Positions 1 through 64,000 of a DNA stretch of 64,000 nt are shown piece after piece. Below the pieces are notes generated by a model. It was not told the origin of the DNA. It did not search any database and saw only the letters and a list, made by a program, of their open reading frames with translations. A program made the position numbers and the translations under genes. The stretch comes from Zobellia uliginosa (GTDB lineage: Bacteria; Bacteroidota; Bacteroidia; Flavobacteriales; Flavobacteriaceae). Position 1 is the stretch's first letter, and each line of letters starts with the position of its first letter. The DNA is taken from positions 614,275 through 678,274 of the forward strand of contig NZ_FTOB01000002.1 in NCBI RefSeq assembly GCF_900156625.1, in the 5' to 3' direction.

Positions 1-320
1 ATATACCGCATTAAAACATTTACGTAATTGGGTCTAGACAATAAGCTGAAGGAGTGGGTGAGTTTTAGTTTTTTAGAGAGTCGAGCATACTTGTAAGCCA
101 AATATGGAAGTTTGATTAGTTTGAAAAAGCCGTTTTCATTGGCCTGTGATTTTTCGATATAATGAACGGGAATGTCTTCAGGAATATCATAACTGACCGT
201 GTTGTTCATTAGCACTAAATGTACGTTGTGTCCTTTGCTTTTTAAATAGGGCAAAAGGTACGAGACTACACGTTCAGCGCCACCGCCAGCTAAGGAGTAT
301 ATGAAGAGGGCTATTGTCAT
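1..320 (-). CDS. Glycosyltransferase family 4, N-terminal part only (runs off left edge)
   Basis: The first 106 residues of a GT4-type glycosyltransferase are visible, starting with ATG at 318-320 and continuing past the left edge. The start reads MTIALFIYSLAGGGAERVVS, the GGGAERV motif typical of the N-terminal Rossmann domain of retaining GT4 enzymes. The two other GT4 genes in this window carry the same motif at the same place. The protein most likely adds a sugar to the lipid-linked repeat unit of the exopolysaccharide at the inner face of the cytoplasmic membrane. The 81 bp between it and the next gene hold no obvious terminator, so co-transcription is likely. The sugar donor cannot be read from this fragment because the C-terminal donor-binding half is missing. 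Confidence 0.8.
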   Translation of the reverse strand, partial: MTIALFIYSLAGGGAERVVSYLLPYLKSKGHNVHLVLMNNTVSYDIPEDIPVHYIEKSQANENGFFKLIKLPYLAYKYARLSKKLKLTHSFSLLSRPNYVNVLMRY

Positions 321-401
321 TTGTAACGTTTTTTCAATTATTGGCTGATAGATTTCAAAAGGATGAGATCTAAGGTACTAGGGATGGATTAAAACTTTCA
401 A

Positions 402-1484
402 TTATTTTGATTTGGTGATACTTAGAAAAAAGGACTTGTAATCTTCCAAGATTATACTTTTATCGAACTTAGAGTAAACGGAATTGGAAACGGTTTTAGG
501 GTCAAAGTGCTCTAGATTGTTGAGGTGTTGAAGGTATTCCTTCTCATTCTTTGCAATAAAACCGTTTACGCCATCTTCAACTATTTCTCGAGTTCCTCCA
601 GGAGCGTCAAATACAATAACGGGAGTACCTACTGCACAACTTTCTAATAGAGCATTGGGAAAACCTTCTGCAAAAGAACCCTGAAGATAAAAATCACTTT
701 CCCGAAGATATCGTTCGACATCATTTGTGAAATCCACAAATTTCACCTTACTGGTTAAGTTCAATGTATCAACAGATTTTTTAATAGAATCTTTTTCGGG
801 GCCGCTTCCAATAATGGTGTAAACGAATGGATACTTAATATTTGAGAGTACGTTAAGTATTCTTAAATGCCCTTTAATAATAGCGAGTCTTCCTACTGTG
901 ATGAACTGAGTAACCCGATTCTTGTCTATAGGCTCGTTATGTTTTACGCTAAAATTTTCTGTGATGGGGTTGTGGATTATTTTGAGTTTGTTTTCGGGTA
1001 TTTGGTATTCTTGTTTGCAATCCAAATACATATCATAAGATTGGCAAACGATATAATTCAATTTTCGTAAAGCCCATTTTCTTAAAATACTGAAAAACTT
1101 ATTGGTACTTTTTGCCTGATAATCTGAACTGGCCTTGCTAACGCTAGCTTGACGACCGACAAATACAATTCGAGTAAAGATAGGGGAAATCATGCCCATT
1201 GATACGTTTAGATGATCAATGGAACTCATAATGATTTGCGGTTTTTCTTTTAATAGATGTAAAATTAAGTTTGGAATAGCAGTAAGAACCCTTGTCTTAT
1301 TTAAAAAGATAACATTAACACCCATTATATCATAAGCGGTATTTGCTTCATGACCTAAGACAAGAAGTGTAGTTTCGAAATCTGAGGAATTTAGATTTTT
1401 CGCCAAAAAAGACATGACTCTTTCAGCTCCGCCCGGCATTAAATTAGGGATAATAAAAATAGCCTTGGTTTTATTTTTTTTCAA
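402..1484 (-). CDS. GT4 glycosyltransferase
   Basis: A 360-residue retaining glycosyltransferase of family 4. The N-terminal domain opens with IFIIPNLMPGGAERVMSF. The C-terminal domain carries the donor-phosphate motif E-G-F-P-N-A-L-L-E with the two glutamates eight residues apart, followed by G-T-P-V-I-V. It has no signal peptide or membrane span, as expected for a cytoplasmic enzyme building a lipid-linked repeat unit. The start is a TTG inside the last codons of the upstream ATP-grasp gene (14 bp overlap), with no ATG before residue 16, which suggests translational coupling. Acceptor and donor sugars are unknown. The gene is visibly more AT-rich than the catabolic genes at the right of the window. 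Confidence 0.88.
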   Translation of the reverse strand: MKKNKTKAIFIIPNLMPGGAERVMSFLAKNLNSSDFETTLLVLGHEANTAYDIMGVNVIFLNKTRVLTAIPNLILHLLKEKPQIIMSSIDHLNVSMGMISPIFTRIVFVGRQASVSKASSDYQAKSTNKFFSILRKWALRKLNYIVCQSYDMYLDCKQEYQIPENKLKIIHNPITENFSVKHNEPIDKNRVTQFITVGRLAIIKGHLRILNVLSNIKYPFVYTIIGSGPEKDSIKKSVDTLNLTSKVKFVDFTNDVERYLRESDFYLQGSFAEGFPNALLESCAVGTPVIVFDAPGGTREIVEDGVNGFIAKNEKEYLQHLNNLEHFDPKTVSNSVYSKFDKSIILEDYKSFFLSITKSK

Positions 1485-2421
1485 CAGTTTCTATATTTAA
1501 TAATTGACCTAACTTTTTATCCCAAATTTCGGGTTTTATAGGGAGGTAACCTCCGTCGTGGTGAAAAGTGATTTCTCCAAAAAAAAGCTGTCCGTCGACA
1601 TCGTACCAGTCAACTCTCGCATAGCAAAAGGGTTGTGCTAGCTTTTCCGATAGTTTTTTCATCAAATCAAAGGTTTTGGGCTTTTCGATATCCGTATCGC
1701 TTGGGTCGGTATATTTCGTCCCTTTGTGTGAAGACCATTTGTAAGGTTCTCTAATCCAATCTTGGGAATACCAATTTCTATGATGTTCTTCAGTGCCTCG
1801 TCCAGCGTCAACCGATATCATTCTAACTTTACCATTGAAGCAATGCACCTTGTAGTCGAATGGAATGTTGCCGTTTTTATCTTGAAGTAGTTTTTCTACA
1901 ATAATTCTAGGTTCAATATTTTTATATTGCCATTCCCTAGAGCTCCAGTAGTAATTTTGTTTTAAGCGCTTTTTTAGGTTTTTTCTGGCTTCAATCCAGT
2001 TTACTTTACTTTTGTCGTATACAAATATCCCTCCACTACTGTCGTGGTTAGCTTTAATTATACAGGGTGTTTCTGGGATGTTTTCTGGTTTAATTTCGCA
2101 TGGGTCAAATGTTTCGAAAAAAAGAGGTACAAGATATTCATTCCCGATTTTCTCAATGACATATTCCCTTACTTTGTATTTGTCAGAACACATGGTGTGA
2201 AGAGATGTTCTATCGTACAATTTCAACCAATTTATTTTTTCATTGAGTGTTTCCGGGTTTTTGAGGTCAAGGGGATATCCCATATGCCATTTGAATTTCA
2301 ATTTTATGTAATTCTTGTCCGGTATGAATTTAGTTAAAAGACCAAACAGGAAATATATGGGTTGAATTAAATAATACCCTAAAGTTGTACGATGGTGAAG
2401 GTAATCAATCTTTTCTCTCAT
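1471..2421 (-). CDS. TupA-like ATP-grasp family protein
   Basis: A 316-residue protein resembling the TupA-like ATP-grasp family (Pfam ATPgrasp_TupA), named after a teichuronopeptide biosynthesis protein of alkaliphilic Bacillus. Recognisable segments are the N-terminal LNEKINWLKLYDRT and CSDKYKVREYV, the central IIKANHDSSGG (ATP-binding loop region), the EKLLQD stretch, and a C-terminal ARVDWYDVDGQLFFGEITF with acidic metal-ligand residues. ATP-grasp ligases join a carboxylate to an amine. In a polysaccharide locus the natural inference is attachment of an amino acid to a uronic acid, but some family members may act differently. It starts with ATG and overlaps the following GT4 gene by 14 bp, so the two probably form one transcription unit. 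Confidence 0.82.
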   Translation of the reverse strand: MREKIDYLHHRTTLGYYLIQPIYFLFGLLTKFIPDKNYIKLKFKWHMGYPLDLKNPETLNEKINWLKLYDRTSLHTMCSDKYKVREYVIEKIGNEYLVPLFFETFDPCEIKPENIPETPCIIKANHDSSGGIFVYDKSKVNWIEARKNLKKRLKQNYYWSSREWQYKNIEPRIIVEKLLQDKNGNIPFDYKVHCFNGKVRMISVDAGRGTEEHHRNWYSQDWIREPYKWSSHKGTKYTDPSDTDIEKPKTFDLMKKLSEKLAQPFCYARVDWYDVDGQLFFGEITFHHDGGYLPIKPEIWDKKLGQLLNIETVEKK

Positions 2422-2545
2422 AATAACAATATGGTTGGGGCTTAACGGTTAATTCTTAGTATTGTAAAGATTTTTCCCTTCATTACATATGTTACAAAAT
2501 TAAACAAAGATATAGACTTGTATGTAGGTCTATATTAGTCGTTTT

Positions 2546-4402
2546 CTATTGTATTGATAGGCCAGTTGCATTTTTCGAAAGCCACTGTCTTAATACGAGA
2601 ATTTTCCATATTACGGCGTAGTGGTTCCATGTACCTTTCATATGTTGCTGAACTAATTTAAAAACCTCATCCGGATTAATACAAGGAATTTTTTTTAAAT
2701 TTTCATAAGATAATTCAGATAGGACATAATCTTTCAATTCATTTTGAAACCAAATATTCAACGGAACCCCAAAACCTGATTTAGGTCGATTAAAAACTTC
2801 TTTGGGAACATGGGAGTAGAGTACCTCCTTTAATATTCTTTTTTGATTATTCGTTTCAAATTTAAAATTTGTAGGAAGAGACTCGGCAAGTTCTACAACC
2901 CTATAGTCCAATAAGGGCGATCGGGTCTCGAGGGAATACGCCATACTTGCCCTGTCCACTTTAGTGTTGATATCCCATGTCAAATATGTTTTAAGATCAA
3001 AATCAGATACTCTTTCGTAGATATTCTTTTGAGTATGAAAAAGATACTTCATTTCTTTTAGGCCACTAGTATCGTACGCATCTTTTAACCATGATACATC
3101 AGGGGTGGTCATAGATTTCACGTAAGCTTCTTCAATATTACTTAATTTTAAATATTGAGATAAGGTTTTTAAACGGTTGTTTTTATAGGGCACATGATGA
3201 ATCATTTCTCCGACTATTTTACGAAAAAAAATGGGGAACTTGTATACGTTTTTATTCGATTTAACCCATTCATACCGGTGATATCCTAGAAAACTTTCGT
3301 CACCTCCATCCCCAGATAAAGCTACGGTAACTTTCTGTTTGGTATGCTTTGCTAGAAGCATAGAAGGAATTGCAGAGGAGTCGGCAAAAGGTTCGTCATA
3401 AAAATCGCAAAAATTTTCAATTAGGCCGATTCCCTCTTTATAATCGCATTGAATAACATGATGGTCTGTTTTTAAATGATCGGCTACCTGTTGAGCATAA
3501 AGACTCTCGTCAAAACTTTTTTCATTGAATTTAACAGAAAACGTCTTAACCTTTTCGTTATTGTTTTTTGTTGCTAAAGCAGCAATTAGGGATGAATCGA
3601 CGCCTCCTGAAAGAAACACGCCTACTGGTACGTCGGCTACTAATCTAATTTTTACCGCATCGGTTAATAGTTCCTCTAGTTCTGCGGTTGCATCTTTATA
3701 GCTTCCCTTATAAATGGTATTGTTCAAATAGTCAATATCCCAATACTGGTGTGTTTTGAAGTCTGAATTAATGAGGTTATAAGTGAACCAATGCCCATCT
3801 TCCAATTTTTTTATTTCGTTAAAAATCGAGTTTGGAGAGGGTATTGAATTCCAGGTTAAATACTCTTGAATAGATTTTTTGGAGATGGATAAGTTGTTAT
3901 TGAACAGCTTGATCGAAGATATTTGACTGGCGAATTCAAATTGGTTGCCATTTAAGTAATAATAAAAAGGTTTTTGTCCTAATCTATCTTTTGCTCCGTA
4001 GAGAATATTTTTGTTTGCATCATAAATCACAAAGGCAAACATACCGTTCAAATGTTTGGCGCAGTCTTCTCCATATTCTAAATAGGCCGCACATATGACT
4101 TCGGTATCACTGGTAGTGGTAAAGGAATAACCTTTTTTTTCCAAATCTTGTCTTAAGGTTTTGAAATTATAGATTTCTCCATTGAAAACAATATGAACAT
4201 TATGGCTAAAGGTCATAGGTTGGTTCGATCTAGGGTCTAAATCGATTATGGATAATCGATTGTGGCCAAAAGTAATATTGCCTTTATGATTAGGATACAC
4301 TTCCCATCCCATTTGGTCTGGCCCCCTAAAAGCCGTTATTTCCAATTTCTGTTTGACTTGCTCTTCGCTATAGGGTATGGTTGTTCCGTAGATTCCGCAC
4401 AT
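2546..4402 (-). CDS. asnB: Asparagine synthetase-like glutamine amidotransferase (AsnB family)
   Basis: A 618-residue two-domain enzyme. It begins MCGIYG, so Cys2 is the expected N-terminal nucleophile of the class II glutaminase domain (about residues 2-210). The synthetase domain follows, with the PPi-loop motif SGGVDSS near residue 260 and a second conserved ALSGDGGDE motif. In housekeeping metabolism the family amidates aspartate. Copies inside capsule or O-antigen loci, such as WbpS of Pseudomonas aeruginosa, are instead thought to amidate uronic acids. With UDP-HexNAcA-forming genes and a TupA-like ligase nearby, amidation of a uronic acid is the preferred inference here. Upstream and downstream gaps are short and hold no clear terminator. 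Confidence 0.9.
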   Translation of the reverse strand: MCGIYGTTIPYSEEQVKQKLEITAFRGPDQMGWEVYPNHKGNITFGHNRLSIIDLDPRSNQPMTFSHNVHIVFNGEIYNFKTLRQDLEKKGYSFTTTSDTEVICAAYLEYGEDCAKHLNGMFAFVIYDANKNILYGAKDRLGQKPFYYYLNGNQFEFASQISSIKLFNNNLSISKKSIQEYLTWNSIPSPNSIFNEIKKLEDGHWFTYNLINSDFKTHQYWDIDYLNNTIYKGSYKDATAELEELLTDAVKIRLVADVPVGVFLSGGVDSSLIAALATKNNNEKVKTFSVKFNEKSFDESLYAQQVADHLKTDHHVIQCDYKEGIGLIENFCDFYDEPFADSSAIPSMLLAKHTKQKVTVALSGDGGDESFLGYHRYEWVKSNKNVYKFPIFFRKIVGEMIHHVPYKNNRLKTLSQYLKLSNIEEAYVKSMTTPDVSWLKDAYDTSGLKEMKYLFHTQKNIYERVSDFDLKTYLTWDINTKVDRASMAYSLETRSPLLDYRVVELAESLPTNFKFETNNQKRILKEVLYSHVPKEVFNRPKSGFGVPLNIWFQNELKDYVLSELSYENLKKIPCINPDEVFKLVQQHMKGTWNHYAVIWKILVLRQWLSKNATGLSIQ

Positions 4403-4625
4403 AAGTTAATATATTTCGTGTTTAGGAGATGTTTAAAACTATATTAGTAATTGAAAAAATCGAAGTTAGCTATTAGTATCGGCTTTTTACGAGCAGTAAG
4501 TTTTTAACCTGATATTTTCGACGTATGGTGTTTATTGATTGATGGTATTTAAATTAAATTGAACATAGATAGGGGATTATTAAGGACCGATGAGATAATG
4601 TTAACGAATATAGTCCAATTTAATT

Positions 4626-5775
4626 TTATGTGAATTTGAGTTCTCTGCTGTCATTTTCTACTTTTTTGATTTCTGAATATATCCACATAGCAGTAAATAG
4701 TAGATAACCATTAACAAAAAAACTATGATTAGTCATTAGTATATTGGCTAACGAAATAGCCATAAAAAATAATTGGGGGGTGAAGATTAAAAACGTTATA
4801 ACTTTTTTTTATCAAATAAATAAAATAGAAAACTAAAAGTAGAAAAGGGAATATTCCTGCTTCACCAAGTATTTTTAGATAGGAGTTGTGTACTCCTAAA
4901 AAACCTCCTAATCCCCCACCATTAAATGATTCGAATCCATTGCCAAAAAAAGGCTTCTCTAAAATGAAATCGTAAAAGGTAGCCCAAGTATCAAAGCGGG
5001 AACCTTCGTTAAGGTCTTTGGCGGCATCAGAGTCACCACTTATCGTACCTGCTAGCTGGGTGAGTCTACTATTTTTAACCGGTAAAAATGAATTATAAGT
5101 TATTAGCCCCAATAATAAAACAAAGCCTAGAACAAGTTTATTAATGTTTTTTATTGATAATTTAAGTGATATCAGGTTGATAATTAGCCATATAAGTATA
5201 AAGGTTCTGGAGAATGTCAATAAGCCCATAAAGGTAAATGTCCACTGAGCAATGAATTTATATTTTTTGTTTTCTACCGAATAGCTTAAACCATAGCCTA
5301 AAATACATATAAATCCTGCTGCATTTGGATTTAGAAAGAAACCGCTATATCTGCCATAATCCTTTAATGAAATGTTAAAGAATAAAATTTGTAGAATTAT
5401 ACTAATAGCACCAATTAAAAGAAAAATGATAAATTCATTGGGGGAGGTGCGCTTCACTACTTCATAGCCACAAATAATAACAATAAAATACTTCACCCAG
5501 ATTATCAAATGAAATTGTAACTCGGGTATATAAGATTGTCCAGAAAGGCTAGAAATCACAAAGTATAATATGCCTATAATTACAAACCATTTGTGGATGC
5601 CTGTTCTTTTATTAATTAGATAAAATACAATTAAAAGACCAAAAGACAAATAGCTTAGAATGGACGATAGTACAGGATTCATATACTTCAACACAAATCC
5701 CGGTATATTTAATAAAATCAGAGCTAAAATGCTATATTTTAGAATGTTGTTTAATGTTAAAGGACTAGGTTGCAT
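4626..5775 (-). CDS. wzy: O-antigen ligase/polymerase-like membrane protein (Wzy), frameshifted near its 3' end
   Basis: A polytopic membrane protein with many hydrophobic spans and the periplasmic-loop motif GVHNSYLKILGEAG, typical of the O-antigen ligase/Wzy polymerase family; it likely polymerises repeat units in the periplasm. Read without correction the ORF stops at 4729 (348 residues, ending YFVSQYTND). Skipping one base in the A8 tract (minus strand, 4803-4810) opens a frame continuing with hydrophobic sequence (FLIFTPQLFFMAISLANILM, then TNHSFFVNGYLLF) to a TAA at 4626-4628. This gives 382 residues and a natural last transmembrane span. The shifted tail looks far more like family sequence than the uncorrected one. 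The cause may be a sequencing error, a real mutation or slippage. It starts 6 bp after the next GT4 gene. Confidence 0.8.
4803..4810 (-). repeat. A8 homopolymer at the wzy frameshift
   Basis: Eight consecutive T on the + strand (A8 in the coding sense) lie exactly where the wzy-like gene changes frame. Seven A residues would restore the longer reading frame (LIKKVITF instead of LIKKSYNV). Such tracts are common sites of sequencing indels, slipped-strand mutation and transcriptional slippage; the sequence alone does not decide which applies. Confidence 0.7.
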
Positions 5776-5781
5776 ATGAAC

Positions 5782-6882
5782 TTATACTAGTTGATTAATA
5801 TACTTTTCCCATTTTTCCGAAATAATATCAACTCTTAAATTTTTGGTGGATTCAATGGCCTTTGTTCTAAATTTATCTTGGAGTTCTTTATTTTTCATTA
5901 GTTCAATTAACTTAGACTCAAGTATTTTTTGGTTTCCGACAGGGATTAAAAAACCATTTTCCCCATCAGAAATTAAATCGGACGGACCATAGGGGCAATT
6001 TGTTGAAATAGATGGAATACCAAAAAATAGGGCTTCCATGAGTGCATTGGGAAAACCTTCATGCTCCGATGTAAAGACAAAAATACTAGCTTCATTATAA
6101 TACGTGTGAACATCTTTCTTTTTTCCTACAAACAATGTCTGATTAGAAACCCCTAAGTTTTCGGCCAATTTAATCAATTCCTGTTTTAGAGGGCCGTCTC
6201 CCACAAAAATCAGCTTCCAATCAACATTGGGAATGTTAGCGAAAGCATTGATCAACAAATCCTGGGCTTTGCCAGACTTTAAGCTGCCAACATTAAGAAT
6301 GTGCTGTTTTCTATGATTCGAATTGAGGTTTAACTGTCTTTTTGATTGTAATAATTTTCCAACTGGGTTTTGAATTACTACAATTTTATTGGGGCTAATA
6401 ATTTTTGTATAATACTCTTTATTGCCTTCAGTCTGTACAATAAGAAAATCACAATATTTGTAGCTGTAATTTCTTAATTTTATTAGGGATTTGGGAGGAA
6501 TGTCCACATTGTGGTTTGCACGTTCACTTATGATACAAGGTATTTTAGACCATTTTGCTGCCCAGATTGAGTAAATATTTGAGGTGGTCATAAAGCTAAT
6601 CAATAATTCGATATGGAATTGTTTAATAAATTTTTGAATAGCTTTAACTCTATTAACACCATCTAGTAGTGAGCGGATGACATTGGTGTTCGTTTTGATT
6701 TCTTCACTGCAATGGACTATTTGAATTCTTTGGTCCAAGGAATAGAAGGGGGTAGCTTTGATTAAAGTAATTATGATTATATCATGCCTTTTGATTAGGT
6801 CGTTTGCCAATCCCGTAACAACTCTCTCTGCCCCTCCAGATCCAAGACTGTAAATGACAAAGGCGATTTTTTTTCTTTCCAT
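5782..6882 (-). CDS. GT4 glycosyltransferase
   Basis: A 366-residue cytoplasmic GT4-type glycosyltransferase. The N-terminus reads IAFVIYSLGSGGAERVVTGL, and the C-terminal donor site shows SEHEGFPNALMEALFFGIPS with the E-x7-E spacing, then GPSDLI and GENGFL. Comparable motifs in the genes at 1-320 and 402-1484 show that these are paralogous enzymes, probably adding successive sugars of one repeat unit. The wzy-like gene starts only 6 bp downstream, so the two are almost certainly co-transcribed. Upstream lie 265 bp (6883-7147) of AT-rich DNA without a recognised gene. Acceptor and donor sugars cannot be predicted. Confidence 0.9.
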   Translation of the reverse strand: MERKKIAFVIYSLGSGGAERVVTGLANDLIKRHDIIIITLIKATPFYSLDQRIQIVHCSEEIKTNTNVIRSLLDGVNRVKAIQKFIKQFHIELLISFMTTSNIYSIWAAKWSKIPCIISERANHNVDIPPKSLIKLRNYSYKYCDFLIVQTEGNKEYYTKIISPNKIVVIQNPVGKLLQSKRQLNLNSNHRKQHILNVGSLKSGKAQDLLINAFANIPNVDWKLIFVGDGPLKQELIKLAENLGVSNQTLFVGKKKDVHTYYNEASIFVFTSEHEGFPNALMEALFFGIPSISTNCPYGPSDLISDGENGFLIPVGNQKILESKLIELMKNKELQDKFRTKAIESTKNLRVDIISEKWEKYINQLV

Positions 6883-7147
6883 GAGGAATTTATTGTAAGT
6901 TTAAGTTTGTGGGACTATTTTAAAAAAAGAGTATGGTTTAATTAAAATTGACCTGAGTAATGAGCGGGTATATGGATAAGTAAAGTAGCATAGTTTTATA
7001 GCCCTTGTTAGATGGTATAATTGTAAATAATCTCAAAAAACTAAACATACCTTGCTCTATCTGTTAAAATAATTATTGGTTACTAAGTTTTATGCCTTAC
7101 TAATTACTTCGTATGAAAATATAAAATTTATTTCACCTAAAGATTAA

Positions 7148-8053
7148 TTAGACTTTTAAAAAAAAACGTTTAAAAGCTCTGGAGGGCAGTAAAATCAGGA
7201 AGGTTAACAGGCAGGTTATGAATCGTTTTGTGTCGAGGGAATTTTCTTTGTCATAATAGAAATAAGATGATTTTATATATGAAAATGCGGTATTTCGATA
7301 ATAGGGTTCTTTAATTATGGTGAAAGGAGAAATATGTTTTAATTCTAAAAACGAAGAATAGTAATGTCTTTTTTCTACTTTTAGTCTCGATTTTTTTTGT
7401 TGAATATATCCATCTTCAGAAATGCAATAAGTCCGATGAACAATATTTACACATAAAAAATCATAATGTTTGTTAATCCTGTTCCATGAAACACTCGGGT
7501 CAACTCGAGAGTTAGGGTTAGTAAATTTTTTATATTTTTTTAAAACAGCAGTCCGCCAACTATGCCATTTCTCACCTTTTGGCGGGCCGTTTCTTTCCAA
7601 GACCCTTTGTTTGAAATTTACTTGCCAAAAATTTGACGGAAACTTTTCACCGATAATCTTACCCTGTTCATCCTGCACTAAAGTCCATACTGCTCCTATT
7701 TGTAGGCTATTTTCGGTTTTGTCAATAGTGTCCCAAATTAGTTTTAAGTCTTCTAATGTATTCGACGAGAAAGTGTCATCATCATCGGCGATAATTGTAA
7801 AAGGTCGGCTACACTTGTCTATGCCAAAATTAACAACAGCAGCTTTGCCTAAATTATGAGGTAATTTATAATATCTTATATTGAATTCTTTTTCAGTTAT
7901 CTGCCAAGCTTTAACAATCTCTTCTGTGTTATCTTTACTTGCATCATCAATGATAATCCATTCAAAACCTTTGTAGGTCTGATTTTTTAGTGATTTGTAC
8001 ACCCGCTCTATGACATCTGCTCTATTGTGAGTAGGGGTAAGTATGCTAAACAT
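7148..8053 (-). CDS. GT2 glycosyltransferase
   Basis: A 301-residue inverting glycosyltransferase of family 2 (GT-A fold). The N-terminus SILTPTHNRADVIERVYKSL, then WIIIDDASKDNT and the DDDD segment at residues 90-93 (the DxD-type metal and nucleotide site), are diagnostic. A central stretch with KGEKWHSWRTAVLKKY fits GT2 enzymes of capsule loci. The C-terminus carries a hydrophobic segment (FITCLLTFLILLPS) that may sit on the membrane. It is flanked by 265 bp and 197 bp AT-rich gaps, so it may be transcribed with its neighbours without tight coupling. The sugar is unknown. Confidence 0.9.
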   Translation of the reverse strand: MFSILTPTHNRADVIERVYKSLKNQTYKGFEWIIIDDASKDNTEEIVKAWQITEKEFNIRYYKLPHNLGKAAVVNFGIDKCSRPFTIIADDDDTFSSNTLEDLKLIWDTIDKTENSLQIGAVWTLVQDEQGKIIGEKFPSNFWQVNFKQRVLERNGPPKGEKWHSWRTAVLKKYKKFTNPNSRVDPSVSWNRINKHYDFLCVNIVHRTYCISEDGYIQQKKSRLKVEKRHYYSSFLELKHISPFTIIKEPYYRNTAFSYIKSSYFYYDKENSLDTKRFITCLLTFLILLPSRAFKRFFLKV

Positions 8054-8250
8054 AAGCTAAATTTTAGGTGAATGGAAAATGCCGAAAAAATGTTCCGGAC
8101 CTTACTGCTTGTTGTTGTAATTTAAGGGACGAAAATAAGGTATTTAAAACGTATTGGGCTAATTATCGGTTTAATTCCCTGTTTGATCGGTCGAATTTGA
8201 TATCTACGGTATGAGACTTCAAGAAGCAGGTCTACTGTTCAAAAAACTAT

Positions 8251-9789
8251 TTATCGATTCTTTATACCATTTGTGAGACGTTTAATTAAATCTCGAAAAT
8301 ATCTGTCGCTCAAATATAAAATCCCACCGTATAAAACAATTGTAATTATTGTGACACAGAATGAGAAGAAAAGAAAATCATATATATTTTCCATTTTTGA
8401 CATTAAATAGTTTTTAGTAATATACCGAATGCCCAAGTACACTGGAGAAAATATGAGGAGAAGTTTTAAAAAGCCGAATATGTATTCATAGAAAGGCCAT
8501 TGAAAAGCCTTGGTAAAAAGAAAAAACGGTCGCCACAACATAATAATCAAAATAAGGCTACAGCTGGTTCCCAATAGTATGCCGGTTAGCCCGAATTTGG
8601 TCACCAAGAGCATTGAAACTGAGAGATTGATTATACTTTGGGCTATTGGGGCCCACGTGTCGGAATACAGTCCGTAGGCTTGTTTAAATACATCCACAGG
8701 TTGTCTGACCTGTAGCATAAAGAAGTTTATGGCAAATAAGGCTACAGTGGTTTCAGAAAGAATATATTTTTCACCCAGCCATAGTACAATAAAAGGGTCT
8801 ACAAGCGTGATAATCCCTATGCTGACTATCCCGGCTATAAAAAAGCGGAAGGACATTAATTCCCAAAACACCTGTTTGATGGAGCTTTCATTTTTTTCAG
8901 CCACCAAATTTCCTACACTGGCATTGGTCCCTGAAAAGAATTTGTTCAGCAGGGTGGCAAAGTTGAGAATGATCAATTGGTAGTTGCCAAAGAAAGCTAC
9001 GGTCTCGACATTGATAAAGGAGAATATTAAAATATTGTCCGTGCCGTTGGAGACAAAAGTCCCCAATTTATGTAGGCTGATCTGTTTTATTTTTTTTATG
9101 AGTTCGGGGTACGATTTAAAATCCTTGCTTTTTTGCCCGTTGTTGAGAGATAATGATAACCAAGGGTACTGTTTGGTCGTTTTTTTACGTAAGGATATGG
9201 TAAACAAGATGGAACTCAACAGTTCGAGGGTCACCCAGGCAATAAAGCTTTGAAAATAGAATACAAGGATGATCTGTATAATAATTTTTGTTATGTTGTA
9301 GCTTTGAAGGTACTTGGCTACCATGTATTCTTTTTGATCGGCCTGAAACAAAAGCATATGGTAGTTAAAAAAATACCCCAATAAGGAACTCGCTAAAAAG
9401 GTGGAAAAAGCATAGTAGATAAGAGGTAGGGAGATATCTACATCTTCAAATATGAGCGGAAAGAAGGCGGAAAGTATCAATGCCAAACCAATGATTGCCC
9501 ATCCGATTTTTTTATAGATATTGCCAAAAAATCGGATGATGTGGTTGATTTCTTGGTGGTTTTTATCAAAAATAGGCTTATAGAGGGTATAGCCAATAGC
9601 AGTTCCTATTCCCAGTTCGGCCAGATTTAAGAAGCTTAGGAAGCTTTGAAGGGTAGAGGTAAGGCCCATAAAGTCATCCCCGAGGTTTTCAAGGAAAATT
9701 TTTCGGGCAAAGAATTGGGTAAAAATAAAAATGACATGAAAAAAAACGCTAACCTTCGCGTTTTGAATAGTATTCTTGAGTCTAGACAT
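8251..9789 (-). CDS. wzx: Oligosaccharide flippase (Wzx-like)
   Basis: A 512-residue integral membrane protein with roughly a dozen to fourteen hydrophobic segments and no catalytic motif. Its size and start (FFARKIFLENLGDDFMGLTS, then FLSFLNLAELGIGTAIGYTL) match polysaccharide-biosynthesis flippases of the MATE/MOP superfamily. Its role would be to move undecaprenyl-pyrophosphate-linked repeat units to the periplasmic face, where the Wzy-type polymerase of this locus works. The start ATG shares one base with the stop codon of the upstream GT2 gene (TAATG arrangement at 9787-9791), a sign of translational coupling. The presence of wzx, wzy, wza and wzc shows that the locus uses the Wzx/Wzy-dependent route. 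Confidence 0.9.
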   Translation of the reverse strand: MSRLKNTIQNAKVSVFFHVIFIFTQFFARKIFLENLGDDFMGLTSTLQSFLSFLNLAELGIGTAIGYTLYKPIFDKNHQEINHIIRFFGNIYKKIGWAIIGLALILSAFFPLIFEDVDISLPLIYYAFSTFLASSLLGYFFNYHMLLFQADQKEYMVAKYLQSYNITKIIIQIILVFYFQSFIAWVTLELLSSILFTISLRKKTTKQYPWLSLSLNNGQKSKDFKSYPELIKKIKQISLHKLGTFVSNGTDNILIFSFINVETVAFFGNYQLIILNFATLLNKFFSGTNASVGNLVAEKNESSIKQVFWELMSFRFFIAGIVSIGIITLVDPFIVLWLGEKYILSETTVALFAINFFMLQVRQPVDVFKQAYGLYSDTWAPIAQSIINLSVSMLLVTKFGLTGILLGTSCSLILIIMLWRPFFLFTKAFQWPFYEYIFGFLKLLLIFSPVYLGIRYITKNYLMSKMENIYDFLFFSFCVTIITIVLYGGILYLSDRYFRDLIKRLTNGIKNR

Positions 9790-10802
9790 TATCGTTTCAA
9801 CAGCATTAACCGTATTTTAATTCGCAGAGCAACTAGTTTGAGTATCATACCATAGAACCAAAAAGGAGAGTATTTCGCTAATAAGGCATAGAAAGAATTA
9901 TTTTCATATTTTAATTCTAATTGATCAATAATTTCTGATTTTATTTCTTTCCTATAAGTGTAATCTGGGTCTAAGTAACTGTGGGAAAACAAGCGGTCAT
10001 AGTGACTTAAAAGTGTCCTGATGAGGTATTGACTAGCCAAGGTCCGCACATTTAGGTTGTGATGCTGTGTACGTTCAAAAACATAATAAGGGGCATCCTT
10101 GGCCGCTAATTTTTTCATGTTATAGGGACTTCTCGTGATGCTTTCATTTTCTGTGTTGTAAATATAAAAGGGTTCTGCTATATATCCCTGTTTTTCTACC
10201 CTATTTAAGACATCTATAGTGAAAAATACATCTTGATGAATTTTACCAGGTATAAATCTTAAATCACCGATCACTTCACTTTTGTAAATTCGTCTCCAAA
10301 CCGACCAGTTTTTTTCTCGAATCAAACGTTCAACGGCTTCTTCTTGTGTTTCGATAAAACATTTATGATTGTAGGGGGATAGCTCTTTAGCTTTATTCGA
10401 TTGGGTCAAACCACACTCGACAACGCTTAGGTTGTTGGTCAATGCATAAGATATCATCGTTTGGAACATTTCTGTTTTTACGTAATCGTCGCTATCTATG
10501 AATGCAATGTAATCGCCAGAGGCTTTATTCAAGCCTGTATTTCGTGCGACACTGGAACCAGCATTTGTTTGTTGTATAATTATTATCCTGTGGTCTCGGC
10601 TTTTGTATAATTTACAAATGTCCCAACTGTTATCTGTTGATCCATCATCTACTAGTATAACCTCTAGGTTGGAATAGTTTTGTTTCAGTATACTCTGAAT
10701 ACAACGTTCCAAATAGGCTTCTACGTTGTAGACAGGAATTATAACAGAAAGTAAAGGTGGGTGTTTGTTTGATAGTGCCTTAGAGTCCTTACTTTGTGAC
10801 AT
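9789..10802 (-). CDS. GT2 glycosyltransferase
   Basis: A 337-residue family 2 glycosyltransferase with the classic order of motifs: LLSVIIPVYNVEAYLERCIQ at the N-terminus, LEVILVDDGSTDNS, ARNTGLNKASGDYIAFIDSDD (DxD site near residue 105), and a basic, partly hydrophobic C-terminus. A 12-residue polar leader precedes the GT-A core. It shares one base with the flippase gene downstream and is preceded by 154 AT-rich bases separating it from the PL1-like lipoprotein gene. Donor and acceptor are not predictable. It most likely works at the cytoplasmic membrane on the same lipid-linked intermediate as the other transferases here. Confidence 0.9.
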   Translation of the reverse strand: MSQSKDSKALSNKHPPLLSVIIPVYNVEAYLERCIQSILKQNYSNLEVILVDDGSTDNSWDICKLYKSRDHRIIIIQQTNAGSSVARNTGLNKASGDYIAFIDSDDYVKTEMFQTMISYALTNNLSVVECGLTQSNKAKELSPYNHKCFIETQEEAVERLIREKNWSVWRRIYKSEVIGDLRFIPGKIHQDVFFTIDVLNRVEKQGYIAEPFYIYNTENESITRSPYNMKKLAAKDAPYYVFERTQHHNLNVRTLASQYLIRTLLSHYDRLFSHSYLDPDYTYRKEIKSEIIDQLELKYENNSFYALLAKYSPFWFYGMILKLVALRIKIRLMLLKR

Positions 10803-10956
10803 GGGTTAGATTAGTCTTTTAAATAAACAATACTGTTGAAAAACATATTGGCAATAGAGGTAATCACGAAACAGTAAACAAAGATGTTTAAAAAAAATGA
10901 TTTAGACTAAAAAAAGAGTTATAGCGTCTATAAAAGTGGTTTAGGTAGTGAATAAG

Positions 10957-12765
10957 TTACTTGTTATCCCCCGCTAAAAAGTGTAAAAACTCATCAAGGT
11001 TAGTGTATCCGTCCCCATCGTGGTCCCCATTATTGTCTTTTTTTCCTATGGTTCCCCCAATGTTAACTTCCCACTCATCTTCTATTCCATCATGGTCTGT
11101 GTCAGTGTATGTCTCTTTATTTGTTGTTATCGACGGATATGCCCCTGATTTATTTGGCGAACCTGTTCTGTTATAAAAGTAGTTAATCAATTCTTTGTCG
11201 AGTTCATCTCGAGACAGGCTGGCTCCTACATGAGGTAAGAGGTTGTCTTCGATTGTAGATCCAGAAGCGCTTATTGGAGTATAATCACTTTTGCTTACAG
11301 GGTTAGTAAGTAAAATGTTTTTCAGGTCTTTATGGACTTCATTTTGACTTGAAGGGGTGTTATTTCCGGAAACAAATACCCTTGAATCACTAAGTAGTGT
11401 ATTAGGGTGGTCGGGGTTCCCGTTATGATCAGTTCCGTTGCCAGGATCGTGAGGTATTATTCCAACAACGGAGCTTACACCGCTATTGTCATAGGTATTA
11501 GATAAGACATATTTGTTGTTTATAACGTTGAAAGCCTGACCATATTCTCCGGTTGTTGCGTATTTATATCCATACACTAAATTATTAATCATCTCGAAAG
11601 TGATTTCTTTGTTCCCTTCAGGGTACTCAGTTTCATTTGAGAGTATGTTTCTCGAGGAATTTAGCGCAAAATAATTATTTAAAACAGATATTCTTTGTCC
11701 TTTTTGAACTAAGAAAGTTCTGCTACTTTCAGCAATGATACAATTTTGGACGGTAACATCTTTAGCTAATTTAACATCTAGGTTTTGGTCGGGGCCCCAT
11801 GCTACTGAGCAATGATCAATTATAATATTTTTTATTGGGGTATTATTACTAGAGCGAATTCTTATGCAATTTGCATTATCGGCATTCACACTCTTAGTAT
11901 TGTTATAATCCGTGCCAGACATTTGTCTAAATTTAAGGTGTCTTACTATAACATTGCTCGCTTTTATCCACAACTGTCGTTTTTTGATTTGAAAACCTCC
12001 TTTTGGAGCTGTTTCTCCTGCAATGGTCAAATTACCTCCATTGGAAGGGACATATAGATTAGAAGTGGGTTCGAGCACTCCCGCGATTTTGAAAATAATA
12101 GTTCTAGGTACGCTCATCTCCAATGCATTTCTAAAACTTCCAGGTCCTGAGTCATTTAAGTTGGTGACTTCCACAACGATGCCTCCACGACCTCCTGTCG
12201 CATTTTTTCCATACCCTTCTGCAGTAGGAAAGGCTTTTAGTTCGTCAAAATCATTGGATACAATTACCGAAGCTTCTCCAGTTTCTTTTTTTCCGTCTTC
12301 TTGTTCGATTTCGGTGGTATAAGTGAACGAGTCTTTTGATTTTTCTTCGGTATCTTCAGAAGGTTCTTCTTCTTCTTCTTCTTCTTCTTCTTCTTCTTCA
12401 GTCTCAGCTGTAGTTTCTTGGGGGGTGTTGGTCTCCGGTTTTTCGTTTACGCCATCGGGAACATAAGTAAGGGTGTTGTCGTCGTTGATAATAACCGACC
12501 CATTTTTAGGTTGCGAGGTTTCTACGATTTTTACTTTTTCAGGATTTTCCAATATGTCGTTTGACAACACATCTAAGACTATGGCTTCTTTTCCATTGAT
12601 TACGTAGGAGTCGTTTATTAGAATGTTCCCGGTTAAACGGGCCTGTTCTGCGTCGGAGATAACATACTCAGCGAGTAAATCGGTGTCTTTGCTGCATGAA
12701 ATACTTAAAAATAGTGCAAGTAATAGCATGGTCAAATTAATGACTTTTAGTTTTATTATTTTCAT
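10957..12765 (-). CDS. PL1-like pectate lyase-family lipoprotein with poly-Glu insertion and Ca-binding C-terminus
   Basis: A 602-residue predicted lipoprotein: hydrophobic signal then Cys24 followed by SKDTDLL. Residues about 45-170 form one cadherin/Ig-like repeat (VLSND, then PKNGSVIINDDNTLTYVPD) interrupted by an acidic insertion containing about 12 Glu, after which the domain resumes with DSFTYTTEIEQ. Residues about 175-530 are a right-handed beta-helix of the polysaccharide lyase 1 kind (AFPTAEGYGKNATGGRGG, then VEVTNLNDSGPGSFRNAL and IIDHCSVAWGPDQNLD). The C-terminus has thrombospondin-3-like Asp repeats (DTDHDGIEDEW). Where typical pectate lyases have SRNPR, this protein has SRNIL, so activity on unmodified pectate is uncertain. 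It sits inside the polymer-synthesis locus, so the cell's own uronate polymer is a likely ligand or substrate. Confidence 0.83.
   Translation of the reverse strand: MKIIKLKVINLTMLLLALFLSISCSKDTDLLAEYVISDAEQARLTGNILINDSYVINGKEAIVLDVLSNDILENPEKVKIVETSQPKNGSVIINDDNTLTYVPDGVNEKPETNTPQETTAETEEEEEEEEEEEEPSEDTEEKSKDSFTYTTEIEQEDGKKETGEASVIVSNDFDELKAFPTAEGYGKNATGGRGGIVVEVTNLNDSGPGSFRNALEMSVPRTIIFKIAGVLEPTSNLYVPSNGGNLTIAGETAPKGGFQIKKRQLWIKASNVIVRHLKFRQMSGTDYNNTKSVNADNANCIRIRSSNNTPIKNIIIDHCSVAWGPDQNLDVKLAKDVTVQNCIIAESSRTFLVQKGQRISVLNNYFALNSSRNILSNETEYPEGNKEITFEMINNLVYGYKYATTGEYGQAFNVINNKYVLSNTYDNSGVSSVVGIIPHDPGNGTDHNGNPDHPNTLLSDSRVFVSGNNTPSSQNEVHKDLKNILLTNPVSKSDYTPISASGSTIEDNLLPHVGASLSRDELDKELINYFYNRTGSPNKSGAYPSITTNKETYTDTDHDGIEDEWEVNIGGTIGKKDNNGDHDGDGYTNLDEFLHFLAGDNK
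12364..12399 (-). repeat. In-frame triplet microsatellite encoding poly-Glu
   Basis: About twelve TTC units on the + strand (GAA in the coding sense) encode the run of glutamates in the PL1-like lipoprotein. Because the unit is three bases, length changes keep the frame and only alter the linker length. Confidence 0.9.
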
Positions 12766-12944
12766 AAGTAGGTGTTAAGATTTGGGATTTGGGGACCCTT
12801 TTCTTATAATTAGTTGAATTACATAAATTAATTTTCTTTGTCTAGAGATTTACAATAGTTATCCGTTGACAAAAATATTAACCTGTAAAGCTAAATATTG
12901 TTGTTGAACGATCATTTTAATAGATGAAATGCACTGTATCTTTT

Positions 12945-12960
12945 TATAAAATCGATGAAC
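12945..12960. promoter_or_regulatory. TATAAAA-TCGATGAA box upstream of PL1-like gene 1
   Basis: In the otherwise featureless 338 bp of AT-rich DNA between the PL1-like gene and the terminator at 13104, the box TATAAAATCGATGAAC occurs with its TCGATGAA core at 12952-12959, 187 bp upstream of the start codon. The paralogous gene at 17097-19160 has almost the same box 181 bp upstream of its start. The shared sequence at a shared distance suggests a regulator site or conserved promoter part. No protein can be named. Confidence 0.4.
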
Positions 12961-13103
12961 GGTACAATTTTCGTATAAAATGAATTTTTTTAACAAAAAG
13001 AGTGGAGTAATCTGTTTGGGGAGGTAGGCTGCTTGTTTGCTTTTATTTAATTGTAAATTGTTGGCTGGTAGTATTTTGTGAAAAATAAATCGAGTGAAAA
13101 ATA

Positions 13104-13157
13104 ATAAGGTCCAACAAAAAAGCCCGACATATGCCGGGCTTTTTTGTTGGACCTTAT
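13104..13157 (-). terminator. Rho-independent terminator with perfect 23-bp arms
   Basis: A perfect inverted repeat: arms 13104-13126 and 13135-13157 around an 8-base loop, with GC core AGCCCG/CGGGCT flanked by A6/T6 tracts. It lies 33 bp beyond the stop of the TviB-like dehydrogenase gene. The symmetric A and T tracts allow it to act in both directions. Confidence 0.9.
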
Positions 13158-13189
13158 ACAGATTTGTAATAAAGGAACTAAAATTAAGT

Positions 13190-14470
13190 TTAAAGTCTAC
13201 CGTCTACCTTACCTTTTAAGATGCCCTTTACATCGTATAGTACGCCGTTTTCATTTAAAAGGGCTCGTAGGTCAATATTTAAAAACTCATTATGGGCAAC
13301 GGCAAGAACAATGGTGTCGTACTTTTCGTTGGGGACTTGGTTTACTATTTGTAGACCATATTCTTCTTCAACTTCTTCCTTGGAGGCCCATGGGTCGAAG
13401 ATACTGATATTGGCCCCGTAGCTCTTAAGGTTGGTAATTACGTCTACCGCCTTTGTGTTTCGTACATCGGGACAATTTTCCTTAAAGGTAATACCTAAAA
13501 CGAGCATTTTGGCTCCTTTTATTTTTATCTCCCGTTGAACCATTAATTTGACAACTTCTGAGGCTACATATTTCCCCATTCCATCATTCATACGCCTTCC
13601 GGCTAAGATGATTTCGGGGTGATAACCGAACTCTTGTGCTTTTTGGGCAAGATAATAGGGGTCGACACCAATACAATGGCCACCGACTAGTCCGGGTTTG
13701 AAGGGCAAGAAGTTCCATTTGGTCCCCGCTGCCTCAAGTACGGCACTCGTGTCAATATCCATTAAGTTGAAGATTTTGGCCAATTCGTTTACAAAGGCGA
13801 TATTGATATCCCTTTGAGAGTTTTCGATTACCTTGGCGGCCTCTGCTACCTTTATGGAAGGGGCCAGGTGGGTTCCGGCAGTGATTACCGAAGCATATAG
13901 GGCGTTGACTTTTTTTCCGGTTTCCGGAGTAGAGCCCGAAGTAACCTTTAAAATCTTTTCTACGGTATGCTCCTTGTCACCCGGATTGATACGTTCAGGG
14001 GAATAGCCAACAAAAAAATCTTTGTTAAAGACGAGTCCGCTCACTTTTTCCAATACAGGGATACACTCTTCTTCCGTTACGCCAGGGTATACCGTAGATT
14101 CATAGACTACGGTGTCTCCTTTTTTCAACACTTTCCCAACCGTTTCGCTTGATTTGTACAAAGGCGTTAGAACAGGTCTGTTGGTGTGGTCCACAGGGGT
14201 GGGAACGGTTACGATGTAATAGTTACAATCGGAAATTGCCTCCATTTGGTTTGTACAATGTAGCCCGGTTTCCATTTGAGGGGTATCGCGCAACACCTTT
14301 TGCAAAATATCGTCTTCTACCTCTAAGGTACTGTCCGTTCCGGATTGCAATTCTTTAATCCGTTCCTCGTTGATGTCAAATCCGATTACCGGATATTTTG
14401 TAGCAAATAATCGCGCAAGAGGTAGGCCTACATAACCCAATCCTATTATTGCTATTTTAATATTTTTCAT
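13190..14470 (-). CDS. tviB: UDP-N-acetylhexosamine 6-dehydrogenase (TviB/WbpO-like)
   Basis: A 426-residue nucleotide-sugar dehydrogenase. The NAD-binding loop [21 protein letters not shown] is at the N-terminus, the middle domain has [17 protein letters not shown], and the active-site cysteine lies in [13 protein letters not shown]. The C-terminal UDP-binding domain shows [19 protein letters not shown]. These features fit the TviB/WbpO subgroup that oxidises UDP-GlcNAc or UDP-GalNAc to the uronic acid, rather than the UDP-glucose group. The TviC/WbpP-like epimerase gene lies 6 bp upstream, the pairing known from Vi antigen and P. aeruginosa O6 O-antigen synthesis. The pair probably makes UDP-GlcNAcA/GalNAcA. 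A strong terminator follows the gene. Confidence 0.9.
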
Positions 14471-14476
14471 TCTTGT

Positions 14477-15475
14477 TTATTTTAAATTGTTCCAATACCA
14501 ACTAACGGCATTTTTGAGTCCGGTTTTTATATCGAATTGAGGCGCATAGCCTAGTAATTTTTCAGCCTTTTCTATAGACGCCAAAGAGTGGGGGACATCT
14601 CCCTTTCTTTCTGGGCCGTAAGTAATGTCGATATTTGCAATTTGCGGATCAAATTCGCTTAAATAGCTTTTTAGCAAGCTTACAAGTTCGTTCAAATCGG
14701 TACGTTCGCCAAAGGCTACATTGTATACGGTGTTAACGGCTTCTTTGTCTTTTGCCAACAAAGCCCTTATGTTCATTTGAACGACATTGTCGATATAAGT
14801 GAAATCTCGGGAAAAACTACCGTCACCATTTATAACTGGCGACTCATGGGCCATAAGTTGCATGGTGAATTTTGGAATTACGGCCGCATAGGCCCCATTG
14901 GGATCTTGCCTTTGCCCGAAAACATTAAAATATCGTAGCCCTATAGTTTCCAGTCCGTATGTAGAACTGAAAATGTTGGCATATAATTCATTTACATATT
15001 TGGTAATGGCGTAAGGCGAAAGGGGTTTTCCTATAATGTCCTCTACTTTGGGCATTGATTTTGAATCCCCGTAGGTGGAAGAACTGGCAGCGTACACAAA
15101 ACGTTTCACGTTCGCATCCCGGGCCGCAACGAGCATATTCAGGAATCCGGAAACATTTACATCGTTGCTGGTTATAGGGTCATTTATAGATCGGGGAACG
15201 GACCCCAATGCCGCTTGGTGCAATATAAAGTCCACATCCGTACAAGCTTTATGACAAGTGGATAAATCCCTAATATCTCCTTCAATAAGGGTAAAGTTGG
15301 GGTTGGAAGTAAAGGGGAGGATATTTTCCCGTTTGCCTGTTGCAAAGTTGTCAAGGCAAACGACACGGTTTCCGTTGTCTAATAGCGCTTCACATAGATT
15401 GGAGCCGATAAAGCCGGCACCGCCAGTGACTAGTATTTTATGGTCAAGGGAAAGCTCTAAATCTTTTATGGACAT
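14477..15475 (-). CDS. tviC: UDP-GlcNAc(A) 4-epimerase (TviC/WbpP-like)
   Basis: A 332-residue extended short-chain dehydrogenase/reductase. The NAD loop ILVTGGAGFIGSNLCEALL, a SSSTYGDS serine region and the catalytic YAITK (Y-x3-K) are present, with RYFNVFGQRQDPNGAYAAVIP and the substrate-side RDFTYIDNVV. The pattern, including the short polar leader before the NAD loop, matches WbpP/TviC-type epimerases that interconvert UDP-GlcNAc(A) and UDP-GalNAc(A). The ATG at 15473-15475 is preferred; a TTG three codons upstream (15484) would add only MKI. The TviB-like dehydrogenase starts 6 bp downstream, so the two act together. Upstream are 232 AT-rich bases without a gene. Confidence 0.88.
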   Translation of the reverse strand: MSIKDLELSLDHKILVTGGAGFIGSNLCEALLDNGNRVVCLDNFATGKRENILPFTSNPNFTLIEGDIRDLSTCHKACTDVDFILHQAALGSVPRSINDPITSNDVNVSGFLNMLVAARDANVKRFVYAASSSTYGDSKSMPKVEDIIGKPLSPYAITKYVNELYANIFSSTYGLETIGLRYFNVFGQRQDPNGAYAAVIPKFTMQLMAHESPVINGDGSFSRDFTYIDNVVQMNIRALLAKDKEAVNTVYNVAFGERTDLNELVSLLKSYLSEFDPQIANIDITYGPERKGDVPHSLASIEKAEKLLGYAPQFDIKTGLKNAVSWYWNNLK

Positions 15476-15716
15476 GATTTTCAATCAAATTAATTAGTGG
15501 TCATTTATATAAATAGGAGGCAAAGTAAACAAAATGATTAGAGAATTACCGTATTATTGGGAAGATCGTCAAAATTATCCGTTGTAGGACATTACGACCG
15601 AACTCTTGAATGAAATTTATACTTGTTGTCTGTTCTGCTTTAAAAAGAAATCCTAGTTTCTTTCTTTTTAACAGAGTCAATTTTTGCTAATAAACCCATT
15701 TGAATCTTACATCCGG

Positions 15717-16826
15717 CTAATTTGGATGATCAGTACTCAATACATCATCTATTTGTTTAAGAGCGATATCCGATATTTTGTGTTGTTTATGGCTGGTATC
15801 GGAATAAAAAAGAAATTTGCCACTTTCGAATGCCCTTACTTTTTCTGAAACAAAATCCACATACTTTTTATAATCATCACCTTCAAAACAGCATGAGTCG
15901 TATTTGTTGAGTATTTGGAACTGGTATCGGTTTTTCCCGGTTGCCCCCATAATATACATGTCTAGATAGTTTACCTTTTGATAGAGGCCTACATGGGTCT
16001 GTTCAAAATCTCCATAATTTTTAGATGGTTTGGAATACCTGACAAACATCGGGTAGGTGCCGGCAACAGGAAAGCTATAGTTTATTCTAGGGTCAAGGGC
16101 GGCAGTTACTGTAGTAGTCCATCCGCCACCGCTTATGCCGATCATAGCGATTTCGTTATAATTCTGTTTTTTGGCATAATTGACCATAGTCACTACAGGG
16201 GCTATAAAGTATTGTAAGGGGGTATCAAGGTATTTTAGTTCTTCATGATTCTCTAAATGAATTTTCCCCAATTTTTTAACTTCAATTACGGGATGGTTGT
16301 TCTTACCCTTAAGAGGCATTGCTAGGGCATATATGGTAAAGCCTTTTTTAAGAAAGTATTGAATCGTGTTTTTTCCAAGGTTAAATCCTCCACTATGGCC
16401 TTGATGATAAATTATTAGTCGATTATTCGATGATTTTGGATGAAAAATATAACCGATAGATTTTAGCCCGTAATCTTGTTTTATTTCAAATTGATCAATG
16501 TTCTTAAGGTTCTCTAGCTGAGCGAAGTACTCATCCTGTACTTCAAAGATGGTATCGGGTATGGATGTAGGCAGGAATTCTGAGCCAAATATTTCATTTC
16601 TTAAAACATTTCTTAAGGAGTCTATATTCTTGGGTGTTACGGATAAAAGTTCCTCAAGGTCTTTTTTTGTATAAACAAAATTCTCTAAGGGGTTAGTGAT
16701 TTGTTCTTCCGATAAGTCTTGAAAGCTTTTGATTAGTTCATAAGGAAAGACCCTATACTTACCTATCATTATCCCATAGAACAGAGCTGCTGCAACAATG
16801 AATGCGAAGAATATTTTTTTTAACAT
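15717..16826 (-). CDS. Membrane-anchored alpha/beta hydrolase
   Basis: A 369-residue protein with one N-terminal hydrophobic segment (about residues 4-22) and an alpha/beta hydrolase domain. It shows the oxyanion region LIIYHQGHSGGF and the nucleophile elbow GISGGGW (GxSxG, serine near residue 231). A C-terminal His in SDTSHKQHK is a candidate for the catalytic triad. Most of the protein should face the periplasm. Its place between nucleotide-sugar genes and PL1-like lipoproteins suggests an esterase that removes acyl groups from the exopolysaccharide. This is inferred from location and fold only; a peptidase or other hydrolase cannot be excluded. Confidence 0.7.
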   Translation of the reverse strand: MLKKIFFAFIVAAALFYGIMIGKYRVFPYELIKSFQDLSEEQITNPLENFVYTKKDLEELLSVTPKNIDSLRNVLRNEIFGSEFLPTSIPDTIFEVQDEYFAQLENLKNIDQFEIKQDYGLKSIGYIFHPKSSNNRLIIYHQGHSGGFNLGKNTIQYFLKKGFTIYALAMPLKGKNNHPVIEVKKLGKIHLENHEELKYLDTPLQYFIAPVVTMVNYAKKQNYNEIAMIGISGGGWTTTVTAALDPRINYSFPVAGTYPMFVRYSKPSKNYGDFEQTHVGLYQKVNYLDMYIMGATGKNRYQFQILNKYDSCCFEGDDYKKYVDFVSEKVRAFESGKFLFYSDTSHKQHKISDIALKQIDDVLSTDHPN

Positions 16827-17028
16827 AGTTTACAATTGAACTTTTACTAACACCAACATGTATTTATTAGAAGCTTCTATAGATTGTTTTTCTTAATCGA
16901 ATGTAAGTTTACGTCGGTTTTTATTGCCAGGTTTGCGCAAATCTATACTAACTCGATTTAAAATAAAATATTTCCTATGAATTAAAACTATTTTTAATTA
17001 TTTAGTATTTAGTTTTATTTACACTTAT

Positions 17029-17079
17029 GAGTCTAAAAAAAATACCAAGGGCTATTCCCTTGGTATTTTTTTTAGACTC
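17029..17079 (-). terminator. Rho-independent terminator with perfect 23-bp arms
   Basis: A perfect inverted repeat with arms 17029-17051 and 17057-17079 and a 5-base loop (CTATT); the GC core is ACCAAGGG/CCCTTGGT flanked by A8/T8. It lies 17 bp after the stop codon of the second PL1-like gene and could also work in the opposite direction. The rest of the 16827-17028 gap shows nothing recognisable. Confidence 0.9.
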
Positions 17080-17096
17080 GGTCGGTATGTATTTAA

Positions 17097-19160
17097 TTAT
17101 TTATTGGCTAGATAATATAGAAAATCTTCTAAGTTGGTATAACCATCTTTATTTCGATCTTCATTACCATCTGCTTTATTGTTCGGGTTTAGACCATGGC
17201 TTTTTTCCCAATCATCAGAAATGCCGTCTTTATCACTGTCTTTGTATGCGGTTCCACTACTGATACTTGGGTATGAGCCATTACTTCTTAATGTTCCATT
17301 TGAATTTTTGAAATCGCTAATTAAACGACTATCCAAAGCGTCTCGCTTAGGGATACTTGCTCCAACATGAGACAATAATTTATTTTCAAGATTATTTACA
17401 TTTGTGGCTTTATATGAAGATTTATTTTTCGGAGATGAAAACAGGTATGGTTCAAGCTCTTTTCTGTATAAACCAGTAAAATTAGAATCAAATATATTGT
17501 CCTTTAAATAAGCATGAGTTGTTTTGATATTGCCTTTATCGTTGTTTTCTGGATCAGGCGGAGTCAAGGTGATAGGGTATTTGGTTGATGTGTCAAAGTT
17601 GTTAGGTAATTTATAAGAATTGCTAATAACATTAAAAGACATACCGTCAGTGCCTGAAGTGGCCCATTTAAAACCATAGACGATATTGTTAATCTGTTCG
17701 AAAGTTAAATCTGTATGGGTTACTGTGTTAGCTAAAACGTTCCTGCTGTTATTTAAGATAAATAAATTATTCAATATGGAGATGTTTTTTGATCTTGAGA
17801 TTAAAACACCTCTTATGCTTTCTCCAATAATGCAGTTTTGAATAGTTACGTTTTCAGCATTTTTGATGTCGAAATTTTCGTCTATAGCCCATGCGACGGA
17901 GCAGTGATCGATAATTACATCTTTGAGTTTGTTGTTTTGAAACGAACGGACTCTAATACCATCGAGATTATGGCCACCTTCTGGGTTTGTTCCGGGGCCC
18001 ATTCTAACCCGTATATGTCTAATAATAACATTGTCAGTTTGGACGGAAAGTTCGCCATTTTTAATAAGAATGCCGCCCCCAGGGGCTGTTTGACCCGCTA
18101 TTGTTACATTTCCTGAACCAGGTTTAATGTTTAAACTTGACTTGGCGTTAATGGTTCCTCCTACTTTAAAAACAATAGTCCTAGTTTGTTTCATTTCCAA
18201 GGCTGCCCGAAGACTTCCCGGTCCCGAATCGTTTAAGTTGGTGACTTCAACCACAATACCCCCACGGCCTCCGGTGGCATTTTTACCAAAACCTTCAGCT
18301 GTTGGAAAAGCCTTTAATTCACTAAAGGCCTTGGTTGTTACGGTCACATTGACCTCCTCGGTAACTACATTGCCCTCTTCATCGGTAGTTTCGGTCGTAT
18401 AAGTAAAAGAGTCATCAACTTCCTCTTGGGCCGCGGCTTCGGCGGCGGCTTTTTCTTGAGCTTCTTTTTCGGCTTGGGCCTTTGCTTCGGCTTCCGCTTT
18501 TTCTTGGGCTTCTCTTTCAGCCTGTGCTTGGGCTTCCGCTTCTGCTTTTTCTTGGGCTTCTCTTTCAGCCTGTGCTTGGGCTTCCGCCTCTGCTTTTTCT
18601 TGGGCCTCTCTTTCAGCCTGTGCTTGGGCTTCCGCCTCTGCTTTTTCTTGGGCCTCTCTTTCAGCCTGTGCTTGGGCCCCCGCTTCTGCTTTTTCTTGGG
18701 CCTCTCTTTCAGCCTGAGCTTGGGCTTCCGCTTTTTCTTGGGCCTCTTTTTCAGCTTCTAGTTCCGCTTGCTCCTGTATAGCTTGGGCTTCCTCTTTTTC
18801 ACGGGCCTTACGTTCGGCCTCGGCGGCTTCGGCCTCTTCCTGTGCCGATCTATCGCCTAGGACATAGGTAATGGTGTTATCGTCATTAATGACTACATAA
18901 CCATTTTTAGGCTCCGATACTCCGATGATCTTAACATTGTTGGGGTTGGAAAACCTATCATTGGAAAGTACGTCCATAGTAATACGTCCGTTTTCCCCAA
19001 CCTTATAAAAATCATTGACCCCAAGTGGGCTTTCATTGGTCGGGGCCGAAGCATCCAAATAGCTTTCAAGGAGTTCGGTGTCTTTGGAACAGGAAAAAAG
19101 AGTTAAGGTGGATAACAAGGAAAGGGCTATCCTTTTACTAGTGGGGTGGGAAAAATTCAT
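17097..19160 (-). CDS. PL1-like pectate lyase-family lipoprotein with Ala/Glu/Gln repeat insertion
   Basis: A 687-residue paralogue of the lipoprotein at 10957-12765. The signal peptide ends at Cys24, again followed by SKDTELL. One cadherin/Ig-like repeat (VLSND, then PKNGYVVINDDNTITYV) is split by about 140 residues of charged, probably helical 16-residue repeats (units such as AQAQAEREAQEKAEAE), after which it resumes with DSFTYTTETTD. The beta-helix domain (about residues 285-620) starts AFPTAEGFGKNATGGRGG and includes IIDHCSVAWAIDENFD. A thrombospondin-3-like tail (DSDKDGISDDW) ends the protein. SRNVL replaces the usual SRNPR, and WAID replaces WGPD, so catalysis needs testing. It is likely surface-anchored and binds or trims the polymer made by this locus. 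Confidence 0.83.
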   Translation of the reverse strand: MNFSHPTSKRIALSLLSTLTLFSCSKDTELLESYLDASAPTNESPLGVNDFYKVGENGRITMDVLSNDRFSNPNNVKIIGVSEPKNGYVVINDDNTITYVLGDRSAQEEAEAAEAERKAREKEEAQAIQEQAELEAEKEAQEKAEAQAQAEREAQEKAEAGAQAQAEREAQEKAEAEAQAQAEREAQEKAEAEAQAQAEREAQEKAEAEAQAQAEREAQEKAEAEAKAQAEKEAQEKAAAEAAAQEEVDDSFTYTTETTDEEGNVVTEEVNVTVTTKAFSELKAFPTAEGFGKNATGGRGGIVVEVTNLNDSGPGSLRAALEMKQTRTIVFKVGGTINAKSSLNIKPGSGNVTIAGQTAPGGGILIKNGELSVQTDNVIIRHIRVRMGPGTNPEGGHNLDGIRVRSFQNNKLKDVIIDHCSVAWAIDENFDIKNAENVTIQNCIIGESIRGVLISRSKNISILNNLFILNNSRNVLANTVTHTDLTFEQINNIVYGFKWATSGTDGMSFNVISNSYKLPNNFDTSTKYPITLTPPDPENNDKGNIKTTHAYLKDNIFDSNFTGLYRKELEPYLFSSPKNKSSYKATNVNNLENKLLSHVGASIPKRDALDSRLISDFKNSNGTLRSNGSYPSISSGTAYKDSDKDGISDDWEKSHGLNPNNKADGNEDRNKDGYTNLEDFLYYLANK
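18488..18745 (-). repeat. 48-bp coding minisatellite (about five units)
   Basis: Copies of a GCTTTTTCTTGGG core start at 18496, 18544, 18592, 18640 and 18688 (exactly 48 bp apart), with a further copy at 18730 (42 bp apart). The unit encodes 16 residues rich in Ala, Glu, Gln, Arg and Lys. Units are nearly identical, so recent tandem duplication is likely, and copy number may vary between strains. These are not CRISPR repeats: they are in frame, contiguous and have no spacers. Confidence 0.92.
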
Positions 19161-19613
19161 AAGTGTTCAGTTGAATAGGAAATATGATTTACCGATTTAA
19201 TTTTGGATCAATACGTTTTTATTGTCGACAAAAGAACAAAAAAAATCGATGAAATGTGTTAATAAATTGTATAGATTATGTTTTTCATCGAGGGTTATAC
19301 GGATTTTTAGTCCACTTTGGACGTTGAATGGTATAAAAAATCGATGAAATACGTTTTTTATTAACATTTCTTCTGTTTTTTGTTGTTGTATAAGTATGAA
19401 GAGGTAAATGAATTAAACGGACAAAGGCATTTTAGAGACCTCTTTTGATCAGGAGGGGAGTAAAAAGAAAGCCTTTGGTAGAAGTTTTATTTTGCAAACA
19501 ACGAAGGTTTACTTTTTATTTAGGAATTTAGCGTTTTCTAAGAGGGCTGTACCAATGTTGGGATACAAGGGTAATCTAAACCTTGTTTGCCCTAAATTAA
19601 TTATGTATACGGA
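19161..19613. promoter_or_regulatory. Divergent intergenic region with three TCGATGAA boxes
   Basis: These 453 bp between the minus-strand PL1-like gene and the plus-strand DUF2264 gene hold no credible ORF. The octamer TCGATGAA occurs at 19246-19253 and 19341-19348 and, inverted, at 19284-19291. The copy at 19341 is embedded in TATAAAAAATCGATGAAAT, close to the box upstream of the first PL1-like gene, and lies 181 bp from the PL1 start. The region may control both divergent genes. No canonical promoter could be fixed with confidence. Confidence 0.45.
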
Positions 19614-21107
19614 ATGCGAAAAATAAAACTAGTTTCAATACTTGTAATAGTATTTTTTTTAGGCCTGTGCCTTTATTATTGGAGGTTGCAACGCGTCAAA
19701 GTGGAGAATTGGGAAAATAAGATTTCCGCTTTTGAAAATGCAGCATCTTATGATAAAGAGGTGAGAACTGTCTTTCTGGATACACTTTCCTATGCACCAC
19801 GTGAACGATATAAAGAATTGTTTGAGTACTTTTTTAGGGGGTATCAGAAATACAAGTCTGAGAATGGGGCTTTGGTCTTTTATCCAGGAGAATTTAGTGG
19901 AGGTGGTCAAAGTATCAATGCTTTGGAAGGTTTTGCCCGATTCTTCCCCTTAGGGTGTTCATATGTGTTAAATACCCAAAATTCCCCTATGGAAATGGAA
20001 GGGGGATCGATTAATGTGGCCGAGCTATTGGGTAAGGCGGTTTTAAAAGGTTCTGACCCGAAATCGGAGGAATATTGGGGTTCGATTGAAAATCGAGATC
20101 AAAAAATGGTCGAAGCTGCGGATATTGCCTTAGGCTTGTGGATTTCCAAGGAATTTATCTGGGATACGTTTAATGAAGGTGAAAAGAAGCAAATTTATAC
20201 CTGGTTGATGCAGGTTAGAGGAAAAAAGCATGGGGACAACAATTGGAATCTATTCCCGGTGATGGTGGTAAAATCTTTAGAGGCTCTTGGAATGGCCGAA
20301 CCGAAAGATGTGGAGGTTACCCATAAAAAATTCGAGCGATATATAAAAAAAGACTATTTGGGTAAGGGGTGGTTTAAAGATGGGGAAGCTCCCCCTGATT
20401 ATTATAATGCCTGGGCCATACAGTATTGTTTGTTTTGGCTCAATCAAATGCACCCTGATTTCCATTCGGAATTTATTTGTAAGGCCAATGCGGATTTCTC
20501 CGAATTTTTTAAACATTTTTTTGGCCCTAAGGGTTTTCCTATGATGGGACGCAGTGTTTGTTATCGAATGGCGGTGCCCTCTCCAATAATTGCGTCCTCG
20601 TTGTTGAATCAAGAAGTGGTTTCTCCAGGAGAGGCATTACGGGCATTGGATTATACCTGGTCTTATTTTATTTCGAACGGAGCCCTGTCCGAAGGGAAGG
20701 TGACCCAAGGTTTTTATTCCGACGACGTGAGCATTCTTAACTTGTATTCCGGGGCGGGGAGCTGCTTATGGTCTTTACGGTCACTCGTTACTGCTTTTTA
20801 CGTGGATTCTAAAACAAACCTATTGGGGACAGAACCTCAGAAATTGCCTGTGGAAATTAAGGATTTTCAATTAAGGAACGATAGGATTGATTGGGTTATA
20901 AGTGGAGACCAAGAGACGGGGATAATTACCTTGGAGATTTTATCCAATCCCTTAGAGCCTGTTATAGAGCTCGAACCATATTCGAATTGGGATGCTTTTT
21001 TAGAGACCCTTTGGCAGTATCCACATAGGCCTAACAATAAAAAAGCGTTGTATGAAAATAGATTCTACACCAGTGAGAACAAGCTTTTTAGAAAATCGGG
21101 TAGGTGA
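19614..21107 (+). CDS. DUF2264-family protein with N-terminal membrane anchor
   Basis: A 497-residue protein with a single hydrophobic segment near residues 6-23 followed by a long soluble domain that matches the DUF2264 family as I recall it. Marks are GQSINALEGFARFFPL near residue 100, GDNNWNLFPVMVV, WFKDGEAPPDYYNAWAIQ and GPKGFPMMGRSVCYR. The Trp/Tyr-rich, helical layout suggests an (alpha/alpha)6 barrel like that of uronyl hydrolases, which suits a periplasmic glycosidase or lyase on uronate-containing glycans; the exact reaction is unknown. It is transcribed away from the second PL1-like gene from a shared upstream region. This fits a joint job in processing the cell's own polymer. A bidirectional terminator follows. 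Confidence 0.78.
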   Translation: MRKIKLVSILVIVFFLGLCLYYWRLQRVKVENWENKISAFENAASYDKEVRTVFLDTLSYAPRERYKELFEYFFRGYQKYKSENGALVFYPGEFSGGGQSINALEGFARFFPLGCSYVLNTQNSPMEMEGGSINVAELLGKAVLKGSDPKSEEYWGSIENRDQKMVEAADIALGLWISKEFIWDTFNEGEKKQIYTWLMQVRGKKHGDNNWNLFPVMVVKSLEALGMAEPKDVEVTHKKFERYIKKDYLGKGWFKDGEAPPDYYNAWAIQYCLFWLNQMHPDFHSEFICKANADFSEFFKHFFGPKGFPMMGRSVCYRMAVPSPIIASSLLNQEVVSPGEALRALDYTWSYFISNGALSEGKVTQGFYSDDVSILNLYSGAGSCLWSLRSLVTAFYVDSKTNLLGTEPQKLPVEIKDFQLRNDRIDWVISGDQETGIITLEILSNPLEPVIELEPYSNWDAFLETLWQYPHRPNNKKALYENRFYTSENKLFRKSGR

Positions 21108-21151
21108 TAGTTTTTTAAGATTTAAGGTCGCGGCGGGATATTTTGTGGTAT

Positions 21152-21190
21152 AAAAAATGGCTCAAAATTTAATTTTGAGCCATTCGGTTT
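21152..21190. terminator. Bidirectional terminator between convergent genes
   Basis: Inverted repeat AATGGCTCAAAA (21156-21167) with TTTTGAGCCATT (21173-21184), preceded by A6 and followed by a T-rich stretch. It separates the plus-strand DUF2264 gene from the minus-strand UDP-glucuronate 4-epimerase gene and can serve both. Confidence 0.8.
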
Positions 21191-21210
21191 TAGAATTGTA
21201 AAGTTGATTT

Positions 21211-22224
21211 TTATTTGTAATAAGTTTTATACCACTCCACAAATTTCCGAACACCATCAACTACGCTGGTATTGGGTTGGTAGTCGTAATCCCTGATCAG
21301 GTCGTTTACATCGGCCCAGGTACGTTCTACATCTCCCGGTTGCATGGGCATCAACTCTTTTGTGGCTTTTTGCCCCATACTGCTCTCGATGGCTTCTATA
21401 AAATCGGTTAATTTAACGGCATTATTATTGCCGATATTATAGATTTTGTACAAATCCCTATTGCGAACCGTTTTGGTAAGTACACGCACCACTCCTTCAA
21501 CAATATCGTCGACATAGGTAAAGTCCCGTTCCATCTTACCATGGTTGAATACCTGTATCGGATTGCCTTTTGCAATGGCATCGGTAAACAGGAACAGGGC
21601 CATGTCAGGACGTCCCCAAGGGCCATATACCGTAAAAAATCGAAGTCCAGTGGTTGCAAATCCGAACAAATGACTATAGGTGTGGGCCATAAGTTCGTTG
21701 CTCTTTTTGCTTGCGGCATACAGGCTTATCGGGTGGTCTACATTATCTGAAGTGGAAAAAGGTATTTTTTCGTTCAAACCATAGACACTGGAACTACTGG
21801 CGTACACCAAGTGTTCGACTTTATTGTGTCTGCAGCACTCTAATAAATTCAGGTAGCCCACAATATTACTGTCAATGTAGGTCTCTGGATTTTCAATGCT
21901 GTAACGGACACCAGCTTGCGCGGCCAAATTACAGACCCGATTCACTTTTTCTTCCTTAAAAAGCTCAGGGAGGGCGTCCCGGTCTTCCAGGTTCATTCGA
22001 ACAAATGAAAATTTGTCACCATAGATGGAACCGTAGCATTTTTTATGAAATGTTTTAGCATCGTTCCGTTCAATGCCCAATTGCTTAAGACGGTCGTATT
22101 TTAGGTTTACATCATAATAATCGTTGATGTTATCTAGGCCGACGACCTCAAAACCTTGGAGCAAGAGTTTTTCGCAGAGATGATATCCTATAAAACCGGC
22201 TGCACCGGTGACAAGAATCTTCAT
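21211..22224 (-). CDS. UDP-glucuronate 4-epimerase
   Basis: A 337-residue extended SDR enzyme. It starts [20 protein letters not shown] and has the [17 protein letters not shown] signature of UDP-glucuronate 4-epimerases (CapI/LpsL/GAE group). [20 protein letters not shown] and the catalytic YAASK follow, with [20 protein letters not shown] and [11 protein letters not shown] downstream. The expected reaction is UDP-GlcA to UDP-GalA. Its start codon overlaps the stop of the UDP-glucose dehydrogenase gene by 4 bp (ATGA), so the two consecutive steps UDP-Glc to UDP-GlcA to UDP-GalA are translationally coupled. UDP-GalA would give the polymer the residue that PL1-type lyases recognise. Confidence 0.92.
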
Positions 22225-23618
22225 GATTGTCCTATTTTGTAGTATTGGAAGCCTTTTTCTTCCATTTCTTCTTTTGATAATAGGCGACGGCCGTCGAAAA
22301 CAAAGGCAGGTTTTAGCATTTTTTCAAAAATCGTATCCCAAGAATAGGTCTTGAATTCGTCCCATTCGGTTAGAATGGCAATGGCATGCGCATCTTGAAC
22401 GGCTTCCATGGGGTCGTTTACTACCGTAAGAAGTTTTCGGTTCTCTTCGGGAGCCCTTGTGTCTAGGTAATCCAAATCGGCATAAATCCTATCGGCCGAA
22501 ACTTTTGGATCGTATACCACAATTTCCGCCTTTTCTTCAAGTAGGGCATCGGCTATGTTAATGGCAGCAGATTCCCTAGTATCATTGGTATCTTTTTTAA
22601 AGGCCCATCCAAAGAAAACAATTTTCTTGCCTGAAACCGTGTTGTACAAGGTTGAAATTATATTTTCAGCAAAACGTCTTTTTTGATAATCGTTCATGAT
22701 GATGACCTGTTCCCAATAATCGGCAACCTCATTAAGTCCGAAACTTCTTGATATATACACCAAATTTAAGATATCCTTTTGAAAGCAAGAGCCTCCAAAA
22801 CCAACAGAGGCATTTAGGAATTTAGGTCCAATTCTACTGTCGGTACCAATCGCTCTCGACACTTCCGCTACATTGGCGTCGGTACGCTCGCATAATGCGG
22901 AAATGGCATTGATGGAAGAAACCCTTTGTGCCAAAAATGCGTTGGCAACCAGTTTGGAGAGCTCGGAAGACCATACATTGGTCTGTAAAATTCGCTCTTT
23001 GGGGAGCCAATGTTCGTAAATGGAACTAAGGGTGTCTTTGGCTTCTTGTCCAGAAGGTGTTTCGTCACCGCCGATCAATACCCGGTCGGCATGGAGCAAA
23101 TCTTCTATAGCCGTACCTTCGGCCAAAAATTCAGGGTTGGATAGAATTTCGAATTTTACGCCATTCCCTGTGTTCTCCAAAATACTTTTGATCGCGCTAG
23201 CCGTTCGTACCGGTAATGTAGATTTTTCTACGACTATTTTATCGGTTTTGGCCACTTTGGCAATATTACGGGCACAGAGCTCTACAAATTTCAAATCTGC
23301 TGCCTGCCCTTTCCCTTTTCCATAGGTCTTTGTCGGAGTGTTTACCGATATGAAAATGATTTCGGCCTCATCTATGGCTTTGTCTACTTCAGTGGAGAAG
23401 AAAAGGTTCTTTCCCCTGGTTTTTTCAACTATTTCTTTTAGCCCTGGCTCGTAGACGGGTAAATTATCTAGGTCGGAATCGTTCCATTGATCGATTCTGG
23501 CTTGGTTAATGTCCACAACAGTTACCGTGATTTCAGGACACTGGCTGGCAATAACGGACATGGTTGGTCCACCTACATATCCTGCACCGATACAGCATAT
23601 TTTATTTACTTTTTTCAT
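22221..23618 (-). CDS. ugd: UDP-glucose 6-dehydrogenase (eukaryote-like type)
   Basis: A 465-residue dehydrogenase starting at the ATG for [20 protein letters not shown]. In-frame alternatives are an ATG at 23630 and a TTG at 23645, which would add 4 or 9 residues. [41 protein letters not shown] and the cysteine motif [16 protein letters not shown] place it with the longer animal/plant-like UDP-glucose dehydrogenases, which also occur in Bacteroidota. This separates it from the TviB-like enzyme of the same locus. Product UDP-GlcA feeds the coupled 4-epimerase and the divergently encoded UDP-glucuronate decarboxylase. The shared 5' region (23646-24012) has no gene. Confidence 0.92.
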
Positions 23619-23900
23619 GAATGGGTTCATTTTATTAGGTTGCAAAGATTACTAAATAACTCAAAACTACCTTGCATTTTTTCGGTTAAAAAGATTTAAT
23701 TCAAGATTATGTGTTAGAAATGGGGTTAATTTATCGATGTATTAATAATCATAAGGTAGAGTACCATCTATTTTTATAGGGCCTGTAATTGAAGCAAGCC
23801 GATACTTGTCCGAAATTATATACGAAGCATTTGTAGAATAAGACTATTTACCTTTTATCTTAAATATTTGAAGTTCATAGCATTTTGAGAAAAAAACGTC

Positions 23901-23929
23901 TTGGGTTTGATACAATGTATTTATATTCG
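23901..23929 (+). promoter_or_regulatory. Candidate Bacteroidota-type promoter for the UDP-xylose synthase gene
   Basis: TTG (23901-23903), 18 bases, then TATATTCG (23922-23929) resembles the Bacteroidota -33 TTG / -7 TAnnTTTG pattern with one mismatch, about 84 bases before the start at 24013. It is the best candidate in the 23646-24012 gap, which otherwise shows only AT-rich DNA. Confidence 0.35.
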
Positions 23930-24012
23930 TGCCGATTGTAATGCCAACTAGTGATAAATGGTTCTGCTTTTCGATGTTGAAGCTATCTGGCATTCGTTGA
24001 GCGGAATATTAA

Positions 24013-25008
24013 ATGTACGAAATGAAGAAAATACTGATTACCGGGGCGGCCGGTTTTTTAGGATCCCATCTGTGTGACCGATTTATAAAGGAAGGATATT
24101 ATGTAATCGCTATGGATAACCTGATTACAGGCGACTTGCGTAATATCGAGCATCTTTTTAAGTTAGAGAACTTTGAGTTTTACCATCACGATGTTACTAA
24201 ATTCGTGAATGTGCCGGGGAAATTGGACTATATTCTTCATTTTGCCTCTCCGGCCAGTCCGATCGATTATTTAAAGATTCCGATTCAGACCTTGAAGGTG
24301 GGGGCATTGGGAACCCATAACCTATTGGGCTTGGCCAAGGTTAAAAACGCTAGGATATTAATTGCATCTACTTCCGAAATATATGGGGATCCCCTAGTTC
24401 ACCCCCAGACGGAAGAATATTATGGCAATGTCAACACCATTGGCCCTAGAGGGGTTTACGATGAAGCCAAAAGATTTATGGAGTCTATTACCATGGCCTA
24501 TAATCGCTTTCATGGTCTTGAAACACGTATTGTTAGGATATTTAATACCTATGGGCCTAGAATGCGACTGAACGATGGTAGGGTAATACCTGCATTTATA
24601 GGGCAGGCCTTACGAGGTGAAGATTTAACTGTGTTCGGTGATGGTAGTCAAACCCGTTCCTTTTGTTATGTCGATGATGAAGTGGAGGGGATTTACCGTC
24701 TATTGCTCAGTGATTATGATATGCCCGTAAATATTGGCAACCCACATGAAATCACTATTAAGGATTTTGCAGAGGAAATTGTAAAATTGACAGGAACGGA
24801 CCAGAAGGTTATTTATAAGCCTTTACCGCAAGATGACCCGATGCAAAGGCAACCTGATATTACAAAGGCCAAAGAGATTCTGGGCTGGGAGCCCAAGGTG
24901 TCCCGTGCGGAAGGCATGAAAAAGACCTACGAGTATTTCAAGTCATTGCCGGAAGATGAATTGTATAAAAAGGAACACAAGGATTTTAAGGATTATAATC
25001 GAGTCTAA
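24013..25008 (+). CDS. uxs: UDP-glucuronate decarboxylase (UDP-xylose synthase)
   Basis: A 331-residue extended SDR with [19 protein letters not shown], the family signature [40 protein letters not shown] and [17 protein letters not shown], which carries the catalytic Tyr and Lys. [20 protein letters not shown] and [12 protein letters not shown] follow. These fit UDP-xylose synthases closely. The reaction is oxidative decarboxylation of UDP-GlcA to UDP-Xyl with enzyme-bound NAD. A second ATG at 24022 (MKKILITG) is an equally good start. It is divergent from ugd, which makes its substrate, and is followed by its own terminator. UDP-Xyl would be a donor for one of the glycosyltransferases of the locus. 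Confidence 0.93.
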
Positions 25009-25033
25009 GAAAACCTTGGAAATGAACTTAGAG

Positions 25034-25068
25034 GAGCGATGGTTCGTATTGGCTTCGCTCTTTTTTTT
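25034..25068 (+). terminator. Probable rho-independent terminator
   Basis: GAGCGA (25034-25039) pairs with TCGCTC (25055-25060), directly followed by T8. The 15-base loop is long and the stem short, so it is weaker than the other terminators here, but its position 26 bp after the UDP-xylose synthase stop supports it. Confidence 0.6.
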
Positions 25069-25313
25069 GTTATAAGCGTTTGATTTTGATATTTTTATAA
25101 GGAGAATGCCTTGGGGTTTCCTATTTTTGGGAGGCGGTAGAGGTGAAAAAACACATCTATTTTTTAATTTATATCGTACATATGTGGCTCAAGGTTGATG
25201 TTGGAGTTTGGTGTAAGGTGTGATTAGCCGATTTTTTGAGGCGTACAACAAAATTAATGAAGGGTTCTAATGTTAAGGTTTAGTTTTGTTTTTGATAATC
25301 AGGAAAGTATTGC

Positions 25314-25345
25314 TTGGCAATATTGAGATTATATTTATATGTTTG
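25314..25345 (+). promoter_or_regulatory. Bacteroidota-type promoter for the aminotransferase-dehydratase-wza-wzc operon
   Basis: TTG (25314-25316), 21 bases, then TATGTTTG (25338-25345) is a full match to TAnnTTTG with canonical spacing. Transcription would start near 25352, leaving a leader of about 57 bases before the GTG at 25409. The rest of the 25069-25313 gap holds no visible gene or structure. Confidence 0.5.
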
Positions 25346-25408
25346 GCCGCCATTGATTTGATGATGTCGGCAACCCCCAAACCATAATGAACTAAAAACC
25401 AATTTCCG

Positions 25409-26539
25409 GTGAAAACTATTGCACAAGAAAAAATATGGCTGTCTTCTCCCCATATGGGAGGAGGTGAACAAAAATACGTTCAAGAAGCCTTTGATACGAA
25501 TTGGGTCGCTCCTTTAGGGCCTAACGTAGATAACTTTGAAAAATCCATAACCCAGTTTGTTGGCGGAGATATGCACGTAGCCGCACTTAGTTCAGGTACT
25601 GCCGCAATTCATCTCGCTTTGGAATTATTGGGCGTAACCCGGGGCGATGAAGTAATTTGTCAAAGTTTTACTTTTTCGGCATCGGCCAATCCTATTATGT
25701 ATCTTGGGGCCACTCCCGTTTTTGTAGATAGTGAAATAGATACTTGGAATATTTCCCCTGAATTATTGGAAGCTGCCATAAAGGATCGAATGGCCCATGG
25801 AAAAAAACCGAAAGCTATCGTAGCCGTCCATTTATATGGAATGCCCTATAAAGTGGATGAAATAAGGAAGGTTTCAGAAAAATATGATATTCCCGTTGTT
25901 GAGGATAGTGCAGAGGCTCTGGGTAGTGCGTTCAAGGATGAAAAGTGCGGTACTTTTGGAGAAATAGGGATTTTTTCTTTTAACGGAAATAAAATAATTA
26001 CCACTTCTGGGGGAGGCGCCTTGGTGTCCAGAAAAGAGGAGGTGAAGAAAAAGGCCGTATTCTTGGCAACGCAAGCACGGGACGATGCGCCCCACTACCA
26101 GCACTCCAATGTAGGATATAACTATAGAATGAGCAATATTCTTGCGGGTATTGGCCGTGGTCAGATGGAAGTGCTTCAAGAACGTGTAAGGCAAAGAAGA
26201 TTTAATTACGATTTTTATAAAAAACATCTTGGGCATCTTTCCCAACTTGAATTTTTAGAGGAACCAGAGGGGTATTATTGCAATAGATGGTTGACTTGCG
26301 TGTTGACCCCTTCCTACGAGATTAGGGAAAAAATACGATTGGCCCTTTTAGAGGTCGATATCGAATCTAGACCTTTATGGAAGCCGATGCATATGCAACC
26401 GGTTTTCAATGAATTTCCCCATTATAGCGATGGTACATCGGAAGACCTTTTCAACCGGGGACTTTGTTTGCCAAGTGGCTCTAACCTTTCCCAAAATGAT
26501 CTGGAAAGAATAGTGGAGTTAATTCTAACCAAAATTTAA
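25409..26539 (+). CDS. DegT/DnrJ/EryC1-family sugar aminotransferase
   Basis: A 376-residue PLP-dependent aminotransferase. It starts at GTG (25409), giving IWLSSPHMGGGEQKYV, the usual N-terminus of PglE/EpsN-type enzymes. Family marks are AALSSGTAAIHLALELLGV, VICQSFTFSASANPI, VVEDSAEALGS and the PLP lysine in SFNGNKIITTSGGG. It probably transfers an amino group from glutamate to C4 of a UDP-4-keto-6-deoxy-HexNAc made by the dehydratase encoded 4 bp downstream. The product would be a 4-amino-4,6-dideoxy sugar of the bacillosamine type. No PglD-like acetyltransferase lies nearby, so the amino group may stay free or be modified by an enzyme encoded elsewhere. Confidence 0.9.
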   Translation: MKTIAQEKIWLSSPHMGGGEQKYVQEAFDTNWVAPLGPNVDNFEKSITQFVGGDMHVAALSSGTAAIHLALELLGVTRGDEVICQSFTFSASANPIMYLGATPVFVDSEIDTWNISPELLEAAIKDRMAHGKKPKAIVAVHLYGMPYKVDEIRKVSEKYDIPVVEDSAEALGSAFKDEKCGTFGEIGIFSFNGNKIITTSGGGALVSRKEEVKKKAVFLATQARDDAPHYQHSNVGYNYRMSNILAGIGRGQMEVLQERVRQRRFNYDFYKKHLGHLSQLEFLEEPEGYYCNRWLTCVLTPSYEIREKIRLALLEVDIESRPLWKPMHMQPVFNEFPHYSDGTSEDLFNRGLCLPSGSNLSQNDLERIVELILTKI

Positions 26540-26543
26540 TCTG

Positions 26544-28475
26544 ATGATAAAAGACTATTTAGTAAGTAATGCTCATAAATATGCGTCTAAATGGCTGGTT
26601 TTGGCCATTGATGTGGTTATGATCTCTATTTCCTTCGTATTATCGTATATCATACGTTTTAATCTCACTTTAGATTTTGAAATAGACCGATTATTTATTC
26701 AACTGCCCATTATTGCATTGATAGCCTTGGCCTCTTTTATTTTTACGGGCTCCCATAAAGGAGTGATAAGGCATACGGGGGTAAGGGATGTATACAACAT
26801 ATTCAATGCCATTTGTCTTTCAAGTATTTTACTGATTTCCATGGTCTTGTTCAATAGGGAGCTTGGTGTATTCGAGAACTTTACGGTTCCCTTGGGGATC
26901 ATCATTATTCATAGCTTGTTGAGCTTTGTGGCCCTTACCGCTTCAAGGTATGTGTTTAAGGCGCTTTATAACAACCTTATGGCCCGTGATTTTAAGGTCA
27001 ATAAGAATGTTTTGATTTTTGGGGCAGGGGAGTCGGGTATATTGACCCAGAATGCCCTGGTCAACCATACTAAAAGCCGGGTTAGGGTAGTGGGTTATGT
27101 TGATGAGGATGTAAAAAAGGTCGGCAAGCAGATCAATGGGGTAAAAGTGTTTCATAAAGATGTACTGAACCGCGATTTTATTGTAAAGAACAATATTTCG
27201 GAAGTTATTTTCTCGATACAGAATATCGATCCTAGAAGCTTAAAGGTATTGGTTGAGGGCTTGGTAGACTTTCCGGTCCAAGTTAAAATTGTTCCACCGG
27301 TAGAGCAATGGATCAACGGTGAGTTGAAAGTATCGCAAATCAAGCAGATTCAGATTGAAGACCTGTTGGATCGGGCACCGATCAATATCAAAAATTCTAA
27401 AATCGCTGGAGAAATCAAGAATAAGGTAGTTCTTGTTACGGGAGGAGCGGGGTCTATCGGTAGTGAAATCGTACGTCAAGTATGTACCTATAACTACAAA
27501 TCATTGATTGTTATAGATCAATCGGAATCGGCATTGTACGATTTGCAACAAGAATTAAAACAAAATGGCTACCACAATTTTATGCCTATTGTGGGGGATG
27601 TACGTGACAAAAATAGATTGAACAACCTCTTTCAGGAATACAAGCCGAATATTGTTTTTCATGCCGCCGCCTATAAGCATGTGCCCCTAATGGAATACAA
27701 TGCCTATGAGGCCATCAAGATCAATGTGGCAGGTACAAAGGTCGTGGCCGATTTGTCCATCAGTCATAATGTCGACAAGTTTATATTCATTTCTACCGAT
27801 AAAGCGGTGAACCCGACCAATGTTATGGGGGCAACCAAACGAATTGCTGAAATGTATATCAGTTGTATGCAGCAAAAGGGAAAGACGAAATTTATAACCA
27901 CACGTTTTGGAAACGTGCTGGGGTCAAACGGATCCGTTATTCCCCTGTTTAAAAAGCAAATAGAAAAAGGAGGACCTTTGACCGTTACCCACGAAAACGT
28001 TACCCGTTTTTTTATGACCATACCCGAGGCATCGCAATTGGTTCTTGAAGCCGGTGCTATGGGAGAAGGTGGCGAAATTTTTATTTTTGATATGGGCGAA
28101 TCGGTAAAGATATTCGATTTGGCCAAGAATATGATCAAGCTGAGCGGACTGCGATATCCTGAGGACATCGATATAAAAATCACAGGTTTGAGACCCGGTG
28201 AAAAGCTGTATGAAGAGCTGTTGGCAAATGGGGAAAACACCTTGCCTACCTATCATAAGAAAATTATGATCGGTAAGACCAGGGAGCTGGATTATACCTT
28301 GGTACATGCTAAGATCGATGAACTTTGTGTTTCCAATATGTTCTTCAATGAAAGGACGGTAAGTTTAATGAAGGAAATCGTTCCAGAATTTATCTCCAAC
28401 AATTCAGAGTTGTGTTTGCTTGATAAAAAGAAGCAGAACACCGCTAAGAATCATCCGCTTAAAAAAGTTTTATAA
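26544..28475 (+). CDS. Membrane UDP-HexNAc 4,6-dehydratase (PglF/WbpM/CapD family)
   Basis: A 643-residue protein: four N-terminal membrane spans (about residues 15-130), a first Rossmann-like domain (VLIFGAGESGILTQNAL), then the catalytic SDR domain starting VVLVTGGAGSIGSEIVRQV near residue 295. It has FHAAAYKHVPLMEYN, FISTDKAVNPTNVMGATKR and TRFGNVLGSNGSVIPLF. The M-x3-K (MGATK) in place of Y-x3-K is typical of PglF/WbpM/FlaA1 4,6-dehydratases. It should convert UDP-GlcNAc to its 4-keto-6-deoxy form, the substrate of the aminotransferase just upstream. It starts 4 bp after the aminotransferase stop and is followed closely by wza. Confidence 0.92.
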   Translation: MIKDYLVSNAHKYASKWLVLAIDVVMISISFVLSYIIRFNLTLDFEIDRLFIQLPIIALIALASFIFTGSHKGVIRHTGVRDVYNIFNAICLSSILLISMVLFNRELGVFENFTVPLGIIIIHSLLSFVALTASRYVFKALYNNLMARDFKVNKNVLIFGAGESGILTQNALVNHTKSRVRVVGYVDEDVKKVGKQINGVKVFHKDVLNRDFIVKNNISEVIFSIQNIDPRSLKVLVEGLVDFPVQVKIVPPVEQWINGELKVSQIKQIQIEDLLDRAPINIKNSKIAGEIKNKVVLVTGGAGSIGSEIVRQVCTYNYKSLIVIDQSESALYDLQQELKQNGYHNFMPIVGDVRDKNRLNNLFQEYKPNIVFHAAAYKHVPLMEYNAYEAIKINVAGTKVVADLSISHNVDKFIFISTDKAVNPTNVMGATKRIAEMYISCMQQKGKTKFITTRFGNVLGSNGSVIPLFKKQIEKGGPLTVTHENVTRFFMTIPEASQLVLEAGAMGEGGEIFIFDMGESVKIFDLAKNMIKLSGLRYPEDIDIKITGLRPGEKLYEELLANGENTLPTYHKKIMIGKTRELDYTLVHAKIDELCVSNMFFNERTVSLMKEIVPEFISNNSELCLLDKKKQNTAKNHPLKKVL

Positions 28476-28515
28476 GTTTTTTATTTGTTATCATTGCACC
28501 AAAATTTGAAACACT

Positions 28516-29319
28516 ATGTCTATGAAAAAACGAAGTCTTACCGCGATTACTAGTTCTTTAAGGTCGATTGTGCCCCTTTTGGTATTGTCAGCCGTTCTAC
28601 TTTCTTCATGTGCCACAAGAAAAGAAGTTGTTTATTTTCAGAATACGGGAGACTTTGAAACCTTGGTCGATAAGAATAGTTTTACCCCTAAGTTTAAGGT
28701 AGATGATTTAGTGAGCATTTATGTGTCTACTTTAGATAGTGAGGCGAGTGCGCCATTTAATTTGTTTAGGGGAAGTTCTGAAGGAGGAATTCGTCCGGAA
28801 CAAGTGGATTATTTGGTCGATAAGGAAGGGGAAATTGATTTTCCGGTAATAGGGAAAATAAAAATTGCCGGCTTATCGGGTGAGGAAGTTAGGGTTTTGC
28901 TTAGGGATAAGCTTTCGGATTACTTGAAAGACCCGATTATTAATATCAGGCTTAGAAACTTTAGTATTTCTGTTTTGGGAGAGGTTCACCGTCCAGGAAC
29001 ATACCCTGTAGACGGGGAGCGGATTACCATAATGGAGGCCTTGGGGCTTGCAGGGGATCTTACCATTAAAGGAAAACGGGAGAACGTAATGGTGATTCGG
29101 GACTTTGATGGTACCAAGGTATATACGCGTATCGACTTGACAAAAAAGGAAGCCCTAAGTTCGCCGGTCTATTATCTGACCCAAAATGATGTAGTCTATG
29201 TGGAGCCGAACAATTCGGCCATCAAATCCTCTACCTTGGATAATCGAGCGTCTATCTACGTTTCTGTGGCTTCCTTGTTGATTACCTCTACGGTGTTATT
29301 AATTACCAGAACAAACTAA
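28516..29319 (+). CDS. wza: Outer-membrane polysaccharide export lipoprotein (Wza family)
   Basis: A 267-residue lipoprotein. The signal peptide ends in VLLSSC with Cys32, followed by ATRKEVVYFQN, the usual start of Bacteroidota Wza-like proteins. The polysaccharide export domain covers about residues 50-150 (FKVDDLVSIYVS, VDKEGEIDFPVIGKIKI). A SLBB-type segment follows (ISVLGEVHRPGTYPVDGE), and a C-terminal hydrophobic helix (SVASLLITSTVLLIT) may span the outer membrane. It is shorter than E. coli Wza, as is common in this phylum. It forms the exit pore with the Wzc-like kinase encoded 26 bp downstream. A second ATG at 28522 is an alternative start. Confidence 0.93.
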   Translation: MSMKKRSLTAITSSLRSIVPLLVLSAVLLSSCATRKEVVYFQNTGDFETLVDKNSFTPKFKVDDLVSIYVSTLDSEASAPFNLFRGSSEGGIRPEQVDYLVDKEGEIDFPVIGKIKIAGLSGEEVRVLLRDKLSDYLKDPIINIRLRNFSISVLGEVHRPGTYPVDGERITIMEALGLAGDLTIKGKRENVMVIRDFDGTKVYTRIDLTKKEALSSPVYYLTQNDVVYVEPNNSAIKSSTLDNRASIYVSVASLLITSTVLLITRTN

Positions 29320-29345
29320 TTTTATGTTGTTCTTAAAAAAATAAA

Positions 29346-31727
29346 ATGAGCTTGAATACTCAAAATTCTATGTCAAATAATTCCTTTGATTTTAAGGAAA
29401 TACTCAATACTTATATGGCATACTGGAAATGGTTTCTGTTTTCGGTCGTATTGGCCTTGTTGATTGCCTATGTCAATATTAGGTATGCTACCCCAAAGTT
29501 TGCGGTGCAGACTCAAATTCAGATTCTTGATGAAAAAAGTTCGGGTTCAGAGCTCGATATGTTTCGGGATTTGGAAGTTTTTGGAGGCCAAAAAACGAAG
29601 GTTGAAGACGAAATTCAAATTATCAATTCGCGATCCAACTGGGTAGAGGTAGTCAAGGAATTAGGGTTGAGTACTAAAATTTACGTTCAAGGTAACATTA
29701 TTGAGTCCGAACTTTATAAGAATCCTCCGGTAAAAGTAAACTTTATCGCCCCTGATTCGGTTATAAACAGGGCAAAATTGAACTTCTTTCTTACCATTTC
29801 CTCTTCGACCACCTTTGGTTATACGGAAGAAGAAGACAAACCTGTGAAGATTTATGCTTTTGGGAAGAATATTTCGACTCCTATTGGGGATATTGTAATC
29901 ACGCCCAATGTGGCCACTTTAGAAAACTACAAAAATAAAACCTTGCGTGTTTCTATTCAGCCAATCGATGATACGGCACAGGCCTATAGGGGGAGTTTGT
30001 TGGTTAGTGCGGCGGATGAATATTCGAATATCTTGAATATCCGAATGGAAGATGCGATTCAGGAGAAGGCCAAGGATATATTGGATGCGTTGGTTCGTGT
30101 CTATAATAAAAATGCCATAGAGGATAAGCAAATCATAGCGGATAGAACTTCAAATTTTATAGAGGAACGTATCGCGAACATTGCAACGCGATTATCCAGC
30201 GTAGATCAGTCGGCCAAAGATTTTAAGACCGAAAAGGGGGTTACCGATATTGCCTCCGAAGCCAATATTAATTTAAATGTAGGGGTGGCAAACCAACAAG
30301 AATTGGCGAATGCGCGGAATCAACTTAATATGGCCGCCTCCATGCAGGAAATGGTTCAGCAGCAAGATGGCTATGAAGTGCTCCCCACAAATATTGGACT
30401 TTCGGACCCTACGATTGCAAACACAACCGAACGATATAATCAGTTGGTCTTGGAACGGAAGAGACTGCTAAAAAGTTCGAATGAAAAGAACCCGGTAATC
30501 GTAAATCTTGATCAGCAAATAGCAGGTCTAAAGCGTAGCATGCAATCGAGTCTTAGTAGTACGGTCAATAACTTAGGGATGACGGTGAACTCCTTGAGTG
30601 GTCAACAGGCCCGTTTCAACTCCAAGATTTATTCGGCCCCGGCCAATGAAAAGGCGTTAAGGGATATAACCCGAAAACAACAAACCACCGAATCTTTATA
30701 CTTGTATTTATTGCAAAAGCGCGAGGAGTCGCAAATAGCGGTCGCCTCAACCTCGCCTAAATCGAAAATCATCGATAAGGCCTATGCGGTCAGTAAAACG
30801 CCGGTATCGCCTAAAAAGCCTATTATTTATTTGGCATCTTTTATTCTTGGTCTTTTTATTCCATTTTCTATTATATATGTTAAGGACTTATTGGATAATA
30901 AAATTCATAACATGCATTCCTTGGAGAAGTATGTGAATGATATACCGGTACTAGGGGAATTGCCTAGTATAGGTAAAAAAGAAGAAAAGTTGGTCGTAAA
31001 GGAAGATCGCTCGGTTTTGGCCGAATCCTTAAGGATAATCCGTACGAACCTCGATTATATTTTAAAGACCAAGAAGAAAGACGGAAAAGGGAATGTAGTG
31101 TACGTTACTTCGAGTGTCCCAGGGGAAGGAAAAACTTTTCTTTCTACCAATTTATCAATGATTTTAGCCAGTACCAATAAAAGGGTACTCTTGGTAGGTG
31201 CGGATATTCGAAATCCTAAGTTGTATAGTTTTTTTACAAGTGGGGATATTGATAAAATGGCCAAACCTAGTAGGAACAAGGATGCTGGCTTGACCGAATA
31301 TCTCTATGATAATACATTGAATGTTAAAGATATTGTGAACCCTATGTTGGTCCACCAAAATACCATAGATGTCATTTATTCAGGGCGTATCCCTCCCAAT
31401 CCGGCAGAATTGCTAATGAGCGGAAGGGTAGAGGAGTTATTGGCCGAGGTGTCAAAACTATATGATTATGTTATTGTAGATACCGCGCCTTTAATGGTAG
31501 TGACCGATACCTTGCTGATAAGTGATTATGCCGATTTACTCGTATATGTTACACGTGCGGGGGTTACAGAAATCAGTGCGGTTGAGTTCCCGTTAAAATT
31601 GCAACAGGAAGGAAAAATCAAAGGTTTGTCCTTTGTAGTGAATGATGTAGACGCTTCTAATTTGGGATACGGTGGTAAATATGGCTACGGTTATGGTAAG
31701 ACCCAAAAGAAATGGTGGAAATTTTAA
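29346..31727 (+). CDS. wzc: Polysaccharide co-polymerase and tyrosine autokinase (Wzc family)
   Basis: A 793-residue one-piece bacterial tyrosine kinase. A first membrane span (about residues 21-40, WFLFSVVLALLIAYV) and a Wzz-type periplasmic domain with coiled-coil region come first. A second span follows near residues 490-512. The kinase domain has Walker A SSVPGEGKTF (near residue 595), Walker A' VLLVGADIRNP and Walker B YVIVDTAPL. The C-terminal tail is Tyr-rich (YGGKYGYGYGK), the usual autophosphorylation cluster. It controls chain length and export with Wza. The phosphatase expected to reset it is encoded at 38314-39054. The gene closes the operon; a terminator follows. Confidence 0.95.
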   Translation: MSLNTQNSMSNNSFDFKEILNTYMAYWKWFLFSVVLALLIAYVNIRYATPKFAVQTQIQILDEKSSGSELDMFRDLEVFGGQKTKVEDEIQIINSRSNWVEVVKELGLSTKIYVQGNIIESELYKNPPVKVNFIAPDSVINRAKLNFFLTISSSTTFGYTEEEDKPVKIYAFGKNISTPIGDIVITPNVATLENYKNKTLRVSIQPIDDTAQAYRGSLLVSAADEYSNILNIRMEDAIQEKAKDILDALVRVYNKNAIEDKQIIADRTSNFIEERIANIATRLSSVDQSAKDFKTEKGVTDIASEANINLNVGVANQQELANARNQLNMAASMQEMVQQQDGYEVLPTNIGLSDPTIANTTERYNQLVLERKRLLKSSNEKNPVIVNLDQQIAGLKRSMQSSLSSTVNNLGMTVNSLSGQQARFNSKIYSAPANEKALRDITRKQQTTESLYLYLLQKREESQIAVASTSPKSKIIDKAYAVSKTPVSPKKPIIYLASFILGLFIPFSIIYVKDLLDNKIHNMHSLEKYVNDIPVLGELPSIGKKEEKLVVKEDRSVLAESLRIIRTNLDYILKTKKKDGKGNVVYVTSSVPGEGKTFLSTNLSMILASTNKRVLLVGADIRNPKLYSFFTSGDIDKMAKPSRNKDAGLTEYLYDNTLNVKDIVNPMLVHQNTIDVIYSGRIPPNPAELLMSGRVEELLAEVSKLYDYVIVDTAPLMVVTDTLLISDYADLLVYVTRAGVTEISAVEFPLKLQQEGKIKGLSFVVNDVDASNLGYGGKYGYGYGKTQKKWWKF

Positions 31728-31749
31728 AGAAAAAAAACAACAACACGTA

Positions 31750-31787
31750 AGAAAAAACCCTGTAGAAATTCAGGGTTTTTCTTTTTA
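31750..31787 (+). terminator. Rho-independent terminator after wzc
   Basis: GAAAAAACCCTG (31751-31762) pairs with CAGGGTTTTTC (31771-31781) around an 8-base loop, followed by more T residues. It lies 23 bp after the wzc stop. Confidence 0.85.
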
Positions 31788-32101
31788 TGTCCCGAATGGA
31801 AAACTTCTTAACAGTATAGGCTGAACATCTTTTAAAAAAATAGCTATTTTCGCGCCTATATAAAAATCTTCCCCTAGAGAATTTAATGGTAAATGGAACA
31901 CCACTTCTTATTTATAGAAGGAGGTTCGGAATGTATGTAAAGTAAGGTAAATCATCAGTTTAGACTACGGTTTGTCATTTACCGAAGTTCAGCCCGCTTT
32001 TAACGAAAAGAAGTAGGGTATTCAAGCCTCAAGGTGTTATTAGGTTATATTTGTTGGCTGTGGAAGACCTACGCATTAGGATAAAGAAAACACTATTTAA
32101 T
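31788..32101 (+). promoter_or_regulatory. Leader region of the giant T9SS protein, with a weak promoter candidate
   Basis: These 314 bp hold no credible gene. TATTTTCG at 31845-31852 followed by CGCC resembles the Bacteroidota -7 element with one mismatch, but a clear upstream TTG at the right spacing is missing. If used, it would give a leader of about 245 bases. A TTG-initiated 17-residue extension of the downstream ORF from 32051 is rejected, because the signal peptide begins at 32102. Confidence 0.3.
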
Positions 32102-35100
32102 ATGAAAAATAATTACATAACAAGTTTTTTAATCACTTGTGTCACCATCTTTTTTGCAGGAAGTTTTCGTGCTGGGGCACAGTTGCCTGATGAGTTTCAG
32201 TTAGTAGAGTTGCATTCGGGTTTTACCAATGCGACTTCTATGGAATTTGCTCCCGATGGTCGAATATTTGTACTGGATCGTTTCGGAGAGATTTTTATTC
32301 ACAAACCTGAACTTTTTACAACGGTGAGTGCGGGAACCATACCCGTATACCATGGGTCGGAAGACGGCCTTTTGGCCATTGCCTTTGATCCGAATTTTGA
32401 GTCTAATAATTGGGTCTATATTTATTACTCCCTTGAGAACGAGGACAAGAATAGGATTTCCAGGTTTACAATGAATGGTGACCTTCTCGATCTGTCTTCG
32501 GAAAAGAATATGTTGGAGTGGGAGACGCAGCGAGAAGAGAGTTACCATGCCGGAGGGGATATGGGCTTCGATTCGCAAGGTAACTTATTGATTTCTACAG
32601 GGGATAATACCAATCATGGCAATTATGGAGCTATAGATGAGGGCTATAGTCCTAATAGTGCGGAAAAAAGTTCGTCGAATACCAATGATTTAAGGGGAAA
32701 AATTTTACGTATCAAGCCATTACCCAATGGCACTTATGATATACCTACAGGGAATTTATTTGCAGAAGGCACACCAAATACGAGACCCGAAATATATGTT
32801 ATGGGCTGTCGTAATCCCTATCGTTTTTTTATCGATAAACAAAACAACGATTGGATTTTTTGGGGAGAGGTGGGGCCTGATGCCAATGACCCGGGGGAGA
32901 ATGGGGAAGGCCCGGTCGGAATGGACGAAATGAATCTGACCAAGGAAGCGGGTAATTATGGATGGCCTTATTTTACAGGAAAAAACGAACCATATAAGGT
33001 TTATCACGCTACACCGGTCTATAATAATCCTAACTCCCCAAAAAACGTTTCGACTTGGAATAAGACTGGATTAGAGGATTTGCCGCCAGCCGTGGAATCT
33101 TGGATGGAGTTCAAGAGGGGGAATGGTAGTAAATGGTCTATATTTTCTGGGCCTCGTTATTATTACGATCCGAATTTAAGTGATCAGCAAAGGCTTCCCG
33201 CGGCCTTTGATGGGGTCTTGTTCTATTATAATTTTAATAATAGTAAGGTGTATGCGGTTAAGATGGATGCAAATGGTACGATCTTGAGTACCGAACAATT
33301 GGCTCCCTCAGTTTTCCCATCAAATGCTGAGGATGGTTATATCGACATGGAAATTGGCCCAGATGGCCATATGTATATCTTGGAATATGGGGTAGGCTGT
33401 TGTGAAGATGGGGATGGTAGCGGTCGCCTGGTACGGGTTGATTATACCGGTATTGTTACGAATTCTCCCCCAATAGTTTTGGCCGAAGCCGATGTTACCA
33501 GTGGGGCCTTAAACCTAACGGTCAATTTTTCTAGTGACGGCACTTATGATCCTGACGGGGATACCGGCTTAGTATATGAATGGGATTTTGGCGATGGGAG
33601 CCCCAAAGTATCGGGAGTAACGCAAACCCAACATACCTATACCACAGAAGGAATATATAATGCCCAGTTAAAAGTAATTGATGGTGACGGGGCACAAGGG
33701 GTTAAAAACATAACGATATACGCAGGAAATACCAAAGCTGAATTTACTTTTAATTCGCCACTCGACGGAGGTTTGGTCGGATGGGGTGACGATATTACGA
33801 TAGATTTGGAGGTTAGCGATGCCGAAGATGGAAGCACCTCAGGTGGGGGGATTGATTGTAAGGACGTGGATATTATTCCTTCCTTGGGCCATTTAAATCA
33901 TTTTCACGATGGGAATACACTGGATGGTTGCCCGGCAGACTTTACTTTGGAATATAGTGGTCATAACATTGATGGGGGCGATGATCTTTACTATGTTTTG
34001 GGAAGTAATTACAAAGACCAAGGCAACCTTATTTCTTTTGGTCAAATTAAATTGCACCCCAAGCGAAAAGAGGCTGAATTTTATGATCAAGAAAGCGGGG
34101 TTCAGTTGATAGATAATACCGATCCGCTTGAAGGTGGTGAAGGGGCCATTAGGGTCAACCATAATAGCTATATTGTTTTGGAGGGAAGGAACTTGGCCAA
34201 TATTTCCTCTGTAAAATACTACGTAGCTTCCAATACGGATGGAGGAACAATTGAACTTCGGTTAGATAGTGCCAATGGTACGCTTTTGGCCACTTCAAAT
34301 GTGCCAAATACCGGAGGGGCCTCAAATTGGGAATACATTGAGACCAATTTTGTGGAACCGGGAGGAAAGCATGATTTGTACTTTGTGTTTAAAAACCCAA
34401 CAAGTCAGCAAAACAGTTTTGATATAAATTTCATTGAATTTGTAGGAGCGGGAGTTTCTGTAGATAAATCTCCCCCTTTGGTTAACTCGGTAAGGGTAAA
34501 TACTCCGACTGAGGTTCGAGTTGTATTTTCTGAATATGTTACCGAATCTACGGCCGAAGAACTTTCTAACTATATCATAAATAATGGAGTGACCATAAGT
34601 TCGGCAGAGCTTTTGTCCGATAATCGAACTGTTATTCTGTCTACCTCATCTTTAGATTCAGGCATCACCTATGAAATCAATATAAAGAACGTAAAGAATA
34701 CTTCGGGAATTTCTATCGTTGCGGAAGACCATTCCCTTTCTACGATAAATGCAATTCGAATCAATGTTGGGGGTGACCAGACCGTTCTTGATGATCATAT
34801 ATTTTTAGCGGATACCTACGCAAGTGGGGGAAATCAGTTTGATGCGGTCATACCTATAAACGGTACTACCGACGATACACTCTACCAAACCGAAAGATAT
34901 GGTACTTTTTCGTACGAAATACCGGTGCCGGCACCAGGGGAGTATGATATCCGCCTACATTTTGCAGAACTTTATTTTGGTGTGGGGAGTAGGCCGGGAG
35001 GACAAGGAAGTCGAGTGTTCAATGTCTCCATAGAGAATAAACCGGTACTTACGAATTTTGATATTCTTTCGGAAGTAGAGGCGGCGACGGCCTTACGAAA

Positions 35101-38100
35101 GGAAATCGATAATATATCGGTCACCGATGGTTTTGTGAGCATCTCGTTTACCGGAATAGAAGAAAACCCAAAATTATCGGGGATAGAAATTTTGCCTCCG
35201 GATACTTTTGTCGGGGAGGGAAGCAGGCCTAAAATAACCATTACTTCCCCAATGAACGGCTGGGAGGTAAATGAGCCTTTTCAGGTAGCTTTTGCCGTAG
35301 AAAATTGGGTGATAAACGAAGATGATACCCATTTACATTACTTTGTCAATGGCACATTGGTCGACAAGTATTATGGATATGATCCAATTCCTATCGATGG
35401 ATACGGGGCAGGGGAACATACGATTAAAGTGGAACTTTTTAATGCAGACCATACAGGCACGGGCATCTATGACGAAGTTGTCGTCAATGTTACCGGTCAG
35501 ATAACATGTAATGAAACCCCATTTCCCGAATCCTGGTCCGTAAAGCAACTGGAAGAGTCTTCACTGCCTTATCCTTCGGTATATACATTCGCCAAATATG
35601 ATTTTGATGGAGATGGTCTAAAGGATATTGTAACCGGTAGTTGGTGGTATAAGAATCCGGGCTCTGTGAGCGGGGATTGGGTACGAAACGATATTGGAGA
35701 AAACTTTGGAAACGTAGTCCATGTGTATGATTTCGATGGGGACGGTAATTACGATTTATTGGGTACGGCCTTAGGTGTTGCTCCTGATAGCCCATATGAG
35801 AGTGAGGTTCTTCTTTGGGCAAAAGGTGATGGCGCCGGTAATTTTACGATCTACAATAACATCCCGGCCGGCAATACCGGATATTGGGAGCCTTTTGTAG
35901 CAGGCTTGGCTGGAGGGGTCTTTAGTGTAAACGGACCTTATCAAATGGCCATTAACTGGAACGGGGCCGAAAAAACCGATGCACCGATTCAAATGCTTAC
36001 CCCCTCGGCCAATCCGACCGAAGGAACATGGACTTTAGTGGACATTAGTGAAGAGGGGGAGTCTTCTGGTGAAGACATTCAAGCGGGTGATATTGACCGA
36101 GATGGAGATTTAGATTTATTCCAAGGAGAAAACTGGCTTCGAAATGACGGAAATGGAAATTTTGAGATTTTCGATACGGGGATAAGGTATGCATCGACAC
36201 CCGATCGGGCCCAATTAGCGGATTTTGATCGTGATGGGGATCTGGATGCTGTCGTAGGGCAATTAAGTGCGGATACTTCCGATCCGGAGCGAGATGAATT
36301 TGCTTGGTTTGAAGCGCCTTCCGACCCGACCCAACCATGGATTAGGCACCTATTGGATACGGATATAAAAGGAAGTCTCAGTGTATTTGCATCCGATATT
36401 GATTTTGATGGCGACCAAGATATTATTGTAGGAGAGTGGAGAGGTAGTCACCGTCTAATAGCTTTTGAAAACGATCTTTGCGATTCCGGGGAATTTAACC
36501 TTAGGGTTCTTGACGCAGGTGGTCCTTTGGAGCATCACGATGGGGCAAGAGTTGTTGATATCGACAATGATGGGGATTTGGATATTATTTCAAATGGTTG
36601 GCGAAATGACAATAGACCTAGAATTTATGAAAATACTACTATACGGCCAGAGGACGATCGGCCAATAGCTAATGCGGGAGATGACAGAACCGTCCTTCCC
36701 GGGGTAAGCCTAAGTCTGAATGGCCAAGGGAGCGACCCTGATGGTGGGGATATTATTGCATTTCAATGGACACAAGTGAGTGGGCCGAACGATACCAGTA
36801 TGAGCGATACCGATACTCAAAATGTAACGATCAATGGTTTGGTAGAAGGTATTTATGTTTTTCGTTTTAGTGTGACGGATGACGAAGGGGATACGGCTTT
36901 TGACGATGTGACTATTACCGTAAGTGATAGTCAAACATCCGTATCTCGTGTTAATGCGGGAGGACCAAGTTTTACCTTTGACGGTAATAGTTGGTCTGCG
37001 GACCAGTATTATAACGGGGGAGGAACGATAACCAATATCATAGATATAGCCAATACGGAGAATGATCAACTGTATCAAACCGAACGTTATCGTGCTACCG
37101 GAAGCCTGATTTATGAGATTCCTGTAAATAACGGAGAGCTTAGTGTCAACCTCCATTTTGCTGAGATATATTATGGTGTGGCAGGAGGAGCCGCAGGAGG
37201 AGCTGGATCGCGTGTTTTTAATATTGATGTAGAAGGTCAGCAGCAAAAGGAAAACTACGATATTTTTGTAGCGGCTGGAGGTGCGGCAACGGCTGTAGTA
37301 GAAACCTTTAGTGGTATAAACGTTACCGATGGCAGTTTGACCATTACCTTGACTCCGGTCAAAGAATATCCGAAAATATCCGGTATTGAAATAATTGAAC
37401 CGGTAGTGGAAGGGGCACCTACGGCCGATGCCGGTGATGACCGAGTATTGACCTTGCCAATAAACAATGTCGTGCTTAATGGATCTGGATCGGACCCTGA
37501 TGGGGGAGAAGTTTCTTATGCTTGGAACCAACTAAGCGGACCTGGTTTGGCAACGTTGAGTGGTGCCGATACGGCAAGTTTGACCGTTAGCAATTTGAGT
37601 GCCGGAGTCTATGTGTTTACTCTTGTCGTTACCGATGATGAGGGAGAATCGGATTCTGATACCGTTACGGTCACTGTCGTAAATGAAAATGGACTCTTGG
37701 CCGTTGCCGAAGCGGCTCCTACGGAAGGAAGTGCGCCGCTTGAAGTAACCTTTACGGGTAGTAAGTCATTTGGTGATGTCGTTAGTTATTTATGGGATTT
37801 TCAAGACGGAAAAACATCGACTGATTCGGATACGGCAAATACCTTTGTCGAAAACGGTACTTACAATGTAGAGCTTACCGTTACCGATGCCCAAGGGATT
37901 ACGGATACCGCAACGGTGACGATAATCGTATCGGAAACCCTTGAAGGGGATAAGATGGGGTATATTTTGAAAGACAATCCGGTTACCGAAGGCGTCTTGA
38001 GCGTTCGGGTGCTCAACCAGGCTGCGGAATTTATGATGTTGGAGGTTAATTTACACGATCAGCAAGGACGATTGATAAGTGATATTAAGGCCAAGGACAT

Positions 38101-38224
38101 TGTTCTTTCCGGAGATAATGCCTATAACATACCCGTTTATCTATTAAGGGATGGAATTTACTTCCTGAACATAGTAAACAATATGGGCGACCCGGTTACC
38201 ATAAAGTTCTTGGTAAAGAACTAG
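32102..38224 (+). CDS. 2040-residue T9SS-exported multidomain protein (sugar-dehydrogenase-like propeller, PKD, CBM6-like, malectin, FG-GAP)
   Basis: The protein starts MKNNYITSF with a signal peptide ending near AGAQ. Approximate order: residues 35-450 glucose/sorbosone dehydrogenase-like beta-propeller (YHAGGDMGFDSQGNLLISTG, GCRNPYRF); 455-545 PKD; 655-785 CBM6-like; an Ig-like segment; 881-1033 malectin; 1041-1133 Ig-like; 1153-1512 FG-GAP/VCBS-type repeats with DFDGDGxxD motifs; 1523-1610 PKD-like; 1614-1764 second malectin; 1774-1943 two PKD domains; 1951-2040 a T9SS type A sorting domain ending KFLVKN. It is predicted to be secreted or anchored on the cell surface and to bind carbohydrate. 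Whether the propeller is a PQQ enzyme is uncertain. Its place between wzc and cpsB suggests a role with the exported polymer. Confidence 0.88.
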   Translation: MKNNYITSFLITCVTIFFAGSFRAGAQLPDEFQLVELHSGFTNATSMEFAPDGRIFVLDRFGEIFIHKPELFTTVSAGTIPVYHGSEDGLLAIAFDPNFESNNWVYIYYSLENEDKNRISRFTMNGDLLDLSSEKNMLEWETQREESYHAGGDMGFDSQGNLLISTGDNTNHGNYGAIDEGYSPNSAEKSSSNTNDLRGKILRIKPLPNGTYDIPTGNLFAEGTPNTRPEIYVMGCRNPYRFFIDKQNNDWIFWGEVGPDANDPGENGEGPVGMDEMNLTKEAGNYGWPYFTGKNEPYKVYHATPVYNNPNSPKNVSTWNKTGLEDLPPAVESWMEFKRGNGSKWSIFSGPRYYYDPNLSDQQRLPAAFDGVLFYYNFNNSKVYAVKMDANGTILSTEQLAPSVFPSNAEDGYIDMEIGPDGHMYILEYGVGCCEDGDGSGRLVRVDYTGIVTNSPPIVLAEADVTSGALNLTVNFSSDGTYDPDGDTGLVYEWDFGDGSPKVSGVTQTQHTYTTEGIYNAQLKVIDGDGAQGVKNITIYAGNTKAEFTFNSPLDGGLVGWGDDITIDLEVSDAEDGSTSGGGIDCKDVDIIPSLGHLNHFHDGNTLDGCPADFTLEYSGHNIDGGDDLYYVLGSNYKDQGNLISFGQIKLHPKRKEAEFYDQESGVQLIDNTDPLEGGEGAIRVNHNSYIVLEGRNLANISSVKYYVASNTDGGTIELRLDSANGTLLATSNVPNTGGASNWEYIETNFVEPGGKHDLYFVFKNPTSQQNSFDINFIEFVGAGVSVDKSPPLVNSVRVNTPTEVRVVFSEYVTESTAEELSNYIINNGVTISSAELLSDNRTVILSTSSLDSGITYEINIKNVKNTSGISIVAEDHSLSTINAIRINVGGDQTVLDDHIFLADTYASGGNQFDAVIPINGTTDDTLYQTERYGTFSYEIPVPAPGEYDIRLHFAELYFGVGSRPGGQGSRVFNVSIENKPVLTNFDILSEVEAATALRKEIDNISVTDGFVSISFTGIEENPKLSGIEILPPDTFVGEGSRPKITITSPMNGWEVNEPFQVAFAVENWVINEDDTHLHYFVNGTLVDKYYGYDPIPIDGYGAGEHTIKVELFNADHTGTGIYDEVVVNVTGQITCNETPFPESWSVKQLEESSLPYPSVYTFAKYDFDGDGLKDIVTGSWWYKNPGSVSGDWVRNDIGENFGNVVHVYDFDGDGNYDLLGTALGVAPDSPYESEVLLWAKGDGAGNFTIYNNIPAGNTGYWEPFVAGLAGGVFSVNGPYQMAINWNGAEKTDAPIQMLTPSANPTEGTWTLVDISEEGESSGEDIQAGDIDRDGDLDLFQGENWLRNDGNGNFEIFDTGIRYASTPDRAQLADFDRDGDLDAVVGQLSADTSDPERDEFAWFEAPSDPTQPWIRHLLDTDIKGSLSVFASDIDFDGDQDIIVGEWRGSHRLIAFENDLCDSGEFNLRVLDAGGPLEHHDGARVVDIDNDGDLDIISNGWRNDNRPRIYENTTIRPEDDRPIANAGDDRTVLPGVSLSLNGQGSDPDGGDIIAFQWTQVSGPNDTSMSDTDTQNVTINGLVEGIYVFRFSVTDDEGDTAFDDVTITVSDSQTSVSRVNAGGPSFTFDGNSWSADQYYNGGGTITNIIDIANTENDQLYQTERYRATGSLIYEIPVNNGELSVNLHFAEIYYGVAGGAAGGAGSRVFNIDVEGQQQKENYDIFVAAGGAATAVVETFSGINVTDGSLTITLTPVKEYPKISGIEIIEPVVEGAPTADAGDDRVLTLPINNVVLNGSGSDPDGGEVSYAWNQLSGPGLATLSGADTASLTVSNLSAGVYVFTLVVTDDEGESDSDTVTVTVVNENGLLAVAEAAPTEGSAPLEVTFTGSKSFGDVVSYLWDFQDGKTSTDSDTANTFVENGTYNVELTVTDAQGITDTATVTIIVSETLEGDKMGYILKDNPVTEGVLSVRVLNQAAEFMMLEVNLHDQQGRLISDIKAKDIVLSGDNAYNIPVYLLRDGIYFLNIVNNMGDPVTIKFLVKN

Positions 38225-38243
38225 GTCATATTGAACTGAATAT

Positions 38244-38271
38244 AAAAAAGCCGCTACATAGCGGCTTTTTT
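38244..38271. terminator. Bidirectional terminator
   Basis: A6-GCCGCT (38244-38255) pairs perfectly with AGCGGC-T6 (38260-38271) around the loop ACAT. It lies 20 bp after the giant T9SS gene and 43 bp beyond the stop of the convergent phosphatase gene, so it can end both transcripts. Confidence 0.92.
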
Positions 38272-38313
38272 GTTTGAATATAAGGCTGTTCCTTTTCTTC
38301 GATTTGACATATC

Positions 38314-39054
38314 TCAATAGAAGGTCTCGATGGTATTGTTGATCAATGGTAACAACTGCTCCAAGGTCTTTTTCGATACCGTAAGTTTTTTAAGGGCGTT
38401 GAATTGATTCATATTATGGATATCCGAACCCAAGAAATCGATAAAGCCATTTTCTAAAAGTTCATGGGCGACTTTTGGCACTTCCTTGCCGTAATACTCG
38501 CTCAGCGACAATAGGTTCATCTGAAACAATATCCCGTTGTCTTTGTATTGGTTATATCGTTTCATCCGATGGTGTAGAAAGCCATATCTCTCTGGGTGGG
38601 CCAGAATCGGAAAAAAACGATTGGAGGCCGTTTTTATAATAGCGTCATCAAAATTTATCGGTGGCTGTAAATAGGACATCTCTACAAGAAGGTAGTCCTT
38701 CTTCATGGGCATTACGCCCGAGCTCTCCAATAAAAACTCATAATTGTCATCGATCATGTGTTCGGCCGAAGCTTCTATGGAAATATCGGTCAATCCGTTT
38801 TGTAAAAGGGCATTCTTTAATTCCGATAGGGCGGCCTGAATCGTCTCTTTTGTGTTGGGGTAATAGTTAGACATGATATGTGGGGTGGCAATAAAATGCT
38901 TTACGCCCAGTTCGGAAAATGCTTTGATAAGGTCAATTGACTCGTCTACGGTTTTGGCCCCATCATCAATACCCGGTAAGATATGGTTATGGATATCGAT
39001 AAACCCTTCTAGGTAATCGGACAAGAATTTCTTTTTATTGAAAAAGTGAAACAT
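38314..39054 (-). CDS. cpsB: PHP-type tyrosine-protein phosphatase (CpsB/YwqE family)
   Basis: A 246-residue polymerase-and-histidinol-phosphatase-fold enzyme. Metal-binding signatures are FIDIHNHILPGIDDGA (His22, His24), ATPHIMSNYYPN, ILAHPERYGFL and DFLGSDIHN. This order and the length match the manganese-dependent CpsB/CapC/YwqE phosphatases that dephosphorylate Wzc-type autokinases. Cycling of Wzc between phosphorylated and bare states controls polymer length, so this gene is the natural regulatory partner of the kinase at 29346-31727, although it is transcribed in the opposite direction and separated from it by the giant T9SS gene. It has no signal peptide, as expected for a cytoplasmic enzyme. 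Confidence 0.93.
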   Translation of the reverse strand: MFHFFNKKKFLSDYLEGFIDIHNHILPGIDDGAKTVDESIDLIKAFSELGVKHFIATPHIMSNYYPNTKETIQAALSELKNALLQNGLTDISIEASAEHMIDDNYEFLLESSGVMPMKKDYLLVEMSYLQPPINFDDAIIKTASNRFFPILAHPERYGFLHHRMKRYNQYKDNGILFQMNLLSLSEYYGKEVPKVAHELLENGFIDFLGSDIHNMNQFNALKKLTVSKKTLEQLLPLINNTIETFY

Positions 39055-39174
39055 TTATAAGGGTTTCGTTAGTAACGTAAGAGTTATAACGGACAATGCC
39101 GATATTTATGATGTTTTGTTTGGTTCTATACAAAGATAAGTTAGAACCGCTATAATCGGAACAATTCTTAAAAA

Positions 39175-39214
39175 CAAAAACGATGGTATGGCATATTCGC
39201 TATACCATCGTTTG
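39175..39214 (-). terminator. Rho-independent terminator after the TonB receptor gene
   Basis: On the minus strand, AAACGATGGTATAGC (39199-39213) pairs with GCCATACCATCGTTTT (39177-39192) with one G:U pair and a 6-base loop, followed by a T-rich run. It lies 18 bp after the receptor's stop codon. Confidence 0.85.
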
Positions 39215-39231
39215 TTCAAAAATTGAAAAAA

Positions 39232-41463
39232 CTAAAAGTTGACCGAAATTTTTCCCCTTAAATAAAAAGGTGTACCCGGCGTAAAATGAATTTCTTCTAC
39301 GGGTTCGGTTTCGTTAAAAAGTCGACTTTCAGTGGCAAATTGGGTTTCGTTCCATTCGGTGTCAAACAGGTTTTCTACAATTATGCCCAAGGTCCAATTT
39401 TTAATGGAATAGTTGATGTTCAAGTCGGTTACAAAATATCCTTCCGCCACAATGGAATTATCCTCGTTGGCAGGTCTATCCTTCACGAACTTATAATTGA
39501 TCCCTCCTGAAAAATTATTGATATTACTAAAGGAGAGTCCCGCCGAAGACGTTAGGTCGGGGGCCAAGGGAATATAGTCTTGGCCGCTTGGGTCTTCACT
39601 GCTTCTCGCGTAGGTGTAGTTGATATCGCCATTGGCATAGAGCCAGTCGGTAAGCTGGTATCTTAAACCGAAATCCAACCCAAGGCGCTTGGTTTTTCCG
39701 CTAGGTTCAACGATGCCGGCATCACCAACGTAAACGAATTCCTGGTCAAGGAAGAGGGACCATAGGGCTACATTGATGGCAAGTTTGTCTATGGGTTTAT
39801 AAATAGCACCTAGATCCGCCCCATAGGCCAAGGGTAGAATTTCCTTGCCATTGTTGGCTGTAACCACTCGGGTGTCGTTTGAATGATAGCCTATACCTGA
39901 CTTGGCAAATAATTGCAAGTTTGACGTGGGGGCATAGATTATATTGAGTTTGGGCCCGAGAAAAAGTTTATTTTCACTTTTGCTATCGTAGGTTTCTGAA
40001 AGTTTATCGATATAATCGAACTTAAAATAGTCTAATCTGAGTCCTGTGTTCAAGGTCCATTTGTTTTTCTTGTAGGTTATGTCAAAAAAACCGTAGGCAT
40101 TAAGTTCGTCTACATCGCCAAAAGCCAGTCGCTCCAATAGGGTTTGGCGATTCTTGGTATGGGAGAGTTGAACGTCATTGACATCGTCGTACCTAAACCC
40201 TATACCGGACTCATACTTGAGCTGTGAATCGTGATCGCCAATATGAATGGAATGCTCATAACTCGTTTCGGCCCCGATTATGGTGCGGTCTTCAGATTGC
40301 CTTATTTGGTCACCGTTTACGGGATCTTCCAAAAAGAACGTAAAATTAGAGAAGAGTTCGAAGTCATATTGGGTCAGATAGGCTTTAGATTTTACCCTTG
40401 AATGTTCATCGAGTTGTTTGGTGTGGTTCAAAAGAAGGTTGCTCCTGCTGGTATTCCCTCCTTCCGTATCGTCAATGGCCCCAAACCTGCTGATGGTACC
40501 CGCGTCAACGCTACGTTGTGGTATCTGGCCCGAAGCATCCCATTTACTTTGAAAATGTGATAGGGTAAGGGTCAGGTCCTGATCTCTTCTATTATTGAAT
40601 GAGTACCGCCCCATAATATTGATGCGATTGAAATTTTGCGATGATTCAAAAGGACCGTCGGTCAGAACCAGCTCAGAAGCCAAATAAGCGTTGCTAAAGT
40701 CGCTTTCGGCAACTTTGAACATACCTAGGGTCCGGAGTGTATTAAACTGCCCTAGCTCAAGGGAGACCGTGTTCTTATCGATTTTTCGTTTTGTTTTTAA
40801 ATCGATGTAGCCGGCCGTATTGAAATTTCCCTTGTGGGCATAATAGGGTCCCTTTCCGAAGTCGATGTTATCTATGGTTTCAGGGATAATGAAATGCATA
40901 TCCGAATAGCCCTGTCCGTGCGCATGCGATACCATGTTTACGGGAAGTCCGTCTACATTTATGGCCAAATCGGTCCCATGGTCGATATCGAATCCCCTTA
41001 AGAATATTTGTTCGGCTTTTCCTCCACCCGCATGCTGCCCTATAATTAACCCCGGTACCTTACGCAATATTTCTTGTGAAGATTTTACGGGATTTGCCTT
41101 TACGTCTACATTGACAAAATTACTAAGGGCGTTTACTTTTGAAACCAATACGACTTGGTCGAGTGAAACGGCCGATTCTTGAAGGATGATTTCTACTGTA
41201 CTATCCAATTGGGCTTCGGTAATAGTAAGCTGTTGGTTTTTATAGCCCAAACTGTAGAAGTAAATAACATCACCGACAGAAATATCGTCGAGTTCAAAAT
41301 ATCCTGAAACATTGGTGTAGGTATATCCGCCTGTAGTCTTGTTATAGACCCCGACACCTTCTAGGGCGGTTTTATTTTCGCTCAGCACTTTGCCGTTCAG
41401 GTCATGGGCATAAGTGGTCGCACAAAAAAGCATTATTAATATATATATAATCTGTTTTTTCAT
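39232..41463 (-). CDS. TonB-dependent outer-membrane receptor
   Basis: A 743-residue receptor. The start MKKQIIYILIMLFCATTYAH gives a clean signal peptide; the longer ORF from 41514 would put 17 residues before it and read through the G9 tract, so it is rejected. Residues about 20-105 are a carboxypeptidase-D-like regulatory domain (LNGKVLSENKTALEGVGVYN). The plug follows (EILRKVPGLIIGQHAGGGKA, IFLRGFDIDHGTD), then a 22-strand-type beta-barrel ending in an aromatic-rich strand. The plug holds HAHGQGYSDMHFIIPE, with several His. The substrate is not known. The His-rich protein encoded just upstream makes a metal or metal-chelate ligand possible, but that is inference. Confidence 0.92.
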   Translation of the reverse strand: MKKQIIYILIMLFCATTYAHDLNGKVLSENKTALEGVGVYNKTTGGYTYTNVSGYFELDDISVGDVIYFYSLGYKNQQLTITEAQLDSTVEIILQESAVSLDQVVLVSKVNALSNFVNVDVKANPVKSSQEILRKVPGLIIGQHAGGGKAEQIFLRGFDIDHGTDLAINVDGLPVNMVSHAHGQGYSDMHFIIPETIDNIDFGKGPYYAHKGNFNTAGYIDLKTKRKIDKNTVSLELGQFNTLRTLGMFKVAESDFSNAYLASELVLTDGPFESSQNFNRINIMGRYSFNNRRDQDLTLTLSHFQSKWDASGQIPQRSVDAGTISRFGAIDDTEGGNTSRSNLLLNHTKQLDEHSRVKSKAYLTQYDFELFSNFTFFLEDPVNGDQIRQSEDRTIIGAETSYEHSIHIGDHDSQLKYESGIGFRYDDVNDVQLSHTKNRQTLLERLAFGDVDELNAYGFFDITYKKNKWTLNTGLRLDYFKFDYIDKLSETYDSKSENKLFLGPKLNIIYAPTSNLQLFAKSGIGYHSNDTRVVTANNGKEILPLAYGADLGAIYKPIDKLAINVALWSLFLDQEFVYVGDAGIVEPSGKTKRLGLDFGLRYQLTDWLYANGDINYTYARSSEDPSGQDYIPLAPDLTSSAGLSFSNINNFSGGINYKFVKDRPANEDNSIVAEGYFVTDLNINYSIKNWTLGIIVENLFDTEWNETQFATESRLFNETEPVEEIHFTPGTPFYLRGKISVNF

Positions 41464-41501
41464 CGTGTATAGTTTGATGTATATAATAGAAGCCATAGGC
41501 A

Positions 41502-41528
41502 CCCCCCCCCACATAAAGATAAGGGGGG
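41502..41528 (-). promoter_or_regulatory. G9/C6 hairpin in the receptor gene leader
   Basis: C9 (41502-41510) and G6 (41523-41528) on the + strand can form a GC-only stem of six pairs around a 12-base loop, 39-65 bases upstream of the receptor's start codon. In the RNA this is C6-loop-G9. The 9-base G tract is also a candidate for slipped-strand length change. There is no T tract, so it is not a normal terminator. Confidence 0.5.
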
Positions 41529-41564
41529 TACACGGCAGTATTGTCAGACCTAATCAATAAGGTC

Positions 41565-42044
41565 TTATATCAAAAAATAGGGACAGATAGGCTTCGGAGG
41601 TTCTTCTATGGCGTTGTAGTAGCTTGATTCAAGAAAGCTGTCGGAGGAAAAACAAGCTATTCGCGGTGCTGTGAATACAATAATATCGTAGTCGTCAGAA
41701 TCCGTACCCAGATGTTTGTCGAATTTGAAATCGGCGTGCAGTTCTTCATCGGGGTGTCCCTCTTCGTGGGATGTGTGAAAGAGTGCGCTAAAAACATCGA
41801 TGAGTTCGTGTTGGTGAAGTGTTCCTTGACCGGAATGTTGGTGGGCCCGATGATGTTTTTCCGCAACCGAGGCATGGGAAATGACGTTATCGGGAATGGT
41901 CAATATATGCGAGATTTCGTGAAGTACGGTTTGGATTTGCTGGTGCAAGGGATTGATGATATAACAGAGCGCAATAATCAAGGCCGCATATTTGACGAGC
42001 TTTGATTTTAGGACTTTAGCCGAATTTTGTTTGGCGCTATGCAT
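41565..42044 (-). CDS. His-rich single-span membrane protein, unknown function
   Basis: A 159-residue protein I do not recognise as a named family. After a basic start it has one hydrophobic segment (about residues 18-33, YAALIIALCYIINPL), then a region very rich in histidine (ISHASVAEKHHRAHQHSG, LHQHELIDVF, FHTSHEEGHPDEELH) with many acidic residues. The C-terminus ends in Pro-rich PPKPICPYFLI. The likely topology is one inner-membrane anchor with a periplasmic metal-binding region, holding zinc, copper or iron. The gene lies 101 bp upstream of the TonB receptor on the same strand with no terminator, so joint transcription and a joint role in metal uptake or sensing are reasonable inferences. 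Confidence 0.7.
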   Translation of the reverse strand: MHSAKQNSAKVLKSKLVKYAALIIALCYIINPLHQQIQTVLHEISHILTIPDNVISHASVAEKHHRAHQHSGQGTLHQHELIDVFSALFHTSHEEGHPDEELHADFKFDKHLGTDSDDYDIIVFTAPRIACFSSDSFLESSYYNAIEEPPKPICPYFLI

Positions 42045-42050
42045 ACGATC

Positions 42051-42380
42051 CTATTTTACGTAATCTTGAACGGGCACGTTCTGTTTTTCTAATAAAAAGG
42101 TTAAGGTCTCTTCTATATATTTTAAATATTCTGCAATAGTAGGTAATTCAAATATCTTTTTTAAGGGAAAATTACATTCTATTTCCACATTGATTCGGGC
42201 CGTAAGCCGTATGGCAGCCAAAGAATGTCCTTCTAAAGAAATGAAATTATGGTGAACCCCTATTTTGCCCAATGGTAAAATTGGTAAAAGGCAATTGGCC
42301 TTGGTCGAAGTGAATACACCTACTGTTGAAGAGGATATAGGGGAAGGGGGCTTTAGACTAATCAATTGTTTGAACACCAA
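42051..42380 (-). pseudogene. Remnant of a nonribosomal-peptide-synthetase carrier domain
   Basis: The last 60 or so codons of this ORF read GKIGVHHNFISLEGHSLAAI and continue through LTARINVEIECNFPLKKIFE and LPTIAEYLKYIEETL. This aligns well with a peptidyl/acyl carrier domain (consensus roughly IGVxDNFFELGGHSLLAxRL), including the serine of GHS that takes phosphopantetheine. The first 45 residues do not look like the A-domain end that should precede it, there is no ATG start (only TTG at 42380), and no synthetase is nearby. It is therefore most likely the decayed 3' end of a larger gene; a free-standing carrier protein is less likely. The 145 bp from 42381 to 42525 hold nothing recognisable beyond a 38-codon reading frame. 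Confidence 0.65.
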
Positions 42381-42525
42381 AGCATTGCGGCCGTGGCAAG
42401 TTATTTGGAAAATGATAGGCTGAAAAAGACCCTTTTAAAAGGAATATCCGAGCTGAAACATTGGGCAGCCATACGATCCAAGGGCACCAACCTCCTTTGT
42501 TCTGCCTGCATACCGGTCTTGTTTT

Positions 42526-43830
42526 TTAATCCATTACAAACTTAAAACCTGCCGTAACAATTTGATAGCCAAAGGAAGTATCGCGATCGTATCGATAGAA
42601 CTTAAGGTCGATACTTTTTAGTCCGAATTTAGAAATATGTAGTTGGGTAAAAATATCGGTATACGAAACCCCTAAACCGTATTGATGGGCATTATACTTC
42701 GAAAGGTCGTAGTCCGAAGTGTAAAAATTTTCAGTAGACAAATGGGTTTCGTAGGGCGCAAAGTAATCCGCTGCCGTTTGATTGTAAAAACGGTAGGAAG
42801 GATATACGGTAAACTTGTCCGATAGTTTTACGGGGATTTCAACGCTTGCCGTATGTGAGTTGATGCCCCAGTCGTCGAAGTAATAGCGATAATAGGTGCG
42901 TAGTGACAGTACTTCGTTCAGATACCAGTTCAAGCGGCCTCCTATAGCGATTTTGAAGCGGTTGTCAGGAAGGCGTTCAATATCGTCGGCAAGATGGAAA
43001 TCTTCAATAAAGCTATCCGCTACATCGCTAAAATAAACCCTTTGAAAAGGCGTGGAAAGTAGACCTTGTTGTTGCACGAGGTCTATCGATATCAATCCCT
43101 GAACATTCTTATGCAATATTTGCGAAAGTCCAAAACCCAAGGAATATGAGTTTCTGTTCTTCTTTGTCAACTCCGTGAATTGCGGGCTATAGTTTGGGTT
43201 TCCTGAAATTTCGTCGGGTCTGAAAAAACCTAGGCCCCCATCGGAGAAAGGACGAAGTTCTATTGGGTACACGGTGGTCCAGCTATCTAAAAAGACATTG
43301 GCATTTATACTGGCTTCAGTATTTTTTTCATTGAATAGTTTGGAGTAGCTGCCGCCAAAGCCCAAAGAGAAGTAATCGTATTCCGAAGCGAGCGCAGCGT
43401 TGGCCGACCAAACATCGTTTCTGTCATCTGAACTATGGGTATAACTACCTTTTAGGTTGACCCAATTATCTCCTTTTGAAGCCCCGCTACTGGCTACAAA
43501 TGCATTGGCACTGCCTTTTCCGTCAAATGGATCGACATTGCTTGAAGAGGCCGAGGTATAGGCCGAGACGCCTGCGTCTATGGTCAGTACATCATCGTCG
43601 TTTAAGGGAATCGACACTACTATGGTGCCCGTAACATCCGTTAGTTCTTCCGTTCCAATACCCCCACTGACCGCGGCATTATCTCCAGCTTGCGAGTAGT
43701 AGCTTGATAAAATATCGACTTCGGTACTCTCAAGAACGCGTTTTTTGTAGGTGGGTTCTTCTTGTGACCTTGCTTCCGAAAAAGCGAAAAGCAGTACGAT
43801 CAAGAATACATTTTTTATGTGGATCATCAT
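42526..43830 (-). CDS. DUF3570-family outer-membrane beta-barrel protein
   Basis: A 434-residue protein with a signal peptide (MMIHIKNVFLIVLLFAFSEA ends near ARSQ) and alternating beta-strand pattern through the rest (RTYYRYYFDDWGINSHTASV, YGLGVSYTDIFTQLHISKFG), ending KFVMD. This matches the DUF3570 family, thought to be outer-membrane barrels. The ORF can be extended upstream by 59 residues, but that extension overlaps the DUF4266 gene in another frame and lacks signal-peptide character, so the ATG at 43828-43830 is chosen, with AAAGAG about 8 bases before it. It ends the set apbE - DUF4266 - DUF3570, which recurs in many Bacteroidota and Proteobacteria. Confidence 0.87.
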   Translation of the reverse strand: MMIHIKNVFLIVLLFAFSEARSQEEPTYKKRVLESTEVDILSSYYSQAGDNAAVSGGIGTEELTDVTGTIVVSIPLNDDDVLTIDAGVSAYTSASSSNVDPFDGKGSANAFVASSGASKGDNWVNLKGSYTHSSDDRNDVWSANAALASEYDYFSLGFGGSYSKLFNEKNTEASINANVFLDSWTTVYPIELRPFSDGGLGFFRPDEISGNPNYSPQFTELTKKNRNSYSLGFGLSQILHKNVQGLISIDLVQQQGLLSTPFQRVYFSDVADSFIEDFHLADDIERLPDNRFKIAIGGRLNWYLNEVLSLRTYYRYYFDDWGINSHTASVEIPVKLSDKFTVYPSYRFYNQTAADYFAPYETHLSTENFYTSDYDLSKYNAHQYGLGVSYTDIFTQLHISKFGLKSIDLKFYRYDRDTSFGYQIVTAGFKFVMD

Positions 43831-43844
43831 GTGTGACACTCTTT

Positions 43845-44057
43845 TTAGTTGCAGCCGCATCCGCCACCGGTTTTCCCTCCATTTGCCCCTACGGCCGCTT
43901 CGCGATAGGAATGCGCAATCGTTACATTTCGGTCGCACGTTTTGTCCGACAAGGCCATATCGGGATCGTTGAGGTTTACTTTGTCGTATTCTTTTACCAC
44001 CACACAACTGTTTAGGGTGATGACAAACAATGCTACTGTCAAAAATCGAGCTGTCAT
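43845..44057 (-). CDS. DUF4266-family small lipoprotein
   Basis: A 70-residue lipoprotein: signal ALFVITLNSC with Cys18, then VVVKEYDKVNLNDPDMALSD and a C-terminus of the form YREAAVGANGGKTGGGCGCN. The Gly-rich, CGCN-terminated tail is the hallmark of DUF4266 proteins. The tail cysteines could bind a metal or form a disulfide. The start codon overlaps the stop of apbE by 4 bp (ATGA), and the DUF3570 gene starts 14 bp after its stop, so the three are one transcription unit. The function is unknown; constant company with ApbE points to an extracytoplasmic flavin or redox process. Confidence 0.88.
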   Translation of the reverse strand: MTARFLTVALFVITLNSCVVVKEYDKVNLNDPDMALSDKTCDRNVTIAHSYREAAVGANGGKTGGGCGCN

Positions 44058-45034
44058 AATTTTTCTATTTCTATTTTGTCGGATGTATGGATGTTTCCTT
44101 TCCCGTCAATTAAAATGCATTCAACATTCGGTATCTGGTTGATCCTATTGAGTCCGACTTCCTTTCCCATAACAAAGACCGAAGTGGCCAAGGCGTCGGC
44201 AAGTTCGGCTTTTGGGGCGAACACGGTTGCGCTGATGATGCCCGTAGACGGATAGCCTGTTCTCGGGTCGATTATATGGGTATAACGAATACCGTTAAAC
44301 CTTACGTATTTTTCGTAATTGCCAGAGGTTACAACGGCTCCGTGTTGTATGGGAAGCAGTGCAAACACCTTGGTTTTATCCATGGGATTGGTGATGGCCA
44401 CTTTCCAGGGCTCGCCATTGGCTTGTTTGCCCCATGTATTCATATCGCCCGAGGCATTGATGATACCGGAAACTACTCCTTTGCTTATGAGCAATTTTTT
44501 GGCATGGTCGGCCGCATAGCCTTTCCCTATGCCCCCAAAACCTATTTTCATGCCCTTTTCCTTTAGAAAGACGGTGCGGTTTTCTTTGTTTAAAACGATT
44601 TTTTGATAACCGACTCGGGAAACGGATCGTTTTACGGCTTCGGGGTCGGGAATTGTGGTCATACTCCCGTCAAACTTCCAAAGGGCATCCATGGAGGCAT
44701 AACTGATGTCAAAAGCACCATCGGTGAGTTGGCTAATGACAATGGACCGTTCGATAAGGTCGAACAGTTCTTTATCGACTTTTACCGGTCTGATTCCCGC
44801 ATTTTTATTGATCCGAGAGGTTTGTGACAGACTGTCCCATGAAGAAATCAATTTTTCAATTCTTGAAATATCGGCAACGGCCATATCAATATATCTATGG
44901 GCCTTGGCCGAATCGGTATCGACCACGGTGATGTCGAACCTGCTGCCCATAAGCTTTAGGGTACGGCTATAACTTTCTTGTGATCGAGCGTATATAGCGG
45001 TAAACACGCATAGGGCTAGTAATATCCTTTTCAA
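44054..45034 (-). CDS. apbE: FAD:protein FMN transferase (ApbE)
   Basis: A 326-residue ApbE-family protein with an N-terminal signal peptide (ILLALCVFTAIYARS). It begins at TTG (45034), as no ATG gives the signal sequence. Family motifs are LMGSRFDITV, KIGFGGIGKGYAADHAK, INASGDMNTWGKQ, YTHIIDPRTGYP and the Mg-site region AELADALATSVFVMG. The enzyme attaches FMN from FAD to a Ser or Thr of exported redox proteins. I found no protein in this window with the usual flavinylation motif (D-x-x-S/T-G-A-S/T), so its target is probably encoded elsewhere or has an unusual site. It is the first gene of the apbE - DUF4266 - DUF3570 unit. Confidence 0.93.
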   Translation of the reverse strand: MKRILLALCVFTAIYARSQESYSRTLKLMGSRFDITVVDTDSAKAHRYIDMAVADISRIEKLISSWDSLSQTSRINKNAGIRPVKVDKELFDLIERSIVISQLTDGAFDISYASMDALWKFDGSMTTIPDPEAVKRSVSRVGYQKIVLNKENRTVFLKEKGMKIGFGGIGKGYAADHAKKLLISKGVVSGIINASGDMNTWGKQANGEPWKVAITNPMDKTKVFALLPIQHGAVVTSGNYEKYVRFNGIRYTHIIDPRTGYPSTGIISATVFAPKAELADALATSVFVMGKEVGLNRINQIPNVECILIDGKGNIHTSDKIEIEKL

Positions 45035-45143
45035 GATCGGGCAGATTGAACTCTATAGACTTTTGTTAGATGTATCAACAAAGATACTGGGCAAAGGTAT
45101 GCCTCTATCTTAAACAAATGTAAAAAGTGCGGAAATATTGTGT

Positions 45144-46172
45144 TTACGCTATGTTGATAGGCGATTTTTCATCGTTGGAACGGTAGATGGCATCTTGAAC
45201 CTCTATGTTCTTTAGGTATTTAGATACCTCGGTCTCAAAGGGCCTGTTATCTCGCAGTCGATCTATGAAGTGCGATTGTGTGGCAAAGACACAGTCGCCC
45301 GAAAAGTTTTTGTTTTCAAAGTGGTAGTCGTGCTTGGTCTCTTCTTTGCCGAGGGGCTGCACGGTAATGGTGCCATCGTCATAGAGCCTTATGCTGCCCT
45401 TGGGGCCATCGATGAGTACCGTGCCAAAGGTCAACCTAGGGTCTTCGGCCGTATTTTCATTATAACGGCTCGCATCTAAAAAGCCTAGGGTTCCATTTTC
45501 AAAATCAAAATTTACCCAAGCAAAATCCTCCCCTTTAATATTGGGGTTCAAGGTGCGCAGCTTGGCGTAAACGCTTTTGATGTTTCCTCCCAAAAAGCTG
45601 AAGACGTCAATAAAATGGATGCCGGTCTCATAAATAAGCAGACGTTCCATTTTACGGAAATAGGGTTGCCGGTTCATATAAGCGTCGTCTTGCCAGCCAT
45701 CTCCCATGCGCATACGAAGTTGAATGGTCTGTATTTTTTCGCCGATGGTATTCTGTTCCAATAGCTTTTTGATTTCGCGGTACCACGGCATAAACCGGAA
45801 ATTCTCGTGTACCATCATACGGACTCTAGAGCTTTTAATCATTTCCGAAATCTGAACGGACTCCCTATAAGTAGGGGCCAAGGGTTTTTGACAGATGATA
45901 TCGATCTCGTGTGCAATGGCAAGTTTACAAAGTTCAAAATGGGTTTCGGGAGGTGTTATAATATCAACGAAGTCGGGTTTTTCCGTTTTGAACATGGTAG
46001 CTACATCGTCGTAGGCCTCTTTGAAACCATAGGTGTCACAAACGGTTCGGGCCTTTGCAAGTTGTTGGTCGCAAATGGCTGCTATCTCTACATTCGGTAT
46101 GCGTTGCCAAGCATCAAAGTGAAATTGGCTGAAATAACCTGCCCCGATACATACTCCTTTTAACTTTGTCAT
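45144..46172 (-). CDS. Gfo/Idh/MocA-family oxidoreductase
   Basis: A 342-residue NAD(P)-dependent oxidoreductase. The N-terminal Rossmann fold starts LKGVCIGAGYFSQFHFDAW. The usual E-K-P motif appears as ICQKPLAPTYRES, with Gln in place of Glu. GIHFIDVFSFLGG in the C-terminal substrate domain carries the conserved His. Enzymes of this family oxidise or reduce sugars, inositols and sugar acids. This gene is last in the LacI-controlled acid-sugar operon, 1 bp after the MFS transporter gene, so a hexose or uronic-acid derivative entering the acid-sugar pathway is its likely substrate. The exact reaction cannot be told from sequence. Confidence 0.9.
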   Translation of the reverse strand: MTKLKGVCIGAGYFSQFHFDAWQRIPNVEIAAICDQQLAKARTVCDTYGFKEAYDDVATMFKTEKPDFVDIITPPETHFELCKLAIAHEIDIICQKPLAPTYRESVQISEMIKSSRVRMMVHENFRFMPWYREIKKLLEQNTIGEKIQTIQLRMRMGDGWQDDAYMNRQPYFRKMERLLIYETGIHFIDVFSFLGGNIKSVYAKLRTLNPNIKGEDFAWVNFDFENGTLGFLDASRYNENTAEDPRLTFGTVLIDGPKGSIRLYDDGTITVQPLGKEETKHDYHFENKNFSGDCVFATQSHFIDRLRDNRPFETEVSKYLKNIEVQDAIYRSNDEKSPINIA

Positions 46173-46173
46173 T

Positions 46174-47442
46174 TTAGTATAGTGAAAAGTGTTTTGATGG
46201 TTTCATATTGTACCAAATGAATATGGCCATGATGTTGAGGGTCGCACCTACAATAAAAAATAGGGTAGTGGAACCTGTCCATGCCAATAAATAAGGGAAT
46301 AATAGGGCCGTAATAAAGGCGCCTATGTTTCCGGCCATGTTCATTGTACCCGATACCGTTCCCGAGTGCTTTTGGCCAATATCTACACAAAAGGCCCAAG
46401 ATGGGGGAAGGGTCATATCCGCCCCAAAAATAGCGATACTTAGAAAAACAATGGCTCCAACGGCCGAATCCATGTAAATACTTCCCAAGAGACCAATGGC
46501 CGCCAGGGCAAAACCAATAGATGCGGGCCATATTCTAGATTTGTTCCAATTGCCATTTTTGAATATCCTATCGATCAACCAACCCGAGACCCAATTGCCT
46601 ATGGCCCCAAAAGTGAGGGGTATGGCCGAGTAGAATCCGGCCTCAACCGTTTCGAGTCCGTATTCGCTTTTTATATGTGGAAAGAGCCAGGTAAGGGCAA
46701 AGAAAAAGGTGAAATTACTGGCAAAGTACTGGGCCATGGCCAACCACATGTTCTTTGATTTGAGCAGGGTTCCGAAATGGATTTTTTCCTTGGTTTTGGT
46801 GGCTTTTTTGTTTTGTCGGGAGGCAATGATAAATTCCTTTTCCTCCTTTGAAATGCCATTGTGTTCCTCGGGGGTGTCACGGAATAAAAAATACCAGGCC
46901 AATGCCCAGAGCACGCCAACGGCACCTAAGATGAAAAAGGTGACCCTCCATCCGAAGTCATTTACCATCCAGGCAACGGCAGGTAGGGCGAAGGCCGCAC
47001 CCAGTCGAGATCCCGAAAAATTAATACCGGTTACCAAGCCGCGTTCCTTTAGGGGAATCCAACTAAAAATGGCCCTTGACATGCCGGGAAAGGCACCCGC
47101 CTCACCGGCGCCAAAGAGAAAACGTACGATCAAAAGCGATACAAAATTAAATGCGGCTCCCGTCAATGCTGTAAACACCGACCATAGGGTAACGATCATG
47201 GTAAGCACGCGGCGCGGTCCGAACCGATCGGCCAAAATGCCCGATGGGGTTTGAAAAAAAGCATATCCCAGGGAAAAGGAAGCCAAGATCCATCCCATTT
47301 GTTTGTCGCTGAGGTTCAGGGCTTCCGAAATGGGGTCTTTGGCAACAGAAATACAGATGCGGTCAATATATAAAAGCAGGGCTAGCAAAAACGTGCCGAC
47401 CACCATAAAATAACGTTTAGGGAAATAACCGTGTTCTTTCAT
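46174..47442 (-). CDS. MFS transporter, anion:cation symporter type (acid sugars)
   Basis: A 422-residue 12-span transporter of the major facilitator superfamily. The first-loop motif GILADRFGPRRVLTM and the N-terminal LLYIDRICISVAKDPI match the anion:cation symporter family, which includes transporters for hexuronates, galactonate and glucarate (ExuT/GudP group). It probably imports a sugar acid by proton symport. A cytoplasmic loop between spans 6 and 7 is charged (EEHNGISKEEKEFI). It lies between the DUF1537 kinase gene (9 bp gap) and the oxidoreductase gene (1 bp gap), so substrate uptake and metabolism are encoded together. Confidence 0.9.
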   Translation of the reverse strand: MKEHGYFPKRYFMVVGTFLLALLLYIDRICISVAKDPISEALNLSDKQMGWILASFSLGYAFFQTPSGILADRFGPRRVLTMIVTLWSVFTALTGAAFNFVSLLIVRFLFGAGEAGAFPGMSRAIFSWIPLKERGLVTGINFSGSRLGAAFALPAVAWMVNDFGWRVTFFILGAVGVLWALAWYFLFRDTPEEHNGISKEEKEFIIASRQNKKATKTKEKIHFGTLLKSKNMWLAMAQYFASNFTFFFALTWLFPHIKSEYGLETVEAGFYSAIPLTFGAIGNWVSGWLIDRIFKNGNWNKSRIWPASIGFALAAIGLLGSIYMDSAVGAIVFLSIAIFGADMTLPPSWAFCVDIGQKHSGTVSGTMNMAGNIGAFITALLFPYLLAWTGSTTLFFIVGATLNIMAIFIWYNMKPSKHFSLY

Positions 47443-47451
47443 CTTTATGTA

Positions 47452-48837
47452 TTAATTCAAAAGTTTTATTACTTCGGCCACTGCCGTTTCATCACCTACA
47501 TTTCCAGGGAAAACGATATAGGGTAAATTGGGGAATTTTGATTCATCTCCCAATTGCCATACGGGAACCCCTTTAATGACCTGTCCGAGAACCATGGCGC
47601 GTTTTACGCCCAAACCCTTGGTTGCGATATCGCTAGACGTTATCCCTCCTTTGGCCAATATATATCGCGGCCGAACCCGTAGCTGTTTTATAAGGGTGTT
47701 AAGTCCGTTTGCCACTTCGTTTACAATAGCCAGGCTCTCTTTTTTATCGGTGCCCTTTACGATGGTGCGACTGGTGTAAATTACTACGTTTTGTCCTTTG
47801 TCTATGGCTTTGTCGGCTTGTTGGGTCAAATCGGATATTTGGGCGTAGAAGGCGTTTTTGTCAAAGACCAAGTTTGCGTTCAGCTCAAGGAACAGGGCCG
47901 AGCTTCTGTTTTTGAGATAGTTTAATTGGGCCGTTGTTTTGGGGACGTAAGAACCGACAACGGTCAGGGCCCCATTGGTAACTTCGTTCTTTAAGACCTC
48001 TCCTTTTTCAAGGCATTTTTTAGGGGCGATTCCCCCCAAGGCATTTACAAAGGAGGCGGCGCTTCTAAAAACGACATGCCCCTGATGTAAAAGACAGGAC
48101 AAGGCTATGGCCTGTAAGTCGGAATAACTTGTGGCGTTGACCACAAAATGTGTTTTTTGCTTAGAGGCTAAAGTTTGTTGGACCTTGGTTAAATCCGATG
48201 CGCGTAAGTCGGACAGCGATATCGACCCAATTTCGTCGGCAGATATGCGGTGGTCATACTTTTCGAGAATGTACTCCTTAAGGTTGGATGAGGAATAGCC
48301 GAAAGTATTGTCTTGGGCAAACGGTGTTTCGGATGCCGGTACAAATTGTTGTTTTTCGGCAACGTAGTGCACGTCATTGAAGGTGTATCTTCCCCCTTCA
48401 AAAAAAGCGGGAATCAACAGTTGTTTGGTGTTTTTCCATCCTAGTCCCTTTATCAGGGCCTCGACCTCGTTCGGATAATGGCCCCGTAAGGTGGAGTCGC
48501 TACGGCTGATAACCAAAACGGACTTATCGAGTTTGTCGGCCGCTATCTTTAAGCGTTGACCGATGCACTCGGCAAGGGTATTGGCTTCTTCGGCCTGTAA
48601 ACTTCTTGAGTTGGTCAGGATAAAAAAAATACGGTTATCAGCTAGTTCCCGTTCTAATATCTCTTGGGTCCATTCCGTTATTACGGGTATGTCGTATATG
48701 GTTTGGGTACCGGTGGGGTCATCATCTAGAACGACTATGCTTTTGGGGGATGTCTCCAACGCATTAAGAATTGCCCTTTCGTATCCGGGTAGCGCATCAC
48801 CCTCCGTAATCGAACGTAAAATTGCCGTTTGTTCCAT
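47452..48837 (-). CDS. Four-carbon acid sugar kinase family protein (DUF1537)
   Basis: A 461-residue kinase of the OtnK/DtnK/LtnK type. The N-terminal domain shows IVVLDDDPTGTQTIYDIPVI and FILTNSRSLQ, then ISRSDSTLRGHYPNEV. The C-terminal nucleotide-binding domain has ILAKGGITSSDIATKGLGVK and FPGNVGDETAV. The family phosphorylates four-carbon acid sugars such as threonate and erythronate, and some related acids, with ATP. The gene overlaps the cyclase gene by one base (TAATG) and precedes the MFS gene by 9 bp. The usual partners of this kinase in known pathways (PdxA2-type dehydrogenase, or class II aldolase with isomerase) are absent; a tartrate/isopropylmalate-type dehydrogenase is present instead. 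Confidence 0.9.
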   Translation of the reverse strand: MEQTAILRSITEGDALPGYERAILNALETSPKSIVVLDDDPTGTQTIYDIPVITEWTQEILERELADNRIFFILTNSRSLQAEEANTLAECIGQRLKIAADKLDKSVLVISRSDSTLRGHYPNEVEALIKGLGWKNTKQLLIPAFFEGGRYTFNDVHYVAEKQQFVPASETPFAQDNTFGYSSSNLKEYILEKYDHRISADEIGSISLSDLRASDLTKVQQTLASKQKTHFVVNATSYSDLQAIALSCLLHQGHVVFRSAASFVNALGGIAPKKCLEKGEVLKNEVTNGALTVVGSYVPKTTAQLNYLKNRSSALFLELNANLVFDKNAFYAQISDLTQQADKAIDKGQNVVIYTSRTIVKGTDKKESLAIVNEVANGLNTLIKQLRVRPRYILAKGGITSSDIATKGLGVKRAMVLGQVIKGVPVWQLGDESKFPNLPYIVFPGNVGDETAVAEVIKLLN

Positions 48838-49481
48838 TAATTTTCAGTTTCTACAGCTATGACCCGGGCCGGGGCGCCATCGCCTTTTGCTACTTTTAAA
48901 GGAAGGGCGATGAGGGTGACCTTGGGTTTTGAGAGGGCCTCAAGATTGGTTAGCCCTTCTATGATGATTACCTTGTTCTGAAATAGGATCGTGTGTATTT
49001 CGGTAACTTCTTCAATATTATTGACGTCCGCCACCGATGGAGGTTCCACACCCAATATGTTAACGCCGTTGTTGCCGAGCCAAAGGGCGAGCTCCTTGCT
49101 GATACGCGGTAAGCTGTTTCTATAGCTATCGGTACCCGCCCGCTTGCTCCAACCGGAATGCAATAAGATGCTTTCCCCTTTTCTGAACGAATGGGCCACG
49201 TCTCCCAAATGGGAAACCTTTATTTCTTCGCTAGGGGAGATGGAGGTGATATCTACGACCCAGGCTTCTGAAATAAAATGGCTTACCGGCAACTCGTCTA
49301 TGGTCTGCTCTGAGGTTTCAAAATGAATCGGGGCGTCCATATGGGTACCACTATGCGAGTATAGGTGCAAGGTGGTGGCGTTCCATCCATCATCGGCTAC
49401 TGTTTTAGCACTTTCTATGGATACCCCGGGCATATGGTTGCCAATGGTTTGCGTTAGGTCTATGATTCGTTTTTCACCCAT
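48837..49481 (-). CDS. Cyclase-family metal hydrolase
   Basis: A 214-residue member of the cyclase/kynurenine-formamidase-like family. The diagnostic metal motif H-S-G-T-H-M-D is at residues 43-49, followed by APIHF. ILLHSGWSKRAGTDSYRNSL and NILGVEPPSVAD are further family blocks. These enzymes hydrolyse amides or open rings using zinc or manganese. In an acid-sugar operon, opening of a lactone or hydrolysis of an amide is plausible, but no experimentally known function can be transferred. It starts 14 bp after the dehydrogenase gene and shares one base with the kinase gene. Confidence 0.87.
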   Translation of the reverse strand: MGEKRIIDLTQTIGNHMPGVSIESAKTVADDGWNATTLHLYSHSGTHMDAPIHFETSEQTIDELPVSHFISEAWVVDITSISPSEEIKVSHLGDVAHSFRKGESILLHSGWSKRAGTDSYRNSLPRISKELALWLGNNGVNILGVEPPSVADVNNIEEVTEIHTILFQNKVIIIEGLTNLEALSKPKVTLIALPLKVAKGDGAPARVIAVETEN

Positions 49482-49495
49482 TTGGGAATTCAGTT

Positions 49496-50560
49496 TTAAT
49501 TGGCCTTTATGAATGCGACTACACTTTCCGCTACTTCGGAAGTTGTGGCGTTTCCTTTGAGATCCTTGGTTAAATTGCCCTTGGCGGTAGTGTGTTCAAT
49601 ACCGGCAAGAATATCCTGGGCAGCCTCTGATTCGCCCAAATGCTCGAGCATGATGGCCGCGGACCAAATTTGACCTATAGGGTTGGCAATATTCTGTCCT
49701 GCAATATCGGGCGCAGAACCGTGAATAGGCTCGAACATTGAAGGAAAATTGTTTTCGGGGTTGATATTTCCGCTACCGCCTAGGCCTAAACTTCCCATTA
49801 TGGCACCACCAAGATCGGAGAGGATGTCGCCCATCATATTGGTGGTGACGATAACATCAAAAACTTCAGGCTTTAGAACAAAGCTGGCCGAAGCATTGTC
49901 GATGTACATTTTTGTATAGGTCACATCTGGATATTGCTCCGCAACCTCCGCGATGACCTTGTCCCAAAAGCCCAGGGTATAGATCAAGGTATTCGATTTG
50001 GTTACATTGGTCACATGCTTACGGCGTTTTCGGGCCAATTTAAAGGCGTAATGGGCGATGCGTTCAACGCCTAACCGGGTGACCATGCTGGTGTCGACGG
50101 CGACGCCATTGGGGGTGTCAGGGTAAAGTATTTTACCGTTTTGGACAAATTCCCCTTCGTTATTCTCACGAAGAATGACAAAATCGATGTCTTTTTCGGT
50201 TTTGTCCCTTAGGGGACTTTTTACTCCAGAAAACAGCTTTACCGGTCTGTAGTTGACGTATTGCTCCAACTGGGTACGCACTTTAAAAGTGTAGTCCCTT
50301 GCCGGAAGGGTGTCATCGACCACGGGGAGGCCCACCGCCCCAAAGTATATGGCATCAAAGGCCTTTAGTTGCTCTATGCCGTCCGAGGGCATGAATTCCC
50401 CGTGTTTTAAATAATGACCGGCACCCCATGAAAAATCGGTAGTGTCTAGGGAAAAATTATGTTTTGCCGCCACGGCCTCTAATACAGATACGCCCGCTGG
50501 CACAATTTCGGATCCTATGCCGTCTCCTTTTACAACGGCTATTTTATATGTTTTGCCCAT
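49496..50560 (-). CDS. Isopropylmalate/tartrate/D-malate-type dehydrogenase
   Basis: A 354-residue member of the isocitrate/isopropylmalate dehydrogenase superfamily. It has IAVVKGDGIGSEIVPAGVSV, the substrate-arginine segment VRTQLEQYVNYRPVKLF, ILRENNEGEFVQNGK and KSNTLIYTLGFWD. TTNMMGDILSDLGGAIMGSL holds the metal aspartates, and FEPIHGSAPDIAGQNIANP follows. The absence of leucine-pathway neighbours and the YVNYRP segment place it nearer tartrate dehydrogenase/D-malate dehydrogenase (TtuC/DmlA) than LeuB. It would oxidise, and perhaps decarboxylate, a hydroxy-acid. It is the first gene of the operon, 26-43 bases or more downstream of the TTGCACAA boxes that probably control it. Confidence 0.88.
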   Translation of the reverse strand: MGKTYKIAVVKGDGIGSEIVPAGVSVLEAVAAKHNFSLDTTDFSWGAGHYLKHGEFMPSDGIEQLKAFDAIYFGAVGLPVVDDTLPARDYTFKVRTQLEQYVNYRPVKLFSGVKSPLRDKTEKDIDFVILRENNEGEFVQNGKILYPDTPNGVAVDTSMVTRLGVERIAHYAFKLARKRRKHVTNVTKSNTLIYTLGFWDKVIAEVAEQYPDVTYTKMYIDNASASFVLKPEVFDVIVTTNMMGDILSDLGGAIMGSLGLGGSGNINPENNFPSMFEPIHGSAPDIAGQNIANPIGQIWSAAIMLEHLGESEAAQDILAGIEHTTAKGNLTKDLKGNATTSEVAESVVAFIKAN

Positions 50561-50585
50561 AGTTCTTGAATAAAGCTAAGTTTTA

Positions 50586-50603
50586 TTGCACAAATTTGCA
50601 CAA
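50586..50603. promoter_or_regulatory. Two TTGCACAA operator boxes upstream of the dehydrogenase operon
   Basis: TTGCACAA occurs at 50586-50593 and again at 50596-50603, exactly 10 bp (one helical turn) apart, 26-43 bp upstream of the operon's first start codon. The same octamer form (TTGCnCAA) recurs beside the lacI-type gene. Position and form suit a LacI-family repressor site. Confidence 0.6.
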
Positions 50604-50684
50604 ATATTAAATGTTAATTTATAGATTAATTAAGGATTTTTGACAAATATATGTAAATTTGGCTATCATTTTTGATAAAAGCAT

Positions 50685-50710
50685 AAATTATTGCGCAATA
50701 ATTTGCTCAA
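50685..50710. promoter_or_regulatory. Palindromic LacI-type operator at the regulator gene
   Basis: A perfect 20-bp palindrome (50685-50704) centres on TTGCGCAA (50691-50698), the CG-centred form typical for LacI-family operators. A further box TTGCTCAA follows at 50703-50710, 12 bp on. Both lie 24-43 bp before the TTG start at 50734, fitting autoregulation. The palindrome lies inside the longer reading frame from 50659, which argues against that longer start. Confidence 0.65.
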
Positions 50711-50733
50711 TTGATTTTACTAAAGAACATCTT

Positions 50734-51771
50734 TTGAAACAACGTCCGAACAAACGAAATGCCACTTTACAAGATATAGCCGAGAAGTTGAACTTATCGG
50801 TATCGTCCGTTTCGCGTGCGTTAAAAGATAACCCCCGTATCAGTGGTTTCACCAAAGAAAAGGTTCGACGTGCGGCCGAGGAACTGGGCTATGTTTCCAT
50901 CGATACCTTGGGGCTTAAAAAAGGGAGTGCCTCTAAATTGATCGGGGTAATCGTGCCTAAGATCGGTTATCACCTATATGCAACGGCTATCAGTGGTATT
51001 GAACAGATAGCCGAGCAGTTCGGTATGCGCATTGTCGTCTGCCAAAGCAATGAATCGAGTGAACGCGAAAAAGATTTGGTAAACGAGCTGATCAATATCG
51101 GGGTCAAGGGCGTAATTGTGTCCTTGGCCAGTGAGACCAAAACTTTTGGGCATTTTGAGAAGTTGAAGCGCAATGGAATCCCATTGGTTTTCTTTAATAG
51201 GGAATGCAATGAGGTCTTGACCCATAAGGTAACAATAGACAACCAATTGGCCGCTTATAATGCCGTACAGCATTTGATTTCCATAGGATGTGAACGAATA
51301 GCCTACTTGGGCGGACCTGAAATCCTTCAGATCAACCGAGACAGGGCGCAAGGCTATAAGGAAGCTTTAAAGGAGGCCGGACTAAAGCAAGATACAAACT
51401 TACTAAGGTTCAGTACCTTCGATCGTGAAAGTGCGATGAGCGCCGCTAGGGACCTGCTTTATCAGTCGGAATATCCCGACGGTATCTTGGCCTTCAGTGA
51501 CCAAATGGCCATCAGTGTTATGTTGGCCGCAAAGGAAAGGGGGATTTCCATTCCGGAGCAACTCTCCATTATAGGTTTTAACAACGAACCTGTGGGTGAG
51601 CTGTTAGAACCCTCGCTAACCAGTATTGACCAACCCGCTTTCGCTATGGGGCAGGAATCGGCAAAGCTATTGCTGCAACCCTCCACCGAGTTTAAGCTGA
51701 ATTATGAAAAGAAGGTGCTCAATTCTTTCATCGTGATACGGAATTCTACAAACAAGAATAAAAAAAAATAA
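50734..51771 (+). CDS. LacI-family transcriptional regulator
   Basis: A 345-residue LacI/GalR-type repressor. The helix-turn-helix reads ATLQDIAEKLNLSVSSVSRA, with the hinge helix region VRRAAEELGYV. The periplasmic-binding-protein-like sensor domain follows (LIGVIVPKIGYHLYATAISG, FFNRECNEVLTHKVTIDNQL, GILAFSDQMAISVMLAA, SIIGFNNEPVGELLEPSLTS). The frame is open back to a TTG at 50659, but the 25 extra codons contain the operator palindrome and are not seen in family N-termini, so the TTG at 50734 is preferred. It is divergent from the acid-sugar operon and probably represses both until an acid-sugar intermediate binds. Confidence 0.9.
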   Translation: MKQRPNKRNATLQDIAEKLNLSVSSVSRALKDNPRISGFTKEKVRRAAEELGYVSIDTLGLKKGSASKLIGVIVPKIGYHLYATAISGIEQIAEQFGMRIVVCQSNESSEREKDLVNELINIGVKGVIVSLASETKTFGHFEKLKRNGIPLVFFNRECNEVLTHKVTIDNQLAAYNAVQHLISIGCERIAYLGGPEILQINRDRAQGYKEALKEAGLKQDTNLLRFSTFDRESAMSAARDLLYQSEYPDGILAFSDQMAISVMLAAKERGISIPEQLSIIGFNNEPVGELLEPSLTSIDQPAFAMGQESAKLLLQPSTEFKLNYEKKVLNSFIVIRNSTNKNKKK

Positions 51772-51823
51772 ACCCAGCCTTTATGGCATTGATATTAGAC
51801 ATGAACTCAAAAATAATGAACCT

Positions 51824-54784
51824 ATGAAACTACGACACATGAAAAAACAATTCACGCTTTTTTGGTCCCTGATGACCTTATGCTTACTTTTTTCCGCATT
51901 TAAACCCCATCGACAAGAGGTCAAGGTGCATACTGAAGAAAAAGGCCATGTGGTTGTAGAAGCCGAAGATTTCTATAAGCAAACCAATACCGATCAACGA
52001 AAATGGTTTGTGGTCGATAAGGGCTTTACCACCGATTTAAAAGCCAACGACGGCGATTTACACACCCAAGGAGCGAATGGCGGTAAGTATATAGAGATTT
52101 TACCCGATACGCGAACCAACCATGACGAAAAGCTGATCGTTGGGGTCAACTTCTCCAATGAGCCTGGTAAAATCGGTATCTTACACTATAAGGTCAATTT
52201 TTCTACACCAGGGAGATATTATGTTTGGGTACGGGCCTATAGCACGGGTAGCGAAGATAACGGGGTTCATGTGGGAGTTGACGGAACCTGGCCTGAATCG
52301 GGGCAGCGCATGCAATGGTGTGAAGGTAAAGATGCTTGGACTTGGGGCAATAACCAGCGTACAGAAGAAAGGCACTGTGGTATTCCAGGGTTTATTTACC
52401 TCGATATAGATAAGGCGGGCGAACACGACATCCAGTTCAGTATGCGTGAAGACGGTTTTGAAATGGACCAGTTTATTTTAACCAAGGACAGTACTTTCCA
52501 TCCCCAGAAAGAAGAGACGGATTCTTCGGATAATAAGGGCTTATTGGCTACCGTAAAGGATGTGAGGCCGAGCGCTAAAATTTATCCTGCACAATGGTTC
52601 AAGAGTACAAAAAACTCTTTTTATAACGATAAGGAGTGGTTGGCCATAGACCCTGAAAAATTTAAAGAGGCCGAAGCCTCCCTTGCCTTTGATGGAGCCC
52701 AAGGAGACTATGACGTCGTATTGTTTACCGTAGGTGAAAACGATGGCCGCTCGGTTTATACCTTGAAAAAGAACGATCAAAGTTTTCAAGATTTTAGAAC
52801 GCCCCTTAGCAGTAATATGTTTGAGGAAGGACTTGAGTACGCGAAAGTATACTCCAATATAAAGCTAAATGCCAATGATGTTATAGGGGTGAAGGCGGTT
52901 CCCAAAAGCAGGGACGGTAAGGAGTTTAGCCGTGCCCGATGGAGCGGATTGGTATTGGTGAAGGCCGGTACGGGTAAAAAATTGATACAAGAATTACAGC
53001 AAGAAATGGCAGCCCGAACCCAAATGCAAATTACGGGCGAGCTTAAGAAGTGGCACAAGGTAACCTTGACCTTCGACGGCCCAAATACCTCTGAGGATGC
53101 AGATTACAATCCGTTTATGAACTATAGGTTTAATGTAACCTTTACCCATAAGCAGAGCGGTAAATCATATTTGGTACCGGGCTATTATGCCGCCGATGGG
53201 GATGCCGGACAGTCTTCCGCCAAGGAAGGCAACAAATGGCGTGTACATTTTGCACCCGATGAAACAGGTGAATGGACCTATAAAGTTGATTTTAGAAAAG
53301 GAAATTATGCGGCCGTGAGCACCAAGCCCAATACAGGGTTAAGCGGTTCTTATATGGATGGCGCAACAGGTAGCTTCAAAATAGGGGAAACCGATAAAAC
53401 CGGTAAGGATTTTAGGGCAAAAGGAAGGCTGCAGTACGTAGGCGAACGTTATTTGAAATTTGCTGAAACTGGCGAGTATTTCTTGAAACAGGGCCCCGAT
53501 GCTCCCGAGAATTTTCTATCGTATGCCGACCTTGACGGAACTTTTAAGAACGACGGACATAAAGATAATATGGTGAAAACTTGGTCGGCCCACTTGCAAG
53601 ATTATAAGCAGAACGACCCTACATGGAAAAACGGAAAGGGGAAAGCCATTATCGGAGCCTTGAATTACTTGGCGTCTAAAGGCTTGAATTCCGTTTCGTT
53701 CTTGACCAATAATATCGCTGGAGACGATCAAAATGTTTTTCCGTATGTCGATTACGATACCTATGATCGAATCGATATTTCGAAAATGGACCAGTGGGAA
53801 ATTATTTTTGAGCACGCCCAAAAACTGGGATTGTTTTTACACTTTAAGATGCTTGAAGTGGAAAACCAAGGTCTATTGGATAATGGAGGGGTAGGAGCAA
53901 ACACTAAACTGTACTACCGAGAGCTTATGGCACGCTTCGGACATCACTTGGCATTGAACTGGAATCTTTGTGAGGAAAACGGGGAGTGGGTAAGCAATCC
54001 TACAACACCGCCGCAGGAAACGGAACAACGTTTGGCCATGACCGCGTATTTTAAAAAGAACGACCCTTATCACCATCATTTGGTCATCCACAACGGAATT
54101 GAGTTTGATGATTTGTTAGGGCCTGACAGTGGTCTTACGGGACCTTCGGTACAGACCAACAAAGATGACTTCAGTAGGGTCCACAAGTCGGTATTGCATT
54201 GGCTCGATGCCTCTAAAAAAGCAGGTTTCCAGTGGGCCGTAGCGGTCGATGAACCCGGTGATGCCCAGCATTCATTGATTACCGATGGAGAAGATCCGGA
54301 TCACGATAATGCCCGTAGAAATGCACTTTGGGGCACTTTTATGGCCGGCGGATGGGGCAATGAATGGTATTTTGGATATGCGCATCCCCATTCAGACCTT
54401 ACCTGTGAAGACTATCGTTCTAGGGACCTCTTTTGGGACCAAGCGGTACATGCCATGGATTTCTTTAAGAACAACGATATTCCTTTCTGGGAAACAGAAA
54501 ATAGAAACGACCTGGTGGGCAATAGCAAGAATGAAAACACGGTCTACTGTTTGGCCAAGGAAAATGAGGTCTATGTGGTATATTTAAATTCACGGCCCAC
54601 GGCCCAACTAGATTTGTCCCATGCTTCCGGAGAGTTTGAGGTACTTTGGTTCAATCCTAAAAAAGGAGGAGACCTTAAAAAATCGAAGGTTAAGAAAGTA
54701 AGTGGGGGAGGTATGGTCGACCTTGGGAAATCTCCCGATAAAAAACAGCTTGATTGGACTATTTTAGTGCGAAGGGCTAAATAA
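51824..54784 (+). CDS. DUF5060 glycosidase-like protein with N-terminal carbohydrate-binding region
   Basis: A 986-residue exported protein. The signal peptide ends near residue 25; a second ATG at 51839 is an equal start. Residues about 40-225 resemble a galactose-binding-like module (VVVEAEDFYKQ, RYYVWVRAYSTG, FEMDQFIL). DUF5060 lies at about 400-495 (WHKVTLTFDGP, RFNVTFTHKQSGK, ETGEWTYKVDF). A TIM-barrel-like domain follows (about 530-905; YLKFAETGEYFLKQG, FLTNNIAGDDQNVFPYVDYD, LHFKMLEVENQG). The last 70 residues look like a collagen-binding-type beta domain (VYVVYLNSRPTAQLDLS). It probably hydrolyses an oligosaccharide of the polymer degraded by this region. It is followed by the DUF1080 gene after 7 bp. 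Confidence 0.85.
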   Translation: MKLRHMKKQFTLFWSLMTLCLLFSAFKPHRQEVKVHTEEKGHVVVEAEDFYKQTNTDQRKWFVVDKGFTTDLKANDGDLHTQGANGGKYIEILPDTRTNHDEKLIVGVNFSNEPGKIGILHYKVNFSTPGRYYVWVRAYSTGSEDNGVHVGVDGTWPESGQRMQWCEGKDAWTWGNNQRTEERHCGIPGFIYLDIDKAGEHDIQFSMREDGFEMDQFILTKDSTFHPQKEETDSSDNKGLLATVKDVRPSAKIYPAQWFKSTKNSFYNDKEWLAIDPEKFKEAEASLAFDGAQGDYDVVLFTVGENDGRSVYTLKKNDQSFQDFRTPLSSNMFEEGLEYAKVYSNIKLNANDVIGVKAVPKSRDGKEFSRARWSGLVLVKAGTGKKLIQELQQEMAARTQMQITGELKKWHKVTLTFDGPNTSEDADYNPFMNYRFNVTFTHKQSGKSYLVPGYYAADGDAGQSSAKEGNKWRVHFAPDETGEWTYKVDFRKGNYAAVSTKPNTGLSGSYMDGATGSFKIGETDKTGKDFRAKGRLQYVGERYLKFAETGEYFLKQGPDAPENFLSYADLDGTFKNDGHKDNMVKTWSAHLQDYKQNDPTWKNGKGKAIIGALNYLASKGLNSVSFLTNNIAGDDQNVFPYVDYDTYDRIDISKMDQWEIIFEHAQKLGLFLHFKMLEVENQGLLDNGGVGANTKLYYRELMARFGHHLALNWNLCEENGEWVSNPTTPPQETEQRLAMTAYFKKNDPYHHHLVIHNGIEFDDLLGPDSGLTGPSVQTNKDDFSRVHKSVLHWLDASKKAGFQWAVAVDEPGDAQHSLITDGEDPDHDNARRNALWGTFMAGGWGNEWYFGYAHPHSDLTCEDYRSRDLFWDQAVHAMDFFKNNDIPFWETENRNDLVGNSKNENTVYCLAKENEVYVVYLNSRPTAQLDLSHASGEFEVLWFNPKKGGDLKKSKVKKVSGGGMVDLGKSPDKKQLDWTILVRRAK

Positions 54785-54791
54785 ACGCTAG

Positions 54792-55633
54792 ATGCAATAC
54801 TTGAGATTTATTGCCGTAGCGGGTATAACCGTTTTCCTTTTCTCTTGTAAGGCCAAGAACGTTTCGCCGTCCGATTCCGCTAAGGATGAGGACGGTTACG
54901 TTTCCCTTTACAATGGAAAGGATATGGCGAACTGGAACATTATGTGCCGAGACAAAGCACCCGGCTTGGCCGAAAAGGTGTTTTCTGCGGGCGATAATGG
55001 GGAAATGCATGTATATAAAAATTTCCCCAATGGAGACCGAAGGGGTACGGGAAAAAATGGTACCCATTGTATGTTTTTTACCAAAGAGAAGTACAGTCGC
55101 TACAGCTTTAAGTTTGAATATAAGTGGGGTGATAAAGTGTTTAATAATTATGATAAGTTTCAGTACGATGCCGGAATGTACTTTCATGTTTTCGACGTGA
55201 ATATTTGGCCGAAGGGATTGGAATATCAAGTGCGTTACGATGATATTCGTAACGAGAACCATACCGGCTGTGTGTGGAATTCGGGGGCGAGCTTTGATTG
55301 GTACGGAGATCATTCGGAGGCGAACCCTAAACTAAGGACCTATCTTTCAAAAGAGGATGGGGGCGTGGCCCAAGAACATCGCGGAGGGGAAAGGCCCATA
55401 AAGATGCGGAGTACCATGCGCTTGATGGACAATGGAACCAATGCGAGGTAATCGTGATGGGTAACGCGTATGCCATTTACAAACTCAACGGAAAAGTGGT
55501 AAATGTGCTAAGCAACCTCAGTCATTCCGAAGGGGAAATAGGCTTACAGGCAGAAACCGCTGAAATATTTTATAGGAACATAAAAATCAAGGTCTTCGAT
55601 GAAGCAAGGCCTATGAAAGACTTTTTAAAGTAG
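54792..55633 (+). pseudogene. DUF1080 (3-keto-disaccharide hydrolase-like) lipoprotein, frameshifted
   Basis: A lipoprotein (Cys19 in VFLFSC) with a DUF1080 lectin/glucanase-like domain: GYVSLYNGKDMANWN, YSRYSFKFEYKWG, YDAGMYFHVFD and VRYDDIRNENHTGCVWN. Uncorrected, the ORF ends at 55451 after 219 residues with an unrelated tail. Adding one G at the G4 tract (55386-55389) joins it to a frame reading [34 protein letters not shown] and [19 protein letters not shown], ending at 55633. This is the usual C-terminal half of the family and gives 280 residues. The gene is therefore either truncated by a real frameshift or affected by a sequencing error. It follows the DUF5060 gene by 7 bp. Confidence 0.82.
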
Positions 55634-55661
55634 TTTTTATAGTTTAAGTAATAGTGTTGTT

Positions 55662-55719
55662 AAGTTCAAAGATGTAAGGGTACCTTATTCGTACCGTATA
55701 ACATCTTTGAACTTTTTTT
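55662..55719. terminator. Bidirectional terminator overlapping the sulfatase 3' end
   Basis: The 14-base arm AAGTTCAAAGATGT (55662-55675) pairs perfectly with 55701-55714, with an inner GGTAC/GTACC pairing and T residues beyond. It ends the plus-strand DUF1080 transcript. The right arm is also the codons for the last residues of the sulfatase (KFKDV), so the structure overlaps coding sequence. Confidence 0.75.
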
Positions 55720-57253
55720 GTTGGTACCAAGGGTCGTTGGTCCGCTTTAATTCCGAGCCTAAAAGCTGTAAAAGCGCGGCGGCTTCTTGGGGCCTTTCGT
55801 CAAGACCCAACCTTTTCAGCTGATAAGGGTCTTTTAGGTTGTCGTAGAGATAGATATCCTTATCATCGGGTGTTCCGTTCTTGGGGGCCGCCCTTTGGTT
55901 TACGCAAAGGGTGTAGCGGTCGGTAAGTATGCCCCTCGATTTGGCAAGCATAAGTAAAACCCCTTTTGGCTTTTCAATTTTTTTATTGTTGGAAGCGACT
56001 ATAAGAGGGGAGAAATCATATCCCTGAACCGCTTCTGGAATTTTTTGTTCCATACCCGCCAATCCCATAACGGTAGGCAGCACATCCGGAACGCTGAAAA
56101 GTACATCGTTGATGCCTCCGGCCTTTATTCCCTTAGGCCAATGTACGATATAGGGTATGGCCAAGGCTTCGGTCTCAAATACATTTTTACCCTCCTTACT
56201 ATGACTGCCCAGCATTTCACCATGGTCTGAACTGAAGATGATGATGGTGTTGTCAAGTTCGCCGATTTCTCTTAGGGTTTTCATTACTTCACCAATATAA
56301 TGGTCTACGCTAGTGAGGTTGGCAAAATAATGGCGTACATAGCTGGCTACGTTTAAATCGGTATTTTCACGTACCGCCAATAAGCTGTCTTGCGGAAACT
56401 TATCTTTATTGTAATATTTAGCCAAGGTTTCCATGTCGGTGTTTTCATCGTTCCAAGGATTATGTGGCGGGTTGATCGACCACATCATAAAAAACGGCTT
56501 GTCGGAATCGCGAACTTTCTGCTTGTTTTCAAGGTAAGCCTTGATTTTTTCGGCTTCGTTCTTGGGTGTAAATGTTTTGGGTTGGTGCAATTCGCCATCT
56601 TTTTTTCCCGCTATAGTATTCGGGTCGTTGCTGTAGACCAAGGGATCATAATGCGTATCTCGAATAGATTGGTAAAAATACTCGATACTATGGCGAGATT
56701 TCCCTGGAGGCACATAAGTGTCGTACCGATTGATGTAGTGCCCTCCCGGTTCCTCGGTAGCGCCTACGTAAGTCCCGTTTTCATCGAACAGGGGTTCGTT
56801 CTTAAGCCAGTGGCATTTGCCAAAGTAGGATGTGTTGTAGCCCGCTTCATAGAACAAATCGGTTATCGTGGGGATGTCGTCTCTTAAACTTTCGCTCCGG
56901 TCTTTTCTGCAATTGTTCCATATCCCGTTTTGTTCGGGATATCTTCCCGATAAGATCATACCTCTTGCGGGGCTACATAGGGGGAAATTGCTCACCGCTT
57001 GGGTGAAGACCATCCCATTTTCGGCCAATTGGTCAATATTAGGGGTGATTACGGGGTCGGGTTTTCCTATGACGTACTTTCGGTATTTCTCCTTAGACCA
57101 AAAACCGGCACTGTAGCGCCTTAATTGGTCAGGGTAAATGATCAAAACATTGGGCTGCTTTGTATCCTTTGAAGCGGTAGCTATAGTTTCTTTCTTTTCG
57201 GCACATCCCACAGTAAGAAGCAAGGCTGTCATTATCGTAACTATTCGTATCAT
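55685..57253 (-). CDS. S1-family sulfatase (lipoprotein)
   Basis: A 522-residue sulfatase with a lipoprotein signal (TALLLTVGC, Cys17). The formylglycine signature FPLCSPARGMILSGRYP places the modified residue at Cys93 (C-x-P-x-R type), so a formylglycine-generating enzyme is needed for activity. Other blocks are VLIIYPDQLRRYS, TSYFGKCHW, MWSINPPHNPW and TIIIFSSDHGEMLGSHS. The first metal motif has a single Asp (YPDQ) where many family members have two. It would remove sulfate esters from an oligosaccharide. It lies 10 bp downstream of the DUF4955 gene in the same transcription unit as the GH88 enzyme, so the substrate is probably a sulfated uronate polymer. Confidence 0.93.
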   Translation of the reverse strand: MIRIVTIMTALLLTVGCAEKKETIATASKDTKQPNVLIIYPDQLRRYSAGFWSKEKYRKYVIGKPDPVITPNIDQLAENGMVFTQAVSNFPLCSPARGMILSGRYPEQNGIWNNCRKDRSESLRDDIPTITDLFYEAGYNTSYFGKCHWLKNEPLFDENGTYVGATEEPGGHYINRYDTYVPPGKSRHSIEYFYQSIRDTHYDPLVYSNDPNTIAGKKDGELHQPKTFTPKNEAEKIKAYLENKQKVRDSDKPFFMMWSINPPHNPWNDENTDMETLAKYYNKDKFPQDSLLAVRENTDLNVASYVRHYFANLTSVDHYIGEVMKTLREIGELDNTIIIFSSDHGEMLGSHSKEGKNVFETEALAIPYIVHWPKGIKAGGINDVLFSVPDVLPTVMGLAGMEQKIPEAVQGYDFSPLIVASNNKKIEKPKGVLLMLAKSRGILTDRYTLCVNQRAAPKNGTPDDKDIYLYDNLKDPYQLKRLGLDERPQEAAALLQLLGSELKRTNDPWYQQKKFKDVIRYE

Positions 57254-57263
57254 GGCAGGTCGT

Positions 57264-58835
57264 TTATATTTTTTTGCTAAGCTGTTTTTTTAAGTCTTGT
57301 ATCCATTGGGGCAATTTGCCCAAGCGCAATTGCAGTTGTGCTTCGAACAAGGATTCGGGCCGTACGGGGCTGCCTAGGCCTTCTATCAATTGCACTTCGT
57401 CTTCTTTAAAGGTGGTGCCGGCCCCATGAAATCCTACGATAATAGGGGGAACCATACGCCAGTAATAGGTTTCGGTAGCGACAAAAGGAAAATGGGTTTC
57501 AGCTTCATCGGTTTCCTTATAATTCCACAATACGAGATGGCGTCCGTGGTTCGGTAAGTTTTGTATAGCGCCGCCGGCCCTTCCCTTGAAAAATCCACCT
57601 TCAACCTTGTCGAAAAGGGTACAGCGAGGTTGTGAGGCATGCGATTCAAAACTGGTGTGTGCGGGGTGTTTCGACCGCCAGATTACCGTACCTGTAGTGC
57701 TGCCCCCGCCAACGCCCGAGGCATGTTGCATGCCGGCCTTGTCAACGATATGGGCCAGTAGAACCCCTGTGGAGCCACCGCCTACGGTAATGGCGCTATG
57801 TCCTATTTTTCCGTCGATGACTACGTTAATGGCGGTAGTTGCCGCCGAATGAGAAAAATATATGGCCCTGTTGATATTGGTGAACCTACAGTCTTTTACC
57901 CAAGAATCTACGAGTCCCGATAAGTTTAAAATACTCCACCCGCCATCGTCTTGTGCCGATCTATGGTGTACGAACTCTTTTTTCCAATTGCCTTCGAAAT
58001 TTAGGTTTTCAAAGCCCACATGGGAAAGATGGGGAAAGGTATATAACTTCCAGTTTTGTCGCTCGGAAATGCTATAATGGATAGGGTCGACGAAAGTAAG
58101 GGTATTTCCCGATACCGAAGCCACCTTATGGCGTTCGTTGACCTGTACGCCCTCTTCTATGATAGTCTTCCATTTGGGGTTTAACGGAAGCGGGTGGATG
58201 TCTTGGGCAACAAATTCAGGGTCGTTATCCTTAAGCTGTACAATGACCCAATCGCCCTTTTTAATTTGTGATGCATCGGCAACCTCTATGGTATGGGTTT
58301 CCCTTGTGGCATTTCCTCTGATATCGGTTATGAACCGACTTTTTTCGGAAGCCTTGGTCTGTATGGCATAGGGGGAGGTCCATATTTTTTTGGGAACAGT
58401 GGGGGGCATATCGCGTTCAAAGAACAGGATGGCCTTTTCGGAAGTCTTTTTCGGTCCCCGAAGAACGATGTTGGATGATCTGATCTGTATGGGGTCTAAA
58501 TCGTCGGTAGGGGTGTTGAAATGATATCTTCCCGCAGGAAAATAGACTATTCCGCTTCCGTTTGCCTCGGCAGCCTTGATGGCTTCAACGACAGCCTTTT
58601 TATCGGAAATACCGTCATCGGCCCGCGCCCCGAAATCCTGTACGTTAAAAACTTGGTGTTTTTCTTCGGGAATACCGGTTTCACTGAACTTGTAGCCGGC
58701 ATAGGAAAAATTGGGCAATATGGGTTCGGTATGCGATTTCGTGGCATTCTTATAATTGGTCCATACCGGGGTTTCCTGTGCAGCGCAGCCCATCCCTATA
58801 ATACAGGAGAACAAGCCAACAAGTTTAATCTTCAT
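57264..58835 (-). CDS. DUF4955-type beta-helix protein (pectin-lyase fold)
   Basis: A 523-residue exported protein; the N-terminus MKIKLVGLFSCIIGMGCAAQ suggests a lipoprotein with Cys17. Residues about 60-440 form a parallel beta-helix with the pectate-lyase-3 start VFNVQDFGARADDGISDKKA, then GIVYFPAGRYHFNT, INVVIDGKIGHSAITVGGGS and WRSKHPAHTSFESHASQPRC. The C-terminal IIVGFHGAGTTFKEDEV and SLFEAQLQLRLGKLPQWI are the pattern I associate with DUF4955. It probably cleaves or binds a uronate-containing glycan; lyase or hydrolase cannot be decided here. It overlaps the GH88 gene by 11 bp and precedes the sulfatase by 10 bp. Confidence 0.8.
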   Translation of the reverse strand: MKIKLVGLFSCIIGMGCAAQETPVWTNYKNATKSHTEPILPNFSYAGYKFSETGIPEEKHQVFNVQDFGARADDGISDKKAVVEAIKAAEANGSGIVYFPAGRYHFNTPTDDLDPIQIRSSNIVLRGPKKTSEKAILFFERDMPPTVPKKIWTSPYAIQTKASEKSRFITDIRGNATRETHTIEVADASQIKKGDWVIVQLKDNDPEFVAQDIHPLPLNPKWKTIIEEGVQVNERHKVASVSGNTLTFVDPIHYSISERQNWKLYTFPHLSHVGFENLNFEGNWKKEFVHHRSAQDDGGWSILNLSGLVDSWVKDCRFTNINRAIYFSHSAATTAINVVIDGKIGHSAITVGGGSTGVLLAHIVDKAGMQHASGVGGGSTTGTVIWRSKHPAHTSFESHASQPRCTLFDKVEGGFFKGRAGGAIQNLPNHGRHLVLWNYKETDEAETHFPFVATETYYWRMVPPIIVGFHGAGTTFKEDEVQLIEGLGSPVRPESLFEAQLQLRLGKLPQWIQDLKKQLSKKI

Positions 58836-60048
58836 GATACTGTTCTTTATATCTTAGTAAAGCTTCAAGGTAATAATAATCGGCATAGTTCAGCGGAACA
58901 TCGATTTCAGCTTTATGAGGAATGCTGCCCACACTATGCTTAAGGATAAAATTGTGGTTGGTGCCGATCGGGGCGGTGAATTCATCTGAAGCCAAGGCGG
59001 TTAAAATGGTTTCCACCTCATTTTTATAGGCATCATTGGTATATTGGTTCAATTCTAGCAGTGCCGATGCGGTGATGGCCGCGGCCGATACATCATAGGG
59101 TTCGTCAGGTATATTTTCGGCGTGATAGTCCCAGTAGGGAATACCGTTTTTTTGCGCCTCCTGACCGTTGATATAGGCAGCGATTTTCTTTGCCATATTC
59201 AAGTATTCGGGATTTTTGGTATAACGGTAACAAAGGGTATAGCCGTAAAGTCCCCATGCCTGGCCACGCGACCAAGAGCTTTCGTTGGAAAAGCCCTGTG
59301 CCGTTTGTTTCGATCGTACCGCTCCGGTTTCGGGGTCGTAATCGATTACGTGATACGAGCTGTTATCGTCCCTGAAATGATTTTTCAAGGTAGTTTCGGC
59401 ATGTGTAATGGCTATCTCTTTGTACTTGGGGTCGCCTGTGTATTCCGAAACCTTAAAGAGCAGTTCAAGGTTCATCATATTGTCTATGATCACGGGAAAC
59501 ATCCAACCTCGTGTGGCCTGCCACCCTCGGTCAACGTCCCAACTTTTAATGCAACCTACTTTGGGGTTAAAACGGGAGCAAAGCGAATCGGCCGCTACGA
59601 TCATCACTTCTTTAAAGGCTTCATTTTTGGTAAGAAGGTATCCGTTACCGTAGGAAGTGTTAAAGACAAAGCCCAGGTCGTGATTGGTGGTTTTGTATTT
59701 ATGGTCTTCGTAAAGGGCTTGGAATTTTTCGGCCCTTGTTTTCCAAATATCATCATCGCTTGCTTTGAAAAGGTACCATAAGCTACCGGGAAAGAAGCCC
59801 TCGGTCCAGTCAAATTGTTGTCCGGTCCAATGCATTTCCCCCTCTGGGGTCACTGTTCTGGGGATGCGGTTTGCTTGTTCCGCAACTTTAGATTGCAGGT
59901 CTAATTGTTTGGCCGCTTTGATGAGAATTTCATCGACATTAATAGCGGTTGTTTCTTTGTGGTCAGGTTTAGTCCCTTCTTTTTTAAAAGCACAGCTGCA
60001 CATTAACAAGGCCATTGCGGCATGTAAAACGATCTTTGTTAGTTTCAT
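58825..60048 (-). CDS. GH88 unsaturated uronyl hydrolase
   Basis: A 407-residue GH88-type enzyme with a lipoprotein signal (LLMCSC, Cys17 or 19). The (alpha/alpha)6 barrel shows FDWTEGFFPGSLWYLF. The two catalytic aspartates known from Bacillus unsaturated glucuronyl hydrolase correspond to Asp124 in NHDLGFVF and Asp189 in FPVIIDNMMNLELL. SSWSRGQAWGLYGYTLCYRY and IPYWDYHAENIPDEPYDVSA follow. The reaction is hydrolytic release of 4,5-unsaturated uronic acid from oligosaccharides made by a polysaccharide lyase. This shows that a lyase acts in the pathway, perhaps the DUF4955 protein with which it overlaps by 11 bp. The sensor gene upstream is 139 bp away. Confidence 0.95.
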   Translation of the reverse strand: MKLTKIVLHAAMALLMCSCAFKKEGTKPDHKETTAINVDEILIKAAKQLDLQSKVAEQANRIPRTVTPEGEMHWTGQQFDWTEGFFPGSLWYLFKASDDDIWKTRAEKFQALYEDHKYKTTNHDLGFVFNTSYGNGYLLTKNEAFKEVMIVAADSLCSRFNPKVGCIKSWDVDRGWQATRGWMFPVIIDNMMNLELLFKVSEYTGDPKYKEIAITHAETTLKNHFRDDNSSYHVIDYDPETGAVRSKQTAQGFSNESSWSRGQAWGLYGYTLCYRYTKNPEYLNMAKKIAAYINGQEAQKNGIPYWDYHAENIPDEPYDVSAAAITASALLELNQYTNDAYKNEVETILTALASDEFTAPIGTNHNFILKHSVGSIPHKAEIDVPLNYADYYYLEALLRYKEQYHED

Positions 60049-60187
60049 TGCTATAGATTATGAAGGCAGGTCGCGATTAAATGTATGGGCGTATTTTGTT
60101 TCCTGTCTTCGGTTTGGTGCTAAACTACCACCGATACTGCTTTTCAAGGGGGTGGAAATGCGTTTTTAAAGGGGTGTTTTTAGATTT

Positions 60188-63100
60188 TTAGACACGCTCA
60201 GGGTCAAAAGGCTGTTGTTTTTTATAGGCGGAAGGCGTTTTTCCGTAGACCTTCTTAAAACAGGCCCTGAAATATTTGATGTCGTTAAAGCCTACTTCAT
60301 AGGCCACATCGTTAATGTTCAATTCGGTTTCCCGTAAGAGTTGGCCCGCTTTCTTGAGGCGAATGCCACGAATGAATTCCGATATGGTATTGCCGGTTAG
60401 GGCCTTGAGTTTTCGGTATAGTACCGATTGGCTCATGTTGATATGTTCACTAAGGAAACTGGCATTGAGTTCGGCGTTCGAGAGATTTTTCTCTACAATG
60501 TCGACCGCATTTTTTAGAAAGACCTCGTCGGTAGATACCAACTTCAGTTCACTGGGTTCAAGAACCAGGTCTTTTCTGAATTTCTTGGCCAGTTTTTTTC
60601 GGGTAGCTAGCAGGTTTTGTACCTGTAATTTTAAGAGGTGGGCTTCAAAAGGTTTGGTAACGTAGGCATCGGCTCCCGTTTCGAATCCTATTTTCTGAAT
60701 TTTGGAAGAGGTTCTAGCCGTGAGAAGGATTACGGGAATGTGACTGGTAAGTACGTCGGACTTCAAGGACTCGCACATTTCAATACCGCCCATTTCCGGC
60801 ATCATCACGTCGCTAATGATCATATCTATGTTCTTGGTCTTGGCCAGTTCTATTCCCATTCGACCGTTATTGGCCTCTATCACGTTAAATTCGTCATTGA
60901 AGATTCCCTTTACAAAGGTTCTGACCTCTTTATTGTCTTCGACCACCAATATGGTCTGTTTGCTGTCGTCTAGGTTCGGGGCGGTTTCGATTTCATCTTT
61001 GACCCAAGTCGATTTTAAAATTGAGGGGTCGTAATAATCTAAAAGGTCGTTTTCTTCGGAACGTTCATCATAAGTGAGGTCTTCGGGTTTTAAATGGGCT
61101 TTGCCCAAAGGAAGGCGAATCGTAAAACATGAGCCTTTACCGAGTTCACTTTCTACGGAGATTTCACCGTGGTGCAGGTCTACTATATCTTTGGCCAAGG
61201 CTAGCCCTACACCTGTTCCCGAACGTAAATCGTTCTTCTGGCCCAATTGAAAATAGCGGTCAAAAACAAATTCGATGTCTTTTTGGTTGATGCCGCTTCC
61301 GGTATCTTTTATTAGGATATCGACCGAATCGTCTTTAGCTTCGATTTGTATACTTATTTTTCCGTTCGGAGGGGTAAATTTAAAGGCATTGCTCAAGATA
61401 TTCAGAATCACCTTTTTCATTTCGATACGGTCAAACCAAACTTCCAATGGCGGTTCGGGGGCTATAAGCTCAAATTTGATGCCTTTGTCTTGGGCAAGTT
61501 CGTCAAAGGATGCCTTGGTGTCTTCTAAGAACGGTATCACATCATTCTTTGAGAAGGCCAGTTTCAGCTTTCCGTTTTCGGCCTTTCTAAAATCTAATAA
61601 TTGATTTATAAGTTGAAGTAAAATACGGGCATTTCGTTGCATACCGCTCAATTGTCTATGTAGCCTCGGATCATCTTTTTTCTCTGCGAGAAGACGCTCT
61701 AGTGGGGCCGTAATTAAGGTTAACGGAGTTCTAAAATCATGCGATATATTGGTGAACAACTGTAGCTTTAAGCGGTTCAGTTCCTGCATTTGGGTCTTTT
61801 CCTGTCGTTCCCTTCTGAGATCGTGCCGTTCTTTGATGCGGATAAGGGTATACCTTCTCACCAGCAAGAAAATCCCCCCAAGGGCCAGGAAGTAGAGTAG
61901 GTAGGCCCACCAAGTCTTCCAAAAAGGTGGGTTTATGGTTAATTCAATGGATGATACTTCCCCATTGAAGATACCGTCACTATTGGAGGCCTTTACGAGA
62001 AAGGTATAGTTCCCCGGGTCTAGATTGGTATAGGTGGCTTTTGTTTGGTTGCCACTGAAATTCCACTTGGTATCGAAACCATCGAGTTTATAGGCGTACT
62101 TATTGTTTTGGGGCCTTGAAAAATCGAGGGCCACATAATCGAAGGTAATGTCGTTTTCGTTGTGCTTCAGTTCAAAATGTGAAGCGGAGGGGGCTATGGT
62201 AATTTCCGAGGCATTGGCAATTTTCAATTTTTCAATAACGACGGGAGCGATAAAAGAATCGCGTTCTATCTCTCTAGGGTCGAAAATGGTAAAACCATTG
62301 ACCCCGCCAAAAGCCAATTTTCCGTTTTGCGTCCGTAAATGGGCGCCGTAGTTGAATTCATTGTTGACCAAGCCATCGGCCCGTGAATAGTTCTTTATTT
62401 CCCCGCTGTCGATGTTCAACCTACTGAGTCCTTTGTTCGTACTAAACCATATATGGCCCAGATCGTCGGGTAAGATTCCGTAAATGACTTCATCGGGAAG
62501 GCCGCTGTTGATGCCATAGCGGGTGGTCTCACGGGTTTCTAGGTCGTATTGGTACAGGCCGTCACCTTCGGTACCGATCCACAATAGGGTGGGGGTAGAG
62601 GCGTAAATACTAATTACCTTCTTGATGTCATAAGGGTCATCACTTTCTTTTTTAAATGCTATCCGGGTGATTTCCCTTGAATCGACCGAAACGGAACCTA
62701 GGCCGTTTTCTCCTCCAACCAGTATACTACCATCGGGTTGGGACTGGGTAATGACCGAAACAAAGGTGCCCAATATGTTTTTAGGGTCTCCTACCCTGAA
62801 GCTGTTTCCTGATTTGATATCGTAAAAATTCAATCCTCGGTTGTCGGTGCCCATCCAAACATTGCCGTAGCGATCTTCGAACAGACAGGTAATACGGTTT
62901 TTGTTAGGCCTTGATGTGGGGGTGGCTATCGAGTTCCAATCTTTAAACGAAAGTTTGTCATCTTGAAGCGAGGCGTAAGAAAGTCCTTGGTCATGGGTGC
63001 CTACCCAAAGGTTGCCGAACCGGTCTTTGGTCATGGCCTTGACATTGTTGCTGGCAATGGAATTCTTTTCGGAATTGACATGGGTAAAATAGGTAAACTT

Positions 63101-64000
63101 CTTCTGTGAGGTGTCGAAGTAATTGAGCCCGCCGCCTTCGGTTCCGATCCAAAGGTTGTTATGATCGTCTTCAATAATCGAGCTGACCACGGGATAATTT
63201 AATCCGTTTGAGCCGATTTGGTAATTTTTGAAAATGCTTGATTTTCGGTTCAGGTAGCTGATTCCGCCCGCCCAAGTACCGATCCATAGGTCTCCCCTAG
63301 AGTCGGCCGTGATGTCGTATATGGAATTCTGGCTTAGGCTCTTGGGATTGTCCGGATCGTTTTTGTAAAGGGCCCAACGCTTGGTTTTACGGTTGAAGAT
63401 ATAGAGTCCGTTGTACGTCCCTACCCATAAGTCCCCTCCGTCTTCTTCATGGATGGTGCGAACGGGACTGTCTATGCGTAAGGCTTCTTGGGGAGCCAGA
63501 AGGTTTGTAAAGGCTTGTTTTTCTTCATCAAAGTACGCCAGGCCTCCGTTATAGCCCAGCCAAATAGTGTCCTCTTGGTCCTTAAATAGAACGGTGTGGT
63601 AATTTTTAGTTTTTTCAGGCGATTGGTCCGAAGGGTAGTCGTAGGTTTCTACTTGCTCATTGGTATCGTTATAGAAGCAAACTTTTTTAGGGGTGCCAAA
63701 CCAAAGTTGGGTCTTTTTAGGGTTTAGAACGGAAAGTACCTCTAAGTCGCTGTGCAATTGGTTGAAATGGTAGACTTCCCCTGATACCGTATTCATACGT
63801 ATAAGGCCTTTTTCGGAAGCCACCCAAATATGTTCTTCATCGGCGGGGACAATGTCGAAGGTTTCCCCTTCAAAAGGTCTGTCTCCATTATTGGGCATAC
63901 GCACACGGGTAAAGTCATCCGTATCGGGATTGTATTTGTTGAGTCCGTTTTTGGTTCCCACCCAAACGGTGCCCTTAGGGCCGAGGTAGAGCACTTTTAT
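60188..64000 (-). CDS. Hybrid two-component system sensor-regulator (HTCS), N-terminus beyond right edge
   Basis: About 1270 residues are visible and the frame stays open to 64000, so the signal peptide and first propeller blades are missing. Numbering from codon 63994: residues 1-600 are two-component regulator propeller repeats (NLWIGTEGGGLNYFD, LWVGTHDQGLSY); about 610-685 a Y_Y_Y domain; 692-716 a membrane span; the HisKA H-box NISHDFRTPLTL with His752; a HATPase domain (NILSNAFKFTPPNG, GTGVGLALAKDIV); a receiver with Asp1062 in IISDVMMPEMGG; and a C-terminal AraC helix-turn-helix (INDVAYEVGFNDIKYFRACF). HTCS proteins sense oligosaccharides in the periplasm and activate the adjacent degradation genes; here the GH88-DUF4955-sulfatase set is the likely target. 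Confidence 0.95.
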   Translation of the reverse strand: MKVLYLGPKGTVWVGTKNGLNKYNPDTDDFTRVRMPNNGDRPFEGETFDIVPADEEHIWVASEKGLIRMNTVSGEVYHFNQLHSDLEVLSVLNPKKTQLWFGTPKKVCFYNDTNEQVETYDYPSDQSPEKTKNYHTVLFKDQEDTIWLGYNGGLAYFDEEKQAFTNLLAPQEALRIDSPVRTIHEEDGGDLWVGTYNGLYIFNRKTKRWALYKNDPDNPKSLSQNSIYDITADSRGDLWIGTWAGGISYLNRKSSIFKNYQIGSNGLNYPVVSSIIEDDHNNLWIGTEGGGLNYFDTSQKKFTYFTHVNSEKNSIASNNVKAMTKDRFGNLWVGTHDQGLSYASLQDDKLSFKDWNSIATPTSRPNKNRITCLFEDRYGNVWMGTDNRGLNFYDIKSGNSFRVGDPKNILGTFVSVITQSQPDGSILVGGENGLGSVSVDSREITRIAFKKESDDPYDIKKVISIYASTPTLLWIGTEGDGLYQYDLETRETTRYGINSGLPDEVIYGILPDDLGHIWFSTNKGLSRLNIDSGEIKNYSRADGLVNNEFNYGAHLRTQNGKLAFGGVNGFTIFDPREIERDSFIAPVVIEKLKIANASEITIAPSASHFELKHNENDITFDYVALDFSRPQNNKYAYKLDGFDTKWNFSGNQTKATYTNLDPGNYTFLVKASNSDGIFNGEVSSIELTINPPFWKTWWAYLLYFLALGGIFLLVRRYTLIRIKERHDLRRERQEKTQMQELNRLKLQLFTNISHDFRTPLTLITAPLERLLAEKKDDPRLHRQLSGMQRNARILLQLINQLLDFRKAENGKLKLAFSKNDVIPFLEDTKASFDELAQDKGIKFELIAPEPPLEVWFDRIEMKKVILNILSNAFKFTPPNGKISIQIEAKDDSVDILIKDTGSGINQKDIEFVFDRYFQLGQKNDLRSGTGVGLALAKDIVDLHHGEISVESELGKGSCFTIRLPLGKAHLKPEDLTYDERSEENDLLDYYDPSILKSTWVKDEIETAPNLDDSKQTILVVEDNKEVRTFVKGIFNDEFNVIEANNGRMGIELAKTKNIDMIISDVMMPEMGGIEMCESLKSDVLTSHIPVILLTARTSSKIQKIGFETGADAYVTKPFEAHLLKLQVQNLLATRKKLAKKFRKDLVLEPSELKLVSTDEVFLKNAVDIVEKNLSNAELNASFLSEHINMSQSVLYRKLKALTGNTISEFIRGIRLKKAGQLLRETELNINDVAYEVGFNDIKYFRACFKKVYGKTPSAYKKQQPFDPERV

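Follow-up and report, generated by a model that had tools for sequence, protein, structure and literature searches.

Two lipoproteins with PL1-type beta-helix catalytic domains, here called PLa and PLb, are encoded in a Wzy-type exopolysaccharide (EPS) locus of Zobellia uliginosa, whose other genes include TviB/TviC-like, Ugd and GalE-like ones. Both are probably modular outer-membrane lipoproteins that cleave the polysaccharide of their own locus, with catalytic domains that are exchanged along with the polymer type. The C-terminal PL1-type domains would cut this polysaccharide through beta-elimination, the uronate at the cleavage site being probably GalNAcA or GalA, and the likely purpose is control of chain length, coat release or remodelling. 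The anchor would hold the catalytic domain, and recombination would swap the latter upon a change of polymer type, so that the match between enzyme and polymer would be maintained. The substrate, linkage, surface exposure and biological role of both proteins are inferred. An earlier note on the window (the whole stretch of 64,000 nucleotides that was analysed) had placed two PL1-like lipoproteins, a DUF2264 protein and a hydrolase amid sugar-synthesis genes, and the gene coordinates confirm it:

4729..5775, minus strand: Wzy-type polymerase (Pfam Wzy_C)
5782..6882, minus strand: glycosyltransferase (Pfam)
7148..8053, minus strand: glycosyltransferase (Pfam)
8251..9789, minus strand: putative Wzx flippase, between glycosyltransferases (by length and hydrophobic segments only)
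9789..10802, minus strand: glycosyltransferase (Pfam)
10957..12765, minus strand: PLa (602 aa), lipoprotein whose catalytic domain is a PL1-type beta-helix
13107..13154, minus strand: strong terminator-like hairpin between TviB and PLa (pattern match only)
13190..14470, minus strand: TviB-like UDP-GlcNAc 6-dehydrogenase, giving UDP-GlcNAcA (best NCBIfam model)
14477..15484, minus strand: TviC-like 4-epimerase, presumably UDP-GlcNAcA to UDP-GalNAcA (best NCBIfam model)
15717..16826, minus strand: alpha/beta hydrolase with N-terminal hydrophobic anchor
17097..19160, minus strand: PLb (687 aa), lipoprotein whose catalytic domain is a PL1-type beta-helix
19614..21107, plus strand: DUF2264 (ex-GH154) protein with N-terminal hydrophobic anchor (Pfam)
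21211..22224, minus strand: GalE-like epimerase, probably UDP-GlcA to UDP-GalA
22221..23645, minus strand: Ugd, UDP-glucose 6-dehydrogenase (nucleotide-sugar dehydrogenase)
24013..31727, plus strand: genus-conserved SDR, DegT-type aminotransferase, CapD-like, Wza-like and Wzc-like genes

Pfam matches in the locus comprise Wzy_C, Poly_export/SLBB, Wzz/GNVR with AAA_31, Polysacc_synt_2 and four glycosyltransferase proteins, so that the Wzy, Wza and Wzc of a Wzx/Wzy-dependent EPS locus are all present; the putative Wzx has no Pfam match and 8 predicted hydrophobic segments, and a Pfam scan of 19 window proteins gave no ABC transporter. The TviB model scores 545.9 bits, below the NCBIfam cut-off of 592, and the TviC model 377.1 bits, below its cut-off of 760. 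UDP-GlcA is the presumed substrate of the GalE-like epimerase because Ugd is its neighbour. Owing to the hairpin that precedes it, PLa may have a separate transcript.

PLa and PLb are the only PL1-type matches of the genome. The top solved matches of the catalytic domain in both proteins are 9buj, the PL1_2 enzyme PfPL1 from Pseudoalteromonas fuliginea, with E 1.5e-26 (PLb) and 7.3e-20 (PLa), and 6fi2, VexL, with E 3.2e-9 and 8.7e-7, respectively, placing both proteins with PL1 by sequence similarity; PfPL1 is the closest solved relative by both sequence and fold. The NCBIfam model PelZ matches at E 3.7e-35 (PLb) and 2.4e-27 (PLa), both far under its 840-bit cut-off, and the Pfam pectate-lyase family gave no match in either protein at E 0.1. 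When a PLb model of low confidence (mean pLDDT 57.6) was searched with Foldseek, 9buj, 6fi2 and 1pxz ranked first. The PL1 assignment is drawn from these PDB, PelZ and Foldseek matches together. At the N-terminus, Pfam Cadherin_4/Big_9 scores above cut-off in PLb and slightly below in PLa, and both proteins have a weak TSP3-like Pfam match at the C-terminus. Their parts, all on the minus strand, are:

12235..12765, minus strand: PLa anchor, with signal peptide, lipobox (Cys24-SKDT), Cadherin_4/Big_9-like domain and acidic linker
10957..12234, minus strand: PLa catalytic domain
11650..11652, minus strand: PLa conserved catalytic Arg codon (R372), in the PfPL1 Arg220 column
18312..19160, minus strand: PLb anchor, with lipobox (Cys24-SKDT), Cadherin_4 domain and Glu/Ala-rich repeat linker
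17097..18311, minus strand: PLb catalytic domain
17742..17744, minus strand: PLb conserved catalytic Arg codon (R473)

Active-site residues were compared in 42 EPS rows and 41 degradation-type (PUL) rows, and a tree was built from 97 domains, PfPL1 not being among them. The catalytic Arg of the PfPL1 Arg220 column is present in 42/42 EPS rows, including PLa and PLb, and in 41/41 PUL rows, and the D-H motif is likewise kept in EPS rows (Asp 42/42, His 41/42). In the PfPL1 R223 column, PUL rows have R or S, EPS rows vary and mostly lack the Arg, and PLa and PLb are non-Arg; the second catalytic Arg of PfPL1 has been named as Arg235, and position 235 of the 9buj chain is non-Arg by count. The absence of this Arg from most EPS rows, together with the lipobox and the match to polymer type, would suit a beta-helix domain that binds its own polymer to the outer membrane with slight or absent cleavage, but in a domain that only binds one would expect catalytic residues to be lost, and the EPS rows retain the Arg, Asp and His (one row lacking the His); we regard this alternative as unlikely.

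Another alternative is a polymer-level C5 epimerase, in which abstraction of H5 would be followed by re-protonation (GalNAcA to L-AltNAcA or GalA to L-AltA). AlgG of alginate biosynthesis has the same fold and first chemical step, the genes sit in a synthesis locus, and the Foldseek matches include the epimerase AlgE6 (rank 19, E 0.061); however, the top solved relatives are lyases, and relatives in phage virions fit depolymerases more easily, making an epimerase quite unlikely.

Evidence for exchange of the catalytic domain of these putative lyases comes from a close relative, G006, to which the anchors are 97% (PLa) and 96% (PLb) identical, whereas the catalytic domains are only 44% and 72% identical. 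TviB (99%), TviC (98%), Ugd (99%) and CapD (99%) are nearly the same in both genomes, and Wzy (70%) and the glycosyltransferases (46-76%) are variable. In both proteins the lipobox Cys at residue 24 is followed by SKDT, a partial fit to the K-(D/E)2 export signal. Anchor conservation has exceptions, as between G002 and G004, in which CapD is 99% identical and the anchor 43%. Overall, comparison of these relatives suggests that the cutting domain varies with coat type and that the surface anchor is often constant.

Over 22 loci, similarity of the catalytic domain is correlated with that of Wzy (r 0.67, p 0.0005) but not with that of Wzx (r 0.03, p 0.32), the rows of such comparisons not being independent. 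The correlation with Wzy over all loci is similar with PLa alone, PLb alone or neither. It is 0.483 (p 0.01) in 8 congeners, and 0.654 (p 0.002) in 7 congeners with CapD controlled, in which the anchor does not track Wzy (0.017, p 0.43). Within the genus, correlations of the catalytic domain with Wzx (0.286, p 0.06) and GT2 (0.306, p 0.06) are marginal. A second, unrelated beta-helix lipoprotein of 5 congeners repeats the pattern: its C-terminal domain tracks Wzy (0.939, exact p 1/120) and its N-terminus does not (-0.10), nor does its domain track the PL1 domain (0.321, p 0.23).

Such differences could also arise by exchange of a block of the locus that carries the domain along, with no functional matching to the polymer. 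The non-independence of rows and the lack of correlation with Wzx over all loci are compatible with this, as is the position of PLa: a block of 91% DNA identity common to the window and G006 (on the anchor, TviB and TviC side) ends at 12119, within the PLa catalytic domain, and the glycosyltransferase on the other flank (9789..10802, 76% identical to G006) is part of the variable block. Since the PLa domain adjoins the variable glycosyltransferase/Wzx/Wzy block, block exchange could explain its change. Between the PLb domain and the Wzy block, in contrast, lie TviB and TviC, which are 98-99% identical, so linkage to that block does not explain the change in PLb, and this, the persistence of Wzy tracking with PLb alone and the repetition of the pattern in an unrelated lipoprotein make block exchange without matching improbable.

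Neighbourhoods of homologues, the comparison that the earlier note proposed, agree with action on the cell's own polymer. Among 77 regions with PL1-type genes, 36 have EPS genes, 27 have SusC/D or GH88 genes, 14 have neither and none has both, and a PL1-type gene lies within the EPS locus in 9/9 genomes of the genus compared. No SusC/D or GH88 neighbours were found in positions 1-45000 of the window (phmmer with 6 SusD, 1 SusC and 4 GH88 baits). In the tree, one side (support 98) holds 40 PUL rows, 9 rows of neither kind and no EPS row; thus 40/41 PUL rows lie inside it and all 42 EPS rows, PLa and PLb among them, lie outside, a separation equalled in 0/500 label shuffles. One PL subclade is associated with two further sugar-synthesis genes (6/7 loci versus 0/29, p 3.6e-6). 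TviB was not seen in 14/36 EPS regions within the stretch examined, so the substrate may not be GalNAcA in every case. The EPS-type branch has exceptions, L114 near a SusC gene and the T9SS-tailed G003 (685k) row outside any EPS locus, suggesting that some relatives may act on foreign EPS. Least probable is that PLa and PLb degrade foreign pectin-like or bacterial polysaccharides and are located here by accident: these exceptions favour it, and PfPL1, the best solved relative, is described in PMC11229556 as a pectin lyase of a degradation locus, but homologues from degradation loci occupy the opposite side of the tree, EPS and degradation markers co-occur in none of the 77 regions, and the location is constant in the genus.

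The EPS-type branch is shared with phages, 5/5 Cellulophaga phage PL1 domains examined being nested among EPS-type rows; joining the phage domains to PUL rows is rejected (p 0.0013), and the catalytic Arg is present in 6/6 phage rows. This suggests a wider scheme, put forward tentatively, of an EPS-locus cassette in which the beta-helix domain behind an anchor is replaced via a joint in the conserved domain start, with phages using the same pool; as virion depolymerases would come from that pool, host and phage enzymes would share one evolving repertoire. If this is correct, catalytic-domain sequences would be of help in predicting which coat type a marine flavobacterium makes, every locus of this kind would point to an enzyme against its coat and provide a source of matched EPS-specific lyases, the reason why bacteria retain enzymes against their own polymer would become testable, and host coat diversity would be tied to the depolymerases of Flavobacteriaceae phages.

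VexL, the gene for which is located in a capsule locus, is a nearer analogue than AlgL, having the same fold and possibly, given the TviB/TviC-like genes of this locus, the same sugar. By sequence and fold it is the next-best solved match after PfPL1, and it too is a PL1 enzyme of a capsule or EPS synthesis locus, with the own polymer as the presumed substrate here. PMC11229556 and PMC7949094 describe VexL of Achromobacter denitrificans (PL1 subfamily 13) as a beta-helix enzyme acting on an alpha-1,4-GalNAcA capsule. According to the title of 6fi2, VexL is a periplasmic enzyme linked with ABC-transporter-dependent secretion, whereas the window has Wzy_C, Poly_export and Wzz/GNVR genes instead and two lipoproteins with exchanged domains. 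WceF of Pantoea stewartii, according to PMC7949094, is a beta-helix enzyme that acts on the EPS of the Wzy-dependent cluster in which its gene lies, but is a trimeric hydrolase of tailspike-like fold, unlike PLa and PLb; this fold is a link to phages. RbmB of Vibrio cholerae is a lyase acting on its own biofilm polysaccharide, as proposed for PLa and PLb, but is described as secreted in PMC11637428, and it matches the PLb model weakly (best row rank 29, E 0.12, Foldseek). PL12 of Maribacter dokdonensis 62-1, like PLa and PLb, lies inside a flavobacterial EPS cluster, and its authors suggest that synthesis and degradation are linked; PMC8072126 presents it as unique to the strain, of another PL family and without a predicted signal peptide. 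The earlier note knew of no described system with this gene set, but enzymes against the polymer of their own producer are on record in WceF, PL12, VexL and RbmB; the novelty lies in an anchor whose enzyme domain can be exchanged and in a branch that is shared with phages.

The DUF2264 protein (Pfam E 1.7e-65, sole family match in the genome) had been counted among the polysaccharide-cleaving proteins, but its relatives are reported in PMC12269599 as uronate dehydratases, among them BcGDH, which serves chondroitin breakdown, whereas the present protein lies in a synthesis locus. Ten active-site residues are named for BcGDH (in a numbering 5 above that of the chain, by count), and 8/8 alignable ones (N,N,W,F,Y,R,Y,Y) are kept; E74 and R78 fall outside the alignment, an E-x3-R motif (LEGFAR) being nevertheless present. 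It is probably a uronate dehydratase rather than a polymer cutter, and would make unsaturated uronate at saturated chain ends. The proposed self-processing module is partly supported: its own-polymer core is favoured by EPS context, tree and Wzy tracking, and DUF2264 is probably not among its depolymerases. The alpha/beta hydrolase has weak family matches (PhoPQ_related, E 0.019; RcgR, E 1.3e-5 and 24.5 bits, where the cut-off is 182) and is perhaps an esterase, which would edit substituents of one polymer type. It was found in only 3/36 EPS regions and DUF2264 in only 4/36, so both go with one polymer type.

The exopolysaccharide (EPS) locus occupies about 0.4-31.7 kb of the window, which belongs to a genome of 5.3 Mb in 27 contigs. 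Pfam domains encoded there include a Wzy_C polymerase, four glycosyltransferase (GT) proteins, a TupA-like ATP-grasp, a CapD-like Polysacc_synt_2, Poly_export and Wzz/GNVR, and further enzymes of the locus are TviB-like, TviC-like, Ugd and a GalE-like epimerase. The flippase (Wzx) is putative, being assigned from its length and hydrophobic segments, and had no Pfam match. Gene positions confirm the claim of the earlier note that two PL1-type beta-helix lipoproteins (PLa and PLb), a DUF2264 protein and an alpha/beta hydrolase are interspersed with the synthesis genes. PLa and PLb probably cleave the polymer of their own locus, each combining an anchor with an exchangeable domain that would be matched to that polymer. 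The features of the window are:

8251-9789, putative flippase (Wzx)
10957-12765, minus strand, PLa, PL1-type beta-helix lipoprotein
13107-13154, very strong terminator-like hairpin between the TviB gene and PLa
17097-19160, minus strand, PLb, PL1-type beta-helix lipoprotein
18448-18733, tandem repeat of a 48-base unit, in 6 copies with 92% matches, encoding the Glu/Ala-rich linker of PLb
32051-38224, ORF of 2057 aa, 3' of the Wzc gene, portions of which match downstream ORFs in the EPS loci of some relatives
58825-60048, GH88-family protein, about 38 kb from the DUF2264 gene; the genome has four GH88 matches, this one included

Both lipoproteins carry a lipobox whose Cys24 precedes SKDT. They also have a Cadherin_4/Big_9-like domain, a long linker that is acidic or rich in Glu/Ala, and, at the C-terminus, a catalytic domain of about 400 residues. 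SKDT fits only partially the surface-lipoprotein export signal of Capnocytophaga, given as K-(D/E)2 or Q-A-(D/E)2 in the available text of PMC5080379. The catalytic domain has sequence matches to PfPL1 (9buj) and VexL (6fi2), the same two structures that Foldseek ranked first with a predicted model of the PLb domain, whose confidence is low on average (mean pLDDT 57.6, approximately residues 20-185 being mostly better).

The locus is a mosaic when compared with that of a close relative, G006. TviB (99%), TviC (98%), the GalE-like protein (96%), Ugd (99%), SDR (100%), DegT (97%), CapD (99%) and Wza (98%) are 96-100% identical between the two, and less alike are Wzy (70%), the GTs (46-76%), AsnB (76%), Wzx (88%), the alpha/beta hydrolase (83%) and the DUF2264 protein (89%). 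Within PLa the anchor is 97% and the catalytic domain 44% identical; within PLb the values are 96% and 72%. A block of DNA 91% identical to G006 runs from 12119, inside PLa and about 38 codons into its domain, through the TviB and TviC genes to 16783, and for the remainder of the PLa domain blastn at E 1e-10 gave no match beyond a short stretch overlapping the PLb gene. Since this block ends inside PLa, the other side of the PLa domain adjoins the variable block of GT, Wzx and Wzy genes, and the domain has a conserved flank on its anchor side only. Such a layout could arise if domains differ merely through exchange of locus blocks, with no functional matching to the polymer; however, the PLb domain is separated from the variable block by TviB and TviC, and we regard this explanation as very improbable. 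The reverse case is seen in G018, where a PLb domain 75% identical is carried on a different anchor (26%). This other anchor corresponds, at 52-57% identity, to the N-terminal part of a second lipoprotein that six congeners have. The anchor is not always kept: G002 and G004 have CapD proteins 99% identical, anchors 43% identical and domains 39% identical.

The search for relatives covered 199 genomes of the family (E 1e-10), with at most nine candidates per genome scored, so that per-genome counts are lower bounds; at least 47 of the genomes have a match. Five of the 91 matches listed were left out (G200:C441, G157:C21:493446, G189:C1:1010125, G130:C1:2802768 and G164:C37:29784), and the 86 stretches around the others, many of only 20 kb, gave 77 regions together with the window. 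Neighbours were classified by phmmer with a limited bait set: 36 regions are of EPS class (at least three synthesis genes, with neither SusC/D nor GH88), 27 of PUL class (SusC/D or GH88 in the absence of any synthesis gene), 14 of neither class and none mixed. Of the 47 genomes, 29 have an EPS-type region and 17 a PUL-type region, including 4 with both, and 5 have neither; the gene lies within an EPS locus in all nine genomes examined from the genus. TviB is present in 22 of the 36 EPS regions, and its lack outside the EPS class is partly by construction because TviB is itself a synthesis marker. The proteins of some EPS loci (G036, G012, G021, G020, L091, L094, L116, L122, L130, L135, L138 and L139) are 899-2301 aa long and have an N-terminal PL1 domain, with a long C-terminal tail in place of the lipoprotein anchor; the G012 protein is cut by the contig end.

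A tree of 97 catalytic domains, from which three weak rows (27-40 bits) were left out, has one side (support 98) consisting of 40 PUL and 9 neither rows, with no EPS row. All 42 EPS rows fall outside it, as do five neither rows and a single PUL row, L114, which has a SusC gene nearby. The earlier note would have counted homologues found mainly in pectin-degradation loci as refuting its reading. A role of PLa and PLb in pectin degradation is disfavoured both by the neighbour classes of the 77 regions and by the tree, in which the EPS-locus homologues are separate lineages (not necessarily one clade) and not strayed pectin-locus enzymes. The alignment column of PfPL1 Arg220, the proposed proton abstractor (available text of PMC11229556), is Arg in all 42 EPS and all 41 PUL rows; one of the 14 neither rows (L115) has no Arg there. 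A near relative of the PLb domain in G003 (L043:10592-13759), in a protein that also carries F5/8 type C domains as well as a tail for T9SS sorting, is located outside any EPS or degradation locus and is perhaps for cutting foreign EPS.

Variation of the catalytic domain was compared with that of Wzy, taken as a proxy for polymer type, in the 22 of 36 EPS regions with nameable Wzx and Wzy candidates, some named from hydrophobic segments only. By permutation tests that leave part of the relatedness among loci in place, catalytic-domain identity is correlated with Wzy identity (22 loci, Spearman 0.67, p 0.0005) and with that of a GT (21 loci, 0.70, p 0.0005); Wzx as a second polymer marker gave no correlation in the 22 loci (0.03, p 0.32). 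The Wzy correlation over all loci is little changed with PLa only, with PLb only, or with the four two-enzyme loci dropped. Among eight congeners the catalytic domain gave 0.483 with Wzy (p 0.01), 0.286 with Wzx (p 0.06) and 0.306 with the GT (p 0.06). With CapD identity controlled in seven congeners (G005 has no CapD in its stretch), the correlation with Wzy is 0.654 (p 0.002) for the catalytic domain, and none was found for the anchor (0.017, p 0.43). One catalytic-domain subclade, chosen after the tree was made, is accompanied by two sugar-synthesis genes, presumably an L-FucNAc set, in six of its seven loci and in none of 29 others (Fisher p 3.6e-6).

The second lipoprotein occurs in the EPS regions of G001, G002, G004, G005, G007 and G008 (e.g. 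L053:11876-15706, L051:1191-4475). A Pfam scan of two of these proteins showed PKD repeats, a CBM96 match in one of the two and a Beta_helix domain in one of the two. Identity of the C-terminal part to the PL1 domain is 23-27%, a level that unrelated proteins also reach. Among congeners, identity is 71-94% over the first 230 residues and falls to 38-81% over the last 380. Variation of the C-terminal domain in five congeners follows that of Wzy (0.939, exact p 1/120) and of the GT (0.915, p 0.025); it was not found to follow the PL1 domain (0.321, p 0.23) or Wzx (0.358, p 0.22), and the N-terminus was not found to follow Wzy (-0.10). Another lipoprotein, in the EPS locus of G007 (L048:16814-18424), adjoins the PL1 gene and combines an acidic linker with a carbohydrate esterase domain of the SASA type.

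Relatives of the domain are also found in phages. The PHROGs phage family "pectate lyase" matches both domains (E 2e-46 and 7.5e-36), and a tblastn search gave 36 phage records, of which 21 are from Cellulophaga phages, with identity below 60% throughout. Six records were analysed, five from Cellulophaga phages and one other. The phi13:1 domain is at the end of a protein annotated as SGNH hydrolase and structural virion part, and the gene is 3' of annotated structural genes in the five Cellulophaga phages. In the tree these five domains all group with the EPS-type rows from G005 and G140, along with two neither rows (a set of 9, support 100); the sixth phage has a long branch at another position, which is likewise not on the PUL side. 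A mixture-model tree, with every second PUL row (20 of 40) and without L114, the 14 neither rows and the Manatee phage, again groups Cellulophaga phages with EPS-type rows (a set of 7, support 99), and forcing the five phage domains to group with PUL rows was rejected (AU p 0.0013, the grouping having been named after the first tree). After 70 domains from 78 viral-contig loci had passed the filter and been added, none of the 76 viral rows was on the PUL side, though 24 of the 70 have a PUL row as their closest labelled neighbour when distance is taken by path. The presence of the EPS-type branch in phage virion proteins is expected if this branch cuts bacterial surface polysaccharide.

In the proposed mechanism, the Wzy pathway would assemble and polymerise repeat units and the polymer would then be exported; the anchored PL1-type domains, whose cleavage and substrate we infer, would cut chains at a uronate, setting their length or freeing the polymer. 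On acquisition of a new polymer cassette, recombination near the conserved beginning of the domain would replace it, in many cases leaving the anchor in place. Enzymes against the producer's own polymer are of a known kind. Examples are WceF (PMC7949094), a Maribacter PL12 in an EPS locus (PMC8072126), VexL (PMC11229556, PMC7949094 and the title of 6fi2) and RbmB. What is new is the modular anchor with an exchanged domain, the recurrence of this pattern in a beta-helix family that is not related to it, and a branch to which phage virion proteins also belong. A kept anchor with an exchanged domain was not found described in the open-licence literature on EPS-locus lyases in Flavobacteriaceae or Zobellia, as judged mostly from listings.

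DUF2264 relatives formerly in GH154 are uronate dehydratases that make unsaturated uronate at saturated chain ends, according to the available text of PMC12269599, and the DUF2264 protein of the window has all eight alignable active-site residues of the characterised enzyme BcGDH. A single-sequence predicted model of the alpha/beta hydrolase was unusable (mean pLDDT 34.3). Among the 36 EPS regions, DUF2264 was found in four and the alpha/beta hydrolase in three, and these regions resemble one another in Wzx (80-93%) and Wzy (68-74%). The two are best seen as putative tailoring enzymes of one polymer type. The DUF2264 gene is the sole match of its family in the genome.
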